From a virus, in IMG/VR virus record IMGVR_UViG_3300010354_000084, positions 1-64,000 of that record: 64,000 bases of DNA; one strand, given 5' to 3'. The notes under the pieces are model-generated. The model was not told the origin of the DNA. It made no database searches and saw nothing but the letters and a program-made list of their open reading frames with translations. Of this stretch, positions 1 to 64,000 are shown piece by piece. The translations under genes and the position numbers were made by a program. Within the stretch, counting starts at the first letter, position 1. Every line of letters begins with the position of its first letter.

Positions 1-740
1 CTGATAGACAAATAACACAAATAGTAGCCCCTTCAGTAAAAGAATGTAAAGTAAGTTATGCTTCTATTGGTATTACAAATATTATATTATCTGATGTAGT
101 ACAAAAATCTTCAACTACAATTAAACCAGTAGCAGAAACTAGTAACATTACATCTAGATTAAAAGTCATTATTGACACTAATAGTGTTGTCAATGTAACC
201 AAACAAATTGATAATTATTTGATTACTGGATTGTTTGATTATAAATTATCTGATATACAATCTAGATATGGATTAACAAACGCTGGATTTAATATAGGAT
301 TATATGACAATAATGCTTTTACTGGAAGTGGATCTTCTAATGTTTCGGGAGTTACTCTAGAAGAATTTGAATATTGGTATCCTAATGTAACTATAGAACA
401 ATTTGAGACTAGAAAATTATCTCATTATATGGAAGCAGGAGAAATTTTTGATTTAGTTCCATCATCTGTTCAAGAATTTGGAACATATTTAGATGCTCCG
501 CTATCAACGTCAACAACTGTTGTCTACGTTACAAGTACTAAAGGATTTCCTTCAAGTGGTTACTTATTAATTAATAAAGAGTTGGTGAGATATTCTGGAA
601 AACAACTAGATAGATTTACAGGAGTTGATAGAGGGTATATGAATACAGGAGGACAATTACATAATGCTGGAGATTATATTAGATCGATAGAAGTTTCCGA
701 TCCACCACTAGATTATATCTTAGATCCAGGTCCTGGATAA
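1..740 (+). CDS. baseplate-region structural protein, 3' part
   Basis: The reading frame is open from base 3 to the stop at 740, so this is the C-terminal 245 or so residues of a gene that starts outside the window. No internal start needs to be invoked. The visible part has short beta-rich segments and a turn pattern near the end (LLINKELVRYSGK followed by FTGVDRGY) that I associate with phage baseplate and tail proteins of the 'I..E.I.Y.....G..RG' type. It ends in a proline-rich tail (SDPPLDYILDPGPG). It lies 45 bp before gp8, the place of gene 7 or of an unnamed structural gene in T4-like phages. A baseplate wedge role is inferred from position; I do not recognise the family firmly. Confidence 0.6.
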   Translation, partial: DRQITQIVAPSVKECKVSYASIGITNIILSDVVQKSSTTIKPVAETSNITSRLKVIIDTNSVVNVTKQIDNYLITGLFDYKLSDIQSRYGLTNAGFNIGLYDNNAFTGSGSSNVSGVTLEEFEYWYPNVTIEQFETRKLSHYMEAGEIFDLVPSSVQEFGTYLDAPLSTSTTVVYVTSTKGFPSSGYLLINKELVRYSGKQLDRFTGVDRGYMNTGGQLHNAGDYIRSIEVSDPPLDYILDPGPG

Positions 741-744
741 TCAA

Positions 745-758
745 TATAAATATAAATA
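745..758 (+). promoter_or_regulatory. double late promoter motif upstream of gp8
   Basis: Two overlapping copies of TATAAATA (745-752 and 751-758) lie 27 bp before the gp8 start. This is the exact T4 late promoter -10 box, read by a gp55-type sigma factor, and a gp55 gene is present in this window. No other such motif lies in a gene gap before 22728, so this one may drive about 22 kb of baseplate and fibre genes. Confidence 0.6.
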
Positions 759-785
759 ACTTAGAAAAATCGACAACCACACTAA

Positions 786-2609
786 ATGGCCGCTATAATT
801 TCAGACAAATTTAGAATTTTTAATGCTCAGCAATTTTTAGAATCTTTGTCCGAAGGTTCTAGTGATGTTGGCGATGAACGTACAAGAATGTACTTCTTTG
901 TTGGTCGCCCACAAAGATGGGATGCTTATTTAGAAATATACAATCCAAACTCAACTGCTTTTGCTGTAGGAGAGACAGTTTTTGTTGGAGCAACATTTGC
1001 TGGTGCTACATTCAAAGGTATTATTAGAGAAGTTCGTGAAAACAGCTTACTTCTATATGGTATTGGACCAACCGTTAATTCTGCTCCATCATTAGGATCA
1101 ACATTAAAATGCTGGAATGGCACAACAACAACTGGAGCTCAAGCACTGACTGGTGTTTATCGTTATGCTACAGAAGATGTACCACCTCTTCCTTTAGATA
1201 ATCTAAGAGAAAAATACCATTTATATGATGATATTATTGCTGCTAAAAGAATTACATCTGATTATGCTAGAAGCGTAATCAGAAGATATAACTGGGATTT
1301 GACCGTAAACCCCAAATTTGATATGTGGAGACCAGACTATTTTGCTACTGCTAATGGTCTTGTAGGAAATTCTACAGCAACTGGCGAAACTTCAATTACT
1401 GATGCTAAGTTTTATGTTATTAATTCTCAGTATGAAGTATTTAAGTGTTTATACAATGGAACAAAACCTGGATATGAAAATGGACAAACTGCTACCAGTG
1501 AACCAAAGACAACTCCTTCCCCAGGATCAGGAACTTATGCTGATGGAATTTATACTGAGGAAAGTGGTACTGCTGGATATATTTGGAAATATATGTTTAC
1601 AGTTCCTACTGATGATGTAATTAGATTTTTATCGACCGATTTTATTCCAATTGTTCAAAAATCTAATGCTTCTAGAGCAGCAGTAGAAGCAGATGCTGTT
1701 CCTGGAGCGATTGATGTAGCTTTAATCAGGGATTCTGGATCTAATTTACCAAATGGAACCTTTTATTCTCCTATTTTAGGTGATGGTGCTAATGGTGTTG
1801 TAAAATTAGTCATTGAAAGTGGATTACTTGCTAGTGTTGAAATTTATAATAGAGGTTCTGGATACACTTATGCTTCAGTTGCTTTGAAAACAGGAACTGG
1901 CGCTGGATCTACGGCGTATGGATTATTCACAGATGCTGCTCTAACTTCATCACAAGTTGTTGGAGGAACTGCTACTGGTTCTGTTGTTCCTGTATTACCT
2001 CCTCAAGGTGGTCATGGAGGCGCTGACATGGAGCAAGAACTTAATGCTAAGCGTGTAATGACTAACATTCGTCTCACATATGCCGAAGGATCTGGAGATT
2101 TCCCAGTAGATAATGATTTCCGTAGAATTGGTATTATTAGAGATCCATACACATATGGAACCACTACATATGCTACTGTAGATACACTGAATAATTTACA
2201 TGCGGTAAAAATTGTAGGTGCTACTGCTGGATATCAACCAGATGAAATTATTTCACAAACAATTTCTGGAGTTACTTCTTACGGAACTGTTGTTTCGTGG
2301 ACACTAGATAGTGGTTCAACTACTAGTGGTCTTTTAAAATATATACAGACTCCAGATCTTCATGCTTTTAATGGGGTTGTTAGAGACTTTGCTGTTGACG
2401 CATCTCCTATTGTAGGATCTTCATCTGGTGCCTCTGGTACAGTTGATGATTCCACAAATGGCGAAATATTAGGAATCACACTTTCTAATGGCGTTGGATT
2501 ACCAGAAATTGAACCTAATACAGGAGAAATTATCTATGTTGAAAATAGAAGATTAATTACAAGAGCTGCCGATCAAATTGAAGATATTAAGCTTGTAATA
2601 GAATTTTAA
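786..2609 (+). CDS. gp8: baseplate wedge subunit gp8
   Basis: A 607-residue protein whose N-terminus (SDKFRIFNAQQFLESL, then RTRMYFFVGRPQRW) is the pattern I know from cyanophage gp8 homologues, which are longer than T4 gp8 (334 residues). T4 gp8 is a baseplate wedge protein that bridges the wedge arms. The extra length appears as inserted beta modules: a 'GSGYTYASVAL' loop around residues 355-365, a pattern that recurs in the giant proteins downstream, and glycine/threonine-rich stretches near 385-410. The conserved-looking segment from about 415 (ADMEQELNAKRVMTNIRL) resumes the core fold. No clear Shine-Dalgarno sequence precedes the ATG; a double late promoter motif does. Confidence 0.8.
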   Translation: MAAIISDKFRIFNAQQFLESLSEGSSDVGDERTRMYFFVGRPQRWDAYLEIYNPNSTAFAVGETVFVGATFAGATFKGIIREVRENSLLLYGIGPTVNSAPSLGSTLKCWNGTTTTGAQALTGVYRYATEDVPPLPLDNLREKYHLYDDIIAAKRITSDYARSVIRRYNWDLTVNPKFDMWRPDYFATANGLVGNSTATGETSITDAKFYVINSQYEVFKCLYNGTKPGYENGQTATSEPKTTPSPGSGTYADGIYTEESGTAGYIWKYMFTVPTDDVIRFLSTDFIPIVQKSNASRAAVEADAVPGAIDVALIRDSGSNLPNGTFYSPILGDGANGVVKLVIESGLLASVEIYNRGSGYTYASVALKTGTGAGSTAYGLFTDAALTSSQVVGGTATGSVVPVLPPQGGHGGADMEQELNAKRVMTNIRLTYAEGSGDFPVDNDFRRIGIIRDPYTYGTTTYATVDTLNNLHAVKIVGATAGYQPDEIISQTISGVTSYGTVVSWTLDSGSTTSGLLKYIQTPDLHAFNGVVRDFAVDASPIVGSSSGASGTVDDSTNGEILGITLSNGVGLPEIEPNTGEIIYVENRRLITRAADQIEDIKLVIEF

Positions 2610-2647
2610 TTATCAAGTTCCTCTTAATTTACAGAGAATAATTTACA

Positions 2648-5600
2648 ATGCCACAGAAGACTAACCTTAACGTATCGCCATATTTTGACGATTTCGATCC
2701 ATCTAAAAATTTTTATAAAGTTCTTTTTAGACCTGGATATGCTGTACAGACTAGAGAGTTAACAACTCTCCAGTCTATTTTACAATCTCAGATTGAAAAT
2801 TATGGTAAGTTTAATTTCAAGCAAGGTGAACAGGTCGTACCTGGAGAAGTTGGATTAAATACGAAAATAAATTATGTAAAATTATCTTCTGTTTCTGAAG
2901 TTGCTATAAATGAAAACGACGGTATTGTATACAAAAAATATGACATCAAGCAAATTATTGGATCTAGATTAAGAGGAATTAATTCAAACGTAATAGCTAC
3001 TGTCATAGAAGCAGATTATGCTACAACAACAGATTCTGATACTTTATATGTAAATTATTTGTCAAGTGGAGATTCAAATAATGAAACTACATTTAGACAG
3101 GGTGAAACATTAGAAGTAGTTGATGGTATTAATACTCCTTTATTGGTTGTAGGTACTGATGGAAGTGTTCTTCCCACTAGTATTTCTATTACAGATCCTA
3201 TCACTGGTGACACTTCTTCTTTACAAAGTCCCGCTATGGGATATGCTTCGGCAGTAAAAGTTCAGGAAGGAATTTATTTTGTTAATGGATTTTTTGTAAG
3301 GAATGATTCTCAGCTTTTAATTATTGACAAGTACTATGATAGACCATCAGCAAAAATTGGATTTACTATAATTGAAGATATAATAACACCAGAAGAAGAT
3401 GCATCTTTATATGATATTGCTAGAGGTTATTCAAATTATTCTTCTCCTGGAGCACATAGATTAAAAATCTATCTAGAACTGAAAAAATTTGATTATAACG
3501 CAACGACTGATAAAAATTTTATTCAACTTTTACAAATTAGATCAGGTGCTATTGAGTCTCTAATAAAACCAGCTGATTATACTTTGCTAGAAGAAACGCT
3601 GGCAAGAAGAACTTATGATGAATCTGGTGATTATGTTGTTAATGATTTTTCTCTTGACATAAGAGAATATTATCAAAAAAATGGCAACAATGGTTTTTAT
3701 CAATATAACCCAACAACAAAATTAGTAAATGGTCTTTCGGAGTCGGAAGCTTCCCAAAAAATGGTTCTTGGAATTGGACCAGGAAAGGCTTATGTTAAAG
3801 GATATGAAATTGTCAATAAAGAGACCAAGTATTTAACAGTAAATAAAGCAAGAGATACTCTTACTAGAGATAATGTAACCTTAAAATCTAAGGGGTTATC
3901 AACTTTTAAAGTTACAAATGTTTATGGTAGCGTACCTTTAAATACAGTTGGAGATGAATTAACTGCTTACCCAAATGTATACTTAAATAATACTTTCAAT
4001 GACGGCACTATAGGATTAAATAATACAGAAGATTCCACATATTTTAAACAAACTAAAGATAGAAGATCTTTGAAGTTTGGTCTAAATGATGCTATCAAAA
4101 CAATTTATATTCAGATTCAAGGAGATCTTCCATCACAAGAATCTGAATATCCATCACAATTATGGTTTATTAAAACAAGAACTGGCACTGTTCCTTCTAG
4201 TGTGGACTATGTAACTGTTATTGGTCATTCCTTAGTTAATAGATTAGAAGTTTCTGAGTCATTAGATCAATATTATATTGAATTAACTGTTGTTGGTAAT
4301 AAATCATACTTAGATACATATTTCAAAGAATATGATGAGGCAGGAGCTGCTAAGTTTAGATATGTTTATTTAACTCAAGCAGAAGCTTTAGCAGCGGGAG
4401 AATCTTATTATGGTTGGATTGTCGATTATAATCCGACTATAACTCCAGTTGTTGGTATAGCAAAACCAAAAGATTTTTCATTTAATCAAAGAGCTATAGG
4501 ATTTAATGAAGATACAGATGTTGTTTTATCAAAAGGAAGAACAGGATCTGGATTTACTCCTTATACGGCATCGTTCAATTTCTCATATTTTAATCCAGTA
4601 TTTTTCACAAGAATCACTACAGAAACAACTATTGACACTGGGTTTGAAACTGGAAAATATATTACAGGAAAAACTAGTAGAGCATATGGAGTGATTGAAA
4701 ACGATACGACAGAAAATTATAGTTTTGGTAATACTTTATTTGTATCAACATTATCTGGTAATTTCTTACCTGGGGAAACTATTTTTGATGAAGATGGAAA
4801 TTCTGTGAGAATTGCCACAGATAATACTATTTCACACTTTATTGTTAATTACGGTGGTAATGCTTATTCAGATAATACAAAATTAATTATTAATGGATCT
4901 ACTATAGACTCTGCTAATATTAGAGTAGATCAATATGGAGGAAAGATTTACAGATGCTCTATATTGAATAGGAATGTTTTGACAGAACAATATGCTTCTC
5001 CACCTGTAGTAACACCATCTCCAGTACCATCTATTCCAGCAAACATTGCTAGCATAACTCCAGTTCTGTTTAAAAATTCTGTTATTACATACAATCCACA
5101 AAATATTAAATCATTTGCTTCTGAGTATAATGGATACAAATATACTTCAGATGTAGATTTAACTAACACATCATACTCTTCTTATTATCAAATCACTAGT
5201 TTTACTTTTTCTGGAGAAAGAGGTAGAAAATATTTGGAGTGTAGTGGATTTGGTGCCGATTTATCTAAAGATTTGATACAAGGAGATATTATACAGTTTA
5301 ATGATGTATCGAATAATGTAGTTAAAACTGTAGTACAATATGTTACTAATCCTCAAGGTACTACTAAATCAAGAATTTATTTAGACTATGCTTTACAAGA
5401 TAATGTTTCTAATACGAGTGTAATTAGAGTAAGGCCAAATATTGAGAATGTTTCAACATCTTCTTTGATTTACCCTACAGGAAGTAAGCAATTAAAATCT
5501 TTAATTAATGATAATAGTGATACCAAATTTAAATATTATATTAGAAAAGACTTTACTACCGATTTATCTTCGAGTGGAGGAACTATTACTTTCTCCGCCC

Positions 5601-8600
5601 AACTTCCAGTTGGAACTCAAAGATTTGTAACTCCAACTGAAGGTAACTATATTTTAACAGTTTTGGATAAAGGATCCTCTACGGTTGTAGAGAATGGGGA
5701 TATTGTTTATGTAGATTTTAATGATCCTTCTATTGTTCAAATTGTTCAATCTGTCAGTACAAATAATCAGGTTACCGCTGGATCTTTTGTAATTAATTTA
5801 CCAAATAATTATTTTGGAACGATTTTACAAGGAGGAATTTATCCAAAATTAAAATTAACTGCCACAGTAGAAGTTAATAAAGCAAAGGCAAGATTAAAAA
5901 CATCTATAGAAAATAAAAGAATAATAATCGTTTCATCTGGGGATAAGATTATTCCTTTAAGAGGAAAAGATTATGATGCTGATACTATCGAAGTATTTTC
6001 ATATTCAGATGTTTATAAATTGAGATATGTTTACGAAGGTACTTCTACTAATCCACCAAAAGTAGATGCTAATGGCAATTTAATTAGTGGAACTGATGTC
6101 ACTTATAAATTTACATTCGATGACGGACAAAGAGATACTTTCTATGATGTTTCTAGAGTTGTATTAAAACCAGGATTTGATGCTCCTTCAGGACAATTAG
6201 TTGTTGCTTTTGATTACTTTGAACATTCGAGTGGAGATTTTTGTACTGTAGATTCTTATTTACATGAAGCAGGAGTTGCTGCTGAAGAGATTCCAACTTT
6301 CAACTCGGCAGTTCATGGTGTGGTATCATTAAAAGATGTAATTGATTTTAGACCAAAAGTAGATTCTAATACTACCGTTACTGGATTCCAGGACGTATCT
6401 ATTCTTTCAAATCCAAATAATTATGATTATGTAAATTTTGTTGGGAATGGTGGGGTAGTTGCTTTAACTCCAGCATCTGATTCTAATCTAGAATTTACAA
6501 TGTCATTTAGTGAGACTCAATATCTGGATAGAATAGATGGAGTATTTTTAACGAAGAAGGGAGATTTTCTGATTAAGGAAGGAAATTCTTCGTTGAATCC
6601 ATCCAAACCAGAAGCAGTTGATGACGCTATTAGTTTGTGCTATATTCATATTCCATCATTCACTAATAGTAGCAAAGATATCAGAATCTTGCCAGTTGAT
6701 AATAAGCGTTATACAATGAGGGATATTGGTAAACTTGAGAAGAGAATCGAACGTCTTGAGTACTATACCACACTCAGTATTCTTGAGCAGCAAGCATTAA
6801 ACATGCAGGTCAAGGATGAAATTGGAATGGACCGCTTTAAGTCTGGATTTATAGTAGATAATTTTGAAGCACATAAAATTGGTAACTTACAGTCAATTGA
6901 TTACAAGTGTGCTATTGATACACAACAATCTGTTTTAAGACCACAATCAAAAGAAGATAGCATCTTACTGAAAGAAATTAATTCTAGAGAAGATCAAAGA
7001 ATTGTTTCTGGATATGTAAATAATAATGGAGTCATTACACTTCCATATACAGAAGTTAAATTATTAGCAAATGATAATGCCACTAAGACATTAAATCCAA
7101 ATGAATTTGTAGTTCTACAATATGTTGGCGATTGTTCTATATATCCAACAGTAGATCAATGGTACGATACATCTACTGCTCCTTTAGTTGTAGATAGTAA
7201 TACTAAATTAAATTCAATTTTCTTAGCAAAAGAAAACATCAAAGAATCTTTCTCAAGTTTACACAATTCGTTTATTATTAACTGGACAGGAACTAATAAA
7301 TCATTCTTTAATATCGAATCATTAGCAAATATTAACAGTGAAGATGTCAAATCTTCTGTAAGTTCTGCTTCTATAGCAAGTAGCTCTAATATTAGTCCAC
7401 AGAATAATGAATTAGCAAAAGGTGTTGGATCAAAAGTTGTAAATAATACTAAAGTGTCTACTGGATTACAATTTTTTGTAAGATCCATTCCAGTTAGATT
7501 TATTGTACGTAGATTAAAGCCAAATACAAAAATTTATGTCTTTATGGAAGGTAGAGACATTAATAGATGGGTTGTTCCAGATACAAAGTTTACAGGCGTA
7601 CCAGAAAATTCATTATCAACATTTAATTCTCCATTAATTACAGATTCAAATGGAAATCTTAGTGGAATTATTTTAATACCAAATGGCAAAGCACCAGTTG
7701 AAAATACAAAATGGACTGGTGATATTAATACTGTATCATATGATGATTCTTCAGAAGAAGTTAAATTTACTTGTGGTGCTAAAACAATTAAATTTACATC
7801 TAGTTCTACAAATGATTCTACTGATGATGTAGATACTTTTGCTGATGTTAAGTTTTATGCTACTGGCATTTTACCAGAAAATCCATCTAGTATTGTATCT
7901 ACCGCTCCAGCATATTTTAAAGCAAATGAAGGTGTTCAATTAATTAATAATAATACACAATCTAAAATTAAACCAAATCCATTAGCACAAACTTTTAAAG
8001 TCGAAAATTATGAAGGTGGTGTTTTTGTAACAGGAGTAGATCTTTTCTTTGCTCAAAAGAGCTCTGCTATCCCAATTAGAGTTTATATTTCAAATATTGA
8101 TAGTGACAAACCAGGAAAATATATTGTTCCTGGAACAGAAAGTACAATGTATCCAGATACTTATTTAAAAGTTTACTTGACTGGAGATGTAGAAACTATT
8201 AAGATTAAAAAGTCAGAATTAGTTTTAGGAAAAACATCAAATGCTGAAGGACCTATTTTAAAAGTATTTGATAAAAACAATATTCAAGTTGGAGATGATA
8301 ATAGTACTGAGTTTGAATTAAATAAAGAACAAGTTTATACTTTAGTTTTAAATAATCATAATGGTAAATCTTTTGTACCAAATGAAGCATTAGTGATTCC
8401 ATCAGTTACACTATATAATGCTACTAATAATAAAGCAGCTTTAATTAGCATTGCTAAAGATTCTGGAAGAGTTGTTGATTTAAAAGTCAATAATTTAGGA
8501 GAAAATTATGAAAGTGCTTCTATTGTTATTGAAAGTCCTCAATTACCTGGAGGAAGTACTGCTACTGGTTCTGTAGATGTCTCTAATGGATCTATCTATA

Positions 8601-10729
8601 ATGCCAATATTTCATTATCTGGAAGAGGATATACTGAACCACCATCTGTTGTCATTAAAGGAATTGGAACTGGATCAGCAGGAGCTTCTATAGAATCAAT
8701 TATAGAAATTGATACTCCTGCTGTTAGAATGGGAATATCGACAGATACCGAAGGAAAGAAAGAATCTACAACTCCAACAAGATTTGCTTTTGAATATCCA
8801 ATATATTTACAGAATGATGTTAAATATGCTTTAAATATAGAAACAGATTCTATTGATTATTCCATATGGGCATCTAAATTAGGTGAAGTGGAAAAAGCAA
8901 CAAGTTCCGTTGTTACTTCTCAACCACTATTAGGTTCTGTATATAAATCACAAAATACTGATAATTGGACAGAAGATCTATCCGAAGATATTAAATTCAC
9001 ATTATATAGAGCAGATTTTGACGTATCAAGAAATGGCGAATTATTACTCACAAATAAACTTTTGGGATATGATCTTTTAGAAAAAGATCCATTTGAAACT
9101 AGCGTAAGATCAGCAACTAATGCTACTTCATCATTGTTCAAAAACAATAATTCAATTGTTAAAATTAACCATAGAGATCATGGATTCGAAGATCAAGGAG
9201 AATCTTATGTCTTCTATAGAAATGTAGAAGATGTTGGAGGTATTTCTTCTGTTTTATTAAACTCAGCATTATTTAAAGTTTACAATTCTGGTATTGATAG
9301 CTATACAATTATAGGTCCAAACAGAGCAGGATCTAGCACTTTTGGTGGGGGTGGTAAAGTACTATCTACGTACAATAGAAAATTTGAAAAACTTTATGCT
9401 CAAATAGCATATCTTCAAGTTAATTCAACAAAGATTGATAGTTATGTAAGAACTACTAACATTATTCCAGTAGATTCAAAAACTATTAATTACCTATCAT
9501 ATTCCCAAACAGATTTCGAAAAAACATTTATTAATGATGAACATTTCTTCACCAATCAAAAAGTAATTGCTTCTAGGATAAACCAAACAATAAATCAGAT
9601 AGACAATTCATTAACCTATAAACTATTGCTATCTTCATCATCTAAAAATCTATCTCCAGTTATTGACCTAAGAACTTCCAGTGTTAAGACAATTACTAAC
9701 CGAGTTGAAAATTCTACTGGACAAGAATCTAGATTTGGAAAGAGAAATCAAATTTTAACATTCTTACCGATTTATAATATTTCTATCGCTATTTTAGGTC
9801 CATCTAATGCTGTGGAAGCAAATCAAACATTAATTGGAAATACATCAAAAGCAGAAGGAACTATTATTTCTTTAAATGGTTCGACGGCTCAAGTAAAGTT
9901 AAAAACAAAAACTCCATTTATTAAAAATGAAACTCTTACTGTAAAAAATACAGATGGTAGTTCTTTAACTACAGTTACAGTAACAATTACTGATATTAGT
10001 GAGTTGTCATTTACTTTCGATGAAAATTCAAATATAGTATCATATTTCCCTCAAAACGCTACTATATCCTATGATAATAAGATCAATGGAAAAGTGCTAT
10101 CTTGGGATTCGAAGGATAAAGAATTAATTGTTGAGAATTGCTATGAACCTATTAATGGAGATTATATTAGTGAGATTACGCTTAATAGTCCATTTACTAG
10201 ATTAGAAAGTTCGGCAGAACAATCTTCAGATATTTTTAGAGCGGGAGATGTTATTAAATCTGCTGATGGAAAATATGTAGAAATTAATACTATGGAATTT
10301 TCTAATGGCATAGATTATGTTGAAGAAACTAATTCTAAAAATAGTTCTGCCTTAGCAAAATATGTAACTAAAGAAATTTCAATCAACAATCCAGGAACTT
10401 CTATTGACTTAAGAATGACAGCAAATATTAAAGATATAGAAAATATTAAAGTTTTGTATAAGATTAAATTATCTTCGGTTCAATCGAACTTTGATGATAT
10501 TAATTGGGAATACTTTAATATTGATGGATCTCCAGATAATAAAGATCTAGCAAGACCAGCAAATTCTATTTCTGGTCAATTTGAAAAGCAAGATTTCTAT
10601 CAAGAATTAAAATATAGCATTTCTAATGTATCAGAATTTACCTCATTTGCTATTAAAATTATAATGAAGACTGATGATCCAGCGTATGTTCCAAAAATAC
10701 AAGACATAAGAGCCGTAGCTAGTTATTGA
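2648..10729 (+). CDS. giant DUF4815 virion structural protein
   Basis: A 2693-residue protein. Its N-terminus (TNLNVSPYFDDFDP, FYKVLFRPGYAVQTREL, QSILQSQIENYG, FKQGEQVVPG) is the hallmark of DUF4815, a family found in cyanophage structural proteins and probably spanning the first few hundred residues. A short coiled-coil with conserved flanks lies near residues 1357-1400 (KLEKRIERLEYYTTLSILEQ). Around 1945-2010 are 'GGSTATGSV' and 'GRGYTEPPSVVIKG' modules shared in style with gp8 and the 5499-codon gene. The gene sits between gp8 and the fibre genes, where T4 has genes 9 and 10. I infer a role at the baseplate edge, joining fibres to the wedge. DUF4815 proteins are usually shorter; the middle and C-terminal beta-rich regions are unassigned. 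Confidence 0.75.
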   Translation: MPQKTNLNVSPYFDDFDPSKNFYKVLFRPGYAVQTRELTTLQSILQSQIENYGKFNFKQGEQVVPGEVGLNTKINYVKLSSVSEVAINENDGIVYKKYDIKQIIGSRLRGINSNVIATVIEADYATTTDSDTLYVNYLSSGDSNNETTFRQGETLEVVDGINTPLLVVGTDGSVLPTSISITDPITGDTSSLQSPAMGYASAVKVQEGIYFVNGFFVRNDSQLLIIDKYYDRPSAKIGFTIIEDIITPEEDASLYDIARGYSNYSSPGAHRLKIYLELKKFDYNATTDKNFIQLLQIRSGAIESLIKPADYTLLEETLARRTYDESGDYVVNDFSLDIREYYQKNGNNGFYQYNPTTKLVNGLSESEASQKMVLGIGPGKAYVKGYEIVNKETKYLTVNKARDTLTRDNVTLKSKGLSTFKVTNVYGSVPLNTVGDELTAYPNVYLNNTFNDGTIGLNNTEDSTYFKQTKDRRSLKFGLNDAIKTIYIQIQGDLPSQESEYPSQLWFIKTRTGTVPSSVDYVTVIGHSLVNRLEVSESLDQYYIELTVVGNKSYLDTYFKEYDEAGAAKFRYVYLTQAEALAAGESYYGWIVDYNPTITPVVGIAKPKDFSFNQRAIGFNEDTDVVLSKGRTGSGFTPYTASFNFSYFNPVFFTRITTETTIDTGFETGKYITGKTSRAYGVIENDTTENYSFGNTLFVSTLSGNFLPGETIFDEDGNSVRIATDNTISHFIVNYGGNAYSDNTKLIINGSTIDSANIRVDQYGGKIYRCSILNRNVLTEQYASPPVVTPSPVPSIPANIASITPVLFKNSVITYNPQNIKSFASEYNGYKYTSDVDLTNTSYSSYYQITSFTFSGERGRKYLECSGFGADLSKDLIQGDIIQFNDVSNNVVKTVVQYVTNPQGTTKSRIYLDYALQDNVSNTSVIRVRPNIENVSTSSLIYPTGSKQLKSLINDNSDTKFKYYIRKDFTTDLSSSGGTITFSAQLPVGTQRFVTPTEGNYILTVLDKGSSTVVENGDIVYVDFNDPSIVQIVQSVSTNNQVTAGSFVINLPNNYFGTILQGGIYPKLKLTATVEVNKAKARLKTSIENKRIIIVSSGDKIIPLRGKDYDADTIEVFSYSDVYKLRYVYEGTSTNPPKVDANGNLISGTDVTYKFTFDDGQRDTFYDVSRVVLKPGFDAPSGQLVVAFDYFEHSSGDFCTVDSYLHEAGVAAEEIPTFNSAVHGVVSLKDVIDFRPKVDSNTTVTGFQDVSILSNPNNYDYVNFVGNGGVVALTPASDSNLEFTMSFSETQYLDRIDGVFLTKKGDFLIKEGNSSLNPSKPEAVDDAISLCYIHIPSFTNSSKDIRILPVDNKRYTMRDIGKLEKRIERLEYYTTLSILEQQALNMQVKDEIGMDRFKSGFIVDNFEAHKIGNLQSIDYKCAIDTQQSVLRPQSKEDSILLKEINSREDQRIVSGYVNNNGVITLPYTEVKLLANDNATKTLNPNEFVVLQYVGDCSIYPTVDQWYDTSTAPLVVDSNTKLNSIFLAKENIKESFSSLHNSFIINWTGTNKSFFNIESLANINSEDVKSSVSSASIASSSNISPQNNELAKGVGSKVVNNTKVSTGLQFFVRSIPVRFIVRRLKPNTKIYVFMEGRDINRWVVPDTKFTGVPENSLSTFNSPLITDSNGNLSGIILIPNGKAPVENTKWTGDINTVSYDDSSEEVKFTCGAKTIKFTSSSTNDSTDDVDTFADVKFYATGILPENPSSIVSTAPAYFKANEGVQLINNNTQSKIKPNPLAQTFKVENYEGGVFVTGVDLFFAQKSSAIPIRVYISNIDSDKPGKYIVPGTESTMYPDTYLKVYLTGDVETIKIKKSELVLGKTSNAEGPILKVFDKNNIQVGDDNSTEFELNKEQVYTLVLNNHNGKSFVPNEALVIPSVTLYNATNNKAALISIAKDSGRVVDLKVNNLGENYESASIVIESPQLPGGSTATGSVDVSNGSIYNANISLSGRGYTEPPSVVIKGIGTGSAGASIESIIEIDTPAVRMGISTDTEGKKESTTPTRFAFEYPIYLQNDVKYALNIETDSIDYSIWASKLGEVEKATSSVVTSQPLLGSVYKSQNTDNWTEDLSEDIKFTLYRADFDVSRNGELLLTNKLLGYDLLEKDPFETSVRSATNATSSLFKNNNSIVKINHRDHGFEDQGESYVFYRNVEDVGGISSVLLNSALFKVYNSGIDSYTIIGPNRAGSSTFGGGGKVLSTYNRKFEKLYAQIAYLQVNSTKIDSYVRTTNIIPVDSKTINYLSYSQTDFEKTFINDEHFFTNQKVIASRINQTINQIDNSLTYKLLLSSSSKNLSPVIDLRTSSVKTITNRVENSTGQESRFGKRNQILTFLPIYNISIAILGPSNAVEANQTLIGNTSKAEGTIISLNGSTAQVKLKTKTPFIKNETLTVKNTDGSSLTTVTVTITDISELSFTFDENSNIVSYFPQNATISYDNKINGKVLSWDSKDKELIVENCYEPINGDYISEITLNSPFTRLESSAEQSSDIFRAGDVIKSADGKYVEINTMEFSNGIDYVEETNSKNSSALAKYVTKEISINNPGTSIDLRMTANIKDIENIKVLYKIKLSSVQSNFDDINWEYFNIDGSPDNKDLARPANSISGQFEKQDFYQELKYSISNVSEFTSFAIKIIMKTDDPAYVPKIQDIRAVASY

Positions 10730-10732
10730 TAA

Positions 10733-10948
10733 ATGGACTATTTGAAAGTTACTGGTCATGATGGTCTAGTAAGAGATAAGGATACTGGAGCCATTATAAA
10801 TACTGATAAAAGCGTATTTGAAAGTGTTAAAAAAGCACGTCTAAATGCTTCTTCGTTTCATCAAATCCAACAGGATGTCCACCTTCTAAAAGAAGAACTT
10901 TCTGATATCAAAAATCTTCTACGAGAGTTATTAAAAAATGGCAGTTAG
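10733..10948 (+). CDS. small coiled-coil protein between giant genes
   Basis: A 71-residue protein that starts 3 bp after the stop of the DUF4815 gene (TGATAAATG) and overlaps the next giant gene by 11 bp, so it should be translated by coupling. The N-terminus (MDYLKVTGHDGLVRDKDTGAIINTD) resembles a short conserved protein of T4-like phages of the 'V.G...LVRD..TGAI.N' type. The C-terminal half (residues about 41-68) is amphipathic and predicted coiled-coil (VHLLKEELSDIKNLLRELL). The function is unknown; a small baseplate or fibre-assembly part is a guess from position. Confidence 0.65.
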   Translation: MDYLKVTGHDGLVRDKDTGAIINTDKSVFESVKKARLNASSFHQIQQDVHLLKEELSDIKNLLRELLKNGS

Positions 10949-13900
10949 AATTGTACCTAAGAATTATACCTTAGAGCAGCAACGTCAAGAAATTAATTTG
11001 ATAGGAGCTGATCTAGGCGATATCTCTTCGCTTAATACCCCATTACCTAATACTCTCTCTAGAGCTATTAATTATCTTGATCAAACAGTCTCTTCCTATG
11101 AAGGGACTGTTTGGTATGTAAGTACAGAAGGTGTTGATTCCATAGATGAAGATCCAGAATCTCCTGGGTATAGAAAAAATCCTGGTAGAACTAGAAATGT
11201 TGCTTTTCGAACAGTAAAGTATGCTTTATCACAAGCATCTTTTGGTGATACTATTCATATCGGTCCTGGAGAATTTCAAGAAGAATTTCCTCTAACGGTT
11301 CCATCAGGTGTTACTGTAAAAGGTACTACAATTCGCTCCACTAAAATTGTACCTACTCCAGCAACAAATACAAAAGATTGTTTCTTACTCAATGGTGATA
11401 CAGGAGTAGAAGATCTCACAGTTGCTGATATGTTCTATGATCCCCTCCTAAACACAGGATGGGCGTTTAGATTTGCTCAAAATAGTATCACATTAGAAAG
11501 AAGTCCTTATCTACAAAGACTTACTGTATTAAATAAAGGATCTGTTACTTCCACAACAGACCCATATGGATATGATGCCGATGATGCTGGATGTGGTATT
11601 TTGGTTGATGGTGCTGTAGTTCAATATAATACATTAGAACCAGCTATTCTTTGTAACGAAGTTACTCTTATTTGCCCTAATGCTACGGCAATTAAGATGA
11701 CCAACGGAGCAAGAGTTGAATGGATCAACTGCTTCTCGTATTTTGCTGAATATGGTATTCTTGCTGAATCTGGTTCTGTAGGACTCGGCGGAGAAGGTAG
11801 AACTAGATTAAGGTTGTCTGGTGTAACTGGAACCATTTCAGCTGGAGATATCATCAAATATTATGACGTTAATGGTAACTTAGTTGCTTCTGGTAATATT
11901 GAATCCACAGCAACTGGAAATTATGTAATTTTAGAAGATAAAGGAACTGGAACTTTTGCTGATCCTGCTGATAGAAGCGCAAAAATTTCTACTGTTGTTG
12001 GTAGTGCAGTATTGTCAACAGGACAATTTAAATTTGGAACAGCATCGCTATTTTTACCAGGAACTACAGATTATATAACGTATGCTTCAGATCCTGATTT
12101 TGACTTCCAAGATGAAGATTTTACAGTAGATTTTTGGGTAAGAAGAACTGCTGCTGCTACTCAGGTATTATACGATCAAAGAACTCTCGCTGGAGATACT
12201 CAACCAGTAATTTATATTAATGGGGGTGTTGTACGTTATTACACAGCAGGATCTGACAGGATTGTTGGTTCTACATCATTAGCAACAAACACTTGGTATC
12301 ATATTGCACTTTCAAGAAAATCTGGAGTAACTAGATTATTCGTAAATGGTAATCTACAAGGATCTCCATATAGTGATACAAATGTTTATTCACAAAGCAC
12401 GGTAAGGATTGGTGCTAATTATGCAGGAACAACTGGTCTGACTGGTTACATCGATGAATTTAGAATAAGCAAAGGTATTGGAAGATACGACAGCACATTC
12501 ACACCAGCTGTATTTGCTTACGCTAATGACGATTTCAACGTATTACTTCTCCATTTAGATGGGTCAAATAATTCAACACTAATTAATGATGATTCAGTTG
12601 TTATTCAAGATATTAGAGTTAGGAATAGTGCTGATACATCTACGGTAGCAACTGCTGCTAGGATCATCCTTGCTGATTATCAACAATTTGGCGCTGAGAT
12701 GAGATCAATCTCATCAGCGGCGGAGTTTGGAGAATATGGGGTAAAGGCAGATGGAATCGGAACAAAAATTCGACTAATCTCATTTAACTTAAATTTTGTT
12801 GGATCAGGTAAAGATTTTTCTCAGGATGAAACTAATGCTATTTCAGCAAATGAAATTATAGAAGTTAATGGCGGAGATATTTCATACGTAACTATTGACC
12901 AAAAAGGTAATGTAAAAATTGGAGATGTTTTTGAAGTTGATCAAAGACAAGGAACATTAAATTTTGGTTCTCAAGCTTTTAGTGTATCTAGTCTTTCAAA
13001 CTTAACTATAACAGATAATATAAATGCCGCTGTAATTACTCCTACTAATGTTACTGTAGGTAATCTAGATTTAAATGGAAACACCATTGAATCTACGACT
13101 GGAGATATAACAATTGCTCCTGCAGGATCTAGTGTCACTACAATAGATAGTGATTTATATGTAACTGGATTATTTAATGTTACGGGAACTCTAAGTACAA
13201 ATAATGATGTAAATTTTGGATCCTCTGGCGATAATTCAGTTGTTACTGTTGTTGGTCAATTTAATGCTGATAATTTAAGAATTGATGGTAACACTTTATC
13301 ATCTACTAATACCAATGGAAATATTACCTTAACTGCCAATGGTTCTGGAGTCGTAGAAACTGTAAATGATGTTAATTTTGGTGCTTCTGGAGATAATTCA
13401 ACTTTAACTGTTGTTGGTCAATTTAATGCTGATAATTTAAGAATTGATGGCAACACTTTATCATCTACTAATGCCAATGGAAATATTGTCTTAGATCCTA
13501 ATGGAGCAGGAGATGTTGTAATTACTGGTGGAACATCACAAGAGTTTAGCATTAATGATGGCACTACTACCAAGTTTAATGTTGCTTCGGTTAGTGGTGA
13601 TACAACTATTGCTGGAGACTTAACAGTACAAGGTGGGGATATTACTGTATCAGCAGCTGCTACTAATATTTCTATCATCGACAATAATTCTTCTTCTTTA
13701 ACTATCAAAGAAGGATCAAATTCATATATTACTCTAGATACTACTAATGGATTAGAATCAATTACTCTCCACAAAAATACTAGTATTGGAGGTAATTTAA
13801 TTGTTGATGGCGATATTACGTTTAGAGCAGGAAATGGATCTACAGGATCTATTACTTTAGGTGATGCTAATACTGATAGTATTACATTTAATGCCGAAGT

Positions 13901-16900
13901 TAGTTCAAATGTATTACCTTTAGTCACTAATACATATGATCTTGGCAGTACATCACTTAAGTGGAAAGATATTTGGGCAGCATCTAATGCTTATATTGCC
14001 AATTTAAGAATTAATACCAATACTTTATCATCAACTAATACAAACGGAGATATTGTATTTGATCCTAATGGTACTGGAAATGTTCAAATTACTGGCGGAG
14101 CATCACAAAATGTTATTATTACAGATGGAGCATTATCTAAAGTTACTATAGCAACATCCACTGGTGACATTACAACAGAAGGAGATTTGACAGTTAAAGG
14201 AGGAGATATTAATGTAACTAATGTAGCTACTAATATTTCAATAATTGACAATAATTCTTCTGCTTTAACCTTTAAAGAAGGAACTAACTCTTATATCACT
14301 TTAAATACAACAGATGGTTCTGAGTCTGTTACTCTACATAAAAATACATTTGTTAATGGAAACTTGACCGTAGATGGTGATATTACATTTAGAGCAGGAA
14401 GTTCCACTCCAGGTACTATTACTTTAGGTGATCTTAATACAGATAATATTGTATTCAATGCTGATATTAATTCAAGTTTTATTCCAGATTCTAATAATAG
14501 TTATGATCTAGGTTCTTCTTCACAAAAATGGAGAACAGTATATGCTGGAACTAGTGGATATTTTGCTAATTTATTATTAAGCACAAATATTATTTCTTCC
14601 ACAGATGCTAATGGAAATATTACTATTGATCCAAATGGTACTGGAGACTTTATTTTTAGAGGAGGTACATCTCAAGACTTTTTAATTAATGATGGATCAA
14701 CAACTAAATTTAGTGTTGCTTCTACAACTGGCGATACAGTAATTGAAGGCGATCTTACGATTAAAGGTGGAGACATTACTCTATCAGCAGCTGCTACTAA
14801 TATTGATATTATCGATAACAATGCTGCTGCTTTAACCATTAAAGAAGGAACAAATTCTTACGTAACTTTAACGTCCACAGATGCTACCGAAGCAATAACT
14901 TTACATAAAGATACGACATTTAGTACGAATGTCACTATTACTAATAATTTAACAGTAAATGGAAATACTCTACTAGGAGATATTGCTGCTACTGATACTT
15001 TGACAGTAACTGCTAGAGTTGCTAGTGATTTTGTGCCTTCTACAACTGGAACTAGAGATTTTGGTACATCATCTCTCAAATGGAAAGATCTATATCTTTC
15101 AAGTGGTGCTTACATTGGAAATTTAAATATTGATGTCACAGATAATACCATCGCTTCTTCGAATACAAATGGAAATATTATATTCGATCCCAATGGAACG
15201 GGAGATGTTGTTATTACTGGAGGAGCATCTCAAGACTTCTTAATTAATGATGGCACCACAAATAAATTTACAGTTGCTTCTACAACTGGAGATACTGTAA
15301 TTTCTGGAGATTTAACAGTACAGGGTGGAGATATTACAGTATCAGCAGCTGCTACTAATATTGCTATTATTGATAATAACGCTGCCGCTTTTACAATTAA
15401 AGAAGGAACTAATTCTTATGTAACTCTCACAACCACAGATGCTGCTGAAGCAATTACCTTACATAAGAATACTACAGCAAGTGGTACTTTAACAGTAACT
15501 GGAGCAACAACTCTAAATGGTAATGTGACATTAGGAGATGCCACATCAGATACTTTAGCTGTAAATGCCCAGATCACAACCTCAGTAAATCCAAATTCTT
15601 CTGCTGCTTATGATTTAGGAACTAGTTCTCTCAAGTGGCGTGATTTATATTTAAGTCAAAAAGCTTATATCGGAAATGTTGGAATTACAGCAAACACTAT
15701 TTCAACAGAAAATGTCAATGGAGATTTAACTATTGATCCTAACGGAACTGGAGATGTTGTAATTAAAGGTGGAACATCACAAGACTTTTTAATTAATGAT
15801 GGTGCCGTTACCCCAGTAACTAAATTTACTGTAGTTTCTACATCTGGAGATGTAACTACAGAAGGAGATCTTACTGTTAAAGGTGGAGACATTACTGTAT
15901 CAGCAGCTGCTACTAATATTGCTATCATCGATAACAATGCTGCTGCTTTAACCATTAAAGAAGGAACTAACTCTTATATCACTTTAAATACAACAAATGG
16001 TTCTGAATCTATAACATTACATAAAAATACTACTGTTAGTGGTAATCTAACTGTAGATGGTGATATTACATTTAGAGCAGGAAGTTCCACTCCAGGTACT
16101 ATTACTTTAGGTGATCTTAATACAGATAATATTGTATTCAATGCTGATATTAATTCAACGATTATTCCAAATACCAGTGCTACGTATGATATCGGCACAT
16201 CTTCACAAAAATGGAGAGATATTTATCTAAGTCAAAAAGCATATGTAGGTAATTTAGGTCTGACGGTAAATACAATTTCCTCAGAAAATACGGACGGAAA
16301 TATTATAATTAGTCCTAATGGAAATGGATATGTTGAAATAGAAGGAACAAATGCTTTACTATTGCCAACAGGTTTAACTTCAGAACAACCAGAATCTAGT
16401 ATTACTGGTATGGTTCGTTTTAATACAACTGGAGGTTATTTTGAAGGTTATAATGGTCTTTCATGGGGATCTCTAGGTGGAGTAAGATCTGTAGATAACT
16501 TAACTTACATTATACCAGAACAAACTCCAGGAGAAGCAAATAACACATTAGAGTTTTATACAAATAATACCAAACGATTAACAATTGGTAGAACAGATCC
16601 AGATAATCTAGCAAGTCCTTTATCAATAGAAATTACAGATATTCCAATCGTAAGAATTAATTCCACCGATCAATCTACAAGTACAACAACAGGTGCTTTA
16701 TATGTTGCTGGTGGGGTTGGCATAGCTAAAGATGTTTATATTGGTGGAAATATTAATGTCGCTGGATCTACAGTATTTAACGGAACTAACACATCTACAG
16801 GAACTAGCAATTTTGGTGTATTGAATGCCACCACAACTGCTTCAAATTTCGGAGAAACTATAACTTCGACAGCACAATCTGGAACAAATTATTTATTAAT

Positions 16901-19900
16901 AGATTCATATACTTCTCTTGCTGCTGGATATAGAATTACAATTAATGGAAATTATTATGCTGATATTACTTCTATAATTTCTGGTTACATTTCTTCTGTA
17001 TCTTCTTCAGCAGCAGATCCATCAAGAACTCCAGGAACATATTCAGTAACAAATATAAATGGTTCTAGTTTAGGAACAGCAGCATCCTTTACGATTACAA
17101 TTGATTCTAATGGTGCTGCTTCATCTATTATAATTGTTGATGGTGGCGCTTCATTTGTTTCCACAGAAACAATTACGATTCCAGCAAGTTCTATTGGTAA
17201 TACTGGATCTGATTTAATCTTAACTATTTCTTCTATTACAAATAAAGTAGTAGCATCTTCTACGTTTAGTAATACACTTTCTGGATCATTCTTCTTCTAT
17301 GATCCTCTAAAAATTACAGTATCTTCTTCAACTGGAATTATTTCTGGACAAGATGTTCTTACATTCTTTAGTTCATTGATACCATCAGGAACAACTATAT
17401 CTGCTATCAATGGTAATTTAGTAACACTAAGTCAGAATAGTTCTGGTTTACTTTTAAATGAAGAAGTAGTGTTTTTAAATATTGGTGATGTAAATTTATA
17501 TGGAACATTTACTGCCGATTACTTAAGGTTGTATGGTAATACTATTAGTACAACTAGAACAAATACTGATATTATTTTACAAGCAAATGGTACTGGAAAA
17601 GTAATAACTTACAATGATGTTACTATTGGAATTTCCACCAATGAGTCTATCTTAAATGTAGTTGGTCAAACTAATTTAGATAATTTTAGATTAGATGGAA
17701 ACACTATTAGCACAACAAATGAAAATGGTAATATCACTCTATCTGCCAATGGAACTGGAATAATTGAAACTTTAAACAATGTTAATTTTGGATCTTTGAG
17801 TGATGAATCAATTTTTACTGTAGTTGGTCAAACTAATTTAGATAATTTTAGATTAGATGGAAACACTATTAGCACAACAAATGAAAATGGAGATTTAATT
17901 TTATCTGCTAATGGTACTGGTTCCATATATTCTAATAATAACGTTTATTTAGGAACATCTTTAGATGAGTCTCAAGTTTATATTGTTGGTGGATTTACAG
18001 TAGATACATTCAATTTAAATGGATCTACAATATCAACTACAGGAGATTTTACTTTACTATCTGGAGCTAGCAACAAAATTATTTTAGGTAGTCCTACTCA
18101 AATAAACGCTAACACTACATATGGAAATACTACAACTCCATTAGATATTACTGTAACTGTAAACGGAAATTTACAAGTAGATAATATTAATTTAAATGGC
18201 AATACGTTAAATTCCACAGATACAAATGGAGATTTAATTATTGCTGGTAATGGAACTGGCGGTGTTTATATTGAATCATTGAGATTAGTAGATAATATTA
18301 TTTCATCTCCTTTAAACACTACTATTGTAATTGACCCCGCCACAGTTGGAGATAACACAGGAACGGTACAAATTAATGGCGGTTTACAAGTCAATGGAAC
18401 AAATACAACTTTACAAAACCTAAGCGTAACTAGCACCACTTCTGGAAATATTAAGATTGAAAATAATAGCATTATAGCTACAAATAACAATGGTAATATT
18501 TCCTTAGAACCAATAGGAACTGGTGTGGTACAAACCACATCTGATGTCAATTTCGGTACAAGTTTAGATTTATCAAAACTAACCGTTATTGGTGAAACTC
18601 AGATTGATAACATTAATCTTAATAATAATACGATAGCATCGACAAATGGTATTGGTTTAACTATAGAAACTTTAACTATAACAAACAATGTTTTAGGTTC
18701 AAGTAATACTAATGCTAATATTGTTATTACCCCCAATGGATCTGGCAAGACAACTACAGCAAAGAATTTTGATGTTAATGCTACTCTAACCGTAGTTGGT
18801 CAATTCAATGCTGATAATCTAAGAATTGACGGTAACGTAATTAGTTCTACAAATACTAATGGAAATATAACTTTAACACCAGATGGTACTGGTGTAGTTG
18901 AGACTGTAAATGATGTTAACTTTGGTACGTTGTCAGACCTATCAACTTTAACTGTAATAGGACAGTTTAATGCCGATAATATCAGAATTGATGAAAACAC
19001 AATATCATCAACAAACTCCGCTGGAGTAACTATTGAGACATTAAAGATTTCTGGCAATATTCTATCATCAATTAACGCTAATGCTAATATTATTTTAACA
19101 CCAAATGGTTCTGGAAAAGTTACTACAGTTAATGATGTAGACTTTGGTACTTCTGGCGACAACTCAACTTTAACTGTATTGGGACAGTTTAATGCTGATA
19201 ACTTGAGACTTGATGGTAATGTTTTAAGTTCAACTAACACAAATGGAAATATTACATTAACTGCCAATGGAACTGGTGTTGTTGAAACTTTAAATGACGT
19301 GAACTTCGGATCTTTATCTGATTTATCAACTTTAACTGTAACTGGTCAATTTAATGCTGATAATATTAGAATTGATGGTAGTACAATTTCTTCAATTGAT
19401 ACAACTGGAGTCATAATTGAAACTCTACAAATCACAGGAAATGTAATTTCTTCTGTAGCAACTAATGGTGATATTAATATCACTCCAAATGGAACTGGAA
19501 GAGTAGTAACTACAAAGCAAGTAAGTATTACTAATACATTAAATGTAGTTGGTCAATTTAATATTGACGATATTAGAATTGATGGTAATATTATTAGTTC
19601 CACAAATACAGATGGTAATATCACCTTAGCACCAAATGGATTTGGAGTTGTCGAAACGATTAACAATGTAAACTTTGGTACATCAGTAGACTCATCGACT
19701 CTCACTGTTCTTGGTCAATTTAATGCTGATAATATTAGAATTGATGGTAGTACAATTTCTTCAATTGATACAACTGGAGTCATAATCGAAACTCTACAAA
19801 TCACAGGAAATGTACTTTCATCAGTTGATGCTAATGCTAATATTGTTTTAACACCTAATGGTTCAGGAAAAACATCTACAGCAAAACCAGTAGATATTAA

Positions 19901-22169
19901 TTCCACACTAACAGTAGATGGCATATTTAATGCCGATAATCTAAGAATTAACGGTAACGTAATTAGTTCGACTAATTCGAATGGTAATATCACTTTAGAA
20001 CCAAATGGCACTGGAGTGGTAGAAACAGTAAATGATGTTAATATTGGATCTGTATCAGATCTATCAACTCTAACAGTAACTGGCGATCTACAAGTAGATA
20101 ATATTAATATCAATGGAAATACAATAACAAATACAGATTCCAATGGCGAAATTATTATCAATACCGATGGTATTGGTGGGGTAGTTATTGAAGAAATTAG
20201 AATTGTATCCAATCAAATTACTTCGTCAAATACATTAATTGTAATTGACCCAGGGGTTGTAGGAAATAATACAGGTGATGTACAGATCAAGGGCAACTTG
20301 ATTGTAGATGGCGTAACAACAACTGTTAATTCAACAACAATTTCTGTCGATGATAAAAATATTGAATTAGGTAGTATTGATTCTCCATCAGATGCGTCAG
20401 CTAACGGTGGCGGTATTACATTACTAGCAGATTCAAATAAAACCATTATCTGGAATGCTGCCACTAATTACTGGACTACAAACGTAGGACTAGAAGTTCA
20501 AGGTGATTTGTATGTAGATGGCGGATCTTTATACCACGACTCATCAACAAATAAATTAACTGTAAACAATCTAGAGTTTACAACAAATAGAATTAAGTCA
20601 AATAGTAATGATTTACATTTTGATTTAAATAATTCATCATCAGATTTTATCTTTAATGGTGATATTTCTGGAAACAATGCTATTTTAACTAGAACTTCTG
20701 ATTACACTCAAACATTAGGTATTGATATAGCATCTGGTACTTTATCAACTATTGGTAATATATTCTCAACTAATTACAAAGCATTAAAAGGAATTACGGT
20801 ATCAGGAAATCAAATAATCCAAGATTCTACATACAATTCAAATTCTTTTGGTGTTATTGCTAGATTATCAACCGCTGATACTGATGTTTCTTCTATTAGT
20901 GATGGAATATACTCTGGAATAACTTTATCAGGTGGATCTGGTTCTGGTGCTATAATTACTGTTGTTGTATTAGATTCGAAAATCTTACCAGAGAATATTA
21001 CCATCACAACAGGTGGATATGGATATTTACGTGGAGATTCTTTAGAAGGTACTTTTGGAGGATATGATGTAATATTTGAAGTAACAGATATCACTGGATC
21101 TGGTATCAATATCATTCCATCCACAAATGGTATTGTTAAAATTGATACTAATACTGGATTTAGAGTTCCTGTAGGAACACAAGCTGAAAGACCATCTACC
21201 GAAGCAGTAGCAGGATTAATCAGATTTAATACTCAGCAATGGGGATTTGAAGGATATGATGGTTCACAGTGGGGATCTGTTGGTGGAGTAAGAGATGTAG
21301 ATGGCAACACTTACTTAATTGCCGAAGCATCACCAGCTGCTAATGATAATACATTCTATTTTTACAATGAAGGAACTAATTCCGTACAGTTAACATTATC
21401 TAAATTAGAATTAGAAACAGTTAGAACCATTTCATCTAAGTTTAGTTCAACAGAAAAATATGATTTAGTATTCAGTGAAGATAGTGGTTCTACTACGCTA
21501 CAATTACAAGGTGATATTTTAGAGTTATCATCTTCACTTTCATCTGGATCATTATTTACTATCAAGAAAGATTCTGGAATAAATCCAGAATTATTACAAG
21601 TTACAAACACTCAGTTAATTTTAAATAATAATATTTTAACTGTTGATTATTCTTCTGCTCCAATTATTTCAACATCAGAAAATACATTAACACTAGATGT
21701 CAATTCATTAAGTTTTATCAGATTTGTAAATCAAGGATCTAATACTGGCGCTGTCGAAATAGATTATGACAATAATGGTCAATACGAAACATTTGTAGAT
21801 AATACAGGAAAATTTGTAAACCTCGATGATTTTACATTAAAAGCTTCTAGTAATTCAAATGCTTATGATACTAACATTATCTTGTCTGTTTGTGATACTA
21901 CCATTTATAGGTCTGGCAAGATTTTAATCCAAACTTCTTCTGAACTATCAGAATTTGAAATTACTGAAATTACATTTATTGTAAATGACAGTGACAATGT
22001 ATTTTTCTCGGAAAGCAGTGATGTATTCACTTCAGAAAAATTGGTTGAATATGAATTATCTGTAGTTAACGACAACCTAAATATAACTATAACAAAGATT
22101 CCTGGATATAGTAATGGTGCTTCCGTTGAATTTACTTCAAAGCTAACTAATACTTTAATTAAAAAATAA
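10938..22169 (+). CDS. giant tail fibre/virion protein with beta-helix, LamG and repeats
   Basis: A 3743-residue protein. Reading from the N-terminus: a short conserved head; a pectate-lyase-like beta-helix from about residue 55 (FRTVKYALSQASFGDTIHIG) to 350; a LamG/concanavalin-like insert at about 356-545 (FTVDFWVRR, TWYHIALSRKSG, YIDEFRISKGIGRY); the rest of the beta-helix to about 640; and a connector (GNVKIGDVFEVDQRQGTLNF). Five repeats of about 185 residues follow (850-1800), then a marker segment (GMVRFNTTGGYFEGYNG) near 1820. Tandem 'FNADNLRIDGN / NGNITL / NGTGVVET' beta repeats run from about 2190 to 3090. A second marker (GLIRFNTQQWGFEGYDG) lies near 3420, before a C-terminal domain I do not recognise. 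It has no S74 chaperone. I infer a trimeric fibre or whisker exposed on the virion. Confidence 0.75.
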   Translation: MAVRIVPKNYTLEQQRQEINLIGADLGDISSLNTPLPNTLSRAINYLDQTVSSYEGTVWYVSTEGVDSIDEDPESPGYRKNPGRTRNVAFRTVKYALSQASFGDTIHIGPGEFQEEFPLTVPSGVTVKGTTIRSTKIVPTPATNTKDCFLLNGDTGVEDLTVADMFYDPLLNTGWAFRFAQNSITLERSPYLQRLTVLNKGSVTSTTDPYGYDADDAGCGILVDGAVVQYNTLEPAILCNEVTLICPNATAIKMTNGARVEWINCFSYFAEYGILAESGSVGLGGEGRTRLRLSGVTGTISAGDIIKYYDVNGNLVASGNIESTATGNYVILEDKGTGTFADPADRSAKISTVVGSAVLSTGQFKFGTASLFLPGTTDYITYASDPDFDFQDEDFTVDFWVRRTAAATQVLYDQRTLAGDTQPVIYINGGVVRYYTAGSDRIVGSTSLATNTWYHIALSRKSGVTRLFVNGNLQGSPYSDTNVYSQSTVRIGANYAGTTGLTGYIDEFRISKGIGRYDSTFTPAVFAYANDDFNVLLLHLDGSNNSTLINDDSVVIQDIRVRNSADTSTVATAARIILADYQQFGAEMRSISSAAEFGEYGVKADGIGTKIRLISFNLNFVGSGKDFSQDETNAISANEIIEVNGGDISYVTIDQKGNVKIGDVFEVDQRQGTLNFGSQAFSVSSLSNLTITDNINAAVITPTNVTVGNLDLNGNTIESTTGDITIAPAGSSVTTIDSDLYVTGLFNVTGTLSTNNDVNFGSSGDNSVVTVVGQFNADNLRIDGNTLSSTNTNGNITLTANGSGVVETVNDVNFGASGDNSTLTVVGQFNADNLRIDGNTLSSTNANGNIVLDPNGAGDVVITGGTSQEFSINDGTTTKFNVASVSGDTTIAGDLTVQGGDITVSAAATNISIIDNNSSSLTIKEGSNSYITLDTTNGLESITLHKNTSIGGNLIVDGDITFRAGNGSTGSITLGDANTDSITFNAEVSSNVLPLVTNTYDLGSTSLKWKDIWAASNAYIANLRINTNTLSSTNTNGDIVFDPNGTGNVQITGGASQNVIITDGALSKVTIATSTGDITTEGDLTVKGGDINVTNVATNISIIDNNSSALTFKEGTNSYITLNTTDGSESVTLHKNTFVNGNLTVDGDITFRAGSSTPGTITLGDLNTDNIVFNADINSSFIPDSNNSYDLGSSSQKWRTVYAGTSGYFANLLLSTNIISSTDANGNITIDPNGTGDFIFRGGTSQDFLINDGSTTKFSVASTTGDTVIEGDLTIKGGDITLSAAATNIDIIDNNAAALTIKEGTNSYVTLTSTDATEAITLHKDTTFSTNVTITNNLTVNGNTLLGDIAATDTLTVTARVASDFVPSTTGTRDFGTSSLKWKDLYLSSGAYIGNLNIDVTDNTIASSNTNGNIIFDPNGTGDVVITGGASQDFLINDGTTNKFTVASTTGDTVISGDLTVQGGDITVSAAATNIAIIDNNAAAFTIKEGTNSYVTLTTTDAAEAITLHKNTTASGTLTVTGATTLNGNVTLGDATSDTLAVNAQITTSVNPNSSAAYDLGTSSLKWRDLYLSQKAYIGNVGITANTISTENVNGDLTIDPNGTGDVVIKGGTSQDFLINDGAVTPVTKFTVVSTSGDVTTEGDLTVKGGDITVSAAATNIAIIDNNAAALTIKEGTNSYITLNTTNGSESITLHKNTTVSGNLTVDGDITFRAGSSTPGTITLGDLNTDNIVFNADINSTIIPNTSATYDIGTSSQKWRDIYLSQKAYVGNLGLTVNTISSENTDGNIIISPNGNGYVEIEGTNALLLPTGLTSEQPESSITGMVRFNTTGGYFEGYNGLSWGSLGGVRSVDNLTYIIPEQTPGEANNTLEFYTNNTKRLTIGRTDPDNLASPLSIEITDIPIVRINSTDQSTSTTTGALYVAGGVGIAKDVYIGGNINVAGSTVFNGTNTSTGTSNFGVLNATTTASNFGETITSTAQSGTNYLLIDSYTSLAAGYRITINGNYYADITSIISGYISSVSSSAADPSRTPGTYSVTNINGSSLGTAASFTITIDSNGAASSIIIVDGGASFVSTETITIPASSIGNTGSDLILTISSITNKVVASSTFSNTLSGSFFFYDPLKITVSSSTGIISGQDVLTFFSSLIPSGTTISAINGNLVTLSQNSSGLLLNEEVVFLNIGDVNLYGTFTADYLRLYGNTISTTRTNTDIILQANGTGKVITYNDVTIGISTNESILNVVGQTNLDNFRLDGNTISTTNENGNITLSANGTGIIETLNNVNFGSLSDESIFTVVGQTNLDNFRLDGNTISTTNENGDLILSANGTGSIYSNNNVYLGTSLDESQVYIVGGFTVDTFNLNGSTISTTGDFTLLSGASNKIILGSPTQINANTTYGNTTTPLDITVTVNGNLQVDNINLNGNTLNSTDTNGDLIIAGNGTGGVYIESLRLVDNIISSPLNTTIVIDPATVGDNTGTVQINGGLQVNGTNTTLQNLSVTSTTSGNIKIENNSIIATNNNGNISLEPIGTGVVQTTSDVNFGTSLDLSKLTVIGETQIDNINLNNNTIASTNGIGLTIETLTITNNVLGSSNTNANIVITPNGSGKTTTAKNFDVNATLTVVGQFNADNLRIDGNVISSTNTNGNITLTPDGTGVVETVNDVNFGTLSDLSTLTVIGQFNADNIRIDENTISSTNSAGVTIETLKISGNILSSINANANIILTPNGSGKVTTVNDVDFGTSGDNSTLTVLGQFNADNLRLDGNVLSSTNTNGNITLTANGTGVVETLNDVNFGSLSDLSTLTVTGQFNADNIRIDGSTISSIDTTGVIIETLQITGNVISSVATNGDINITPNGTGRVVTTKQVSITNTLNVVGQFNIDDIRIDGNIISSTNTDGNITLAPNGFGVVETINNVNFGTSVDSSTLTVLGQFNADNIRIDGSTISSIDTTGVIIETLQITGNVLSSVDANANIVLTPNGSGKTSTAKPVDINSTLTVDGIFNADNLRINGNVISSTNSNGNITLEPNGTGVVETVNDVNIGSVSDLSTLTVTGDLQVDNININGNTITNTDSNGEIIINTDGIGGVVIEEIRIVSNQITSSNTLIVIDPGVVGNNTGDVQIKGNLIVDGVTTTVNSTTISVDDKNIELGSIDSPSDASANGGGITLLADSNKTIIWNAATNYWTTNVGLEVQGDLYVDGGSLYHDSSTNKLTVNNLEFTTNRIKSNSNDLHFDLNNSSSDFIFNGDISGNNAILTRTSDYTQTLGIDIASGTLSTIGNIFSTNYKALKGITVSGNQIIQDSTYNSNSFGVIARLSTADTDVSSISDGIYSGITLSGGSGSGAIITVVVLDSKILPENITITTGGYGYLRGDSLEGTFGGYDVIFEVTDITGSGINIIPSTNGIVKIDTNTGFRVPVGTQAERPSTEAVAGLIRFNTQQWGFEGYDGSQWGSVGGVRDVDGNTYLIAEASPAANDNTFYFYNEGTNSVQLTLSKLELETVRTISSKFSSTEKYDLVFSEDSGSTTLQLQGDILELSSSLSSGSLFTIKKDSGINPELLQVTNTQLILNNNILTVDYSSAPIISTSENTLTLDVNSLSFIRFVNQGSNTGAVEIDYDNNGQYETFVDNTGKFVNLDDFTLKASSNSNAYDTNIILSVCDTTIYRSGKILIQTSSELSEFEITEITFIVNDSDNVFFSESSDVFTSEKLVEYELSVVNDNLNITITKIPGYSNGASVEFTSKLTNTLIKK
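11100..12870 (+). other. beta-helix domain split by a LamG-like insert
   Basis: Within the 3743-codon gene, the right-handed beta-helix signature (residues about 55-350) is interrupted at nt 12007-12570 by a segment with LamG hallmarks: FKFGTASLFLPG, FTVDFWVRR, TWYHIALSRKSGVTRLFVNG and IDEFRISKG. The beta-helix pattern then continues (VVIQDIRVRNSADTSTVATA). LamG folds often bind glycans, which fits a receptor-contact role; the binding itself is inference. Confidence 0.65.
13490..16350 (+). repeat. five tandem ~560-bp coding repeats
   Basis: Five copies begin near nt 13500, 14071, 14641, 15196 and 15746, a period of roughly 545-570 bp. Each encodes, in order: GTGDVVITGG, SQDFLINDG, GDLTVQGGDITVSAAATN, IIDNNAAALTIKEGTNSY, ITLHKNT, LTVDGDITFRAGS, a YDLGTSSLKW block and NTISSENTNGN. 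Copy identity varies; one block of 106 bp is identical between 14370-14475 and 16053-16158. Confidence 0.85.
17500..20210 (+). repeat. tandem 'FNADNLRIDGN' coding repeats
   Basis: About a dozen copies of a module of roughly 160-210 bp encode 'VVGQFNADNLRIDGN..SSTNTNGNITL.PNGTGVVETVNDVNFG'-type beta strands. Two further copies lie earlier, near 13240-13480. Some pairs are nearly identical in DNA: 17657-17728 with 17819-17890 (72 bp, no difference seen) and 19343-19445 with 19712-19814 (103 bp, one difference seen). Confidence 0.8.
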
Positions 22170-22732
22170 TGTCAAAGCAGAATTTTATTGCTGGTAAAGG
22201 GTTCAGTGTAGAAAATGATGATGGAATAGTAACTTCATTTTTAGAAGTAGATGATACTAATAATGTAGAACTAAAAAATATTACAAAAGTAAAACAGAAT
22301 CATACTTTCCTGAAAGATCTGTCACAAAAAAATAGTTATGTTTTAGTTGCCAGGACTGGTTTTACTAGCTCTATCCAGAATTTCACATTAGGTGATTATA
22401 CTGTAACTTTAGGAGTATATCCAGAATTACCAAATAATTCAATTAATATAATAAAAACAAATATAGTAGCTACTAATACTAGTTCTTCGATATATAAGTA
22501 TTCGTTAAATTACGATTTAAGCGTTTTATGTGAAAACAATACTATAACCGAAATTAGTGATACACAGACTGTATTTGTAGATGATTTTCCTACAAATATA
22601 ACTTGGTCAGTGGAACCATATTATGCTGGAAGATCTATATCTTTTACTGCTGAAGGAAATCCTGGAATTGTAGGACAGCAAGTAACTTGGATGTGCTACA
22701 TGGAAATTATTTCATCTGTTTTTTCTTCATAA
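22169..22732 (+). CDS. unknown structural-region protein
   Basis: A 187-residue protein whose ATG overlaps the stop of the 3743-codon gene (TAATG), so it is likely translated by coupling and belongs to the same transcript. The N-terminus (SKQNFIAGKGFSVENDDGI) resembles short head segments seen at the start or end of cyanophage fibre proteins; the rest is beta-rich with regular Ser/Thr/Asn strands and ends in MCYMEIISSVFSS. I do not recognise a family. Its position between two giant fibre genes suggests a fibre tip, cap or connector. It is followed by a late promoter motif that begins inside its last codons. Confidence 0.6.
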   Translation: MSKQNFIAGKGFSVENDDGIVTSFLEVDDTNNVELKNITKVKQNHTFLKDLSQKNSYVLVARTGFTSSIQNFTLGDYTVTLGVYPELPNNSINIIKTNIVATNTSSSIYKYSLNYDLSVLCENNTITEISDTQTVFVDDFPTNITWSVEPYYAGRSISFTAEGNPGIVGQQVTWMCYMEIISSVFSS

Positions 22733-22735
22733 ATA
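22728..22735 (+). promoter_or_regulatory. late promoter motif upstream of the 5499-codon gene
   Basis: CATAAATA lies 51 bp before the ATG at 22787 and overlaps the stop codon of the preceding gene. It fits the NATAAATA form of the T4-type late promoter. The leader also has a weak 5-bp A/T hairpin (22766-22770 with 22777-22781) that places TCGGGG, the only Shine-Dalgarno-like run, in its loop. Confidence 0.5.
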
Positions 22736-22786
22736 CTTTCATATAAAGGGTTTTTACTTTTTAACAATAATCGGGGTTATTAAAAA

Positions 22787-25700
22787 ATGAGCTTAAAGTT
22801 CAATCCAAAAAAGCAATTTATTGAATCATCTGAACTTAACTTAAACGGAAAATCTTTTCTAACATTAAGTTCAGGTGAAGGAACTGAAAACAAAGAAATT
22901 GTTAGAGTTGTTCGTAAAAACGGAACTTCTAGGGTTGGTTTAAATAGAACTGGAGAGAAGATAGCAAAAGTAACTATCACAAATCCAGGTTCTGGTTATT
23001 TAATTACTCCAGCAATTACTGTAAGTTCTCCAGATGGAAATATAAACTCTAGAGTTGCTGTTTTAAGTGCTGTAAGAGACCCCGATACTGGCAGCATTAT
23101 TTCTGTACTGATTACTGATCCTGGTAAAGGTTACACTTCCCCACCTTCAATTTCATTTAGTGATGCCCCACAAGGAGGTGTTACAGCTAGAGCTACATGT
23201 GAATTAGATACTATTGATTATGAATTGGATGTTTTGGGTGCTATTAGAACATCTGCTTCTATTGTTAGTGACAGTGCTACTGTAACTAACTTAAATGTTC
23301 AAAATTTTGTAACTCCAGGTATTTCTCTAAGAGCACCTAGATTAGTACCATACACAAATTTAACTAATACTAATTTACCTTTTTACGGACAAACAGTATA
23401 TCCAGAATCTGTTACTCCACCTCTACAAGATCAAAGTAATAGAATTGCCACAACTAAATTTGTATATGACGTTGCTACAAATGATGTTGGTGGTCGTATC
23501 TACGTTTCTTCCGAAATTGGTAGTGATACCAACAATGGTAGATCTCCTGCTAAACCAGTAAAGACAATTAAAAAAGCTGCTCAATTAGCAGCTGCTACTC
23601 CAGTTAGAGAAACTTTAATTGTTGCTGGTGGAGAATATTATGAAGATAACCCAATTTCAATTCCACCCCTCTGTTCTGTAATTGGAGATAACTTAAGACT
23701 TGTAATTGTCAGACCATTAAATCCTGGTCGCCATATGTTTAAGGCGAGTAACCAGAACTATATGAATGGTCTTACTTTCCGTGATGCTTTAGATACTGAA
23801 GGTAATCCAGTTTACACTCATAATTTTGCTTTTGTTTTTGACGATAAACAAAGATTTTATTTTGATGACGAAATTGGTGGAGATCCTACAAGAATTGATG
23901 GTTCGGATTCTTTCCAAAGAAGATTTCCAATCGGACATAAAATGTTCGGTCAAAGAAGTGCTATTCTAAAAATTAAAGAACATGACGGAGATATAACCAC
24001 TCTACAGACATTAATATCTAATAATATTTCTATTGTAGGTCAATCTTCATCTTGTTCTGCTAAAGTATCTTCTATTATATCAGCAACTCCAATTCCTGAT
24101 TACGAATGGAGTGAAGAACAAGAATATGTTTTAGAGGATATTATTAGTGTTGAAGATTCTATATACAAAGTTACTACTGCTGGTACTAGTGGAACTATAG
24201 CATTTAGTGGTACACTAAGTACTCCAAAGCAAGCAACAAATGGAACGGCGGCATATATTTATCTTGGCGATAAAAAAGAAGCAATTTTAAATATCATTGT
24301 CAATGAAAACTCTCCTGCAGTTACATATACTGATGATGAAGTAGTACAGTATACAATTAATAATAATTTTTATTCATTTAATGTAGCACTTTTTACTTCT
24401 ACCAGAGCTGAGGGAGAAGTTGTTAAGTATGGAGAAACGGAAGTAAGAAATTATGTAGTACAATCAATAAATGCTTCTTCCTGGTCAACATACCCAACTC
24501 CTGGTGATGATGGACAACTAACAGTAGGAAGTGGTGGAGTTGTAATTACATTTGATGGTCTACATGACTTAAAAGAATTTGATATTGTCAATATTGCCAA
24601 ACCAAATAATTCCCCATCTGCTTTATCATCTTTCTTTGGTTATCAAAGAGTTGATGAAGTTTTATATGATTCTGATGGATTTTCAAGAAGAATTGTAATT
24701 AAAAAACAGATAGCACCAAATTACAATTCTGTTTATGAACCACCTCCAGGACAGTGTACTGTTAGAGCAAAGACAAAATATGTTGAAATTAGTTTACTAA
24801 ACTCTCCATACGGATTTACGGATTCAACATTTACTTCATATAGATTTTTAGATGCTGTTACTTTTATTAGAAACAACAGAGATTTTATTGCTGAAGAAAT
24901 AACTGGCGCAATAACTTCTAAGTATCCAGATTTTGTTTATCCAGGAACCGCTACATCAAGATATAGATTTAAAGATTCTAGAAACTTAATTTATAAAAAT
25001 TTAGATTATATTGCTGATGAAGCAATTGGTTGGTTATACAATGAATCTAATTATGCTGTTTGGGGACAATCCAATTTAGATAAAAAAGATAAGTGTAGAA
25101 GAGATGTTAAATATTTCTTACGTGGTGTAGCAAACGATTTATATGATGGAGGAAATAAAAATAGTATTCTAGTTGCTAAATCATATTTTAACGCAGTAAC
25201 TGGCGCTCCTATTACTGGAGGTATCGCTGGAGTAGAAGCACAATCTGTAGCAGTATTCAATAAAGCTAGAGATCTAGCAAAACTAGCTATCACAAATTCT
25301 CTTCCTGTAAAACCAACATATTCTCCTCTTTCTCCATATACAGATTTTTCTTTAACAGCAGATCCAACAACAAATACAAACCAACAAAATAGTAATAATT
25401 GTTCTGATGTACGAACTGCTATTGACAACTTAGCATTTATTGTAACTGATACAATAATTAATGGAGTTAATGTATTACCAGAACCAACATCAAATACTCA
25501 AGATGGAGAAAATTTCTGTAAGAGAGATATTAAGCATATTTTAAATGCTGTTATGGCGGATCTTCCATATGGCGGCAATGCTATTTCAGTTGAAGCTGCA
25601 AAATCGTATAGAAATAACTCAACATCTTCTATTGAATATATTGCCAATCAACATAGACAATCTAGATTTGCTTTTAGATTAGCTAGAGATTATTCAATCT

Positions 25701-28700
25701 TAGCTATGAGAAATTGGCAAACAAAAATTAATATGACATTCTTTGAAGACAGTGACGTAGTTGAAGTTAACTCAACGGTTGGTCTCGTTCCTAAAATGAG
25801 ATTGTATTATTACAATCTATCCGACCAGCAAGTTGCTACAGATTATTACATCAAAGAAGTACTTTCGCCAACTCAAGTAAGAATTTGGAAGCATTCTACA
25901 GGAACTTCTGGTTCTGATCATACTTTAGATGGATCTGGAAGCACTGCTGGAAACACAAGACCAATTAATCTAAAATTAGAAGAAGGTCAAACTTCACTTT
26001 TATCTCAGTGGAGAGATGATTTAGTTCCAAGAACAACTGATTATCCAGAATTTCCAGAATGTGCTGATGTTGCTAATACATTAATAAATTTATTTACATT
26101 AATTACAGATATCGTAACTAATAATACCGACGATCGCTATTTTGATGCTACTGATTTAATAGATGCTAATAAAGAATTTATTGCTGAAGAAGTATCTGGA
26201 TGGTTAAAAGAAACCTATGATGGATTTGCTTATCCATTACCAGTATTCACTAAAATTGTTTTAGAACAATCTGTGGCGGATGTATATCCTTCTTATCTAA
26301 AAGTTAATAACTTATCTGACATAAAAGTTGGACAACTAGTTTCCGTATCGGGTGATGCTATATCAGATAACACTTACATATCTTCTATAGATTATGATAA
26401 CAATAGAATTTATTTAACTAAACCATTAAATGCTTTAGTTGGCGATGAAGTTACAATTCATCCTGATGTTTATCTAGATGAATCAATGAGATATAAGGAT
26501 GCTTCAAACCTTATTCTCAAGAATAAAAACTATATTGCCGATAGAGCTCTTGCTGAAGTTGCTGTAGAATATCCAGATTTTAATTTTCCAGGAAATTCAG
26601 TAACAGATGAATTTAGTAGATTTGCTGATGGTTATCGTTTGATTCAGCAAAATAAAAAAGAAATTATTGATTTTGCTTCTGCTGAAATTGCTGTTCAACA
26701 TCCAGATTTTTATTTCCCTGGAGATACACAGACTACACAAAGATCTAGATTTAAAGATTCGTATCGTTTAATTCAATTAAATCGTCAAGAAATTATCGAT
26801 AGCGCCTATGCCGTTATGGCATCTGCTGGACTTCCTAACCCAGCCCCAACTGATCTAGAAAATAAGTGTAAGCGTGATATTGGGTTCTTAGTTGATTACA
26901 TTTCTTTAGATATTTTTGTTGGTGGCAATACATACGCTAGAAAATTTATTCTATCATATTTTGATGGAAATAATTTTATTTCGAATGGATTGGCAGGTGA
27001 AGTAACACAATCTATCACAGCATTTAATGCTGCTAGAGATCTGATGAAGCAAGCGATTGCTAATCAATTGACTATCAAAGATTTAACTATCACCGATGAT
27101 CCATTAACTAATGATAACACAGATCCTAACTCATGTGCTAATGTACAATCTGCCATCACATCATTAGTTGCTGTTGTAACAGATGTATTATCATCATTAG
27201 ATTTGAATGACTTAGCAGTAGAAAATGATGGAAACAATAATAGATATGAAGATGCTGCTGATCTCATTTATAGTAACAAGCAGGAAATTATTGATCGTGC
27301 TGCTGCTCAGATTGGTGTAGATTATCCAGATTTTTATTATCCTGGAGATCCACAAACAACTCCAAGATCAAGATTTAAAGATTCTTATCGTCTAATTCAA
27401 CAAAATAAAACTGAAATTGTTACTACTGCTTGGACTAATATGGTTACGCAGTACCCAGCAGTTGCTTCAACAGAAACAAAATGTAAGCGTGATTTAGGAT
27501 ATTTTGTTGATGCTATTTCTCTTGATCTTGCTCAAGGTGGTGGTAATAAGTACTCTCGTAAATTTGTGTTACAATATTTTAATAATGGAGTTCCTATTTC
27601 TAATGGTCTTGTTGGTGAAGTCACTGAAAGTGTTTATGCTTTTAATCAAGCAAAAAACTTAATGCAGGCAGCGATTACTAACCAATTAACTGTAAAAGAT
27701 CTAACAATAACCGCAGATCCAAATCCAGGAACTGGATCTTCGTCGAATACAAATATTACTTCTTGCTCTAATGTACAAACAACTATTTCAAATTTAACTG
27801 GTTTAGTTACTAGTGTATTACAAAACGGAAATCTGTCTGGATTAGCGGAAGAAACAAATGGAATTATTCCAGATGGCGAAGCAAAATGTAAGAGAGATAT
27901 AGGACATTTTGTAAATGCTATTGAAGCAGATTTAAGACAGTTAACTGATTACAATACAAGAACATTTTTATCATATTATTTTGAGGAAGATGGAACAGGT
28001 TGGGCAAGCACAACTCTAGAAGGAGAACAAACTCAATCTATTGTTGCTTTTGAAAAGGCGAGGGATGTTATTATCTTAGCATTCACGAATCAGTTATATG
28101 AGAAAGATTTAACTATTACAGAAGATCCTTTAACTGGAAGCAATATAGATCCAGATTCTTGTTCAGATGTTCAAACTCTTGTAGGAACTCTAACTACATT
28201 AGTGACAGACACTATTACCGCTGGATCTCTTGGATCTTCTAGACAGAATTTTATTTCTGCTGCTACATATAATATTCTTCGTGGGGAGATTAAATGTAAG
28301 AGAGATATCGGATACTTTGTTGATGCTGTTTCTTTGGATGTATTCACAAAAGGAAACATATACTCCAGAGAATTTACAAAGCAATATTTCACTAATGTTT
28401 CTTCCCCATTAACAAATGGTTTAGTAGGAGAAACCGCTGAATCTATCACAGCTTTTAATAAAGCTCGTGACATGATGAAAAAAGCGGTAACAAATCAATT
28501 ATTTGTGAAAGATTTAACTTTATCGGAAGGTCCTGCTACTTATGGTGGTGGCGGTGGAGATATTCCATTACTTCCTTCTGGAAATACAAACTCTTGTGTT
28601 GATGTACAATCTGCTATCACAACTGCTACACAAATTATTACAACAGTAATTTCCGATGGTGACTTAGCATCTCTAGATTCATTCACAGAATCTCAAGGAG

Positions 28701-31700
28701 AATTTGGTATTGGGGAAACTAAGTGCCGTAGAGATATTGGTTACATTATTGATTCTGTAGCAAAAGATCTTGCTGATGGCGGAAATTGGAGATCTGTAAC
28801 TGCTGCTAGATATTATTTCACTGAAGGTCAACCAATTTCAAATGGTTTGGTTGGTGAAGAAGCAGCTTCTATTGTTGCTTTTAATAAAGCAAAAGATTTA
28901 ATGATTTCTGCTATCACAAATCAATTAAATTATCATGATCTTTCTATTAGTATAGATCCAGAGAGATTATCAAACCTCGACAAATATTCATGTGCTAATG
29001 TTCAGTCAACTATTACAAATTTAGTATCAATCATCACTACAATAATTGATGATGGTAACCTAAATTCATTGAATGGTATTACTGTTACCAAAGGATCTTA
29101 TTCAACGAATGAAAGAAAGTGTGTAAGAGATATCAAATATATGATTGATGCTGTCATTAATGACATCACTTTAAATGATTCAAATAAAAACAGTATTAAT
29201 TATGCTAATTTCTACAAGCAACAAAATGGTAATATTAAATTAATTGATAGTCAATTAATTCAGTCTGTTGCTGCTTTTAGAAAGACTAGAGATCTCTGTG
29301 TTCTTGCTATGAGAAATTGGACAGAGTTCCCACAAAAACAATTATATAATAAGAAATACACAGATTTGAATTACATTAGAGATGAATTTGTAATTGTAGA
29401 TGATGAAACGCCATACTGTTCTAATGTGGCATCGGCAATTACTTCTAGATTTGATTTGATTATTAACATTTTAACTGGAGATGCTGATAATGAATACTTA
29501 GATACTGCCAATCAAATTGCTATTAATGAAAACTTTATTATTGAGGAATCACTCGCTGCTGGCGAAGTCGCTTTCCCGAATACCACAATTCCAAATATTA
29601 CTAAGTGTAAGAGGGATTTAAGATTTATTCTTCGTGCTATTCAACGTGATGTAATTTTAGGAGGAACTGTAGGAATTATTAGAGCTGCCGATTCTTATTT
29701 AACTGGCGCTAATTCAGGTGTAGATTTTGTTGGAGATCAATTAGGAAAAACTCTACACATTTATGAATATGCTAAGCATATGGCAATTGCTGCTACAAGA
29801 AATTGGCATTTTGAAATACAAAATTGCGCAACTTCTGGTGGTTTTGCTACTGTATCAGTTCCAAATACTGATGGAATAGTTATTGGAATGAGAGTATCTG
29901 CTAATCAATTCAGATATACTGATTACACCCCAAATGCTTATGCTCACGTAATTGGAATTGACAGAGAAGATAATATAATTACCTTAGATCAAGTAGCAAA
30001 TGTAACTACAACTACAGCAAAACTGTACTTCACTTTCAGTGAAGTTGGTGCTCCTTGGTTCGATGCTGCTAATAGTATTTCTGCCAACAAGACTTTTATT
30101 GCTCAAGAAGCTGTAGGATATATTGAAGATATCTATCCATATTTAACTACATTGAATGCCTCGCCAGGATATACTGAATTAGTATCAGATTATGATAATG
30201 CTACGTGTCAGCGAGATATCGGATATGTTTTAGATGCTTTCATTCATGATTTAAGATTTGGAGGAAACTCAGAAACAATTAGAGCAGCAGAATATTACCG
30301 AGATGCTTCTGGTCACTTAGATTATATTGGTAATCAGTTAATTCAAAGTCTAGAGACATTTGAAAAAGTAAAGGATTTAGCAATTCTTTCTATAAGAAAT
30401 TGGAAGACTGGTTCTAGCACAACATATACCAAAGAATATGCTACAGCAAATTATGTAGTAAATAATGATCTTTTAGATGATCCATCTGGTTATCCAGAAT
30501 GTGCTTTCGTTGAATCTTCTATTGAATCACTGTTTGAACAATTTATTGATGTACTAACAAATAATTCTGGTGGCACTAAGATTGATGCTGCTAGATTAAT
30601 CGCTAGAAATTTTGTATATATTGCTGAAGAAGCATTAGGTGCTGCTAACAATCAATATCCTTTAATTAACATACCAGATGAAACTAAGTGTAAGAGAGAT
30701 ATTCAGTTAGTATTAACAGCGATTATTAAAGATATAATTACTGGAGGAAACTCTGGAATTCTACAGGCAACAGAAGCTTACTTAACACCAGTGGGAGCTG
30801 TAACATTCATTAATGATGAATTACAAAAGAGTCAGTATGCTTTTGAATATGCTAAGAATTTAGCAAAATTAGCAATTACAAATAACTTACCAGCAGGAAC
30901 ATATACTCTAGAAACTCCTTATACAGATCTTTCTATTTTACCAGATCCTATTACAAATGATAATACTGATCCAGATTCTTGTGCTAATATTCAAAGCACT
31001 ATAGAATCTATCTGGGCAATTTTAGATAGTGTTTTAACTCAATCTGGTGCTCCATTACCATCTCCAAATTATGGTATTCAATATAATGTTATTAAATATT
31101 ATCCACAAAACTTCCCTGGAAAGTTTGCTGGAACATACTTTAAAGGATTACAACGTGCTTCTACAGATGAATTTATCACTGAAGATACTTCATATCCAGA
31201 ATGTTCAACTGTTGTAACCACTCTAATAAATTTATTTGCTATTTTATCTTCTACATTAAATGGCAATCCTTTACCAGAAGTCACAAACGATAATCCATTC
31301 ACACCTACATTAAACCAAGGTACTCTTTATAACCCAACAGTTATACAAGGTTCTGGAACTATGACTGATGCTGGTAATAGACCAGTAATTCGTGGCAGAA
31401 TGATTAATGCTAATGATGTAATTGAAGTATCTCCTTATATCCAAAACTGTTCTATTATTTCATTCTTAGGTGGCGGTGGATGTGAGGTTGATGGTTCTAA
31501 GATCAAGCAAATTAACGTACCTCGTCCTGGATTAGACGAGAATGGTAAATCTATTTTAGCACCTCAGGGTAAATCAATGGTTGCTAATGCGTTTACCATT
31601 ATTTCTCAAGGGGGTACTGGTTACTTAGTTAAAGAAGATGGTTACTGTCAGCTTGTGTCTGTGTTCTGTATCTTCTGTCAAGATGGTATTCTTGCTGAGA

Positions 31701-34700
31701 CTGGTGGATATGCTTCTGTAACTAACTCTGCTTCAAACTTTGGTACATATGCTTTACGTGCCACTGGTTATAGAAGAGAACCATATTCTTTCGATATTGG
31801 AACCATTGGAGAAATTGGTGTTAGTTCTGCTGGTAAAACAATATTTAAACTTAATGGTTTAGGAAGAAAACCACAAGAAAACTTTATTATGAAAATTGAT
31901 GGATATCAGAATGTCGTTTCTGATATCGAATATTTTGTTACCGTAGTATCACAAACAACAGTTGGTGGTACAGGAGAAGTTTCTTCTCGAATTGAATTAA
32001 ATGATGCTATTTTAGTTAAAAATATATCTTCAGGGTTAACTGTAAATCTGAACACTTCCGAATTAATTGGCAAGACTGTAAGATTATTCAGACCATCTAT
32101 TATTAACTCATCTGGTCATTCATTTGAATATATTGGTTCTGGTATTAATTATTATGGTCTACCAGAAAATGGTGGTCAGAAAAAAGAAGATAACGAACAA
32201 GTATCTCAAAGATATGGTAGAGTTTATGCTTCAGGTACTGATGAAGCGGGAGACTTCAAAGTAGGTCGTACAGTGAAGATGGAAAACCGTACAGGTAACA
32301 TCTACTTCACTGGTCAGGTATCAATTTCTGAGATTGAATTCTTACGTATTCGTGGTGGTGATCTTATAGTTACTGGTTTTGATCAATCACCAACCTTAGG
32401 TGGTGCTGCTGCTACAAATCAAAAACTACCTACACAAAAAGCAGTTCGAGATTTTGTAACAAATAACCTTGGTCCTTTCTTCAATAAACCATATTCAACC
32501 AACCCAGTACCAAATGCTCTGGTAGAACTTGGAAATGATGGTAAGATTAACTTAGATCAAATTCCTCCCATCAGACCATTCAAAGTTTATACAGTTGCTA
32601 ATAGCACAGAAAGATTAGCATTAGAAGGTTTAAATTCTGGTGATATTGCTGTTCAGGTAACTAGATTAAATGATGTTGTTAGTTATACTGATGTAGATGT
32701 AGCGAATAATAAAATCTATACACCAAAAACTGGATTTAGTAGTGGTCAAATTGTAAGTATCACAAATGTTACTGGTGATCCTATACTTACTGATGGTGGA
32801 CCTGTAACTAGTGGAAATTTTTATTATATTATTGTATTAGAAAATAATTACATTCAATTAGCATCTTCTCCAGAAAATGTTATTAATGAAATTCCATTAG
32901 TAATTACAGATGAAGGAAATGGAAACACTTCTATTGAGATTGCTACAGGAACTGTATCTTATATTTTGAACAATGATTCAGATTCTCAATTCTTAGCATA
33001 TGCTCCAGATTCCGATGTCACTTTCACAAATGGACAACTTGTAATTGGATCAGCAACTGGAGCAATCGGCACTGTAGACGATACTTTAGAAGGAACATTA
33101 TATTCAATTTCTGTAGTTTCGGGAGGAAACGTTTATTTAAATGAGTCTCCATCTATTATAATTTCTGCTCCAGATCTTCCAGGTGGTGTTCAAGCAACAG
33201 CCACAGCTGATGTAGTTGGTCTTAGAATTTCTTCTATTAAAATTACAGAAAAAGGAAGTGGGTATAGCACACCTCCAACAATTCAATCTTCTATTGGAGA
33301 AATTGCCTGGTCTTCTGGACAATCATATGACGTTGATGACTTAATTTATGTTGGAACTAATTTATATACGGTAACAATTTCTGGAACTTCTGGAAATTCT
33401 GCTTTTAGTGGACAGTCTGTTACTCCACAACCAGCAGATGGTGGAACTTGCTTCTACTCGTATGTTGGAGAAAGAGCTGAAATAATAGGATTTGTTGAGA
33501 GTAGAGTTTACATTAACATTGAAAATGCCACAAAATTTATTGATACGGACAATATTGAAGATCATTCAACTCCACAAAACACAGTTAATATTTCTAGAGT
33601 AGTTAATACTTCAAGTACGAATGAATTCAATTGGGTTCCATTGACTACTGCTTCTATTGATGCTTCCAGTATTTCTACAGGAACAATTTCCACTTCAAGA
33701 TTATCATTACCAAATAGTGGATCAGCAAACTCATTTACATTTTTAAGAGGTGACCAATCTTATAAACCAGTTGTACAAGGATTGAAATTACCAGAAACTA
33801 AATTCTTACAGAAAGTACTAATTACTTCTGAGAGTGGATTAAGTTATTTAACTTTCCCACTAACTAGTTTAATACAAACTGGACAGAGAGTTGAAGGTAA
33901 TGGCATTCCAGCGGATACAATTGTTAGTGATACAGTAACAATTTCTGGAAACACTAGGGTAATTTTAAGTTCTTTAATAACAAATACTATAACAAAAAAT
34001 AGTATTATTACTTTCTATAGAACAGAAACACCATTACAATTTGATTCCACCTTCACTAAAGGTGCTTATGCTGCTAATATTTTTATAGAAAATCCTGGTA
34101 ATTATTTCATATCTACTGGTTCTGGAAATAGTGGAGAAAATACTATTATTGTTGTTGATGGAACAGGAGTAATCTTAAATCAACAAGTAACTGGAACTGG
34201 TATAGGAACTAATGCTACTGTAACTGATGTTACATTTACAACTGGAACAGAAGCAATTATTACACTATCCACAAATAATACTTCTTCTATTACTAACCAA
34301 TCAATACAATTCGGCAGACCATTTACAACAGGAACATTCAACAATATTGAACTATTCGGTTCAAATACTGGATCTGGTGCTAAAGCTTCATTTACCATAC
34401 AGAATGGTTTAATTTCAAACGCAGTAATTACTGATGGTGGAATTGGGTATACTGAAGATTTCTTCATAAGTCCAATTCCAGGAGCACTTGGTACTGGCAC
34501 AGGTGCTATATTGAAAGTACTTGCTTCATCACAACAAACTTATTTCTCAAATATTGAAGTCGATATTAAGAGAGTAAATAACCAGACAACATCATTAGAT
34601 CCATATGGAACTGTAGGTGTTGCTAGATTCTTAAAATCTCAATTTAATTATGGACCAAATGGTGCTCTATCATTAAAAACTGGACCAGAATCTGGATTAG

Positions 34701-37700
34701 ATTCTGACTTATTAGATGGTAAGCAAGGAGCATTTTACCTAGATGCTTCAAACTTAGATTCTGGAACATTAAGATCAGATAGACTTTCTGGAACATATTC
34801 AATTGATATCACTGGTAAATCTGGTACTACTTCAAGACTCGAAACAAATACAGATTCTATTAATGCTATACCAGCACCTTCGGCTTATGCTTCTGGGTTA
34901 TCTTTAGCTCTAAGAATTTCGGAAAATTATAGATCTACAATATCTGACCGAACATTAGAAAATGAAGGTTCGAGAGTTACATTACTGACTGTAAGACCTT
35001 CTGGTATCGGCACCGATGCTGGTGGTGGTGGTCTTAAGCAGTTAGCATTTACTGATGGAACAGTAAACGTTGGTACAGGCGGTGGTGGTCCTAGTTCAGC
35101 AATTACTTCAGACGATGTTGTACCAAACCTTTATATTCGTGGTACTGGCAACATTATCCCAACAGATCCAACTAATGCTTGGTCTCCATGGTATAAAGTA
35201 TGGACATCTGGTAATGATGGCGTTAATTCTGGATTAGACGCTGATAAGCTACAATCAAAAGATCTTAAATGGTTTACTAATGGATTTAACATTGATGGTG
35301 GATCTATTAATGATAGTAGATTACAACCAATTTTAACTACTAAGAAATTCTTAGAATCTTTAACGACAGTAAGATACATCGATAAACCACATTATGAAAT
35401 TTATTTCTCTGGAAGACTTAACAACGGAGACTTGAATTTTGCTATTGGAAATACATATTCATTATATAATGACATTTTACAAGTTGTTGGTAATGTTACA
35501 TTAAAACAGATTGAACAGAAATTCCCAATTGAAACAATAAAATCTGAACTGAATTATGTTGTATTGACAGTACAATTAGATAGTGGTTCAATTGGATCTG
35601 CTACAAAGATTGGATATACTGGATTCGAGCAATCATGGAGTTCTTTGAGAATTTCTCCATTTGGAACTTACACATCATCTATTTTAGAAGATGATGGAAC
35701 TGGTGCTAGATTAATTCTTGGAAGAAATGATGGTAATAACGTTGCTAATAACACTCCAGCAAATGGATCTATAATTGATTTCCATTCCAGTGGGGCATTT
35801 AATGATTTTGATGTAAGAATTAAAGTAACTGGTGGTAACAGCAGCAATGGCAATGGTGCTCTAAACATCACTGGTAATGGATTTACTTACAATAATAATA
35901 CAGTATGGCATTCTGGAAATGACACTGATGATTCTGGTCTAAACGCTAATACCTTACAGGGCATTACAAGATTCCAGGTAATGAGATCTGATCAGGATAC
36001 TTCAACATCTGGCAACCTAACTGTTACTGGAACTTCAACTCTAAACAGTTTAGTCGTTATTAACGATGCTGCTCAATTAGCAGATAATACAATCATCGAC
36101 CCAGATAGCTATGCTAACAAGGTTGTTGCTGGTACTATCGCTGATGGCGGCGGTTTCTCTGCTCTAGGTATTGGTGGTCAGAATGGAACTGGTAAGTCAT
36201 GGGCTATTGGACATAATGGAACTTCATTGTTCTTTGCTATTGGAAATGGAAGTGCTGCTAATACTTTATCGTCTTGGGCAAAAGTAGATTCAGATAGAAC
36301 TATTAGATTATATGCTAAAGACAATAGTTCAATTTTCTTCACATCAGGAAATACCGATTATAGAATTTGGAATGAAAATAATGATGGTTCTGGATCTGGA
36401 TTAGATGCTGATTTACTTGATGATAAAGATTGGAATTCCAGAGATAAATCAATTCTAAGAAACTCTGGAGATCATATTGCTGGTGGTATTTACATTAATA
36501 ATGGTACTAAGTATCAGTCATCTAATTACGGTTTCTTACTTAAGCATTCTGATGCTACTGGTGTTTCTACTGGTGGTGGTGGAAGATTAGATATTGTATT
36601 TGGTAACGATGCTTCAAGATCGGCAGATAACGTTGTAAATACTTTAGCAACATTCTCCTTCGATAAGTCTGGTCAGTTAATTATTCCAGCTTCTACTGGA
36701 ACTGCTCCATTCTCAATTTCATCAACAACTAAAGTAACCAATCTAAATGCTGATTTACTTGACGATCAGACTGGTTCTTACTACACCAATATGGACAATG
36801 CTGATGCTGGGACTCTGGCAGCAGTACGTGGTGGCACTGGATTGAATTCATATTCTGTTGGCGATATTTTATATGCTACTGCCACAACTCCAACTCTAGG
36901 TAAGTTGACAATTGGTAGTGCCAATCAAATTCTAACTGTAAATTCTTCTTCTACTGCCCCTCAGTGGACAACTCCTTCAACTATCACTGTTGGATTTGCT
37001 ACTAATATTGGAATCACATCAGACACAGCAACAACATCTGCTTTAGCTGTAGGATTCTTTAGTACATCTAGTTCCACAGCACCAGTCAAGTATAGCACAG
37101 ATTCAACAAACGGATTAACATTTATTCCAAGTACAGGAACATTAAAAGCGTCAATTTTCTCGGGTGCTTTATCTGGTAATGCTACCAGTGCTACAAATGT
37201 TTCTGCTGGTGGTTCTGCTGGTTCTCTATTATATCAATCATCTCTCAACACTACAACAACACTTGGAATTGGAACAGCTGGACAAATTCTTGTTGTTAAC
37301 TCTACAGGAAATGCTCCTCAATGGACAACTCAAAGTGCTCTCACTGCTGGTAATATTGCTGGCGGCGCTCAGGGAGAGATTTTATATCAATCTGGTCCTG
37401 GATTAACAGGAAAACTTGCTGTCGGTACTGCTGGATTTATTCTATCTACGAATGGAAGTAATCAAAATCCTTCATGGATTTCTCAGTCTTCGATTACAGC
37501 GGGCAATATTAATGCTGGTACTACTGGTGATTTACTTTATCAATCTGCTTCTAGTAGCACTTCTAAATTAAATATTGGAACTGCTGGACAAGTTCTAGTT
37601 GTTAATGCTGGTGCTACCGCTCCTTCGTGGACTGACCAAAGCAATATAACTGCTGGCAATATTGCTTCAGTTGCTGGAGACAATTTCAAACTTCTCTACC

Positions 37701-39286
37701 AATCTGCTGCCAATACGACATCAAAACTATCAACAGGAACTGCTAACCAAGTTCTTCTTTCTGGAGGTTCTGCTGCTGCTCCAACATGGGTCAATCAATC
37801 TTCAGTTACAGCGGGCAATATTAGTGCTGGTACTACTGGTGATTTACTTTATCAATCTGGTGCTGGTGCTACCGCTAAGTTAAATATTGGAACTGCTGGA
37901 CAAGTTCTAGTTGTTAATGCTGGTGCTACCGCTCCTTCATGGGTTGCTCAAAATACACTCACTGCTGGCAATATTTCTGGTGGAGCTAACGGAGAACTTC
38001 TATATCAATCAGCATCTGGAACTACAACTAAGTTGGCAGTATCAACTGCTGGATATATTTTACAAACCAACGGAGGTGGATCAGCACCTTCATGGGTTGC
38101 TCAAAATACACTCACTGCTGGCAATATTTCTGGAGGAAGTGCTGGAGAACTTCTATATCAATCTGCTTCAAATACTACAGCAAAATTATCAGTAACCGCT
38201 GCTGTTGCTGGACAAGTATTAATATTAAATGCTAGTAAGATCCCATCATATACAGATCAATCAAATATAACTGCTGGCAATATTGCTTCAGTTGCTGGAG
38301 ACAATTTCAAACTTCTCTACCAATCTGCTGCCAATACAACATCAAAACTATCAACAGGAACTGCTAATCAAGTTCTACTTTCTGGTGGTTCTTCTGCTGC
38401 TCCAGCATGGACAAACCAAAGTTCACTTTCTGTTGGATCTGCTGGCAATATTACTGGAGGTAATCAAGGTGAACTTCTTTATCAATCCGCTGCTGGTACA
38501 ACATCTAAACTTGCTGCTGGGGCATCAACCCAAGTATTGATTGGTGGAACAACATCACCAGCTTGGTCAAACATTAGTGGATTAAATGTATTATCTGCCG
38601 TCAATTTAAGATTGGCAGCTAATAATACTACTGGCGCCATTCATTATCAAACTGGAGCTGATGCTACCACTGGTTTAGCAATCGGAACTGCTGGTCAAGT
38701 TCTAATTGTTAATGCTGGTGCTACTGCTCCTTCATGGACTGCTCAAAGTACGTTATCCGTGGGATCAGCTACTACAGCAACCAACGTTACCGCTGGTATG
38801 GTTGATAATGCTGATAATTACATGAACTTCCGTGTAATGAGAAACAGCAATACCACAACTAATAATGATGGTATGTTCATTGGTTATGGAAATAGCAATA
38901 GTGGAATTACAAGATTATATGGTGGTGGATCCACAACCAATAACGTAACTATTAACTCTGCTGGCGATATAACTGCTTCTGGTCAAATTACAGCATCTTC
39001 TGATGTTAAACTTAAGGAAAATATCACTACAATTGAAAATGCTCTTCATAAAGTTTCTAAACTTCGTGGTGTAGAATTTGATAGAATTGATATTAAGACT
39101 CATCAAATTGGTTTAATTGCTCAAGAAGTTGAAGAGATAATTCCTGAGGTTGTTCAGGAAAATGAAAATGGTTATAAGACTGTTGCTTATGGCAACGTAG
39201 TCGCTCTACTCATTGAAGCAATCAAGGATCAGCAAAATCAAATTAATGCTCTTCAAGAAGAAATTAAATCTTTAAAGAACAATTAA
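22787..39286 (+). CDS. 5499-residue tail fibre with helical repeats and S74 chaperone
   Basis: The largest gene in the window (16.5 kb, roughly 0.6 MDa product). Order of parts: 'GSGY..P.I' beta modules (residues about 60-140); a tail-fibre linker (RIATTKFVYDVATND); the start of a pectate-lyase-like beta-helix at about 237-345 (GSDTNNGRSPAKPVKTIKKA); a WxxxxxY.V.D module near 440; 11 alpha-helical repeats (about 680-2830); the resumed beta-helix (about 2847-2990, IQNCSIISFLGGGGCEVDG). After that come a connector (GDFKVGRTVKMENRTGNIYF, about 3148), a second W-Y-D module near 3505, 'SGLDADLLDG'-type fibre repeats (about 3950-4600), 10-11 short 'LLYQS' repeats (about 4690-5320), and a Peptidase_S74 intramolecular chaperone from about 5404. 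The likely role is a long trimeric receptor-binding fibre. Fibres of this length are unusual for T4-like phages. Confidence 0.8.
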   Translation: MSLKFNPKKQFIESSELNLNGKSFLTLSSGEGTENKEIVRVVRKNGTSRVGLNRTGEKIAKVTITNPGSGYLITPAITVSSPDGNINSRVAVLSAVRDPDTGSIISVLITDPGKGYTSPPSISFSDAPQGGVTARATCELDTIDYELDVLGAIRTSASIVSDSATVTNLNVQNFVTPGISLRAPRLVPYTNLTNTNLPFYGQTVYPESVTPPLQDQSNRIATTKFVYDVATNDVGGRIYVSSEIGSDTNNGRSPAKPVKTIKKAAQLAAATPVRETLIVAGGEYYEDNPISIPPLCSVIGDNLRLVIVRPLNPGRHMFKASNQNYMNGLTFRDALDTEGNPVYTHNFAFVFDDKQRFYFDDEIGGDPTRIDGSDSFQRRFPIGHKMFGQRSAILKIKEHDGDITTLQTLISNNISIVGQSSSCSAKVSSIISATPIPDYEWSEEQEYVLEDIISVEDSIYKVTTAGTSGTIAFSGTLSTPKQATNGTAAYIYLGDKKEAILNIIVNENSPAVTYTDDEVVQYTINNNFYSFNVALFTSTRAEGEVVKYGETEVRNYVVQSINASSWSTYPTPGDDGQLTVGSGGVVITFDGLHDLKEFDIVNIAKPNNSPSALSSFFGYQRVDEVLYDSDGFSRRIVIKKQIAPNYNSVYEPPPGQCTVRAKTKYVEISLLNSPYGFTDSTFTSYRFLDAVTFIRNNRDFIAEEITGAITSKYPDFVYPGTATSRYRFKDSRNLIYKNLDYIADEAIGWLYNESNYAVWGQSNLDKKDKCRRDVKYFLRGVANDLYDGGNKNSILVAKSYFNAVTGAPITGGIAGVEAQSVAVFNKARDLAKLAITNSLPVKPTYSPLSPYTDFSLTADPTTNTNQQNSNNCSDVRTAIDNLAFIVTDTIINGVNVLPEPTSNTQDGENFCKRDIKHILNAVMADLPYGGNAISVEAAKSYRNNSTSSIEYIANQHRQSRFAFRLARDYSILAMRNWQTKINMTFFEDSDVVEVNSTVGLVPKMRLYYYNLSDQQVATDYYIKEVLSPTQVRIWKHSTGTSGSDHTLDGSGSTAGNTRPINLKLEEGQTSLLSQWRDDLVPRTTDYPEFPECADVANTLINLFTLITDIVTNNTDDRYFDATDLIDANKEFIAEEVSGWLKETYDGFAYPLPVFTKIVLEQSVADVYPSYLKVNNLSDIKVGQLVSVSGDAISDNTYISSIDYDNNRIYLTKPLNALVGDEVTIHPDVYLDESMRYKDASNLILKNKNYIADRALAEVAVEYPDFNFPGNSVTDEFSRFADGYRLIQQNKKEIIDFASAEIAVQHPDFYFPGDTQTTQRSRFKDSYRLIQLNRQEIIDSAYAVMASAGLPNPAPTDLENKCKRDIGFLVDYISLDIFVGGNTYARKFILSYFDGNNFISNGLAGEVTQSITAFNAARDLMKQAIANQLTIKDLTITDDPLTNDNTDPNSCANVQSAITSLVAVVTDVLSSLDLNDLAVENDGNNNRYEDAADLIYSNKQEIIDRAAAQIGVDYPDFYYPGDPQTTPRSRFKDSYRLIQQNKTEIVTTAWTNMVTQYPAVASTETKCKRDLGYFVDAISLDLAQGGGNKYSRKFVLQYFNNGVPISNGLVGEVTESVYAFNQAKNLMQAAITNQLTVKDLTITADPNPGTGSSSNTNITSCSNVQTTISNLTGLVTSVLQNGNLSGLAEETNGIIPDGEAKCKRDIGHFVNAIEADLRQLTDYNTRTFLSYYFEEDGTGWASTTLEGEQTQSIVAFEKARDVIILAFTNQLYEKDLTITEDPLTGSNIDPDSCSDVQTLVGTLTTLVTDTITAGSLGSSRQNFISAATYNILRGEIKCKRDIGYFVDAVSLDVFTKGNIYSREFTKQYFTNVSSPLTNGLVGETAESITAFNKARDMMKKAVTNQLFVKDLTLSEGPATYGGGGGDIPLLPSGNTNSCVDVQSAITTATQIITTVISDGDLASLDSFTESQGEFGIGETKCRRDIGYIIDSVAKDLADGGNWRSVTAARYYFTEGQPISNGLVGEEAASIVAFNKAKDLMISAITNQLNYHDLSISIDPERLSNLDKYSCANVQSTITNLVSIITTIIDDGNLNSLNGITVTKGSYSTNERKCVRDIKYMIDAVINDITLNDSNKNSINYANFYKQQNGNIKLIDSQLIQSVAAFRKTRDLCVLAMRNWTEFPQKQLYNKKYTDLNYIRDEFVIVDDETPYCSNVASAITSRFDLIINILTGDADNEYLDTANQIAINENFIIEESLAAGEVAFPNTTIPNITKCKRDLRFILRAIQRDVILGGTVGIIRAADSYLTGANSGVDFVGDQLGKTLHIYEYAKHMAIAATRNWHFEIQNCATSGGFATVSVPNTDGIVIGMRVSANQFRYTDYTPNAYAHVIGIDREDNIITLDQVANVTTTTAKLYFTFSEVGAPWFDAANSISANKTFIAQEAVGYIEDIYPYLTTLNASPGYTELVSDYDNATCQRDIGYVLDAFIHDLRFGGNSETIRAAEYYRDASGHLDYIGNQLIQSLETFEKVKDLAILSIRNWKTGSSTTYTKEYATANYVVNNDLLDDPSGYPECAFVESSIESLFEQFIDVLTNNSGGTKIDAARLIARNFVYIAEEALGAANNQYPLINIPDETKCKRDIQLVLTAIIKDIITGGNSGILQATEAYLTPVGAVTFINDELQKSQYAFEYAKNLAKLAITNNLPAGTYTLETPYTDLSILPDPITNDNTDPDSCANIQSTIESIWAILDSVLTQSGAPLPSPNYGIQYNVIKYYPQNFPGKFAGTYFKGLQRASTDEFITEDTSYPECSTVVTTLINLFAILSSTLNGNPLPEVTNDNPFTPTLNQGTLYNPTVIQGSGTMTDAGNRPVIRGRMINANDVIEVSPYIQNCSIISFLGGGGCEVDGSKIKQINVPRPGLDENGKSILAPQGKSMVANAFTIISQGGTGYLVKEDGYCQLVSVFCIFCQDGILAETGGYASVTNSASNFGTYALRATGYRREPYSFDIGTIGEIGVSSAGKTIFKLNGLGRKPQENFIMKIDGYQNVVSDIEYFVTVVSQTTVGGTGEVSSRIELNDAILVKNISSGLTVNLNTSELIGKTVRLFRPSIINSSGHSFEYIGSGINYYGLPENGGQKKEDNEQVSQRYGRVYASGTDEAGDFKVGRTVKMENRTGNIYFTGQVSISEIEFLRIRGGDLIVTGFDQSPTLGGAAATNQKLPTQKAVRDFVTNNLGPFFNKPYSTNPVPNALVELGNDGKINLDQIPPIRPFKVYTVANSTERLALEGLNSGDIAVQVTRLNDVVSYTDVDVANNKIYTPKTGFSSGQIVSITNVTGDPILTDGGPVTSGNFYYIIVLENNYIQLASSPENVINEIPLVITDEGNGNTSIEIATGTVSYILNNDSDSQFLAYAPDSDVTFTNGQLVIGSATGAIGTVDDTLEGTLYSISVVSGGNVYLNESPSIIISAPDLPGGVQATATADVVGLRISSIKITEKGSGYSTPPTIQSSIGEIAWSSGQSYDVDDLIYVGTNLYTVTISGTSGNSAFSGQSVTPQPADGGTCFYSYVGERAEIIGFVESRVYINIENATKFIDTDNIEDHSTPQNTVNISRVVNTSSTNEFNWVPLTTASIDASSISTGTISTSRLSLPNSGSANSFTFLRGDQSYKPVVQGLKLPETKFLQKVLITSESGLSYLTFPLTSLIQTGQRVEGNGIPADTIVSDTVTISGNTRVILSSLITNTITKNSIITFYRTETPLQFDSTFTKGAYAANIFIENPGNYFISTGSGNSGENTIIVVDGTGVILNQQVTGTGIGTNATVTDVTFTTGTEAIITLSTNNTSSITNQSIQFGRPFTTGTFNNIELFGSNTGSGAKASFTIQNGLISNAVITDGGIGYTEDFFISPIPGALGTGTGAILKVLASSQQTYFSNIEVDIKRVNNQTTSLDPYGTVGVARFLKSQFNYGPNGALSLKTGPESGLDSDLLDGKQGAFYLDASNLDSGTLRSDRLSGTYSIDITGKSGTTSRLETNTDSINAIPAPSAYASGLSLALRISENYRSTISDRTLENEGSRVTLLTVRPSGIGTDAGGGGLKQLAFTDGTVNVGTGGGGPSSAITSDDVVPNLYIRGTGNIIPTDPTNAWSPWYKVWTSGNDGVNSGLDADKLQSKDLKWFTNGFNIDGGSINDSRLQPILTTKKFLESLTTVRYIDKPHYEIYFSGRLNNGDLNFAIGNTYSLYNDILQVVGNVTLKQIEQKFPIETIKSELNYVVLTVQLDSGSIGSATKIGYTGFEQSWSSLRISPFGTYTSSILEDDGTGARLILGRNDGNNVANNTPANGSIIDFHSSGAFNDFDVRIKVTGGNSSNGNGALNITGNGFTYNNNTVWHSGNDTDDSGLNANTLQGITRFQVMRSDQDTSTSGNLTVTGTSTLNSLVVINDAAQLADNTIIDPDSYANKVVAGTIADGGGFSALGIGGQNGTGKSWAIGHNGTSLFFAIGNGSAANTLSSWAKVDSDRTIRLYAKDNSSIFFTSGNTDYRIWNENNDGSGSGLDADLLDDKDWNSRDKSILRNSGDHIAGGIYINNGTKYQSSNYGFLLKHSDATGVSTGGGGRLDIVFGNDASRSADNVVNTLATFSFDKSGQLIIPASTGTAPFSISSTTKVTNLNADLLDDQTGSYYTNMDNADAGTLAAVRGGTGLNSYSVGDILYATATTPTLGKLTIGSANQILTVNSSSTAPQWTTPSTITVGFATNIGITSDTATTSALAVGFFSTSSSTAPVKYSTDSTNGLTFIPSTGTLKASIFSGALSGNATSATNVSAGGSAGSLLYQSSLNTTTTLGIGTAGQILVVNSTGNAPQWTTQSALTAGNIAGGAQGEILYQSGPGLTGKLAVGTAGFILSTNGSNQNPSWISQSSITAGNINAGTTGDLLYQSASSSTSKLNIGTAGQVLVVNAGATAPSWTDQSNITAGNIASVAGDNFKLLYQSAANTTSKLSTGTANQVLLSGGSAAAPTWVNQSSVTAGNISAGTTGDLLYQSGAGATAKLNIGTAGQVLVVNAGATAPSWVAQNTLTAGNISGGANGELLYQSASGTTTKLAVSTAGYILQTNGGGSAPSWVAQNTLTAGNISGGSAGELLYQSASNTTAKLSVTAAVAGQVLILNASKIPSYTDQSNITAGNIASVAGDNFKLLYQSAANTTSKLSTGTANQVLLSGGSSAAPAWTNQSSLSVGSAGNITGGNQGELLYQSAAGTTSKLAAGASTQVLIGGTTSPAWSNISGLNVLSAVNLRLAANNTTGAIHYQTGADATTGLAIGTAGQVLIVNAGATAPSWTAQSTLSVGSATTATNVTAGMVDNADNYMNFRVMRNSNTTTNNDGMFIGYGNSNSGITRLYGGGSTTNNVTINSAGDITASGQITASSDVKLKENITTIENALHKVSKLRGVEFDRIDIKTHQIGLIAQEVEEIIPEVVQENENGYKTVAYGNVVALLIEAIKDQQNQINALQEEIKSLKNN
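24830..31280 (+). repeat. eleven helical repeats inserted in a beta-helix
   Basis: Three helical motifs recur eleven times each. A: 'DA..LI..NK.FIAEEA', often followed by a 'YPDF.FPG' turn. B: 'CKRDIGYFVDAVSLDL..GGN', with an 'AF.KARDLA..AITN' helix downstream. C: 'DP.SC.NVQS.I..L..I'. Motif B starts near nt 25093, 25516, 26868, 27482, 27886, 28295, 28724, 29120, 29607, 30208 and 30690. Copies differ in length (about 400-1350 bp apart) and in sequence, so this is an old, diverged array. Its ends fall between two halves of a beta-helix. Confidence 0.8.
36850..38770 (+). repeat. ten or eleven ~155-bp 'LLYQS' coding repeats
   Basis: Copies encode 'AGNISGG..GELLYQSASGTT.KL..GTAGQVLVVN.GATAPSW' and lie near nt 36870 (diverged), 37215, 37380, 37530, 37690, 37840, 37990, 38145, 38310, 38470 and 38640. 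Near-identical DNA blocks include 37643-37755 with 38264-38376 (113 bp, two differences seen), 37568-37626 with 37880-37938 (59 bp, none seen) and 37934-37980 with 38087-38133 (47 bp, none seen). The array lies just before the S74 chaperone, so it forms the distal shaft or tip. Confidence 0.85.
38996..39286 (+). other. Peptidase_S74 intramolecular chaperone domain
   Basis: The last 96 residues of the 5499-residue fibre carry the S74 pattern: SSDVKLKEN, then KLRGVEFD, HQIGLIAQEVEEIIPEVV, YGNVVALLIEAIK and a C-terminal coiled-coil. By analogy with endosialidase-type fibres, the nucleophile is Ser5405, with Lys5410 five residues on. Such domains drive trimer folding and then cut themselves off, which would leave a mature fibre of about 5404 residues. 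Confidence 0.85.
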
Positions 39287-39312
39287 TACGGAAAACCCCA
39301 CAACTTGACTAT

Positions 39313-39320
39313 AATAAATA
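39313..39320 (+). promoter_or_regulatory. late promoter motif before coiled-coil gene
   Basis: AATAAATA sits in a short gap after the giant fibre gene. A late transcript would start about 6 bases downstream of the box, near 39326, which lies after the ATG at 39324 and so argues for the downstream start at 39372. Confidence 0.5.
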
Positions 39321-39371
39321 ACTATGTTACAATATCCACCATTCAGTATTATTAGGCAGGAGATTCGACAA

Positions 39372-39584
39372 ATGACAACTGATACAGCTTCTCTACGTGA
39401 GAACTTTAATAATCAACTCGCTAACGTTAATGAGCAGATTACCAAACTCGAAAAAGATTTGGAAAGAGCTAAAGAATATAAAATTAAACTACAAGGTGGT
39501 CTAGAAACTCTACAGATTCTAGATCCCCAAGAAGAAACATCAGCAGAAGAAACTCCAGTTTCTGAAACTGAAGTTGTAGAATGA
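39372..39584 (+). CDS. small acidic coiled-coil protein, possible fibre chaperone
   Basis: A 70-residue protein from ATG 39372. I prefer this start to the in-frame ATG at 39324 because it has GGAG at 39359-39362 and because the late promoter box ends only 3 bp before 39324. Residues about 5-48 form one continuous predicted coiled-coil (NEQITKLEKDLERAKEYKIK), followed by an acidic tail (EETSAEETPVSETEVVE). It follows the largest fibre gene and ends at a strong terminator. T4 gp57A, the trimerisation chaperone of long and short tail fibres, is also a coiled-coil protein of about 80 residues. A similar role here is inference; I see no firm sequence match. Confidence 0.6.
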   Translation: MTTDTASLRENFNNQLANVNEQITKLEKDLERAKEYKIKLQGGLETLQILDPQEETSAEETPVSETEVVE

Positions 39585-39590
39585 TTCTTG

Positions 39591-39610
39591 CCCCCGAAAG
39601 GGGGTTTTTT
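39591..39610 (+). terminator. intrinsic terminator after coiled-coil gene
   Basis: CCCCC (39591-39595), loop GAAA, GGGGG (39600-39604), then six T. This is a compact, textbook rho-independent terminator ending the fibre transcription unit. The next start codon lies only 3 bp beyond the T run. Confidence 0.9.
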
Positions 39611-39613
39611 AAT

Positions 39614-40057
39614 ATGAAATTTGAATCTATTATAGGACAATACTTAAATAAGAAGCAAGCGTTTTCTTATCCATCCCAGTATGCAATGATCAGAATTGTA
39701 TACAAAGATCTGGGTAACAACAAATTACATTCTCAAAATTGGTATGAATATCAATATCCAAAAGGAAAACCATACCGACAAGAGTATCACAAGTATGAAT
39801 ACATATCACAAAATGAAGTGGCATTTCAATCATATAATATGAATTGGGAGCATAATTGTGATTATATTTTTAATTATACAAATGGTTTCTGGGTAGCTAC
39901 AGCATGTAAGGAATGTATTGTGAAAGACATAAGAATTGTCAGCGAAGTAAAGTTCAATGAATATCAGTATATTGCCAAGGATGCTGGTTATAATTCTGAT
40001 GGAAAATTAGTGTTTGGTAAAGATACTGGAAGTCCCTTCATGTTTGACAGACTATAA
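39614..40057 (+). CDS. cpeT: CpeT-like phycobiliprotein lyase
   Basis: A 147-residue protein from ATG 39614. An in-frame ATG at 39581 would translate the terminator hairpin (ILAPERGFF), so I reject it. The pattern fits the CpcT/CpeT lyase family: an N-terminal QA...P..YA segment (QAFSYPSQYAMIRIVYKDL), 'GKPYRQEYHKYEY', then a lone-Cys segment (KECIVKDIRIVSEVKF) and a C-terminal 'KDAGYNSDGKLVFGKDTGSP' turn with FMFDR. T-type lyases attach bilins to phycobiliproteins. CpeT-like genes are known auxiliary metabolic genes of T4-like cyanophages, and a Prochlorococcus phage CpeT has been studied structurally. Whether this copy is an active lyase cannot be told from sequence. No promoter is evident between the terminator and the start. 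Confidence 0.75.
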   Translation: MKFESIIGQYLNKKQAFSYPSQYAMIRIVYKDLGNNKLHSQNWYEYQYPKGKPYRQEYHKYEYISQNEVAFQSYNMNWEHNCDYIFNYTNGFWVATACKECIVKDIRIVSEVKFNEYQYIAKDAGYNSDGKLVFGKDTGSPFMFDRL

Positions 40058-40060
40058 ATA
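40053..40060 (+). promoter_or_regulatory. late promoter motif for gp13 cluster
   Basis: TATAAATA overlaps the stop codon of cpeT and lies 21 bp before the gp13 ATG. It is an exact match to the T4 late box and probably starts the 13-14-15-16 transcript. Confidence 0.6.
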
Positions 40061-40081
40061 TATAAAAGAGTCTGTGTATAA

Positions 40082-40906
40082 ATGGCAAGACCATCTAGTA
40101 GAGCAGAACTAATTGCTTATTGTAAACGCCAATTAGGATCTCCAGTATTACAAATTAATATCGATGATGATCAAGTTGATGACATCATCGATACTGCCAT
40201 TCAGTTTTATCAAGAGTGGCATTATGATGGTGTTGAAACCATGTATCTAAAACATGAAATTACAGAAGAAGATCAGAATCGATTTACTGGATCTGATGAA
40301 TCAGAAGAAGCACCGAATGATGATATTTGGGTAAATAGAAATAATTATATAGAAGTTCCAGATCATGTTCTTGGAGTCACAAAAGTATTTGGAGTTTCTT
40401 CTAATTGGGTTCGTAATGATTTGTTTGGTTTGAGTAATCAATATTTCCTGATGGATATTTTTTCATTCTCATCTGGTTTTGCTTTTGGTAATTTTGACAT
40501 GACAAATTACTACATGATTCGCCAGTATTTCGAAACTCTTGATATGGTTGTAAATACTGGAGCTTTAGTTCAATTCAGATTTAATAAACGTCAAGACCGA
40601 TTGTACCTTGATGTTGACAAATCTAGAATAGTTCCAGGAAATTATTTACTAATTGAATGTCATAGAGCTTTAGATCCAGAAGATTGGTCTCAAGTATATA
40701 ATGACAGTTTCTTGAAAAAATATGCCACTGCTTTAATGAAGAAGCAGTGGGGACAAAACTTAATTAAGTATAATAATGTGACTCTTCCTGGAGGGTTATC
40801 ATTGAATGGTAGGCAACTTTACGAAGATGCTCTAGGAGAGATAGAGCAACTAGAAAATGATATGCCTACCAAGTATACACTTCCACCAATAGACATGATC
40901 GGATAA
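40082..40906 (+). CDS. gp13: neck protein gp13
   Basis: A 274-residue protein (T4 gp13 is 309). The N-terminus (SSRAELIAYCKRQLGSPVLQ, NIDDDQVDDIIDTAIQFYQE) is the standard gp13 opening in cyanophages. gp13 forms the upper neck ring that closes the filled head and joins it to the tail through gp14. An AAGAG run at 40063-40069 may serve as ribosome site. It is followed one base later by gp14. Confidence 0.9.
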   Translation: MARPSSRAELIAYCKRQLGSPVLQINIDDDQVDDIIDTAIQFYQEWHYDGVETMYLKHEITEEDQNRFTGSDESEEAPNDDIWVNRNNYIEVPDHVLGVTKVFGVSSNWVRNDLFGLSNQYFLMDIFSFSSGFAFGNFDMTNYYMIRQYFETLDMVVNTGALVQFRFNKRQDRLYLDVDKSRIVPGNYLLIECHRALDPEDWSQVYNDSFLKKYATALMKKQWGQNLIKYNNVTLPGGLSLNGRQLYEDALGEIEQLENDMPTKYTLPPIDMIG

Positions 40907-40907
40907 G

Positions 40908-41789
40908 ATGCCTACAAGTCCTTATTTCCCCACATACTATGGTGGTTATTCTGGGGAACAAAACCTACTACAAGATCTAACAGACGAACAAATTAAAATA
41001 TTTGGTTCGGATATCTATTATCTACCTAGGACTTTATTAATTGAAAACGGTCCTTTAGATGATATTATCTATTCAAAATATAAAAATCAATTTCAAGTCG
41101 AAATGCTTCTACAGAATGTAGAAGGTTTTGGAAACCAATCAGAATTTATCAGTAAATTTGGATTAAGAATTACTGACGAAATTAGATTTGTTGTATCAGA
41201 AAGAAGATGGTTAGAAGCTTCTGCTGGTTATACTTTAGAGATTCCAGAAAGACCTAACGAAGGTGATCTTTTATATGTTCCTCTCACAAAAGCTTTGTAT
41301 GAAATTAAGTTTGTACAGAGAATTAGTCCTTTCTTCCAGTTAGGAAAGATTTACTTCTTCACCATTACGGCAGAAATTTATGAAATTGGTAGTGATGATA
41401 TTGACACTGGTGTAGGAGAAATTGATGAAATTGAATTGTTATTCAGTTCTGCTATAGGATTAATTATGAATGCTGGCGGCATTGGAGATTTTGAACCTGG
41501 AGAATTGGTAACCAGTAATCCAGGTAACTTTACCGCTAAAGTAAAATCATGGAATCCCGACACAAGAGTATTACAACTAGTTGATAGAACTGGTAACTTC
41601 CAAGAAGGGGATACCATTACTGGAGATGATAGTGAATCTATTTGGGAGGTAGGAACCTTTGACACTCTAAATAATACTAATAGCGCATACGATAAGAATA
41701 GAGATTTTGAAGATGCTGGTGACGATATAGTTGACTGGGCAGAAAGAAATCCTTTCGGTGAATATGGTAATTTTACAGGTAGTATCTGA
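40908..41789 (+). CDS. gp14: neck protein gp14
   Basis: A 293-residue protein (T4 gp14 is 256). The start (SPYFPTYYGGYSGEQNLLQD, DEQIKIFGSDIYYLPR) is diagnostic of gp14. gp14 builds the neck with gp13 and links head to tail. It begins one base after the gp13 stop and its last base is shared with the gp15 ATG (TGATG), so 13, 14 and 15 are made together. A somewhat longer C-terminal region carries a beta segment (ELVTSNPGNFTAKVKSWNPD) of a type common in marine phage virion proteins. Confidence 0.9.
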   Translation: MPTSPYFPTYYGGYSGEQNLLQDLTDEQIKIFGSDIYYLPRTLLIENGPLDDIIYSKYKNQFQVEMLLQNVEGFGNQSEFISKFGLRITDEIRFVVSERRWLEASAGYTLEIPERPNEGDLLYVPLTKALYEIKFVQRISPFFQLGKIYFFTITAEIYEIGSDDIDTGVGEIDEIELLFSSAIGLIMNAGGIGDFEPGELVTSNPGNFTAKVKSWNPDTRVLQLVDRTGNFQEGDTITGDDSESIWEVGTFDTLNNTNSAYDKNRDFEDAGDDIVDWAERNPFGEYGNFTGSI

Positions 41790-42598
41790 TGTTAGGACAA
41801 CATTTTTATAACGAAGCAATAAAGAAAACCGTTGTCGGTTTTGGAACTTTATTTAATAATATTGAGATAAGAAAGATAGATCCTAGTACAGGAGATGTTT
41901 TAGAAGTAGAAAAAGTTCCAATTGCTTATGGTCCAAAGCAAAAGTTCTTAACTCGCCTTGAACAAAATTTAGACACCACCTCAAAAAGAAGAGTAGCAAT
42001 TGTGCTACCAAGAATTTATTTTGAACTTTCTAATGTTTCTTATGATTCTTCTAGGAAGACAAGTCCTGTACAAAAGTACAGATCAATTATCGATGATAAT
42101 GGCAATGAAGTAAGAGTTCAATATGTTCCAGTTCCTTATAATTTAGATTTTGAATTAGGTATCATTGCTAAGAATCAGGATGATGGATTACAAATTCTGG
42201 AACAAATTCTACCATTCTTCCAACCAAATTTCAACATCACTCTCAATATGATTCCTGATATGAATGAAAAGAAAGATGTTCAGATTTGTTTAAACAATAT
42301 TAATTATGAAGATGATTGGGATGATGATTTCCTATCTAGAAGAACAATTGTTTGGACTTTAAACTTTACTGCTAAATCTTATATCTATGGTCCATTCAAT
42401 CAAGCTGATATTATTCGTAAGGCAATGGTTTATGAAACTGTCGGTGACTTAGATCAAAACAAACGTAATGCCAAATTTACATATACACCAAAAGCATTAG
42501 AAGATAATAATGAGGATGGTGTGATAAATGAGGATGATGATTTACTAGTAATGCCAGATGATGATTTTGGTTTTAATGAAGGTATCGAACTATTGTAA
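41789..42598 (+). CDS. gp15: tail sheath stabiliser gp15
   Basis: A 269-residue protein, close to T4 gp15 (272). The 'GQHFYNEAIKKTVVGFGTLF' start and the central 'PVPYNLDFELGIIAKNQDD' and 'ILEQILPFFQPNFN' segments are typical of this family. gp15 caps the top of the tube and sheath, where the tail meets the neck. The C-terminus is strongly acidic (NNEDGVINEDDDLLVMPDDD). Its ATG overlaps the gp14 stop. Confidence 0.9.
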   Translation: MLGQHFYNEAIKKTVVGFGTLFNNIEIRKIDPSTGDVLEVEKVPIAYGPKQKFLTRLEQNLDTTSKRRVAIVLPRIYFELSNVSYDSSRKTSPVQKYRSIIDDNGNEVRVQYVPVPYNLDFELGIIAKNQDDGLQILEQILPFFQPNFNITLNMIPDMNEKKDVQICLNNINYEDDWDDDFLSRRTIVWTLNFTAKSYIYGPFNQADIIRKAMVYETVGDLDQNKRNAKFTYTPKALEDNNEDGVINEDDDLLVMPDDDFGFNEGIELL

Positions 42599-42601
42599 AA
42601 T

Positions 42602-43015
42602 ATGAACGAGTTTGAAAAAAATATGGAACAAATATTTGATATCGAGATTGAACAATCTCAAGAATCTCCTATCGTAGAGTTACCAAAAAATAAACAAGAC
42701 CCAGAAAAAGATTATGAATATACCAGAGGTCAATTATATGACCTCATAGAGAAGGGTCAGGAGGCGGTACAAGGCGCTTTAGAGGTGGCACAGGAGTCAG
42801 GGCACCCTAGAGCGTATGAGGTCGCTGTGAACGCTATGAAGCAGGTCTCAGACATGACTGATAAACTTATTGATCTTCAAAAGAAGATGAAGGATCTTGA
42901 TGCTCCCGTAAAAGGTAATGGACCTACTACAGTTAATAATACTATGTTTGTTGGGTCAACTGCTGATCTTCAGAAGATGCTCAAAGACATGAGCAAGAAA
43001 GAGTCAGAAGAATAA
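42602..43015 (+). CDS. gp16: small terminase subunit gp16
   Basis: A 137-residue protein (T4 gp16 is 164). The central region has the gp16 coiled-coil pattern (QLYDLIEKGQEAVQGALEVA, then SGHPRAYEVAVNAMKQVSDM and TDKLIDLQKKMKDL), followed by a short 'NNTMFVGSTADLQKM' tail. gp16 forms rings that recognise DNA and stimulate the gp17 motor. It starts 3 bp after gp15. Codon use is odd: the 100 bp at 42751-42850 are 58% G+C by count, in an otherwise A+T-rich neighbourhood. Confidence 0.85.
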   Translation: MNEFEKNMEQIFDIEIEQSQESPIVELPKNKQDPEKDYEYTRGQLYDLIEKGQEAVQGALEVAQESGHPRAYEVAVNAMKQVSDMTDKLIDLQKKMKDLDAPVKGNGPTTVNNTMFVGSTADLQKMLKDMSKKESEE

Positions 43016-43018
43016 ATA
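43011..43018 (+). promoter_or_regulatory. weak late promoter motif
   Basis: AATAAATA overlaps the gp16 stop codon and lies 21 bp before the next gene. It fits NATAAATA but is less close to the T4 consensus. Confidence 0.4.
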
Positions 43019-43039
43019 TAAAATAAACGGTAAATAAAA

Positions 43040-43315
43040 ATGAGATTGAAAATTTTAGGGCAAGAAGCTGCTCTTCCCACAACTGCTAATACTGCCACAA
43101 CTGTAAACGGAGCGACAGAAGTTCGTATTTTACATGATGCTGGTGGTAATGAGACACATCTAGTTACTATAACTGATGGAGAGGCAACTCCAGCAACTGT
43201 AGCATCTTTTAGTATGACTCCTGGAACAACTCTAGTGATTAGGAAATTACCTACCCAAAAAATATATGCAGCAAATAATGATGTAAGAGCTGTTTCGGTT
43301 TCATATCAAGCATGA
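43040..43315 (+). CDS. small beta-rich protein, unknown
   Basis: A 91-residue protein, alanine- and threonine-rich, with an apparent beta-sandwich pattern (TEVRILHDAGGNETHLVTIT, then ATVASFSMTPGTTLVIRKL and VRAVSVSYQA). It has no signal peptide, cysteines or catalytic motif. Similar short proteins occur between terminase genes in cyanophages, but I know no function. A minor virion or head-decoration protein is possible. The last four bases (ATGA) overlap the start of the next gene, so the two are coupled. Confidence 0.65.
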   Translation: MRLKILGQEAALPTTANTATTVNGATEVRILHDAGGNETHLVTITDGEATPATVASFSMTPGTTLVIRKLPTQKIYAANNDVRAVSVSYQA

Positions 43316-43941
43316 AAAAGAAAGTTTCTACAGAGAAAGAAATTGCCAAGAAACATGGTGTTGATGTTAAATATATTGTAACACAAGCGGAAATTGGTTC
43401 TACTGTAGAACGAGAGCATGTGACTACACACGAAGAAGCGTATGGCATTGCTCTTCAGCATCTAGACGAATTTCCAGATTACTACAAGCACTTACTCAAG
43501 ATGGAAAAGCAACTTAAAAAAGAATGGAAGAACGGTAAGAAAAAAACTTACAAGGATATTAAAGAGTCCATTAAACTTCATGAAAATCATATTGCTGTTG
43601 CCATGGGTAGAGAGTTAGATGATGAAGGTGGTATGATCATGAGTCAACTAGATACGATTGAACGTTCTGTTAATCGTTTACGTGAAGTTGTAAAAGATCC
43701 TAAGATGCAACTTCCAGGTTGGGTACAATCTAAAGTAACTCTTGCTTGTGATTATATTGATACCGCTTCAGAATATATGAGCGGCAAAAATGAAGAGGTT
43801 GTTTACGAAGAAGAAAAGAAAGAAAAGGAAGAAAAAAAGTTTTGTAGACTCTGCCAAAAACCAGAAACACAAAAAGAATGTTCTTATGGACCTAAAGCTT
43901 GGGAAAGATTTAGTGTTCCTATTCCAAGTGTTAAGAAGTAA
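43312..43941 (+). CDS. DUF5661-like protein with C-terminal zinc motif
   Basis: A 209-residue basic and acidic-rich protein. The N-terminal 60 residues (EKEIAKKHGVDVKYIVTQAE, then HVTTHEEAYGIALQHLDEFP and YYKHLLKMEKQL) resemble DUF5661, a short family of unknown function found in phages and bacteria. The middle (residues about 85-155) is helical. A highly charged linker (EEEKKEKEEKKF) is followed by two cysteine pairs (CRLCQKPETQKEC) that could bind zinc. It overlaps the preceding gene by ATGA. Function unknown; the zinc-like end suggests nucleic acid or protein contact. Confidence 0.6.
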   Translation: MKKKVSTEKEIAKKHGVDVKYIVTQAEIGSTVEREHVTTHEEAYGIALQHLDEFPDYYKHLLKMEKQLKKEWKNGKKKTYKDIKESIKLHENHIAVAMGRELDDEGGMIMSQLDTIERSVNRLREVVKDPKMQLPGWVQSKVTLACDYIDTASEYMSGKNEEVVYEEEKKEKEEKKFCRLCQKPETQKECSYGPKAWERFSVPIPSVKK

Positions 43942-43959
43942 ATATGTGTAAACGGTAAC

Positions 43960-43987
43960 TTGACGTTACACAATTCACATATATAAT
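43960..43987 (+). promoter_or_regulatory. sigma70-type promoter before terminase genes
   Basis: TTGACG (43960-43965), 16 bp, TATAAT (43982-43987). This looks like a host-sigma promoter. A 5-bp inverted repeat (GTAAC 43955-43959, GTTAC 43965-43969) sits across the -35 box, and CGGTAA (43953-43958) pairs with TTACCG (43992-43997) across the whole promoter, which suggests an operator. It would transcribe the zinc-ribbon gene and gp17. Confidence 0.65.
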
Positions 43988-44013
43988 AAGATTACCGTCT
44001 TAAGGTAAGACTT

Positions 44014-44250
44014 ATGAATACTAAAAACTGCCCCAAGTGTGGAGCAACCTGGATCGATGGACAACATTATTGGAACGGAACCAATAAAAAAGGAGATGAA
44101 ACTGAACTCGCTTCTTTAGTCTGTGATAGGTTTGGTGATGATACTTGTATCAATCAAATGAAAGGTACAACGAAAGGTGATGGATGGCAGAAGAGATTAG
44201 AAAATATGGAAGATTTAAAGTACGATCATTATAAACGAAATTATGGCTGA
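44014..44250 (+). CDS. small zinc-ribbon-like protein before terminase
   Basis: A 78-residue protein with CPKCG near the start, a 'GQHYWNGTNKKGDE' segment, and two more cysteines (LVCDRFGDDTCIN), a plausible four-Cys zinc site. It is preceded by an AAGG-type ribosome site and a sigma70 promoter, and overlaps gp17 by 8 bp, so its translation is tied to that of the motor protein. I know it only as a conserved unknown in cyanophages. The context suggests a role in, or regulation of, packaging. Confidence 0.65.
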   Translation: MNTKNCPKCGATWIDGQHYWNGTNKKGDETELASLVCDRFGDDTCINQMKGTTKGDGWQKRLENMEDLKYDHYKRNYG

Positions 44251-45892
44251 TACTGGTGTATATCTTGGTAATCCTTTATTAAAAAAAGCAAACGTTCCTC
44301 ATGATTGGACAAAGGAACAAATTCACGAATACTTAAAATGTAAAGAAGATCCTGTTTACTTTGCTCTTAACTACGTAAAAATCGTTTCTGTCGATGAAGG
44401 ATTAATTCCTTTTAGAATGTATGACTTCCAGAAAGAACTAGTTAATAGATTTCACAACAACAGATTCAACATCGCTAAATTACCAAGACAGACAGGAAAA
44501 TCTACAGTTGTGGTTTCCTATTTGCTTCACTATGCATTGTTTAATGATAGTGCCAATATTGGTATTCTAGCAAACAAAGCATCAACTGCTAGAGACCTAT
44601 TGGGAAGATTACAAACAGCATACGAGAATCTTCCTAAGTGGTTACAGCAAGGTGTTCTTGTTTGGAACAAAGGATCTATGGAACTAGAAAATGGTTCCAA
44701 AATTATGGCGGCATCCACTTCAGCATCTGCTGTACGAGGCATGTCATTTAATATTATCTTCTTGGACGAATTTGCTTTCGTTCCAAATCATATTGCGGAT
44801 GACTTTTTCTCATCTGTATATCCTACCATTTCATCAGGTCAGAAAACAAAAGTTATTATTATTTCTACACCTTATGGTATGAACCACTTCTATAAGTTGT
44901 GGGTTGATGCTCAAAATAAAAGAAACAATTATATTTGGACGGAAGTTCACTGGTCAGAAGTTCCTGGTCGTGATGCTAAATGGAAAGAAGAAACAATCAA
45001 GAATACTTCCGAACGACAGTTCACTCAGGAATTTGAATGTGAATTTTTAGGTTCGGTTGACACTCTCATTGCTGCTTCTAAACTAAGATCACTTGTATTT
45101 GACACTCCAATTAGTACTAATAAAGGTTTAGATATTTACGAAAAACCACAAGAAAAATCTGAGTATATTATTACTGCTGATGTCAGTAGAGGTATCGGTG
45201 GAGATTATTCGGCATTTATTGTTTTCGATATTACTACAGTACCATATAAAGTTGTAGCAAAATATAGAAATAATGAAATAAAACCTATGTTGTTTCCAAA
45301 CATCATTAATGATTTGGCAAGAGCATATAATAATGCTTATGTATTATGTGAGGTTAATGATATTGGAGATCAAGTAGCATCTATTCTTAACTATGATTTA
45401 GAATATCCTAATGTATTAATGTGCTCAATGAGGGGTAGAGCAGGTCAAATTGTTGGACAAGGATTTTCTGGAACTAAAACTCAACTTGGATTGAAAATGT
45501 CTATTACCGTTAAAAAAGTTGGGTGTGCTAATTTAAAAACAATGGTAGAAGATGACAAGCTATTGTTTAGAGATTATGAAATTATATCTGAGCTTACCAC
45601 ATTTATTCAGAAAAAGCAATCTTTCGAAGCTGATGAAGGATTCCACGACGATCTTGTAATGTGTCTTGTAATATTTGCTTGGTTAGCAGTACAAGATTAT
45701 TTTAAGGAGATGACTGATAATGATATACGTCAAAGAATTTATGAAGAGCAAAAGAATCAAATTGAGCAGGATATGTCTCCATTTGGATTTATTGTTACAG
45801 GTCTTGAGGGTGACGAAGGTATTGTAACTAATGGAAGTTTATGGGAGTATGGAGAAACTCAAGAAGATGTATCTTATATGTGGAATTATTAA
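44243..45892 (+). CDS. gp17: large terminase subunit gp17
   Basis: A 549-residue DNA-packaging motor (T4 gp17 is 610). The ATPase has Walker A at 80-88 (LPRQTGKST) and Walker B at about 172-176 (FLDE, Asp175/Glu176). The C-terminal RNase-H-like nuclease has its first acidic residue at Asp313 (TADVSRG), a central 'CEVND' and the final 'FHDD' at 467-470. It uses ATP to pump DNA through the portal and cuts the concatemer. The reading frame is intact with no intron or intein. The stop overlaps the next ATG (TAATG). Confidence 0.95.
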   Translation: MADTGVYLGNPLLKKANVPHDWTKEQIHEYLKCKEDPVYFALNYVKIVSVDEGLIPFRMYDFQKELVNRFHNNRFNIAKLPRQTGKSTVVVSYLLHYALFNDSANIGILANKASTARDLLGRLQTAYENLPKWLQQGVLVWNKGSMELENGSKIMAASTSASAVRGMSFNIIFLDEFAFVPNHIADDFFSSVYPTISSGQKTKVIIISTPYGMNHFYKLWVDAQNKRNNYIWTEVHWSEVPGRDAKWKEETIKNTSERQFTQEFECEFLGSVDTLIAASKLRSLVFDTPISTNKGLDIYEKPQEKSEYIITADVSRGIGGDYSAFIVFDITTVPYKVVAKYRNNEIKPMLFPNIINDLARAYNNAYVLCEVNDIGDQVASILNYDLEYPNVLMCSMRGRAGQIVGQGFSGTKTQLGLKMSITVKKVGCANLKTMVEDDKLLFRDYEIISELTTFIQKKQSFEADEGFHDDLVMCLVIFAWLAVQDYFKEMTDNDIRQRIYEEQKNQIEQDMSPFGFIVTGLEGDEGIVTNGSLWEYGETQEDVSYMWNY

Positions 45893-46122
45893 TGGATATA
45901 GAAGATCAATTCTCTTTGGGTCATCTTCTTTTTAAAGAAAGGAAGTGTAGAGCATGTGGTAAAATAAAAGATTTGTTATCTGATTTTTATTTAACTCGTA
46001 AAGATAGAGCAACTGCTTTATCTGCTTATTCATATGAATGTAAAGAGTGTACTATAAAGCGGGTAATTATTAGTAGAATGACTACAGCAGTATTTGATAA
46101 GTGGGAATATCCTGACTGGTAA
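45892..46122 (+). CDS. small treble-clef-like zinc protein after terminase
   Basis: A 76-residue protein from ATG 45892, which overlaps the gp17 stop; a longer in-frame ATG at 45841 lies inside gp17 and is unlikely. It has two CxxC pairs, CRACGKIKDLLSDFY and YECKECTIKR, spaced like the treble-clef fingers found at the front of some phage HNH nucleases. No HNH catalytic residues follow, so it is not itself a recognisable nuclease. Coupling to gp17 suggests a packaging-related DNA-binding role, which is inference. Confidence 0.65.
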   Translation: MDIEDQFSLGHLLFKERKCRACGKIKDLLSDFYLTRKDRATALSAYSYECKECTIKRVIISRMTTAVFDKWEYPDW

Positions 46123-46162
46123 ATTGTTCATGTAGTGTTTCCCCACTGAAAAGAATCAAAAT

Positions 46163-46170
46163 CATAAATA
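46163..46170 (+). promoter_or_regulatory. late promoter motif for gp18
   Basis: CATAAATA lies 39 bp before the gp18 start. The leader then offers AGAGGAG at 46197-46203, one of the strongest ribosome sites in the window. An ATG at 46185 is not followed by a long frame. Confidence 0.55.
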
Positions 46171-46209
46171 ATTTTAGTTAAAAAATGACATCTTTTAGAG
46201 GAGAAAAAC

Positions 46210-48183
46210 ATGGCAAGTCAAGTCTCGCCTGGAATTATATTAAAGGAGCGTGATTTATCTAATGCCGTAATTGTTGGTGCTCAGCAGATTACAGCTGGTT
46301 TTGCTTCGACCTTCAAAAAAGGTCCTATCGATCAGATTGTAAATATCAGTTCACAAAAACAATTTATTGATGTTTTCGGAAAACCATCAGATTCAAACGC
46401 CGAAGATTGGTTTGTTGCTTCTGAATTTTTAAGCTATGGTGGTAGATTAGCAGTAATTCGTGCTACCACTAATGTATTAAATGCTGCTTCAGATGGTGGT
46501 GTTTTAGTTAAAAATGATTTAGATTGGATGTCGGGTGGAACAGTATCCGACTACGTTATCGCCAGATCAGCGGGGCAGTGGGGTAATTCACTTTTAGTTG
46601 CTTTTATTGATAGAGGTGCCGATCAAGTTTTAACCCTAGCAGCTGCTCCAACAGATATTAATCTAAGTATAGGATCAACAATTGAGATTGCTGTAAATTC
46701 TATAGAAGATACTGTATCTGCTAGAGTTTATCAATGGGATGCTACGACTTTAAAATTATCTATTATTTTAGATGATCCAACAGTTTTAGTTGCTAGTGGT
46801 GATACGCTAAATGATGACGGTACTCCAAGATCAATTACTGCTGTTGCCGATTGGTATTCACAAGCAGAAATTACATATGGAATGGGACAAACAACTGGAA
46901 TCAAATTATCTTCCGTTGCTCCACGCCCAGGAACATCTGATTATGCCGCGGCAAATGGATTAAATTACGATGAAGTCCACGTTGCTGTTGTAGATTTAAC
47001 TGGAGTTATTTCAGGATCTCCAAATACAATTTTGGAAAAATACGCCTATCTATCAAAACTTTCTGATGGAAAGAGTACTGAAGGTGCTAATACATATTAC
47101 AGATCTGTAATTAATGAGCAGTCATCATATGTATTTACTGGTCTTCATCCACAACCACAACTTTCAGGTTTAAATTGTGGAGAATCAGTAGAATCTTTAG
47201 ATGGAGATACAGGTAATTTTGAATTACTTTTTGCCACAAGTTATTCTCTGTATGGTGGCACCGACGATTATCAGTATGATGCTGATGAAATTGGTTCGGC
47301 ATATGATATTTTCTTAGATACCGAAGAAACCAATATTGACTTTGTTCTTATGGGCGGATCAATGGCATTAGAAAGTGCTACCAAACAAAAGGCTGCTAAA
47401 GTTATTGCTATTGCTGCTTCTAGAAAAGATTGTGTGGCATTTGTATCGCCACACAAAGGAAATCAAATTGGTGCTAATGGAGCATTAACTTCATCTCAGC
47501 AAAAGTTAAATACAATTAATTTCTTTAATGGTTTAACTTCAACATCATATGCTGTATTTGATAGTGGTTACAAGTATATGTACGATAGATTTAATGATAA
47601 GTATCGTTACATTCCATGTAATGGTGATATCGCTGGTCTATGTGTTGCCACTTCAGCATCTTTAGATGATTGGTATTCACCAGCTGGTCTAAACAGAGGT
47701 TCATTACGTAACGCTGTTAAACTTGCTTACAATCCAAATAAAGCTGACAGAGATGAATTATATCAGGTAAGAATTAATCCTATTGTTTCTTTCCCTGGTT
47801 CTGGTGTAACATTGTTTGGAGACAAGACTGCTCTTGCTTCTCCAAGTGCTTTTGATCGTATTAACGTTCGCCGCCTCTTCCTCAATATTGAGAAGAGAGT
47901 AGAAGGACTTGCTAAGCAAGTTCTATTTGAACAGAATGATGAGATCACAAGATCTTCATTCTCAAGTGCCGTTAATTCCTACATGGCAGAAATTCAAGCA
48001 AGAAGAGGCGTGACCGACTTCTTGGTTGTTTGTGATGAATCAAACAATACACCTGATGTTATTGATCGTAACGAATTTGTTGCTGAAGTTTATATCAAGC
48101 CAACTCGTTCCATCAACTACGTAACAGTAACCTTTACTGCTACTAAGACTGGTGTTTCGTTTGCTGAAGTAATTGGTCAATAA
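46210..48183 (+). CDS. gp18: tail sheath protein gp18
   Basis: A 657-residue contractile sheath subunit, almost the size of T4 gp18 (659). Typical features are the N-terminal VSPGIILKERDLS, the 'FASTFKKGPIDQIVNISSQK' strand, and the C-terminal 'FDRINVRRLFLNIEKRVEGL' and 'FVAEVYIKPTRSINYVTVTF' segments of the sheath polymerisation core. Hexamers stack around the tube and contract at infection. A late promoter motif and a strong ribosome site fit its high copy number. Confidence 0.95.
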   Translation: MASQVSPGIILKERDLSNAVIVGAQQITAGFASTFKKGPIDQIVNISSQKQFIDVFGKPSDSNAEDWFVASEFLSYGGRLAVIRATTNVLNAASDGGVLVKNDLDWMSGGTVSDYVIARSAGQWGNSLLVAFIDRGADQVLTLAAAPTDINLSIGSTIEIAVNSIEDTVSARVYQWDATTLKLSIILDDPTVLVASGDTLNDDGTPRSITAVADWYSQAEITYGMGQTTGIKLSSVAPRPGTSDYAAANGLNYDEVHVAVVDLTGVISGSPNTILEKYAYLSKLSDGKSTEGANTYYRSVINEQSSYVFTGLHPQPQLSGLNCGESVESLDGDTGNFELLFATSYSLYGGTDDYQYDADEIGSAYDIFLDTEETNIDFVLMGGSMALESATKQKAAKVIAIAASRKDCVAFVSPHKGNQIGANGALTSSQQKLNTINFFNGLTSTSYAVFDSGYKYMYDRFNDKYRYIPCNGDIAGLCVATSASLDDWYSPAGLNRGSLRNAVKLAYNPNKADRDELYQVRINPIVSFPGSGVTLFGDKTALASPSAFDRINVRRLFLNIEKRVEGLAKQVLFEQNDEITRSSFSSAVNSYMAEIQARRGVTDFLVVCDESNNTPDVIDRNEFVAEVYIKPTRSINYVTVTFTATKTGVSFAEVIGQ

Positions 48184-48214
48184 TTTCATCACGAACTTTA
48201 CGAGGTAAAAGACA

Positions 48215-48838
48215 ATGGCAACAAAAATTTCTAACTTTATAGCAGAAATCGGACAAGGCGTAAAGCCTAATATGTTCTATGTGGAGATTCCTTTCCCAAC
48301 TGCTTCAAATGGTCTAAAGCAAGGAACAGTTAGCACTGCTGATCAAACTACAGTTAATCTTCTTTGTAAATCTGCTGCTCTTCCAGCATCAAACTTAGGT
48401 GTTATTGAAGTTCCTTTCCGTGGAAGAACTGTAAAAATTGCTGGAGACAGAACATTTGATACTTGGACTGCTACGTTCTTTAACGATAAGAACATGATTA
48501 TTCGTGGTTTATTTGAGCAATGGTTAGAGGCTATTAACACTCATGATGGCAACACTGCTCCACTATTCACACCTTCTGTGGATGGAACCACTGGTTATGC
48601 TCAACTTCTAAAAGTTAAGCAACTCGAAAAGAATTCAGCTGCTGAACCAACAACTGCTTCCATTCTTAGAGAGTATCAGTTACACTATGCTTTCCCAACT
48701 AATGTTTCTCAAATTGATCTTGCTTATGATAGCAACGATCAGATTGAAGAATTTACAGTTGAATTCCAGTATTCATACTGGACAGTGGAAGCTGCTGGCA
48801 CAAGATCAGGTTCTTCAAACCGTATTGTAAATCAGTAA
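48215..48838 (+). CDS. gp19: tail tube protein gp19
   Basis: A 207-residue tube subunit (T4 gp19 is 163). The pattern 'NMFYVEIPFPT', 'LCKSAALPASNLGVIEVPFR' and 'VEFQYSYWTVEA' is characteristic. It forms the inner tube through which DNA passes. It follows gp18 by 31 bp without its own late motif but with GAGG at 48202-48205, so it is probably cotranscribed with the sheath. The extra length relative to T4 lies mostly in the middle. Confidence 0.92.
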   Translation: MATKISNFIAEIGQGVKPNMFYVEIPFPTASNGLKQGTVSTADQTTVNLLCKSAALPASNLGVIEVPFRGRTVKIAGDRTFDTWTATFFNDKNMIIRGLFEQWLEAINTHDGNTAPLFTPSVDGTTGYAQLLKVKQLEKNSAAEPTTASILREYQLHYAFPTNVSQIDLAYDSNDQIEEFTVEFQYSYWTVEAAGTRSGSSNRIVNQ

Positions 48839-48844
48839 TAAATA
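48837..48844 (+). promoter_or_regulatory. late promoter motif for gp20
   Basis: AATAAATA overlaps the gp19 stop region and lies 27 bp before the gp20 ATG. It fits NATAAATA. Confidence 0.45.
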
Positions 48845-48871
48845 GTTTATACGCTGATATAACCCAATACC

Positions 48872-50602
48872 ATGAGTCAATTATTTGGTTTCCTAATTAA
48901 TAAAAAGGGGGAGCAAAGAGGTCAATCTCCTGTTCCCCCCAATGCTGATGATAACGTAGCCACCGTAGCAGGTGGCTATTTTGGCACATATGTTGATACG
49001 GAAGCTGTTGCAAAAAATGAGTATGAGTTAATTAAAAGATATAGAGACATGTCTCTACATCCAGAATGTGATTCTGCTGTCGATGAAATTGTCAATGAGT
49101 TTGTTGTTAGTGATGCAGATGATTCCCCAGTAGAAATAGAACTATCTAATTTAGAAATTAGTGATACTCTCAAATCAAAAATTATTGCTGAGTTTAATTA
49201 TATTAAAAGACTTTTAAAATTTGACAAAAAATGTCATCAGATTATTCGTAATTGGTATGTGGATGGAAGGATATATTACCACAAAGTTATAGATTTAGAC
49301 AACCCAAAAAAAGGTATCTTAGAATTGAGGTATGTAGATCCTCTAAAATTAAGAAAAGTAAGACAGCAAATTAAGGATCCAAAAGCAGATTCTCATACAG
49401 TTAGAGGCACTGCTCTTGAATATGATTGGGGAGATTACATTGAATATTATCTTTACAATCCAAAAGGATTTGCTACATCTTTACCATCAAATTCACCATC
49501 AGATTTTTCAACTGCCAATGGAATCAAGATTGCTTTAGATTCTATTGCTTATGCTGATTGTGGTGTAAAAGATTTAAATAAAAAGATGACCTTGAGCTTT
49601 ATGCATAAAGCAATCAAGGCACTCAATCAGTTAAGAATGATTGAGGACTCTCTTGTTATCTACAGACTTTCTCGTGCTCCAGAGCGTAGAATTTTTTATA
49701 TTGATGTAGGTAATCTTCCGAAGGTTAAGGCAGAGCAATACCTTCGTGAAGTTATGGCTCGTTATAGAAATAAACTTGTTTATGATGCTGGGACAGGAGA
49801 GATTCGTGATGATAAAAAGCATATGTCTATGCTTGAAGATTTCTGGTTACCTCGCCGTGAAGGTGGTAGAGGAACTGAGATCACTACACTGCCAGGCGGT
49901 CAGAACCTTGGTGAACTCAAGGATGTTGAGTATTTCAGAAAGAAACTTTACAACTCACTCAACTTACCACCTTCCCGCCTTACGGATGACAACAAAGGGT
50001 TTAATCTTGGTAAGACCACTGAGGTTCTCAGGGATGAACTTAAGTTCACTAAATTCATCGGTCGTCTCCGTAAGCGTTTCAGCGAACTATTTCACGATAT
50101 TCTCAAGACCCAATTAATTCTCAAAGGTATTATTACCCCAGAAGATTGGGAAGATATGGAAGAGCATATTCAATATGACTATCTCTTCGATAATCACTTC
50201 AACGAATTAAAAGAACAAGAATTAAATCTCCAAAGGATCTCACTTGTTACACAAATGGATCCGTTTGTTGGTAAATATTTTTCTGTTGAATATATCCGTC
50301 GCCAAGTATTGATGCAAACTGAGCAGGAATATAAGGAAATGGATAAGCAGATGAAGAAAGAAATTAATAAAGGATTGGCAATTAGTCCAATTGATACAAA
50401 TAATCTTGATCTTATGGATCGCCAAAACAGTGCTATGGCACCAGAACTGGCAGATATTCAAGCACAAGATTCATTTGCTAGAGAGCAAGATTCTGCAGAT
50501 AAAGCATTCGATAGGAATGAAAAGTCAGCTGATGCTGCTCATAGTAGAGAAATGAAATCTATGAGAGCTCAACCAAAACCAAAATCTAGTTCTAATAAAT
50601 AA
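48872..50602 (+). CDS. gp20: portal protein gp20
   Basis: A 576-residue portal (T4 gp20 is 524). Recognisable segments are 'ELIKRYRDMSLHPECDSAVD', 'AIKALNQLRMIEDSLVIYRL', 'RAPERRIFYIDVGNLP', 'LPGGQNLGELKDVEYF' and 'KLYNSLNLPPSRL'. Twelve copies form the channel at the unique vertex, docking the gp17 motor and later the neck. The C-terminal 60 residues are low-complexity and rich in Asp, Ser and Lys (REQDSADKAFDRNEKSADAA). No Shine-Dalgarno sequence is evident. The stretch coding the conserved core (about 49860-50110) is more G+C-rich than the ends. Confidence 0.95.
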   Translation: MSQLFGFLINKKGEQRGQSPVPPNADDNVATVAGGYFGTYVDTEAVAKNEYELIKRYRDMSLHPECDSAVDEIVNEFVVSDADDSPVEIELSNLEISDTLKSKIIAEFNYIKRLLKFDKKCHQIIRNWYVDGRIYYHKVIDLDNPKKGILELRYVDPLKLRKVRQQIKDPKADSHTVRGTALEYDWGDYIEYYLYNPKGFATSLPSNSPSDFSTANGIKIALDSIAYADCGVKDLNKKMTLSFMHKAIKALNQLRMIEDSLVIYRLSRAPERRIFYIDVGNLPKVKAEQYLREVMARYRNKLVYDAGTGEIRDDKKHMSMLEDFWLPRREGGRGTEITTLPGGQNLGELKDVEYFRKKLYNSLNLPPSRLTDDNKGFNLGKTTEVLRDELKFTKFIGRLRKRFSELFHDILKTQLILKGIITPEDWEDMEEHIQYDYLFDNHFNELKEQELNLQRISLVTQMDPFVGKYFSVEYIRRQVLMQTEQEYKEMDKQMKKEINKGLAISPIDTNNLDLMDRQNSAMAPELADIQAQDSFAREQDSADKAFDRNEKSADAAHSREMKSMRAQPKPKSSSNK

Positions 50603-50622
50603 AACATAACATCAACGTAATT

Positions 50623-50796
50623 ATGGAAACCTCATTAGATATTGTAAATTTAATTCATGACAATAAAAGGTCAGATGCTCTTGACAAGATCGAAGATCTT
50701 TTATACAAGAGAGCTGCCGAAGTGATTGATGATTATAAAAAGGTAGTTGCTTCAACTTACTTTGATGAACCAACGGAACAATCAGAAGAACAATGA
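50623..50796 (+). CDS. gp67: prohead core protein gp67-like
   Basis: A 57-residue acidic protein read directly from the sequence: ATG 50623, TGA 50794-50796. It begins METSLDIVNLIHDNK, continues with 'RAAEVIDDYKKVVASTYF' and ends in an acidic tail (DEPTEQSEEQ). In T4, genes 67 and 68, which encode small prohead core proteins, lie between 20 and 21. The pattern of a short helix, an 'I...K..VA...F' segment and an acidic end matches T4 gp67 in style. Its stop overlaps the gp21 start (ATGA), so core protein and protease are coupled. The assignment rests on position and weak similarity. Confidence 0.6.
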   Translation: METSLDIVNLIHDNKRSDALDKIEDLLYKRAAEVIDDYKKVVASTYFDEPTEQSEEQ

Positions 50797-51437
50797 AACT
50801 TATTACGGAAAATATCGAGAGCGTTAGTGTTCTTGTAGAAGAAAAGAATGGTAAGAAAAATCTTTACATCGAAGGCGTGTTTCTACAATCAGAAACAAAG
50901 AATCGTAATGGAAGAATTTATCCATTTGATATTCTAAACCGTGAAGTTCAAAGATATAATGAAGAGTATGTTCTATCTGGTCGTGCCCTCGGAGAACTTG
51001 GACACCCAGATGGTCCATCAGTTAATCTAGATCGTGTCTCCCATAAAATTATAGAACTTCGTGCCGAAGGTACAAACTTCTACGGTAAGGCAAGAATTCT
51101 AGATACTCCAATGGGCAAGATTGCCAAGTCACTTCTTGATGAAGGAGTAAAGCTTGGCGTTTCTTCAAGAGGCATGGGTTCTCTAGAAGAAAAAAATGGC
51201 GTGAAATATGTTCGTGATGATTTCATGCTAGCAACTGCTGCTGATATTGTAGCAGATCCTTCCGCTCCTGATGCTTTTGTTCAAGGAATTATGGAAGGAA
51301 AAGAATGGGTTTGGGATAACGGTATTCTAAAAGAATATCGTGTTTCTGAATATAAGCGTTATATTTCAGAAGCCACCCGCAGAAATTTAGAAGAAAGAAA
51401 GTTAAAAGCTTTTAACCATTTCCTTTCAAATCTATAA
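50793..51437 (+). CDS. gp21: prohead maturation protease gp21
   Basis: A 214-residue protease, like T4 gp21 (212). The catalytic-region motifs are visible: 'LGHPDGPSVNLDRVSH' with His71, and 'KLGVSSRGMGSLE' with Ser124/Ser125, matching the His and Ser of this herpes-protease-like family. It cleaves the scaffold and the capsid N-terminus after (L/I)-x-E sites during head maturation. Translation is coupled to the gp67-like gene through ATGA. Confidence 0.92.
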   Translation: MKLITENIESVSVLVEEKNGKKNLYIEGVFLQSETKNRNGRIYPFDILNREVQRYNEEYVLSGRALGELGHPDGPSVNLDRVSHKIIELRAEGTNFYGKARILDTPMGKIAKSLLDEGVKLGVSSRGMGSLEEKNGVKYVRDDFMLATAADIVADPSAPDAFVQGIMEGKEWVWDNGILKEYRVSEYKRYISEATRRNLEERKLKAFNHFLSNL

Positions 51438-51440
51438 TTT

Positions 51441-51448
51441 CATAAATA
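51441..51448 (+). promoter_or_regulatory. late promoter motif for gp22
   Basis: CATAAATA lies just after the gp21 stop and 44 bp before the gp22 ATG; the ribosome site GAGGA is at 51480-51484. Confidence 0.55.
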
Positions 51449-51492
51449 CTTTATAGAATAATCATATATAGGTAATTACGAGGAAAACTCAA

Positions 51493-52659
51493 ATGTCAGA
51501 TAAGTTAAACGAAAAGTTTGAGGAGCTTGTAACTGAATCAGGAATTATTGTTGAAGCGGGCGATCCTATGCCAACCGTTTCTGCTGCTGTAATTCCTGGT
51601 GGAGGTTCATCTGCTGCTCCTGGTCAAGTTAGTGATGCTCAAACTAGAGGTGGCGGACAAGATCCACAACCTAAAGTAACAACACAAGCTGTCGCTCCTT
51701 ACCATCAATCAATCACTGATCTCGGAGGAACATCAACAACTCCTCACGAACATGATGAGGATGGTGAAGAGAATCCTGGTGCTAAAGCCGCTGCTCCAGT
51801 TGGTGCTAAAGCTGCTCAAAGTGATGGCACTGCTCAAACTGCTCACATCCACGATGCTGGCGAAATGGGCAAAACTCCTTCAGTTGGAGTTGAAGTTGCT
51901 TACGGAACACACACTGGTCCTAATGTAACTTACCCAATTAAGCCATCTTTCGAAGGACTTGATTTGTCGGGAGATGTTGCTGCTCTGACAGAGGGTGAAG
52001 ATCTATCAGAAGATTTCAAATCAAAAGCAAAAACTATTCTAGAAGCTGCTGTAACTTCGAAGTTACAAGAAGAGCACGCTAAACTAGTAGAACATTTTGA
52101 GTCACGTCTTGCTGAGCAAGTAGAAGCTGTAAAGAAAGAACTTGCTGAGGAAGTAACTGGCACAATTAATTACGCTATCAATAATTGGCTAGAAGAAAAT
52201 CAAGTCAATATTGATCGTGGAGTTCGTAACGAAATCACAGAAGATTTCATTGCTGGACTCAAGAATCTATTCCAAGAGCATTACATCAGCGTTCCTGATG
52301 ACAAAGTTGATGTTCTTGAAGGAATGGCTGACGAGCTTCGTGAAATGGAGACCCGCCTCAATGAGCAAATTGAGCGTAATGTGGAATTAAATAATCGTCT
52401 TGCTGAGTCAACTAAAGTCGTAATCCTAAACCAAGTTTCGGAAGGACTTGCTGACACACAAAAAGAAAAACTTGCTTCGCTTGCTGAGGGAGTAACATTC
52501 GAATCAGTAGAGAAATTCGCTGAGGCTGTTAAGACTCTTAAAGAGTCATACTTCCCACATTCAGTTGCTAAAGAAGTAAGTGACGAAACACCAGTAGAAA
52601 GCGAAGCGGTTACGCCTGCCATGGCAGCGTATCTACACGCTATTCAACGCTGGAAGTGA
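51493..52659 (+). CDS. gp22: prohead scaffold protein gp22
   Basis: A 388-residue scaffold, longer than T4 gp22 (269). Residues about 175-350 are charged coiled-coil (KLQEEHAKLVEHFESRLAEQ and similar), as expected for the core. The N-terminal 150 residues are an Ala/Gly/Pro-rich extension with two His-rich acidic patches (PHEHDEDGEE and TAHIHDAGEM), not seen in T4. Candidate gp21 sites of the (L/I)-x-E type include LTE at 165-167 and several LAE. It directs capsid assembly and is then digested. Confidence 0.88.
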   Translation: MSDKLNEKFEELVTESGIIVEAGDPMPTVSAAVIPGGGSSAAPGQVSDAQTRGGGQDPQPKVTTQAVAPYHQSITDLGGTSTTPHEHDEDGEENPGAKAAAPVGAKAAQSDGTAQTAHIHDAGEMGKTPSVGVEVAYGTHTGPNVTYPIKPSFEGLDLSGDVAALTEGEDLSEDFKSKAKTILEAAVTSKLQEEHAKLVEHFESRLAEQVEAVKKELAEEVTGTINYAINNWLEENQVNIDRGVRNEITEDFIAGLKNLFQEHYISVPDDKVDVLEGMADELREMETRLNEQIERNVELNNRLAESTKVVILNQVSEGLADTQKEKLASLAEGVTFESVEKFAEAVKTLKESYFPHSVAKEVSDETPVESEAVTPAMAAYLHAIQRWK

Positions 52660-52665
52660 TCATTT

Positions 52666-52673
52666 TATAAATA
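52666..52673 (+). promoter_or_regulatory. late promoter motif for gp23
   Basis: TATAAATA, an exact T4 late box, lies 41 bp before the major capsid gene; the ribosome site GGAG is at 52705-52708. Confidence 0.65.
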
Positions 52674-52714
52674 TTAACAAACCATAACTTTTCCAATTTT
52701 TAACGGAGTAAAAA

Positions 52715-54130
52715 ATGTTAAACGCATCAATGCTCCAGGAAAAGTGGGCTCCTGTTTTAAATGCTTCGGAAGCTCCCGCTATCCAAGATCGTTACAAGCA
52801 GGCTGTTACCGCTGTTCTCCTGGAAAACCAAGAAAGAGCTCTTCGTGAAGAGCGTGGTATCCTCAATGAGGTTGCTGTAAACTCACTAGGCGCTGGCACC
52901 ATTGATCCTGCTGGTTCCGCCCTATCATCAGCTAATACTGCTGGTCTTGCTGGTTTCGATCCTATCCTAATCAGCCTAGTTCGTCGTTCAATGCCTAACC
53001 TAATGGCATATGACGTTTGTGGTGTTCAACCAATGAGCGGTCCTAACGGACTTATCTTCGCTATGAGATCACGTTACGATGATCAAGCTGGCGAAGAGGC
53101 ACTATTCAACGAGCCTGATACTGGATTCACTGCTGGTTGGAACGAAACTGGCGAGACTCCATATGGTGTACGTACTGGCGCTGGTGTCGGTGGCGATTCA
53201 GAAGGCAACAATCCTGCTCTACTCAACGACGCTTCACCTGCTGCTAATGCTTACGAAGTTGCTCGTGGTTTCGAGCGTGAAGATCTAGAGCGTATGGGCG
53301 ATGCTGATCGTCTATTCCGTGAGATGTCATTCAGCATCGAGAAGACTTCGGTTACCGCCAAGTCAAGAGCTCTCAAGGCTGAGTACACTCTAGAACTCGC
53401 TCAAGACCTCAAGGCTATTCATGGTCTTGACGCTGAGCAAGAACTCGCCAACATTCTCTCAAGCGAAGTTCTCGCTGAGATCAACCGTGAAGTTGTTCGT
53501 ACCGTTTACAGAGTTGCTAAGAAAGGCGCTCAGAACAACGTTGCTAACGCTGGTATCTTCGACCTTGATGTTGATTCAAACGGTCGTTGGTCGGTTGAAA
53601 AGTGGAAGGGTCTTCTCTTCCAAATCGAGAGAGATTGTAACGCTATTGCCCAAGACACTCGTAGAGGCAAGGGTAACTTCCTCATCTGCTCAGCTGACGT
53701 TGCTTCAGCTCTAGCGATGGCTGGTGTACTCGATTACTCCTCAGGTCTAGGCGGCGCGGGCGGTCCTTCAATCGGTGCTGTAGACGATACTGGTAATCTT
53801 GCTGTTGGTACTATCAACGGTCGTATTAAGGTCTTTGTTGATCCTTATTCTGCTAACGTTTCCAACAAGCACTACTACCTCGTTGGTTATAAGGGAACCT
53901 CACCTTATGATGCTGGTTTCTTCTATTGCCCATACGTACCTCTCCAGATGCTACGTTCGATCGATCCTAACACCTTCCAGCCTAAGATTGGCTTCAAGAC
54001 TCGTTACGGTATGGTTTCGAACCCATTCGTTACCACTAACGGTGCTTACAATGGTACACCAGACGGCGAGAACCTCACCGCTAATGCCAACATGTACTAC
54101 AGAAGAGTACAAGTTACCAACCTCATGTGA
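52715..54130 (+). CDS. gp23: major capsid protein gp23
   Basis: A 471-residue HK97-fold capsid protein (T4 gp23 is 521). The 'LNASMLQEKWAPVLNASEAP' start, 'LISLVRRSMPNLMAYDVCGV', 'PLQMLRSIDPNTFQPKIGFK' and 'TRYGMVSNPF' are diagnostic. A likely gp21 cleavage site is ILNE, after Glu52 (T4 cuts after Glu65). Codon use is clearly different from the fibre genes, with many C-ending codons (AAC, GGC, CTC, ATC), as often seen in the most highly expressed phage gene. It has its own late promoter, a good ribosome site and a terminator, so it is a complete single-gene unit. Confidence 0.97.
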   Translation: MLNASMLQEKWAPVLNASEAPAIQDRYKQAVTAVLLENQERALREERGILNEVAVNSLGAGTIDPAGSALSSANTAGLAGFDPILISLVRRSMPNLMAYDVCGVQPMSGPNGLIFAMRSRYDDQAGEEALFNEPDTGFTAGWNETGETPYGVRTGAGVGGDSEGNNPALLNDASPAANAYEVARGFEREDLERMGDADRLFREMSFSIEKTSVTAKSRALKAEYTLELAQDLKAIHGLDAEQELANILSSEVLAEINREVVRTVYRVAKKGAQNNVANAGIFDLDVDSNGRWSVEKWKGLLFQIERDCNAIAQDTRRGKGNFLICSADVASALAMAGVLDYSSGLGGAGGPSIGAVDDTGNLAVGTINGRIKVFVDPYSANVSNKHYYLVGYKGTSPYDAGFFYCPYVPLQMLRSIDPNTFQPKIGFKTRYGMVSNPFVTTNGAYNGTPDGENLTANANMYYRRVQVTNLM

Positions 54131-54149
54131 TCCATCACTGAGTTTATTA

Positions 54150-54174
54150 GACCTCCTTCGGGGGGTCTTTTTTT
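54150..54174 (+). terminator. intrinsic terminator after gp23
   Basis: GACCTCC (54150-54156), loop TTCG, GGGGGTC (54161-54167) with one T-G pair, then seven T. The UUCG-type loop makes this a stable terminator, expected behind the most abundant message. Confidence 0.9.
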
Positions 54175-54179
54175 ATGCA

Positions 54180-54187
54180 AATAAATA
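54180..54187 (+). promoter_or_regulatory. late promoter motif for gp3 cluster
   Basis: AATAAATA begins 5 bp after the T run of the gp23 terminator and lies 21 bp before gp3; it restarts transcription for gp3-uvsY-uvsW. Confidence 0.5.
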
Positions 54188-54208
54188 GTAGTAGCTTGGG
54201 AAGTTGAC

Positions 54209-54721
54209 ATGCCTGCTGAATGGTTAAAGACACAACCTACTAATAGGAATTTTTTAACTCCTATAGGTTTTAAATTAAATTTAGAATTATTTGATGGAGT
54301 AGATTTCTTTTGTCAGTCTATTAATTTACCTGACATCAGTATGCCATTTACTAGTGTACCAACTCGTTTTAGAGATTTTCCTATTGTTCCTGGTGGTGGT
54401 TTAGAATTTGGAGATTTGAGAATTAATTTTATTGTTGATGAGGATCTTCATAATTATATGTCTGTACACAATTGGATTAAAACAAATGCTGGTGCCAACG
54501 AAATGACAGTTGGCGATCCAGAATATTCAAATGGACAGTTGTTTATTCTTACTTCAAACTTTAATACAAATCGTATCATTGATTTTGAAAAATTATTCCC
54601 GATCAGCATAACAGATTTATCTTTTGATGCTACCAATAATGATGTAGAATATTTAACCGCCAGTGTTACATTTAAATTTGTAGATTATACTTTTAGAAAT
54701 AAGAACTTTAAACCTTTATGA
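54209..54721 (+). CDS. gp3: tail completion and sheath stabiliser gp3
   Basis: A 170-residue protein (T4 gp3 is 176). Typical text is the 'RNFLTPIGFKLNLE' start, 'FFCQSINLPDISMP', and the end 'TASVTFKFVDYTFRN'. gp3 caps the end of the tail tube before gp15 joins. Its frame ends four bases into uvsY (ATGA), so a late structural gene is coupled to a recombination gene. No Shine-Dalgarno sequence is evident. Confidence 0.9.
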   Translation: MPAEWLKTQPTNRNFLTPIGFKLNLELFDGVDFFCQSINLPDISMPFTSVPTRFRDFPIVPGGGLEFGDLRINFIVDEDLHNYMSVHNWIKTNAGANEMTVGDPEYSNGQLFILTSNFNTNRIIDFEKLFPISITDLSFDATNNDVEYLTASVTFKFVDYTFRNKNFKPL

Positions 54722-55194
54722 AATTTGATGACTTGAGAACTCTCTTTAATCATGTTAGATCAGAATGGGAAGCAGATTCAAGAGTAGACTTTGAATTTAA
54801 AAATAAACAGTACTCAGAAGATTTAGCAAAGTTATCTTTAGAGATCCCATACCAACACAATAAATACTTAAACCATTACACAGATCTTAGTGGTATCAAA
54901 CTTAGTCTAGAATTTGAACTCAGAAAATTAGTAAAAGAAAAAAGAGAATATTACGGTGGTGAAGCAGACGCTAAAGTATACGCCGAAAAACCATTTGGAT
55001 CTAGTATCAAAACAGCTGACAAGATGAGAGTTTATCTTGAATCAGATGAAGAGATTATTAATCTAGAGGCAAAAATTAAATATATTGATCAAGCGTTACA
55101 ATTTCTAGACCATGTTTTGAGGATGATTTCCCAAAGAAATTATCATATTAAGAATGCTATTGAATGGGAAAAATTCATTAATGGAAGTACATAA
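54718..55194 (+). CDS. uvsY: recombination mediator UvsY
   Basis: A 158-residue protein (T4 UvsY is 137). The pattern 'LAKLSLEIPYQHNKYLNHYT' with a central run of charged helices and a C-terminal 'FLDHVLRMISQRNYHIKNAI' segment is that of UvsY. It helps load the UvsX recombinase on gp32-coated single-stranded DNA. It overlaps gp3 (ATGA) and shares one base with uvsW (TAATG). Confidence 0.88.
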   Translation: MKFDDLRTLFNHVRSEWEADSRVDFEFKNKQYSEDLAKLSLEIPYQHNKYLNHYTDLSGIKLSLEFELRKLVKEKREYYGGEADAKVYAEKPFGSSIKTADKMRVYLESDEEIINLEAKIKYIDQALQFLDHVLRMISQRNYHIKNAIEWEKFINGST

Positions 55195-56657
55195 TGTCTC
55201 AAATTACAATCCGTAAGAAGAACGAAGTTTACTTAAAGTTAGAGTCCGAACCTCATGTACATCGTGAGTTGTCGGACTATTTTTCTTTTGAGATGCCAGA
55301 AGCAAAATTCTTAAAAAGAAATCCAAGGTATCGTTATTGGGATGGTGTAATCCATTTATATTCTCCTGGCACTGGAGAACTGTATAGTGGTCTACTCAAC
55401 CATTTAAAAGAATGGTGTACTGAAAGAAATTATTCTTTGTCATATGAAACTGACAAATGGTATGGCGATGTAGAAGAAACTAATGGAATGGTTTCTCCTG
55501 CAGGCGTTAAAATATACATGGATAAAATTTGTAAATATCCTCCGAGAGACTATCAATATGCTACTGTTTATAAAGCATTAAAAAATAATCGAGGACTATT
55601 TCTTTCTCCTACTGGATCTGGAAAATCTTTGATGATTTATAGCATCGTAAGATATTACGTTGCAACTGGTAAAAAAATTCTACTGGTAGTTCCTACTACA
55701 TCTCTCGTAGAGCAAATGATTAAAGATTTTAAAGATTATGGATGGAATTCTGAGGAACACTGTCATACAATATATTCGGGCAAAGATAAGAATACAGACA
55801 AGTCTGTTATCATTTCGACCTGGCAATCAATCTACAAATTCCCGAAAAGATACTTTGATGATATTGACTGTGTTATCGGTGATGAAGCACACTTATTTAA
55901 ATCTAAATCGTTAACAGGTATTATGACAAAGCTTCATAATGCTAAGTATCGTTTTGGATTTACTGGAACACTTGACGGTAGTAAGACACACAAGTGGGTA
56001 CTGGAAGGATTGTTTGGTGCCTGTGAAAAAGTAACTAAGACAGATGATCTAATTAAGAAAGGTCACTTGTCTAATTTTCGTATCAAGATTCTTGTCTGTA
56101 AGCATGAGTATCAGTACTTTGAAGATTACCACTCGGAAATCGAGTATCTGGTAAATAATCGGAAACGTAATAATTTGATTAAAAATCTTGTAAAAGATTT
56201 AGAAGGTAACACTCTAGTATTGTTCAACTATGTCGAGAAGCATGGGGAACCACTTTATGAATTAATAAATAATAGCATCGGAGAAGATAGAAAAGTTTTC
56301 TTCGTACATGGTTCTATTGATGTTGAAAATAGAGAAGAAGTAAGGATAATTACTGAGCAAGAAAATGATGCTGTAATTATTGCTTCCTACGGAACATTCA
56401 GTACTGGTATTAATATTAAAAGATTACATAATATCGTATTTGCTTCTCCTTCTAAATCTAGAATCAGAAATCTACAATCAATAGGAAGGGTTCTCCGTAA
56501 AGGAGAAGGAAAAGATATAGCAACTCTCTACGATATTGCCGACGATATATCAAATAAGTACAAACAAAATTATACTTTAAATCATTTAGCAGAGAGAATT
56601 AAAATATATCAAGAAGAAAATTTTAAATACGAAACTATAACAATAAATTTAAAATAA
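55194..56657 (+). CDS. uvsW: DNA helicase UvsW
   Basis: A 487-residue superfamily 2 helicase, near the size of T4 UvsW (502). Walker A is at 138-145 (SPTGSGKS), the DEAH box at 230-233, motif III at 'FGFTGTLDG', and motifs V and VI at 'ASYGTFSTGINIKRLHN' and 'QSIGRVLRKGEGKD'. The N-terminal domain carries 'FLKRNPRYRYWDGVIHLY', a UvsW substrate-binding motif. It unwinds branched DNA and R-loops and helps switch replication from origin to recombination mode. It shares a base with the next gene (TAATGG). Confidence 0.95.
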   Translation: MSQITIRKKNEVYLKLESEPHVHRELSDYFSFEMPEAKFLKRNPRYRYWDGVIHLYSPGTGELYSGLLNHLKEWCTERNYSLSYETDKWYGDVEETNGMVSPAGVKIYMDKICKYPPRDYQYATVYKALKNNRGLFLSPTGSGKSLMIYSIVRYYVATGKKILLVVPTTSLVEQMIKDFKDYGWNSEEHCHTIYSGKDKNTDKSVIISTWQSIYKFPKRYFDDIDCVIGDEAHLFKSKSLTGIMTKLHNAKYRFGFTGTLDGSKTHKWVLEGLFGACEKVTKTDDLIKKGHLSNFRIKILVCKHEYQYFEDYHSEIEYLVNNRKRNNLIKNLVKDLEGNTLVLFNYVEKHGEPLYELINNSIGEDRKVFFVHGSIDVENREEVRIITEQENDAVIIASYGTFSTGINIKRLHNIVFASPSKSRIRNLQSIGRVLRKGEGKDIATLYDIADDISNKYKQNYTLNHLAERIKIYQEENFKYETITINLK

Positions 56658-57052
56658 TGGAAGAAGAATTTTATTCAACTATAAAATTAGTTTCTGGTGA
56701 AGAACTTATTTCTAAAGTATGTTATCTTCCAGAAGAGGATAGCGTTTTATTAGATCATCCATTAATGGTAGAAAGAATATCTCAGAAAAAATCTGGTAAT
56801 TCTGACGGATTTACCCTAACTGAATGGATACATGCAACATATGAAACTATGTTTGTCATTCCTAGATCATCAATCATTACTATGACTGAACTAGATAAAA
56901 GAATCGAAGGATATTATGTAAGAATGATCAATCAAGAAGAAGAAGATCTAGATATTAATATTAAACCCCATAACCTTACTGGAAGGATGGGGTACTTAGG
57001 ATCAGTAAATAATACTAAAAAGTATCTAGAAGATATATTTAAAAGAAGCTAA
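56657..57052 (+). CDS. conserved small protein, LSm-like N-terminus
   Basis: A 131-residue protein coupled to uvsW (TAATG). The first half is a beta-barrel-like pattern (TIKLVSGEELISKVCYLPEE, then VLLDHPLMVERI and TEWIHATYETMFVIPRSSII) that recalls an Sm/LSm fold; the second half is acidic (NQEEEDLDINIKP) and ends in NNTKKYLEDIFKRS. It occurs at this place in cyanophages, to my knowledge without a known function. An RNA- or ssDNA-binding helper is a guess. Confidence 0.65.
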   Translation: MEEEFYSTIKLVSGEELISKVCYLPEEDSVLLDHPLMVERISQKKSGNSDGFTLTEWIHATYETMFVIPRSSIITMTELDKRIEGYYVRMINQEEEDLDINIKPHNLTGRMGYLGSVNNTKKYLEDIFKRS

Positions 57053-57071
57053 TAGCTATTAATCTTCTGAA

Positions 57072-57125
57072 CCCTGACAGAGTTATTGTACTAAGTTTCT
57101 GAGGTCTTGTCAAGCTCTGTTAGGG
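57072..57125 (+). promoter_or_regulatory. inverted repeat next to the gp55 promoter
   Basis: CCCTGACAGAG (57072-57082) pairs with CTCTGTTAGGG (57115-57125) over 11 bp with a single G-T pair. The 32-bp loop ends in the small palindrome CTTGTCAAG (57106-57114). The second arm ends 1 bp before the -35 box of the promoter at 57127. It has no T run after it, so it is not a normal terminator; it could be an operator or an RNA element at the end of the uvsW transcript. Confidence 0.55.
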
Positions 57126-57126
57126 G

Positions 57127-57155
57127 TTGACAACAAAAATATTTTAGGGTATACT
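57127..57155 (+). promoter_or_regulatory. consensus sigma70 promoter for gp55-47-46
   Basis: TTGACA (57127-57132), exactly 17 bp, TATACT (57150-57155). This is the best host-type promoter in the window. Transcription would begin near 57162, 24 bp before the gp55 ATG. It makes the late sigma factor independent of late promoters, as the infection programme requires. Confidence 0.85.
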
Positions 57156-57185
57156 GTGAAGACAAAGAATATGTGATCATGTGGT

Positions 57186-57677
57186 ATGAGCAAAAAAAAT
57201 ACAGAATATTATGTAAATAATAAAGATTTTCTTCTAGCAATTTCTGTTTACAAAAAACAAGTAAACGAAGCGAAGAAAAATGGTGCTGCTCGTCCCAGGA
57301 TCCCTCGGTATATTGGTGATTGCTTTTTAAAGATTGCTACTCACTTATCATACAAACCTAATTTTGTTAACTATACTTTTAGAGATGATATGATCTCAGA
57401 TGGTGTAGAGAACTGTGTTCAGTACATTGATAATTTTGACCCAGAGAAATCACAAAATCCCTTTGCTTATTTCACTCAAATTATTTACTATGCTTTTCTA
57501 AGACGTATTCAAAAAGAAAAGAAACAATTAGAAATTAAAAATAAAATACTGGAGAAGTCTGGATACGATCATGTGATGTATACAGAAAGTTACGATGGAG
57601 ACATGGCAGGAATGAATTCAAGTTATTCTGATATGTCTGGTATTAAAGAAAATCTTGAGATGAGGAACAAGCGATGA
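57186..57677 (+). CDS. gp55: late sigma factor gp55
   Basis: A 163-residue protein (T4 gp55 is 185). The region 'INDGVENCVQYIDNFDPEKS'-like text (here SDGVENCVQYIDNFDPEKSQ) with 'PFAYFTQIIYYAFLRRIQKE' matches sigma region 2, which binds the RNA polymerase clamp and the late -10 box. It replaces the host sigma for late promoters of NATAAATA form, which are found across this window. The frame ends four bases into gp47 (ATGA). Confidence 0.93.
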   Translation: MSKKNTEYYVNNKDFLLAISVYKKQVNEAKKNGAARPRIPRYIGDCFLKIATHLSYKPNFVNYTFRDDMISDGVENCVQYIDNFDPEKSQNPFAYFTQIIYYAFLRRIQKEKKQLEIKNKILEKSGYDHVMYTESYDGDMAGMNSSYSDMSGIKENLEMRNKR

Positions 57678-58720
57678 CGATTGCTCTTATTACAGATCAA
57701 CATTTAGATGGAAGAAAGGGTAGTCTAGTTTTCTGGGAATACTTTAAAAAGTTTTACGATGAAATCTTTTTCCCCACCCTTGAAAAAAACAATATCAAAA
57801 CTGTTATCGATCTTGGAGACACATTTGATAATAGAAAGAGTATTGATTTTAATGTTTGGAATCGTATTCGTAACTATTATTTTGATCGTCTCAGGGATTC
57901 TGGCATTTTTGTTCATATGATTCTTGGCAATCATTGCACTTACTATAAAAATACCAACGAGATTAATTCTCCAGAATTACTTCTAAAAGAATATGATAAT
58001 ATTGAAATCTATTCTGAACCAGAGACAGTAATGATTGATGGTTCCAAGATTCTAATGCTGCCTTGGATTAACTCTTCCAACTATGAAGAGACTATGAGGC
58101 ACATTGAAGATACCAGTGCTGAGATTGCTATGGGTCACCTTGAACTATCTGGTTTTGAAGTAACTCCTGGCAACAAACAGGAGCATGGCATGGATCCTTC
58201 CATCTTCAAAAAGTTTAAACAAGTATTCTCTGGTCACTACCATCACAAATCATCCAGAGGTAACATCACCTATCTGGGCAATCCCTACCAGTTGTTTTGG
58301 AATGATTATAAAGACGAGCGAGGATTTCATCTGTATGAACCAACAACAAATAAACTCCAGCGGGTCAAGAACCCTTTTGAGATTTTCCAAAAAGTATACT
58401 ATAATGATACTACTGGTTCTCATCTCAGCATCAATCCCAGTGAGTGTACAAATTCTTTTGTCAAGATTATTGTAGAAGATAAAAAAGATTATCAAGCATT
58501 CGAGGATTATGTTGAGAAATTGTATCAATCAAATGTTATTGATATCAAAATTGTCGAGACATTAGTTGAAGATAATAGTATTGAAAATTCTGATCTTGAA
58601 ATTAAAGACACTCTTACGCTTCTTAACGAATACATTGACGAAGTAGAAATTTCCGTAGACAAGAATAAATTAAAACAGTTGATGAAAACGCTATATATTG
58701 AAAGTTGTGAAGTAGCGTAA
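57674..58720 (+). CDS. gp47: recombination nuclease subunit gp47
   Basis: A 348-residue metallophosphoesterase of the Mre11/SbcD family (T4 gp47 is 339). Metal-site motifs in order: ITDQHLDG (Asp8, His10), DLGDTFDNR, LGNHCTYY, MGHLELSG and FSGHYHHKS. With gp46 it resects DNA ends and opens replication forks for recombination. It is coupled to gp55 by ATGA and followed after 4 bp by a small gene that in turn overlaps gp46. Confidence 0.95.
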   Translation: MTIALITDQHLDGRKGSLVFWEYFKKFYDEIFFPTLEKNNIKTVIDLGDTFDNRKSIDFNVWNRIRNYYFDRLRDSGIFVHMILGNHCTYYKNTNEINSPELLLKEYDNIEIYSEPETVMIDGSKILMLPWINSSNYEETMRHIEDTSAEIAMGHLELSGFEVTPGNKQEHGMDPSIFKKFKQVFSGHYHHKSSRGNITYLGNPYQLFWNDYKDERGFHLYEPTTNKLQRVKNPFEIFQKVYYNDTTGSHLSINPSECTNSFVKIIVEDKKDYQAFEDYVEKLYQSNVIDIKIVETLVEDNSIENSDLEIKDTLTLLNEYIDEVEISVDKNKLKQLMKTLYIESCEVA

Positions 58721-58724
58721 CCAT

Positions 58725-58991
58725 ATGTTCATCATCACATTACGAAGCAAAGAAGATGGTGTATACTCAGTTCTTTCTGAAAGTGGAGATCATATTATTC
58801 CTTTGTTTGAAGATGAAGATGATGCTGACAGATATCTGGATCTTTTAGAAATTGAAGATCCTAGTTATCCTCCAATGAAAGTCACACCTATTGACGAGGA
58901 TGTTATAATAAAAGCATGTACTGATCGTTCTCAAAAATATTCTATTATAACTTCTGACGATTTTATCATTCCTCCTAAATCAAGAACATGA
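58725..58991 (+). CDS. DUF3110-like small protein
   Basis: An 88-residue acidic protein lying between gp47 and gp46 and overlapping gp46 by ATGA. The text 'MFIITLRSKEDGVYSVL', 'IPLFEDEDDADRYLDLLE' and a C-terminal 'YSIITSDDFIIPP' fits DUF3110, a family I know mainly from cyanobacteria and plastid-type genomes, where the function is unknown. Its place inside the nuclease operon suggests it acts with gp46/47 or is made in equal amounts. The DUF3110 assignment is by pattern only. Confidence 0.6.
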   Translation: MFIITLRSKEDGVYSVLSESGDHIIPLFEDEDDADRYLDLLEIEDPSYPPMKVTPIDEDVIIKACTDRSQKYSIITSDDFIIPPKSRT

Positions 58992-60718
58992 TTATTTTTA
59001 AAACTATACGATGGAAGAACTTCCTTTCTACGGGAAATGTTTTTACTGAAATTGATTTATCATCTAATAAAACTAATTTGATTGTTGGTGCTAATGGCGC
59101 TGGAAAAAGTACAATTTTAGATGCCCTTACATTTTCTTTATTTGGCAAACCTTTTCGTAAGATTAATAAACCAATGCTGGTTAACAGCATTAACGAAAAA
59201 GATTGTTTGACTGAGATTGAATTCTCTATTGGAAAAAATGAATTTAAAATTCGTAGAGGTATTAAACCAAACATCTTTGAAATTTATCAGAATGGTGTTA
59301 TGCTGGATCAAGCATCATCTGTAATTGATTCTCAAAATCAATTAGAACAAAATATTCTCAAGATGAATTATAGATCTTTTACACAAATTGTTGTGTTAGG
59401 ATCTTCTACTTTTGTTCCTTTTATGCGTTTGCCTGTAGCACAACGTAGAGAAATCATCGAAGACATTCTTGATATCCAAGTGTTCTCTGTGATGAATCAA
59501 GGATTAAAAGAAAAGGTTAGAGTAATCAATGATGAATTGAAAGATCATGTTTATCGTTACGATCTTCTTAAAGAAAAGATAAACATGCAGAAGCAGTTTA
59601 TGCTTGATATCGAAAAGAAAAATAATGAAGACATTCAAGAAAAAGAGAGCAAGAAAGAATCTCTACTACAAGAAGCTCTAAACTATGAGACACAAATCAT
59701 CGATAACGACAAGGAAATCGACACTAAGACCACTGCCGTTTCAGACACGTCGAAAGTTAAAGCAACGATTGCTAAGGTCGATTCGTTACGAAACAAAATA
59801 TCGTCCAAACAAAAGTCACATCATAAAGAAAAAATATTCTTTGAGCAGAATGACACATGCCCGACCTGTGGGCAGAGTATTGAAGAGCATTTTAAACAAG
59901 AGAAGATCCAAGTTCTCTCGGATAAACTTGTTGAGGTGGAAAAAGCTATGTCTGATTTGGGACAACAACTTTCCAATCTCCAAAGTCAAGAAGATACCTT
60001 TATTCTTTTGATTGATGAAATAAACGAACTCAATCTAAAGAATCGACAACTCAATAATGAAATTAAATCACTTCATAAACGAATTGAAGAAATAGATGAA
60101 GAGATTAAAAAACTTAAAGACAATAATGTAAATCAAAAAGAACAATTTGTTATATTAAAAAATTTAGATACAGAAAGCAAAGTAGTTCAAAAAACTATTT
60201 CTGATACTAAAGAAGAAAAGGATTGTCTTTCTGCTGCCGCTCTTCTTTTAAAAGATAATGGAATTAAAACCAGAATCATTAAAAAGTATTTGCCAGTAAT
60301 GAACAAGTTGTTGAATCAACATCTTCAAAGTATGGACTTCTATGTTAACTTTACATTGAATGAAAACTTTGAAGAAACAATCAAGTCACGTTACAGGGAT
60401 GTGTTTTCTTATGAATCTTTTTCTGAAGGAGAAAAAGCTAGAATTGATATTTCTCTTTTGCTTACTTGGAGAGCTATTGCTAAACTTAAGAATAGTGTGG
60501 ATACTAACCTCCTCATCTTAGATGAAATCTTTGATGGATCTCTAGATCAAAATGGCACTGGTGAACTTGGATGGATTTTGAGAAACTTTGATAAGAATAC
60601 AAATGTTTTTGTCATATCACACAAAGAGCAAATGAGTGACAAATTTAATAGAACTATAACTTTTGAAAAAATTAAAAATTATAGTGTCCCTACTGTGACA
60701 CTTTCGGAACTGTCCTAA
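58988..60718 (+). CDS. gp46: recombination nuclease ATPase gp46
   Basis: A 576-residue Rad50/SbcC-type ATPase (T4 gp46 is 560). Walker A is at 34-42 (GANGAGKST); long coiled-coils flank a zinc hook at 291-294 (CPTC); the signature motif is at about 478-482 (FSEGE); Walker B is at 509-513 (ILDE). The catalytic and hook residues are all present. It forms the DNA-tethering partner of gp47. The stop codon lies within the first arm of a terminator. Confidence 0.95.
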   Translation: MIIFKTIRWKNFLSTGNVFTEIDLSSNKTNLIVGANGAGKSTILDALTFSLFGKPFRKINKPMLVNSINEKDCLTEIEFSIGKNEFKIRRGIKPNIFEIYQNGVMLDQASSVIDSQNQLEQNILKMNYRSFTQIVVLGSSTFVPFMRLPVAQRREIIEDILDIQVFSVMNQGLKEKVRVINDELKDHVYRYDLLKEKINMQKQFMLDIEKKNNEDIQEKESKKESLLQEALNYETQIIDNDKEIDTKTTAVSDTSKVKATIAKVDSLRNKISSKQKSHHKEKIFFEQNDTCPTCGQSIEEHFKQEKIQVLSDKLVEVEKAMSDLGQQLSNLQSQEDTFILLIDEINELNLKNRQLNNEIKSLHKRIEEIDEEIKKLKDNNVNQKEQFVILKNLDTESKVVQKTISDTKEEKDCLSAAALLLKDNGIKTRIIKKYLPVMNKLLNQHLQSMDFYVNFTLNENFEETIKSRYRDVFSYESFSEGEKARIDISLLLTWRAIAKLKNSVDTNLLILDEIFDGSLDQNGTGELGWILRNFDKNTNVFVISHKEQMSDKFNRTITFEKIKNYSVPTVTLSELS

Positions 60719-60742
60719 GGGGGTGAGCGATCACCCCTTTTT
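60717..60742 (+). terminator. intrinsic terminator after gp46
   Basis: GGGGTGA (60720-60726), GCGA loop, TCACCCC (60731-60737), then five T. The stem can extend through flanking A and T bases and overlaps the gp46 stop. The loop is a GNRA tetraloop. It closes the gp55-47-46 transcript. Confidence 0.9.
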
Positions 60743-60775
60743 CTTGTACAATACTTTCAGTTCAGAAGACCCGCC

Positions 60776-62950
60776 ATGCCCGTCAATCAAGAAGTAAAAG
60801 GTTCTCTCGCCAAACTACTGGCAACTGAAAATCTTGTGATTGAGCACAAAAAAGTTTCTACTGCTTGCTTTGATGTTCTTAATCGTGTACTGACTCTTCC
60901 TATTTGGGATCGAGCGTCTTCTGTTGTCTATGATCTTTTGGTGGGGCATGAAGTTGGTCATGCTTTGTATACTCCCACTGAAGATTGGAGTCAGACTCAT
61001 CATCTTCCCAAAGACTTTGTGAATGTTGTTGAAGATGCCCGTGTAGAAAAACTGATGAAGAGACGGTATCCTGGTCTCGCTAAAAGTTTTTATAATGGTT
61101 ATAAAGAACTGAATGAAGATGATTTCTTTGGAATCTCTGGGACCGATATGGGTCGGGTTTCTTTGATTGATCGTATCAACCTTCACTTTAAAATTGGTGC
61201 TTATGCTTTTGTTCCTTTCTCTACGGAGGAACAAATCTTTGTTGATATGACTGCTAATGCAGAAACCTTTGATGAGGTGCTGGAAGTTTGTCAACGTATT
61301 CTTGAGTATGTAAAAAATAAAAAGCAAGAAGAACAACCTACTATTGAGCAAACTTCTTCTGTTAACCTTGGAGAAGGTGGAGAACAACTTCAGAAAGAAG
61401 AATCTGATGATACTTCTGACGATACTTCTGATGAATCGATGAATGAAGATAATCAATCTAGTGAAGAAGAAGGAAACAACAATCCTTCTCAAACTTATAA
61501 TGATCCTGTAGACGAAACAGTTTCTGAAACTCAACGTACCTTTAATGAAGAAGCAGAAAAACTGACTAATAAATCTAGGTTTGAAGATCCAATTTATGTA
61601 GAGGTTCCTAAAATTAATCTAGAAACTGTAGTACTAAACAATACAGATGTTCGTGATTACCTGACAAAATCTTTTTGGGGGGTTGGTAAAGATAAAGAAA
61701 AGCATTATGGCGACATCTATGCTGAGGCAGATAAACAATTTAATAATTATAAAAAAGAATCTCAAAAAGAAGTTAATTATCTCGTCAAAGAATTTGAGAT
61801 GAAAAAATCAGCTGATAGCTATCAGCGTTTGTCTGTTTCTAAGTCTGGAGTTCTTGACACAAGTAAGCTTCATACTTACAAATATAGTGAAGATCTGTTC
61901 AAGAAAATTTCTGTGATTTCTGATGGAAAGAATCATGGTCTGATTTTCATTATTGATTGGTCTGGATCTATGGGAAACTATCTTCTCGATACAGTTAAAC
62001 AACTGCTCAATCTTTTGTGGTTCTGTAAGAAAGCACAGATTCCTTTTGAAGTCTATGGATTTACTCAAGAGTGGAATCCTAGGTATCTCGATAATGATAT
62101 GTACTACGATCTTCCAGAGCATTATTCAAAACAGCATGGCACTATCTCTGTGTGTAAGTACTTTCATCTTTTAAATTTCTTTTCATCTCAAGTAAGCACA
62201 AAAGATTTCCAAACTGATTGTATTAATCTTTGGAGACTTGCTTATAAGATGTCTGATAGTTATGGGACACAGTATCCAATTCCATATGGATTTGATTTGA
62301 GTTCTACGCCACTCAATGAAAGCATTATTGCTCTTCACCAATTAATTCCACAATTTAAAACAAAATATAAAGTTCAAAAAACAAATGTTGTTCTTCTAAC
62401 TGATGGGGAAGCAAATAATATTCAATATGATGTAAACCTAAGCAAGCGATATCCTGATGGACCTGATCGTTTGGGATCTCATATCCTTCACAATCAAGTT
62501 CTTCGTGATCGGAAACTTGGCAGGATCTATCGTCCTTTCTCAAGTGAAATGCCTGATTGGGTAACTACAATTCTGCTCGAAAATTTGAAAGATAATTTCC
62601 CAGAGATTAATCTGATCGGGTTTAGAATTCTTAATGGCACTGCTGCTTCTTCTCTGGTACGGGAATCTCAGTGTGTTAGTAGGTATAATTATGAAAATGA
62701 TCCTAAAGCTATTAAGAAAGTTGAAAACCTGATGACGATTTGGAAAAAAGAACGAGCAGTTGAACTGAATGAAGGTGTAGGTTATCAAGCACTTTATGCT
62801 ATTTCTTCCACTAATCTTTCTGTTAATACATCGTTTGATGTTTCTGAAACTGCTTCTACTAAAGAAATTGGCAAAGCATTTCGTGGAATGTTAAAGAAAA
62901 AAACAGTCAACAAAAAAATTCTGTCTTCTTTCAGTTCTTTGATTTCTTGA
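60776..62950 (+). CDS. CobT-like VWA protein with HExxH motif
   Basis: A 724-residue protein. Near the N-terminus is a zinc-protease-type HEVGH at 58-62, with a possible third ligand in 'NVVEDARVEK' (Glu86). A very acidic Ser/Asp/Glu linker follows (about 200-265, for example DDTSDDTSDESMNED), then a von Willebrand A domain with the MIDAS motif DWSGS at 394-398 and 'LLTDGEAN'. The 'VEDARVEKL..RR.PG' segment and acidic linker resemble CobT, the cobaltochelatase partner of CobS; cyanophage homologues are often called 'peptidase'. A CobS-like ATPase lies 0.7 kb downstream. Protease activity is unproven. It starts after the gp46 terminator; the ATG has no strong ribosome site. Confidence 0.8.
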   Translation: MPVNQEVKGSLAKLLATENLVIEHKKVSTACFDVLNRVLTLPIWDRASSVVYDLLVGHEVGHALYTPTEDWSQTHHLPKDFVNVVEDARVEKLMKRRYPGLAKSFYNGYKELNEDDFFGISGTDMGRVSLIDRINLHFKIGAYAFVPFSTEEQIFVDMTANAETFDEVLEVCQRILEYVKNKKQEEQPTIEQTSSVNLGEGGEQLQKEESDDTSDDTSDESMNEDNQSSEEEGNNNPSQTYNDPVDETVSETQRTFNEEAEKLTNKSRFEDPIYVEVPKINLETVVLNNTDVRDYLTKSFWGVGKDKEKHYGDIYAEADKQFNNYKKESQKEVNYLVKEFEMKKSADSYQRLSVSKSGVLDTSKLHTYKYSEDLFKKISVISDGKNHGLIFIIDWSGSMGNYLLDTVKQLLNLLWFCKKAQIPFEVYGFTQEWNPRYLDNDMYYDLPEHYSKQHGTISVCKYFHLLNFFSSQVSTKDFQTDCINLWRLAYKMSDSYGTQYPIPYGFDLSSTPLNESIIALHQLIPQFKTKYKVQKTNVVLLTDGEANNIQYDVNLSKRYPDGPDRLGSHILHNQVLRDRKLGRIYRPFSSEMPDWVTTILLENLKDNFPEINLIGFRILNGTAASSLVRESQCVSRYNYENDPKAIKKVENLMTIWKKERAVELNEGVGYQALYAISSTNLSVNTSFDVSETASTKEIGKAFRGMLKKKTVNKKILSSFSSLIS

Positions 62951-62969
62951 TTTGGTTGTGGATTTGGGG

Positions 62970-62998
62970 TTGACGAATCCCAAATCCTATGCTAGTAT
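62970..62998 (+). promoter_or_regulatory. sigma70-type promoter
   Basis: TTGACG (62970-62975), 17 bp, TAGTAT (62993-62998) preceded by TGC, an extended -10. It overlaps the in-frame ATG at 62989, so the gene behind it must start downstream, at 63028. Confidence 0.6.
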
Positions 62999-63027
62999 TT
63001 TTTTATGAATTATATTTTAAAATAAAA

Positions 63028-63528
63028 ATGAATCTTGTAAAACTTTGGGAAACTTATAGCGAGTCCGACCTACAGAAATGTGCTTTATTAACTTTAGATT
63101 ATTTTCCTTTATGGATACAACAAAATAGATGGGCGTGGAAACATAATAAACATGGCGTTATGGCAACTTCATTTGCTAATGCCAAGCAGATTGTTGGTAT
63201 GAAAAATTTCTTTGAATATCATTTTGACGACGAAAAAATAGCAACCAAGTATAAAAAAGCAACTCTAAATTATCTTTCTAATCATCCAGAAGATGTTGAA
63301 AAAAATTGTCCTAATTTTAAATCAACTTTCCCTACTATCTTAAATAGTAAATTAAAAAAATCTATAAACATACAAACTTTAAATGTCCCTGAAGTTCAAG
63401 ATTCGTCTATTTTAATTACAGTTTCTGATCTAGATAAACTTAAAGATTTGATTATCTGTGGACAGAACAACAAAGTAAAAACAATGAAGTTAACTAAGGA
63501 AGGAGACTTGGAATTAGATTACAAGTGA
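63028..63528 (+). CDS. unknown protein between CobT-like and CobS-like genes
   Basis: A 166-residue protein starting MNLVKLWETYSESDLQKCAL; I chose ATG 63028 because the upstream ATG at 62989 lies within the promoter. The first 100 residues are helical and aromatic-rich (YFPLWIQQNRWAWKHNK), the last 40 form strands ending EGDLELDYK. It has no membrane segment or known catalytic motif. It has its own promoter and terminator, so it is a single-gene unit. I do not recognise the family. Confidence 0.6.
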   Translation: MNLVKLWETYSESDLQKCALLTLDYFPLWIQQNRWAWKHNKHGVMATSFANAKQIVGMKNFFEYHFDDEKIATKYKKATLNYLSNHPEDVEKNCPNFKSTFPTILNSKLKKSINIQTLNVPEVQDSSILITVSDLDKLKDLIICGQNNKVKTMKLTKEGDLELDYK

Positions 63529-63551
63529 TCCACTTTTAAAACTGTCCACCG

Positions 63552-63574
63552 CCCCTTCTCACGGAGGGGTTTTT
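63552..63574 (+). terminator. intrinsic terminator before cobS
   Basis: CCCCTTC (63552-63558), loop TCAC, GGAGGGG (63563-63569) with one T-G pair, then five T. It ends the single-gene unit at 63028. Confidence 0.88.
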
Positions 63575-63584
63575 GCTTTATAAT
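63556..63584 (+). promoter_or_regulatory. possible promoter for cobS
   Basis: TATAAT (63579-63584) is perfect; 17 bp upstream is TTCTCA (63556-63561), a 4-of-6 match that lies in the terminator stem. It is a plausible but weak host-type promoter 24 bp before the cobS ATG. Confidence 0.4.
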
Positions 63585-63608
63585 ACTTACATCAACACAA
63601 GAGGTTTT

Positions 63609-64000
63609 ATGCCCCGACTCGCCAACATTGATCAAACTGCTTTGGTTGAATTTCTTTCTAAAAATTATGGTGATGAGTTTGGTAGCAATGCTGTGATTGC
63701 TGCTAGTGATCACTTTGGTGTTTCTTATCCTACTCTTACTAAACGTCTTACTCAATACAAATCTGGCCACGGCCGTTGGAATTTGACTGTTCAAGAAAAA
63801 CTTGAAAACACTTACAATGCTCCTGCTGCTGCTCCAGTAATTTCTGTGGAGCAACATATTGTACACAATCTTGTTCCTGTTAAAGATGATAACTTCGTCA
63901 GCTTTGGTAATTTCAGTGACGTTAAGAAAATTATTTCTTCTGGCCTTTTCTACCCTGTGTTCATTACTGGTCTTTCTGGTAATGGTAAAACTTTCAGTGT
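63609..64000 (+). CDS. cobS: CobS-like AAA+ ATPase, 5' part
   Basis: The first 130 residues of a gene that runs out of the window. The start has AAGAGG at 63599-63604. The N-terminal 75 residues form a helical domain with a helix-turn-helix-like stretch (ASDHFGVSYPTLTKRLTQYK), then a linker, then the AAA+ core with Walker A at 121-128 (GLSGNGKT). Cyanophages commonly carry cobS, named for the cobaltochelatase ATPase of vitamin B12 synthesis; the fold is MoxR-type AAA+. It pairs with the CobT-like gene upstream. The last codons in the window are still within the ATPase core. Confidence 0.82.
   Translation, partial: MPRLANIDQTALVEFLSKNYGDEFGSNAVIAASDHFGVSYPTLTKRLTQYKSGHGRWNLTVQEKLENTYNAPAAAPVISVEQHIVHNLVPVKDDNFVSFGNFSDVKKIISSGLFYPVFITGLSGNGKTFS

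Follow-up and report, generated by a model that had tools for sequence, protein, structure and literature searches.

A MoxR-type ATPase and its CobT-like partner in a marine T4-like phage: a candidate protein-remodelling pair with a conserved metallopeptidase-type site

The cobaltochelatase proteins CobS and CobT (PF06213, PF11775, TIGR01650 and TIGR01651) are an ATPase and a VWA partner homologous to the phage pair described here, and RavA-ViaA and NorQ-NorD likewise combine a MoxR ATPase with a VWA partner. T4-like cyanophages carry full-length homologues of both phage proteins (phrog_459 and phrog_249), with gp46 and gp45 neighbours as in the DNA analysed here. The same three-part design, an N-terminal metallopeptidase together with MoxR-vWA, has been described for group 2.2 jumbo phages (PMC7824862), and our locus is likened to it by description. 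The ATPase gene, named cobS in marine cyanophages, belongs to a set of 25 core genes of cyanophages (PMC3037559), and surveys of ocean viruses list it as an auxiliary metabolic gene for vitamin B12. The pair is therefore already known, and both main readings of it have been published. B12 synthesis together with host CobN has been proposed (PMC8651126 and older cyanophage literature), while for the jumbo phage proteins the proposal, drawn by analogy from the MoxR-vWA pair of Acidianus two-tailed virus, is that they form a MoxR-vWA-metallopeptidase chaperone serving virion assembly (PMC7824862).

We analysed a window of 64,000 nucleotides out of a 64,232-base virus record, which is a fragment of a marine T4-like phage genome. 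The gene order is T4-like, with a block of large genes that are probably structural followed by a UvsW-like helicase, gp55, gp47 and gp46. A terminator-like hairpin with a 10-bp stem and a T-rich tail (60717..60740, plus strand, as for all features below) separates gp46 from a CobT-like gene, and 15 terminator-like sites were found in the region against 3.7 expected; the CobT-like gene and the downstream ATPase gene may form their own transcription unit. The CobT-like gene is a single open frame of 724 amino acids (60776..62950) matching phrog_459, a 'peptidase' (PHROG, 3.6e-254), and its product is made up of a predicted zincin-type N-domain (residues 1-190, 60776..61345), an acidic linker and a VWA domain. 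The 5' part of a MoxR/CobS-type AAA+ ATPase gene (63609..64000; phrog_249, 7e-71; PF07728, 4e-14) starts with an ATG at 63609 (TTG at 63573) and encodes the Walker A motif GLSGNGKT; its 3' part is missing because the record ends at 64,232. Unlike the cyanophage pair, the window has an extra 179-aa ORF between the two genes (62989..63528), for which neither PHROGs nor the phage collection gave a match. The original prediction of a MoxR-type ATPase close to a VWA protein was borne out by these assignments and by the relatives, in which the CobT-like gene lies upstream of the ATPase gene in 64 of 64 testable loci.

The VWA partner had also been suggested to carry HEVGH and a candidate third ligand. 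Both are present, the HEVGH motif at residues 58-62 (60947..60961) and the candidate third zinc ligand as Glu86 within EDARVE (61031..61033). H58, E59, H62 and E86 were found in all 76 T4-type homologues covering those columns, the homologues outside the 76 being ORFs truncated by contig ends. Given that the viral-contig scans were anchored on the ATPase or on six peptides outside HExxH, these homologues were not selected for the motif. The four residues are also invariant in a set of 46 homologues with a mean column identity of 50%, indicating that conservation of the site reflects selective constraint rather than recent ancestry; as judged from these alignments it is far above chance. The VWA domain has a complete MIDAS (61955..62404), with D394, S396 and S398 in DWSGS (residues 394-398, from 61955), T511 (62306) and D543, and the Asp/Ser/Ser of the MIDAS is kept in 92 of 92 homologues.

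A confident AlphaFold2 model of the N-domain (pLDDT 88.2, pTM 0.84) shows the helices arranged as expected for a zincin, with HExxH on a helix of residues 49-65 and Glu86 on a helix of residues 79-97, behind a small sheet. Its top PDB fold matches were mostly HExxH metallopeptidases, with several minigluzincins (selecase, abylysin and jannalysin), PprI/IrrE, ArdC and Wss1 among them, at weak E-values of 0.08-1. To our knowledge, none of these proteins is part of a MoxR-VWA protein. PDB sequence searches with the window protein returned nothing relevant, and the N-domain gave no significant match in them. The VWA part gave fold matches to VWA domains, including that of NorD in the NorQ-NorD MoxR-VWA complex. 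The window protein differs from the RavA-ViaA and NorQ-NorD partners in its HExxH domain, and its N-domain was not seen to match any NorD-type N-part. Pfam and NCBIfam models did not recognise the window protein, PF13203 (DUF2201-type VWA metallopeptidases) was absent among its Pfam matches at E<=1, and PADLOC gave no match for the phage proteins.

At least 463 phage records, almost all of them from cyanophages, matched the CobT-like protein in a tblastn search, and both genes sit at the same place in P-SSM2 and S-PM2 (T4-GC 146 and 150). The closest record in the phage collection was DSL-LC02 (53.5% identity), while no homologue was found in the Pelagibacter phage HTVC008M within the approximately 99 of 147 kb covered. 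The same design occurs in a second, distant SSU5-type lineage, comprising phage-plasmids of E. coli, Klebsiella and Salmonella as well as phages of Rhizobium, Pseudomonas and Stenotrophomonas. The pair was present in 219 of 5,426 E. coli genomes, always on plasmid records, and the phage-plasmid PhiR41_1 (recorded host MG1655) has HEVAH, EDVFIE and DLSGSM. When SSU5-type proteins were collected by a scan anchored on the ATPase, nearly every complete one had HExxH and a downstream Glu motif. The refutation proposed with the original prediction, non-conservation of these residues among homologues, thus fails in T4-type phages and in almost the whole SSU5-type lineage. The exceptions are four mobile-element relatives in which the zinc site is lost but motor and MIDAS persist, with HEVAR in L203, DSEISK in Pseudomonas phage ZY21, DREVST in Stenotrophomonas phage BUCTxx99 and DQEVAK in an Acinetobacter plasmid; an intact D-x-S-G-S-M was seen directly in the last three. 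These losses imply that proteolysis would not be obligatory everywhere and that the protease may be secondary. In the sequences compared, the constant core is the motor-VWA unit, with the protease-type site usually but not always retained. Pseudoalteromonas phage XG4 encodes the VWA part and the HExxH part in two separate genes.

The relation to cellular CobT was followed through domain models and profile comparisons. An E. coli phage-plasmid protein scores above the cut-off for both CobT Pfam domains (PF06213, 7.6e-28; PF11775, 2.1e-81), and the window protein reaches PF06213 only below cut-off (0.046) and lacks PF11775. Profile comparison joined the N-domains of T4-type and SSU5-type proteins at 97.9% (E 5.8e-13) and those of SSU5-type proteins and cellular CobT at 64.5% (E 6.3e-5, 167 columns), against 0.1-0.65 for reversed controls, while the direct comparison of T4-type with cellular CobT N-domains was weak (7.6%, E 0.0046). 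The putative link between the T4-type N-domain and cellular CobT thus runs via the SSU5-type proteins and Pfam. In 30 alphaproteobacterial CobT proteins, the N-part had no HExxH in any case but kept the downstream E-x-A-R-x-E-type motif in 27, and Sphingomonas CobT agrees with this pattern. In a tree whose long branches make deep placements uncertain, cellular CobT forms one clade beside the HExxH-bearing protein of Roseobacter phage CRP-810 (support 96/80). The tree needs five changes of HExxH state, a count that does not separate gain from loss. We reasoned that three ligands and a base are unlikely to have been rebuilt repeatedly, which makes loss more plausible than gain. We therefore infer that the CobT N-domain (PF06213) may be a decayed zinc metallopeptidase, an idea not found in the literature searched. 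In its full extent, with phages and phage-plasmids keeping an older ATP-driven protease form that targets a protein involved in replication or recombination, and with cyanophage 'cobS' being a misassigned B12 gene, this proposal is tentative and somewhat short of even odds.

Genes of DNA replication and recombination flank the pair in both lineages. In T4-type phages, 42 of 44 loci have gp46 upstream of it and 57 of 58 have gp45/gp44 downstream, and all 66 long loci of the SSU5-type lineage carry DNA polymerase III alpha nearby. In the window, 12 of the 15 plus-strand copies of the late-type motif ATAAATA lie 10-160 bases upstream of gene starts, a range that covers 7.8% of positions (binomial 2e-11), and the genes concerned all start before 54,300. 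No ATAAATA precedes the CobT-like gene in the window, and one was present before only 1 of 47 homologues. The replication-module setting together with the lack of a late motif argues for early or middle expression of the pair and against a mainly structural role, as far as promoter sequence and gene order can indicate; the main texts of the literature searched yielded no expression data on the pair.

We consider it somewhat probable (roughly 0.6) that the pair is an ATP-driven protein-remodelling machine with a zinc metallopeptidase domain, acting most likely while the genome is being replicated or recombined, and not in cobalt insertion or virion assembly. In such a machine, the MoxR-type AAA+ ring ('CobS') would dock via the VWA/MIDAS domain of its partner ('CobT'), whose N-domain would bind zinc through HExxH and the Glu ligand. 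A recruited protein or complex would then be pulled apart, and where a lineage has retained the zinc site it would probably also be cut; the target of the machine might be a replication- or recombination-stage protein of phage or host. A role as a protease-chaperone in virion assembly or maturation, the one suggested for jumbo phages with this architecture, draws on the precedent for MoxR-vWA pairs in virus assembly (PMC7824862) and on the need of phages for maturation proteases. However, the pair sits between recombination and clamp genes and outside the structural block, it has replication neighbours in the second lineage too, and it lacks the late-promoter motif found before many genes of that block, so that we regard this role, reached by analogy, as unlikely. 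The zinc site could instead be structural or a regulatory sensor, making the pair a plain MoxR-VWA chaperone that does not cleave. Cellular CobT and the four mobile-element relatives, in which the site is missing with motor and MIDAS kept, fit such a chaperone, as do the five changes of HExxH state. By contrast, the retention of H, E, H and Glu throughout the covered T4-type homologues at about 50% mean column identity speaks against it, as does the conservation of the general-base Glu59, a residue that a structural metal site could do without, and we consider this reading improbable.

Under the published B12 reading, phage CobS and CobT would join host CobN to give an active cobaltochelatase and more cobalamin, e.g. 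for ribonucleotide reduction. The above-cut-off matches of SSU5-type relatives to both CobT Pfam domains are in its favor, as are a weak match of the cyanophage ATPase to the CobS model and a CobN/ChlH-family protein in the cyanobacterial control. However, the NCBIfam equivalog cut-offs are missed widely by the phage proteins, while cellular CobT passes. For TIGR01651 (CobT, cut-off 759 bits), the window protein gave no match at E<=0.1 and a Klebsiella phage protein scored 80 bits, compared with 786 for cellular CobT, and for TIGR01650 (CobS, cut-off 558.55 bits) the P-SSM2 homologue scored 74.9. The phage form keeps HExxH, whereas true CobT is without it (30/30), and E. coli phage-plasmids carry the pair, yet the E. 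coli control genome has no CobN family member. Cellular CobT is itself not always accompanied by CobN: among 57 alphaproteobacteria, 45 have CobT, with a CobN-family protein present in 25 of these and missing from 20, counts that include some possibly incomplete genomes and a family that also takes in Mg-chelatase H subunits. The original prediction had remarked that no CobN or other B12 gene is seen here; CobN (PF02514) is indeed not in this record, which being a fragment makes its absence weak evidence. The statement that cyanophage cobS carries out the final step in making cobalamin (PMC2984593) describes a different CobS. One phage CobT has also been annotated as dimethylbenzimidazole phosphoribosyltransferase. 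We take the CobS of the final step to be the unrelated Salmonella-type CobS, and that phosphoribosyltransferase is presumably the Salmonella-type CobT. The B12 story rests in part on a shared name. Auxiliary B12 synthesis with host CobN is accordingly given little chance, and cobalamin synthesis as the general function of the pair is unlikely, although a chelatase role limited to cyanophages is possible because cyanobacteria have a CobN/ChlH-family protein. The suspicion that the pair remodels a protein or metal enzyme rather than making cobalamin thus gains from the MoxR-VWA pairing, the conserved metallopeptidase-type site and the unlikely B12 role, and is qualified by the loss of the site in some relatives.

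That suspicion had been published in part, since the same architecture was described in jumbo phages (PMC7824862). The new elements are a protease-type site that appears constrained in two phage lineages, is absent from true CobT and is carried by phages whose host has no CobN, and a context that points to the replication stage; for the jumbo phages virion assembly was proposed, whereas here the pair lies in a replication module. Should the pair prove to be a protease that remodels proteins, the B12 inference drawn from cobS in ocean surveys would fall, and a core gene pair of very common marine phages would have an unexplained replication-stage role. It would also suggest how a MoxR-VWA machine with a protease domain gave rise to the motor of cobaltochelatase. 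With the E. coli phage-plasmid version, the role of the pair could be examined in a laboratory strain that has no CobN.

Several further AAA proteins were rejected as members of the pair. For those of Kayvirus and Lactobacillus phages detected with the CobS query, the neighbours examined had no HExxH or clear VWA, and the AAA gene of Acinetobacter phage Mithridates has no adjoining HExxH/VWA partner.

A protein of the CobN family, to which Mg-chelatase H subunits also belong, was missing from 20 of the 45 alphaproteobacterial genomes (among G003-G062) that bear a cellular CobT, some of which may be incomplete. Therefore, cellular CobS-CobT may also have a role independent of CobN. Naming of the phage genes has been affected by Salmonella-type enzymes that share the names CobS and CobT. 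The CobT-like gene in the record behind the phage hit H265 is annotated as dimethylbenzimidazole phosphoribosyltransferase, and cyanophage cobS has been named as the final-step enzyme of cobalamin synthesis (PMC2984593); both are homonym errors.

A similar set of protease, VWA and motor parts is encoded on a conjugative plasmid, the E. coli IncHI2 plasmid L038 (43-4693), where HEAGH lies in a VWA protein that is accompanied by DUF3150 and an AAA ATPase. In Pseudoalteromonas phage XG4 (L026, 3905-7442), the VWA and HExxH parts are encoded by two distinct genes whose order is reversed, and the MoxR region comes after them. A 347-aa Anaerobiospirillum protein (L214, 1438-2481) carries HEAGH and ILEDARIEKLM and matches the CobT N-domain weakly, and is possibly the protease domain in stand-alone form.

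Between the CobT-like and CobS-like genes of the window lies a 179-aa ORF (62989-63528), for which neither a PHROG match nor a tblastn match in the phage collection was found. About half of the window is taken up by three giant ORFs of 2693 aa (2648-10729), 3743 aa (10938-22169) and 5499 aa (22787-39286). Scanning the window for ATAAATA, a late-promoter motif of T4 type, revealed no copy 10-160 bases upstream of genes from 54718 onward. At this same distance, 12 of the 15 plus-strand copies precede gene starts, and the motif lies 5' of 11 structural-block gene starts (746-54187, plus strand).
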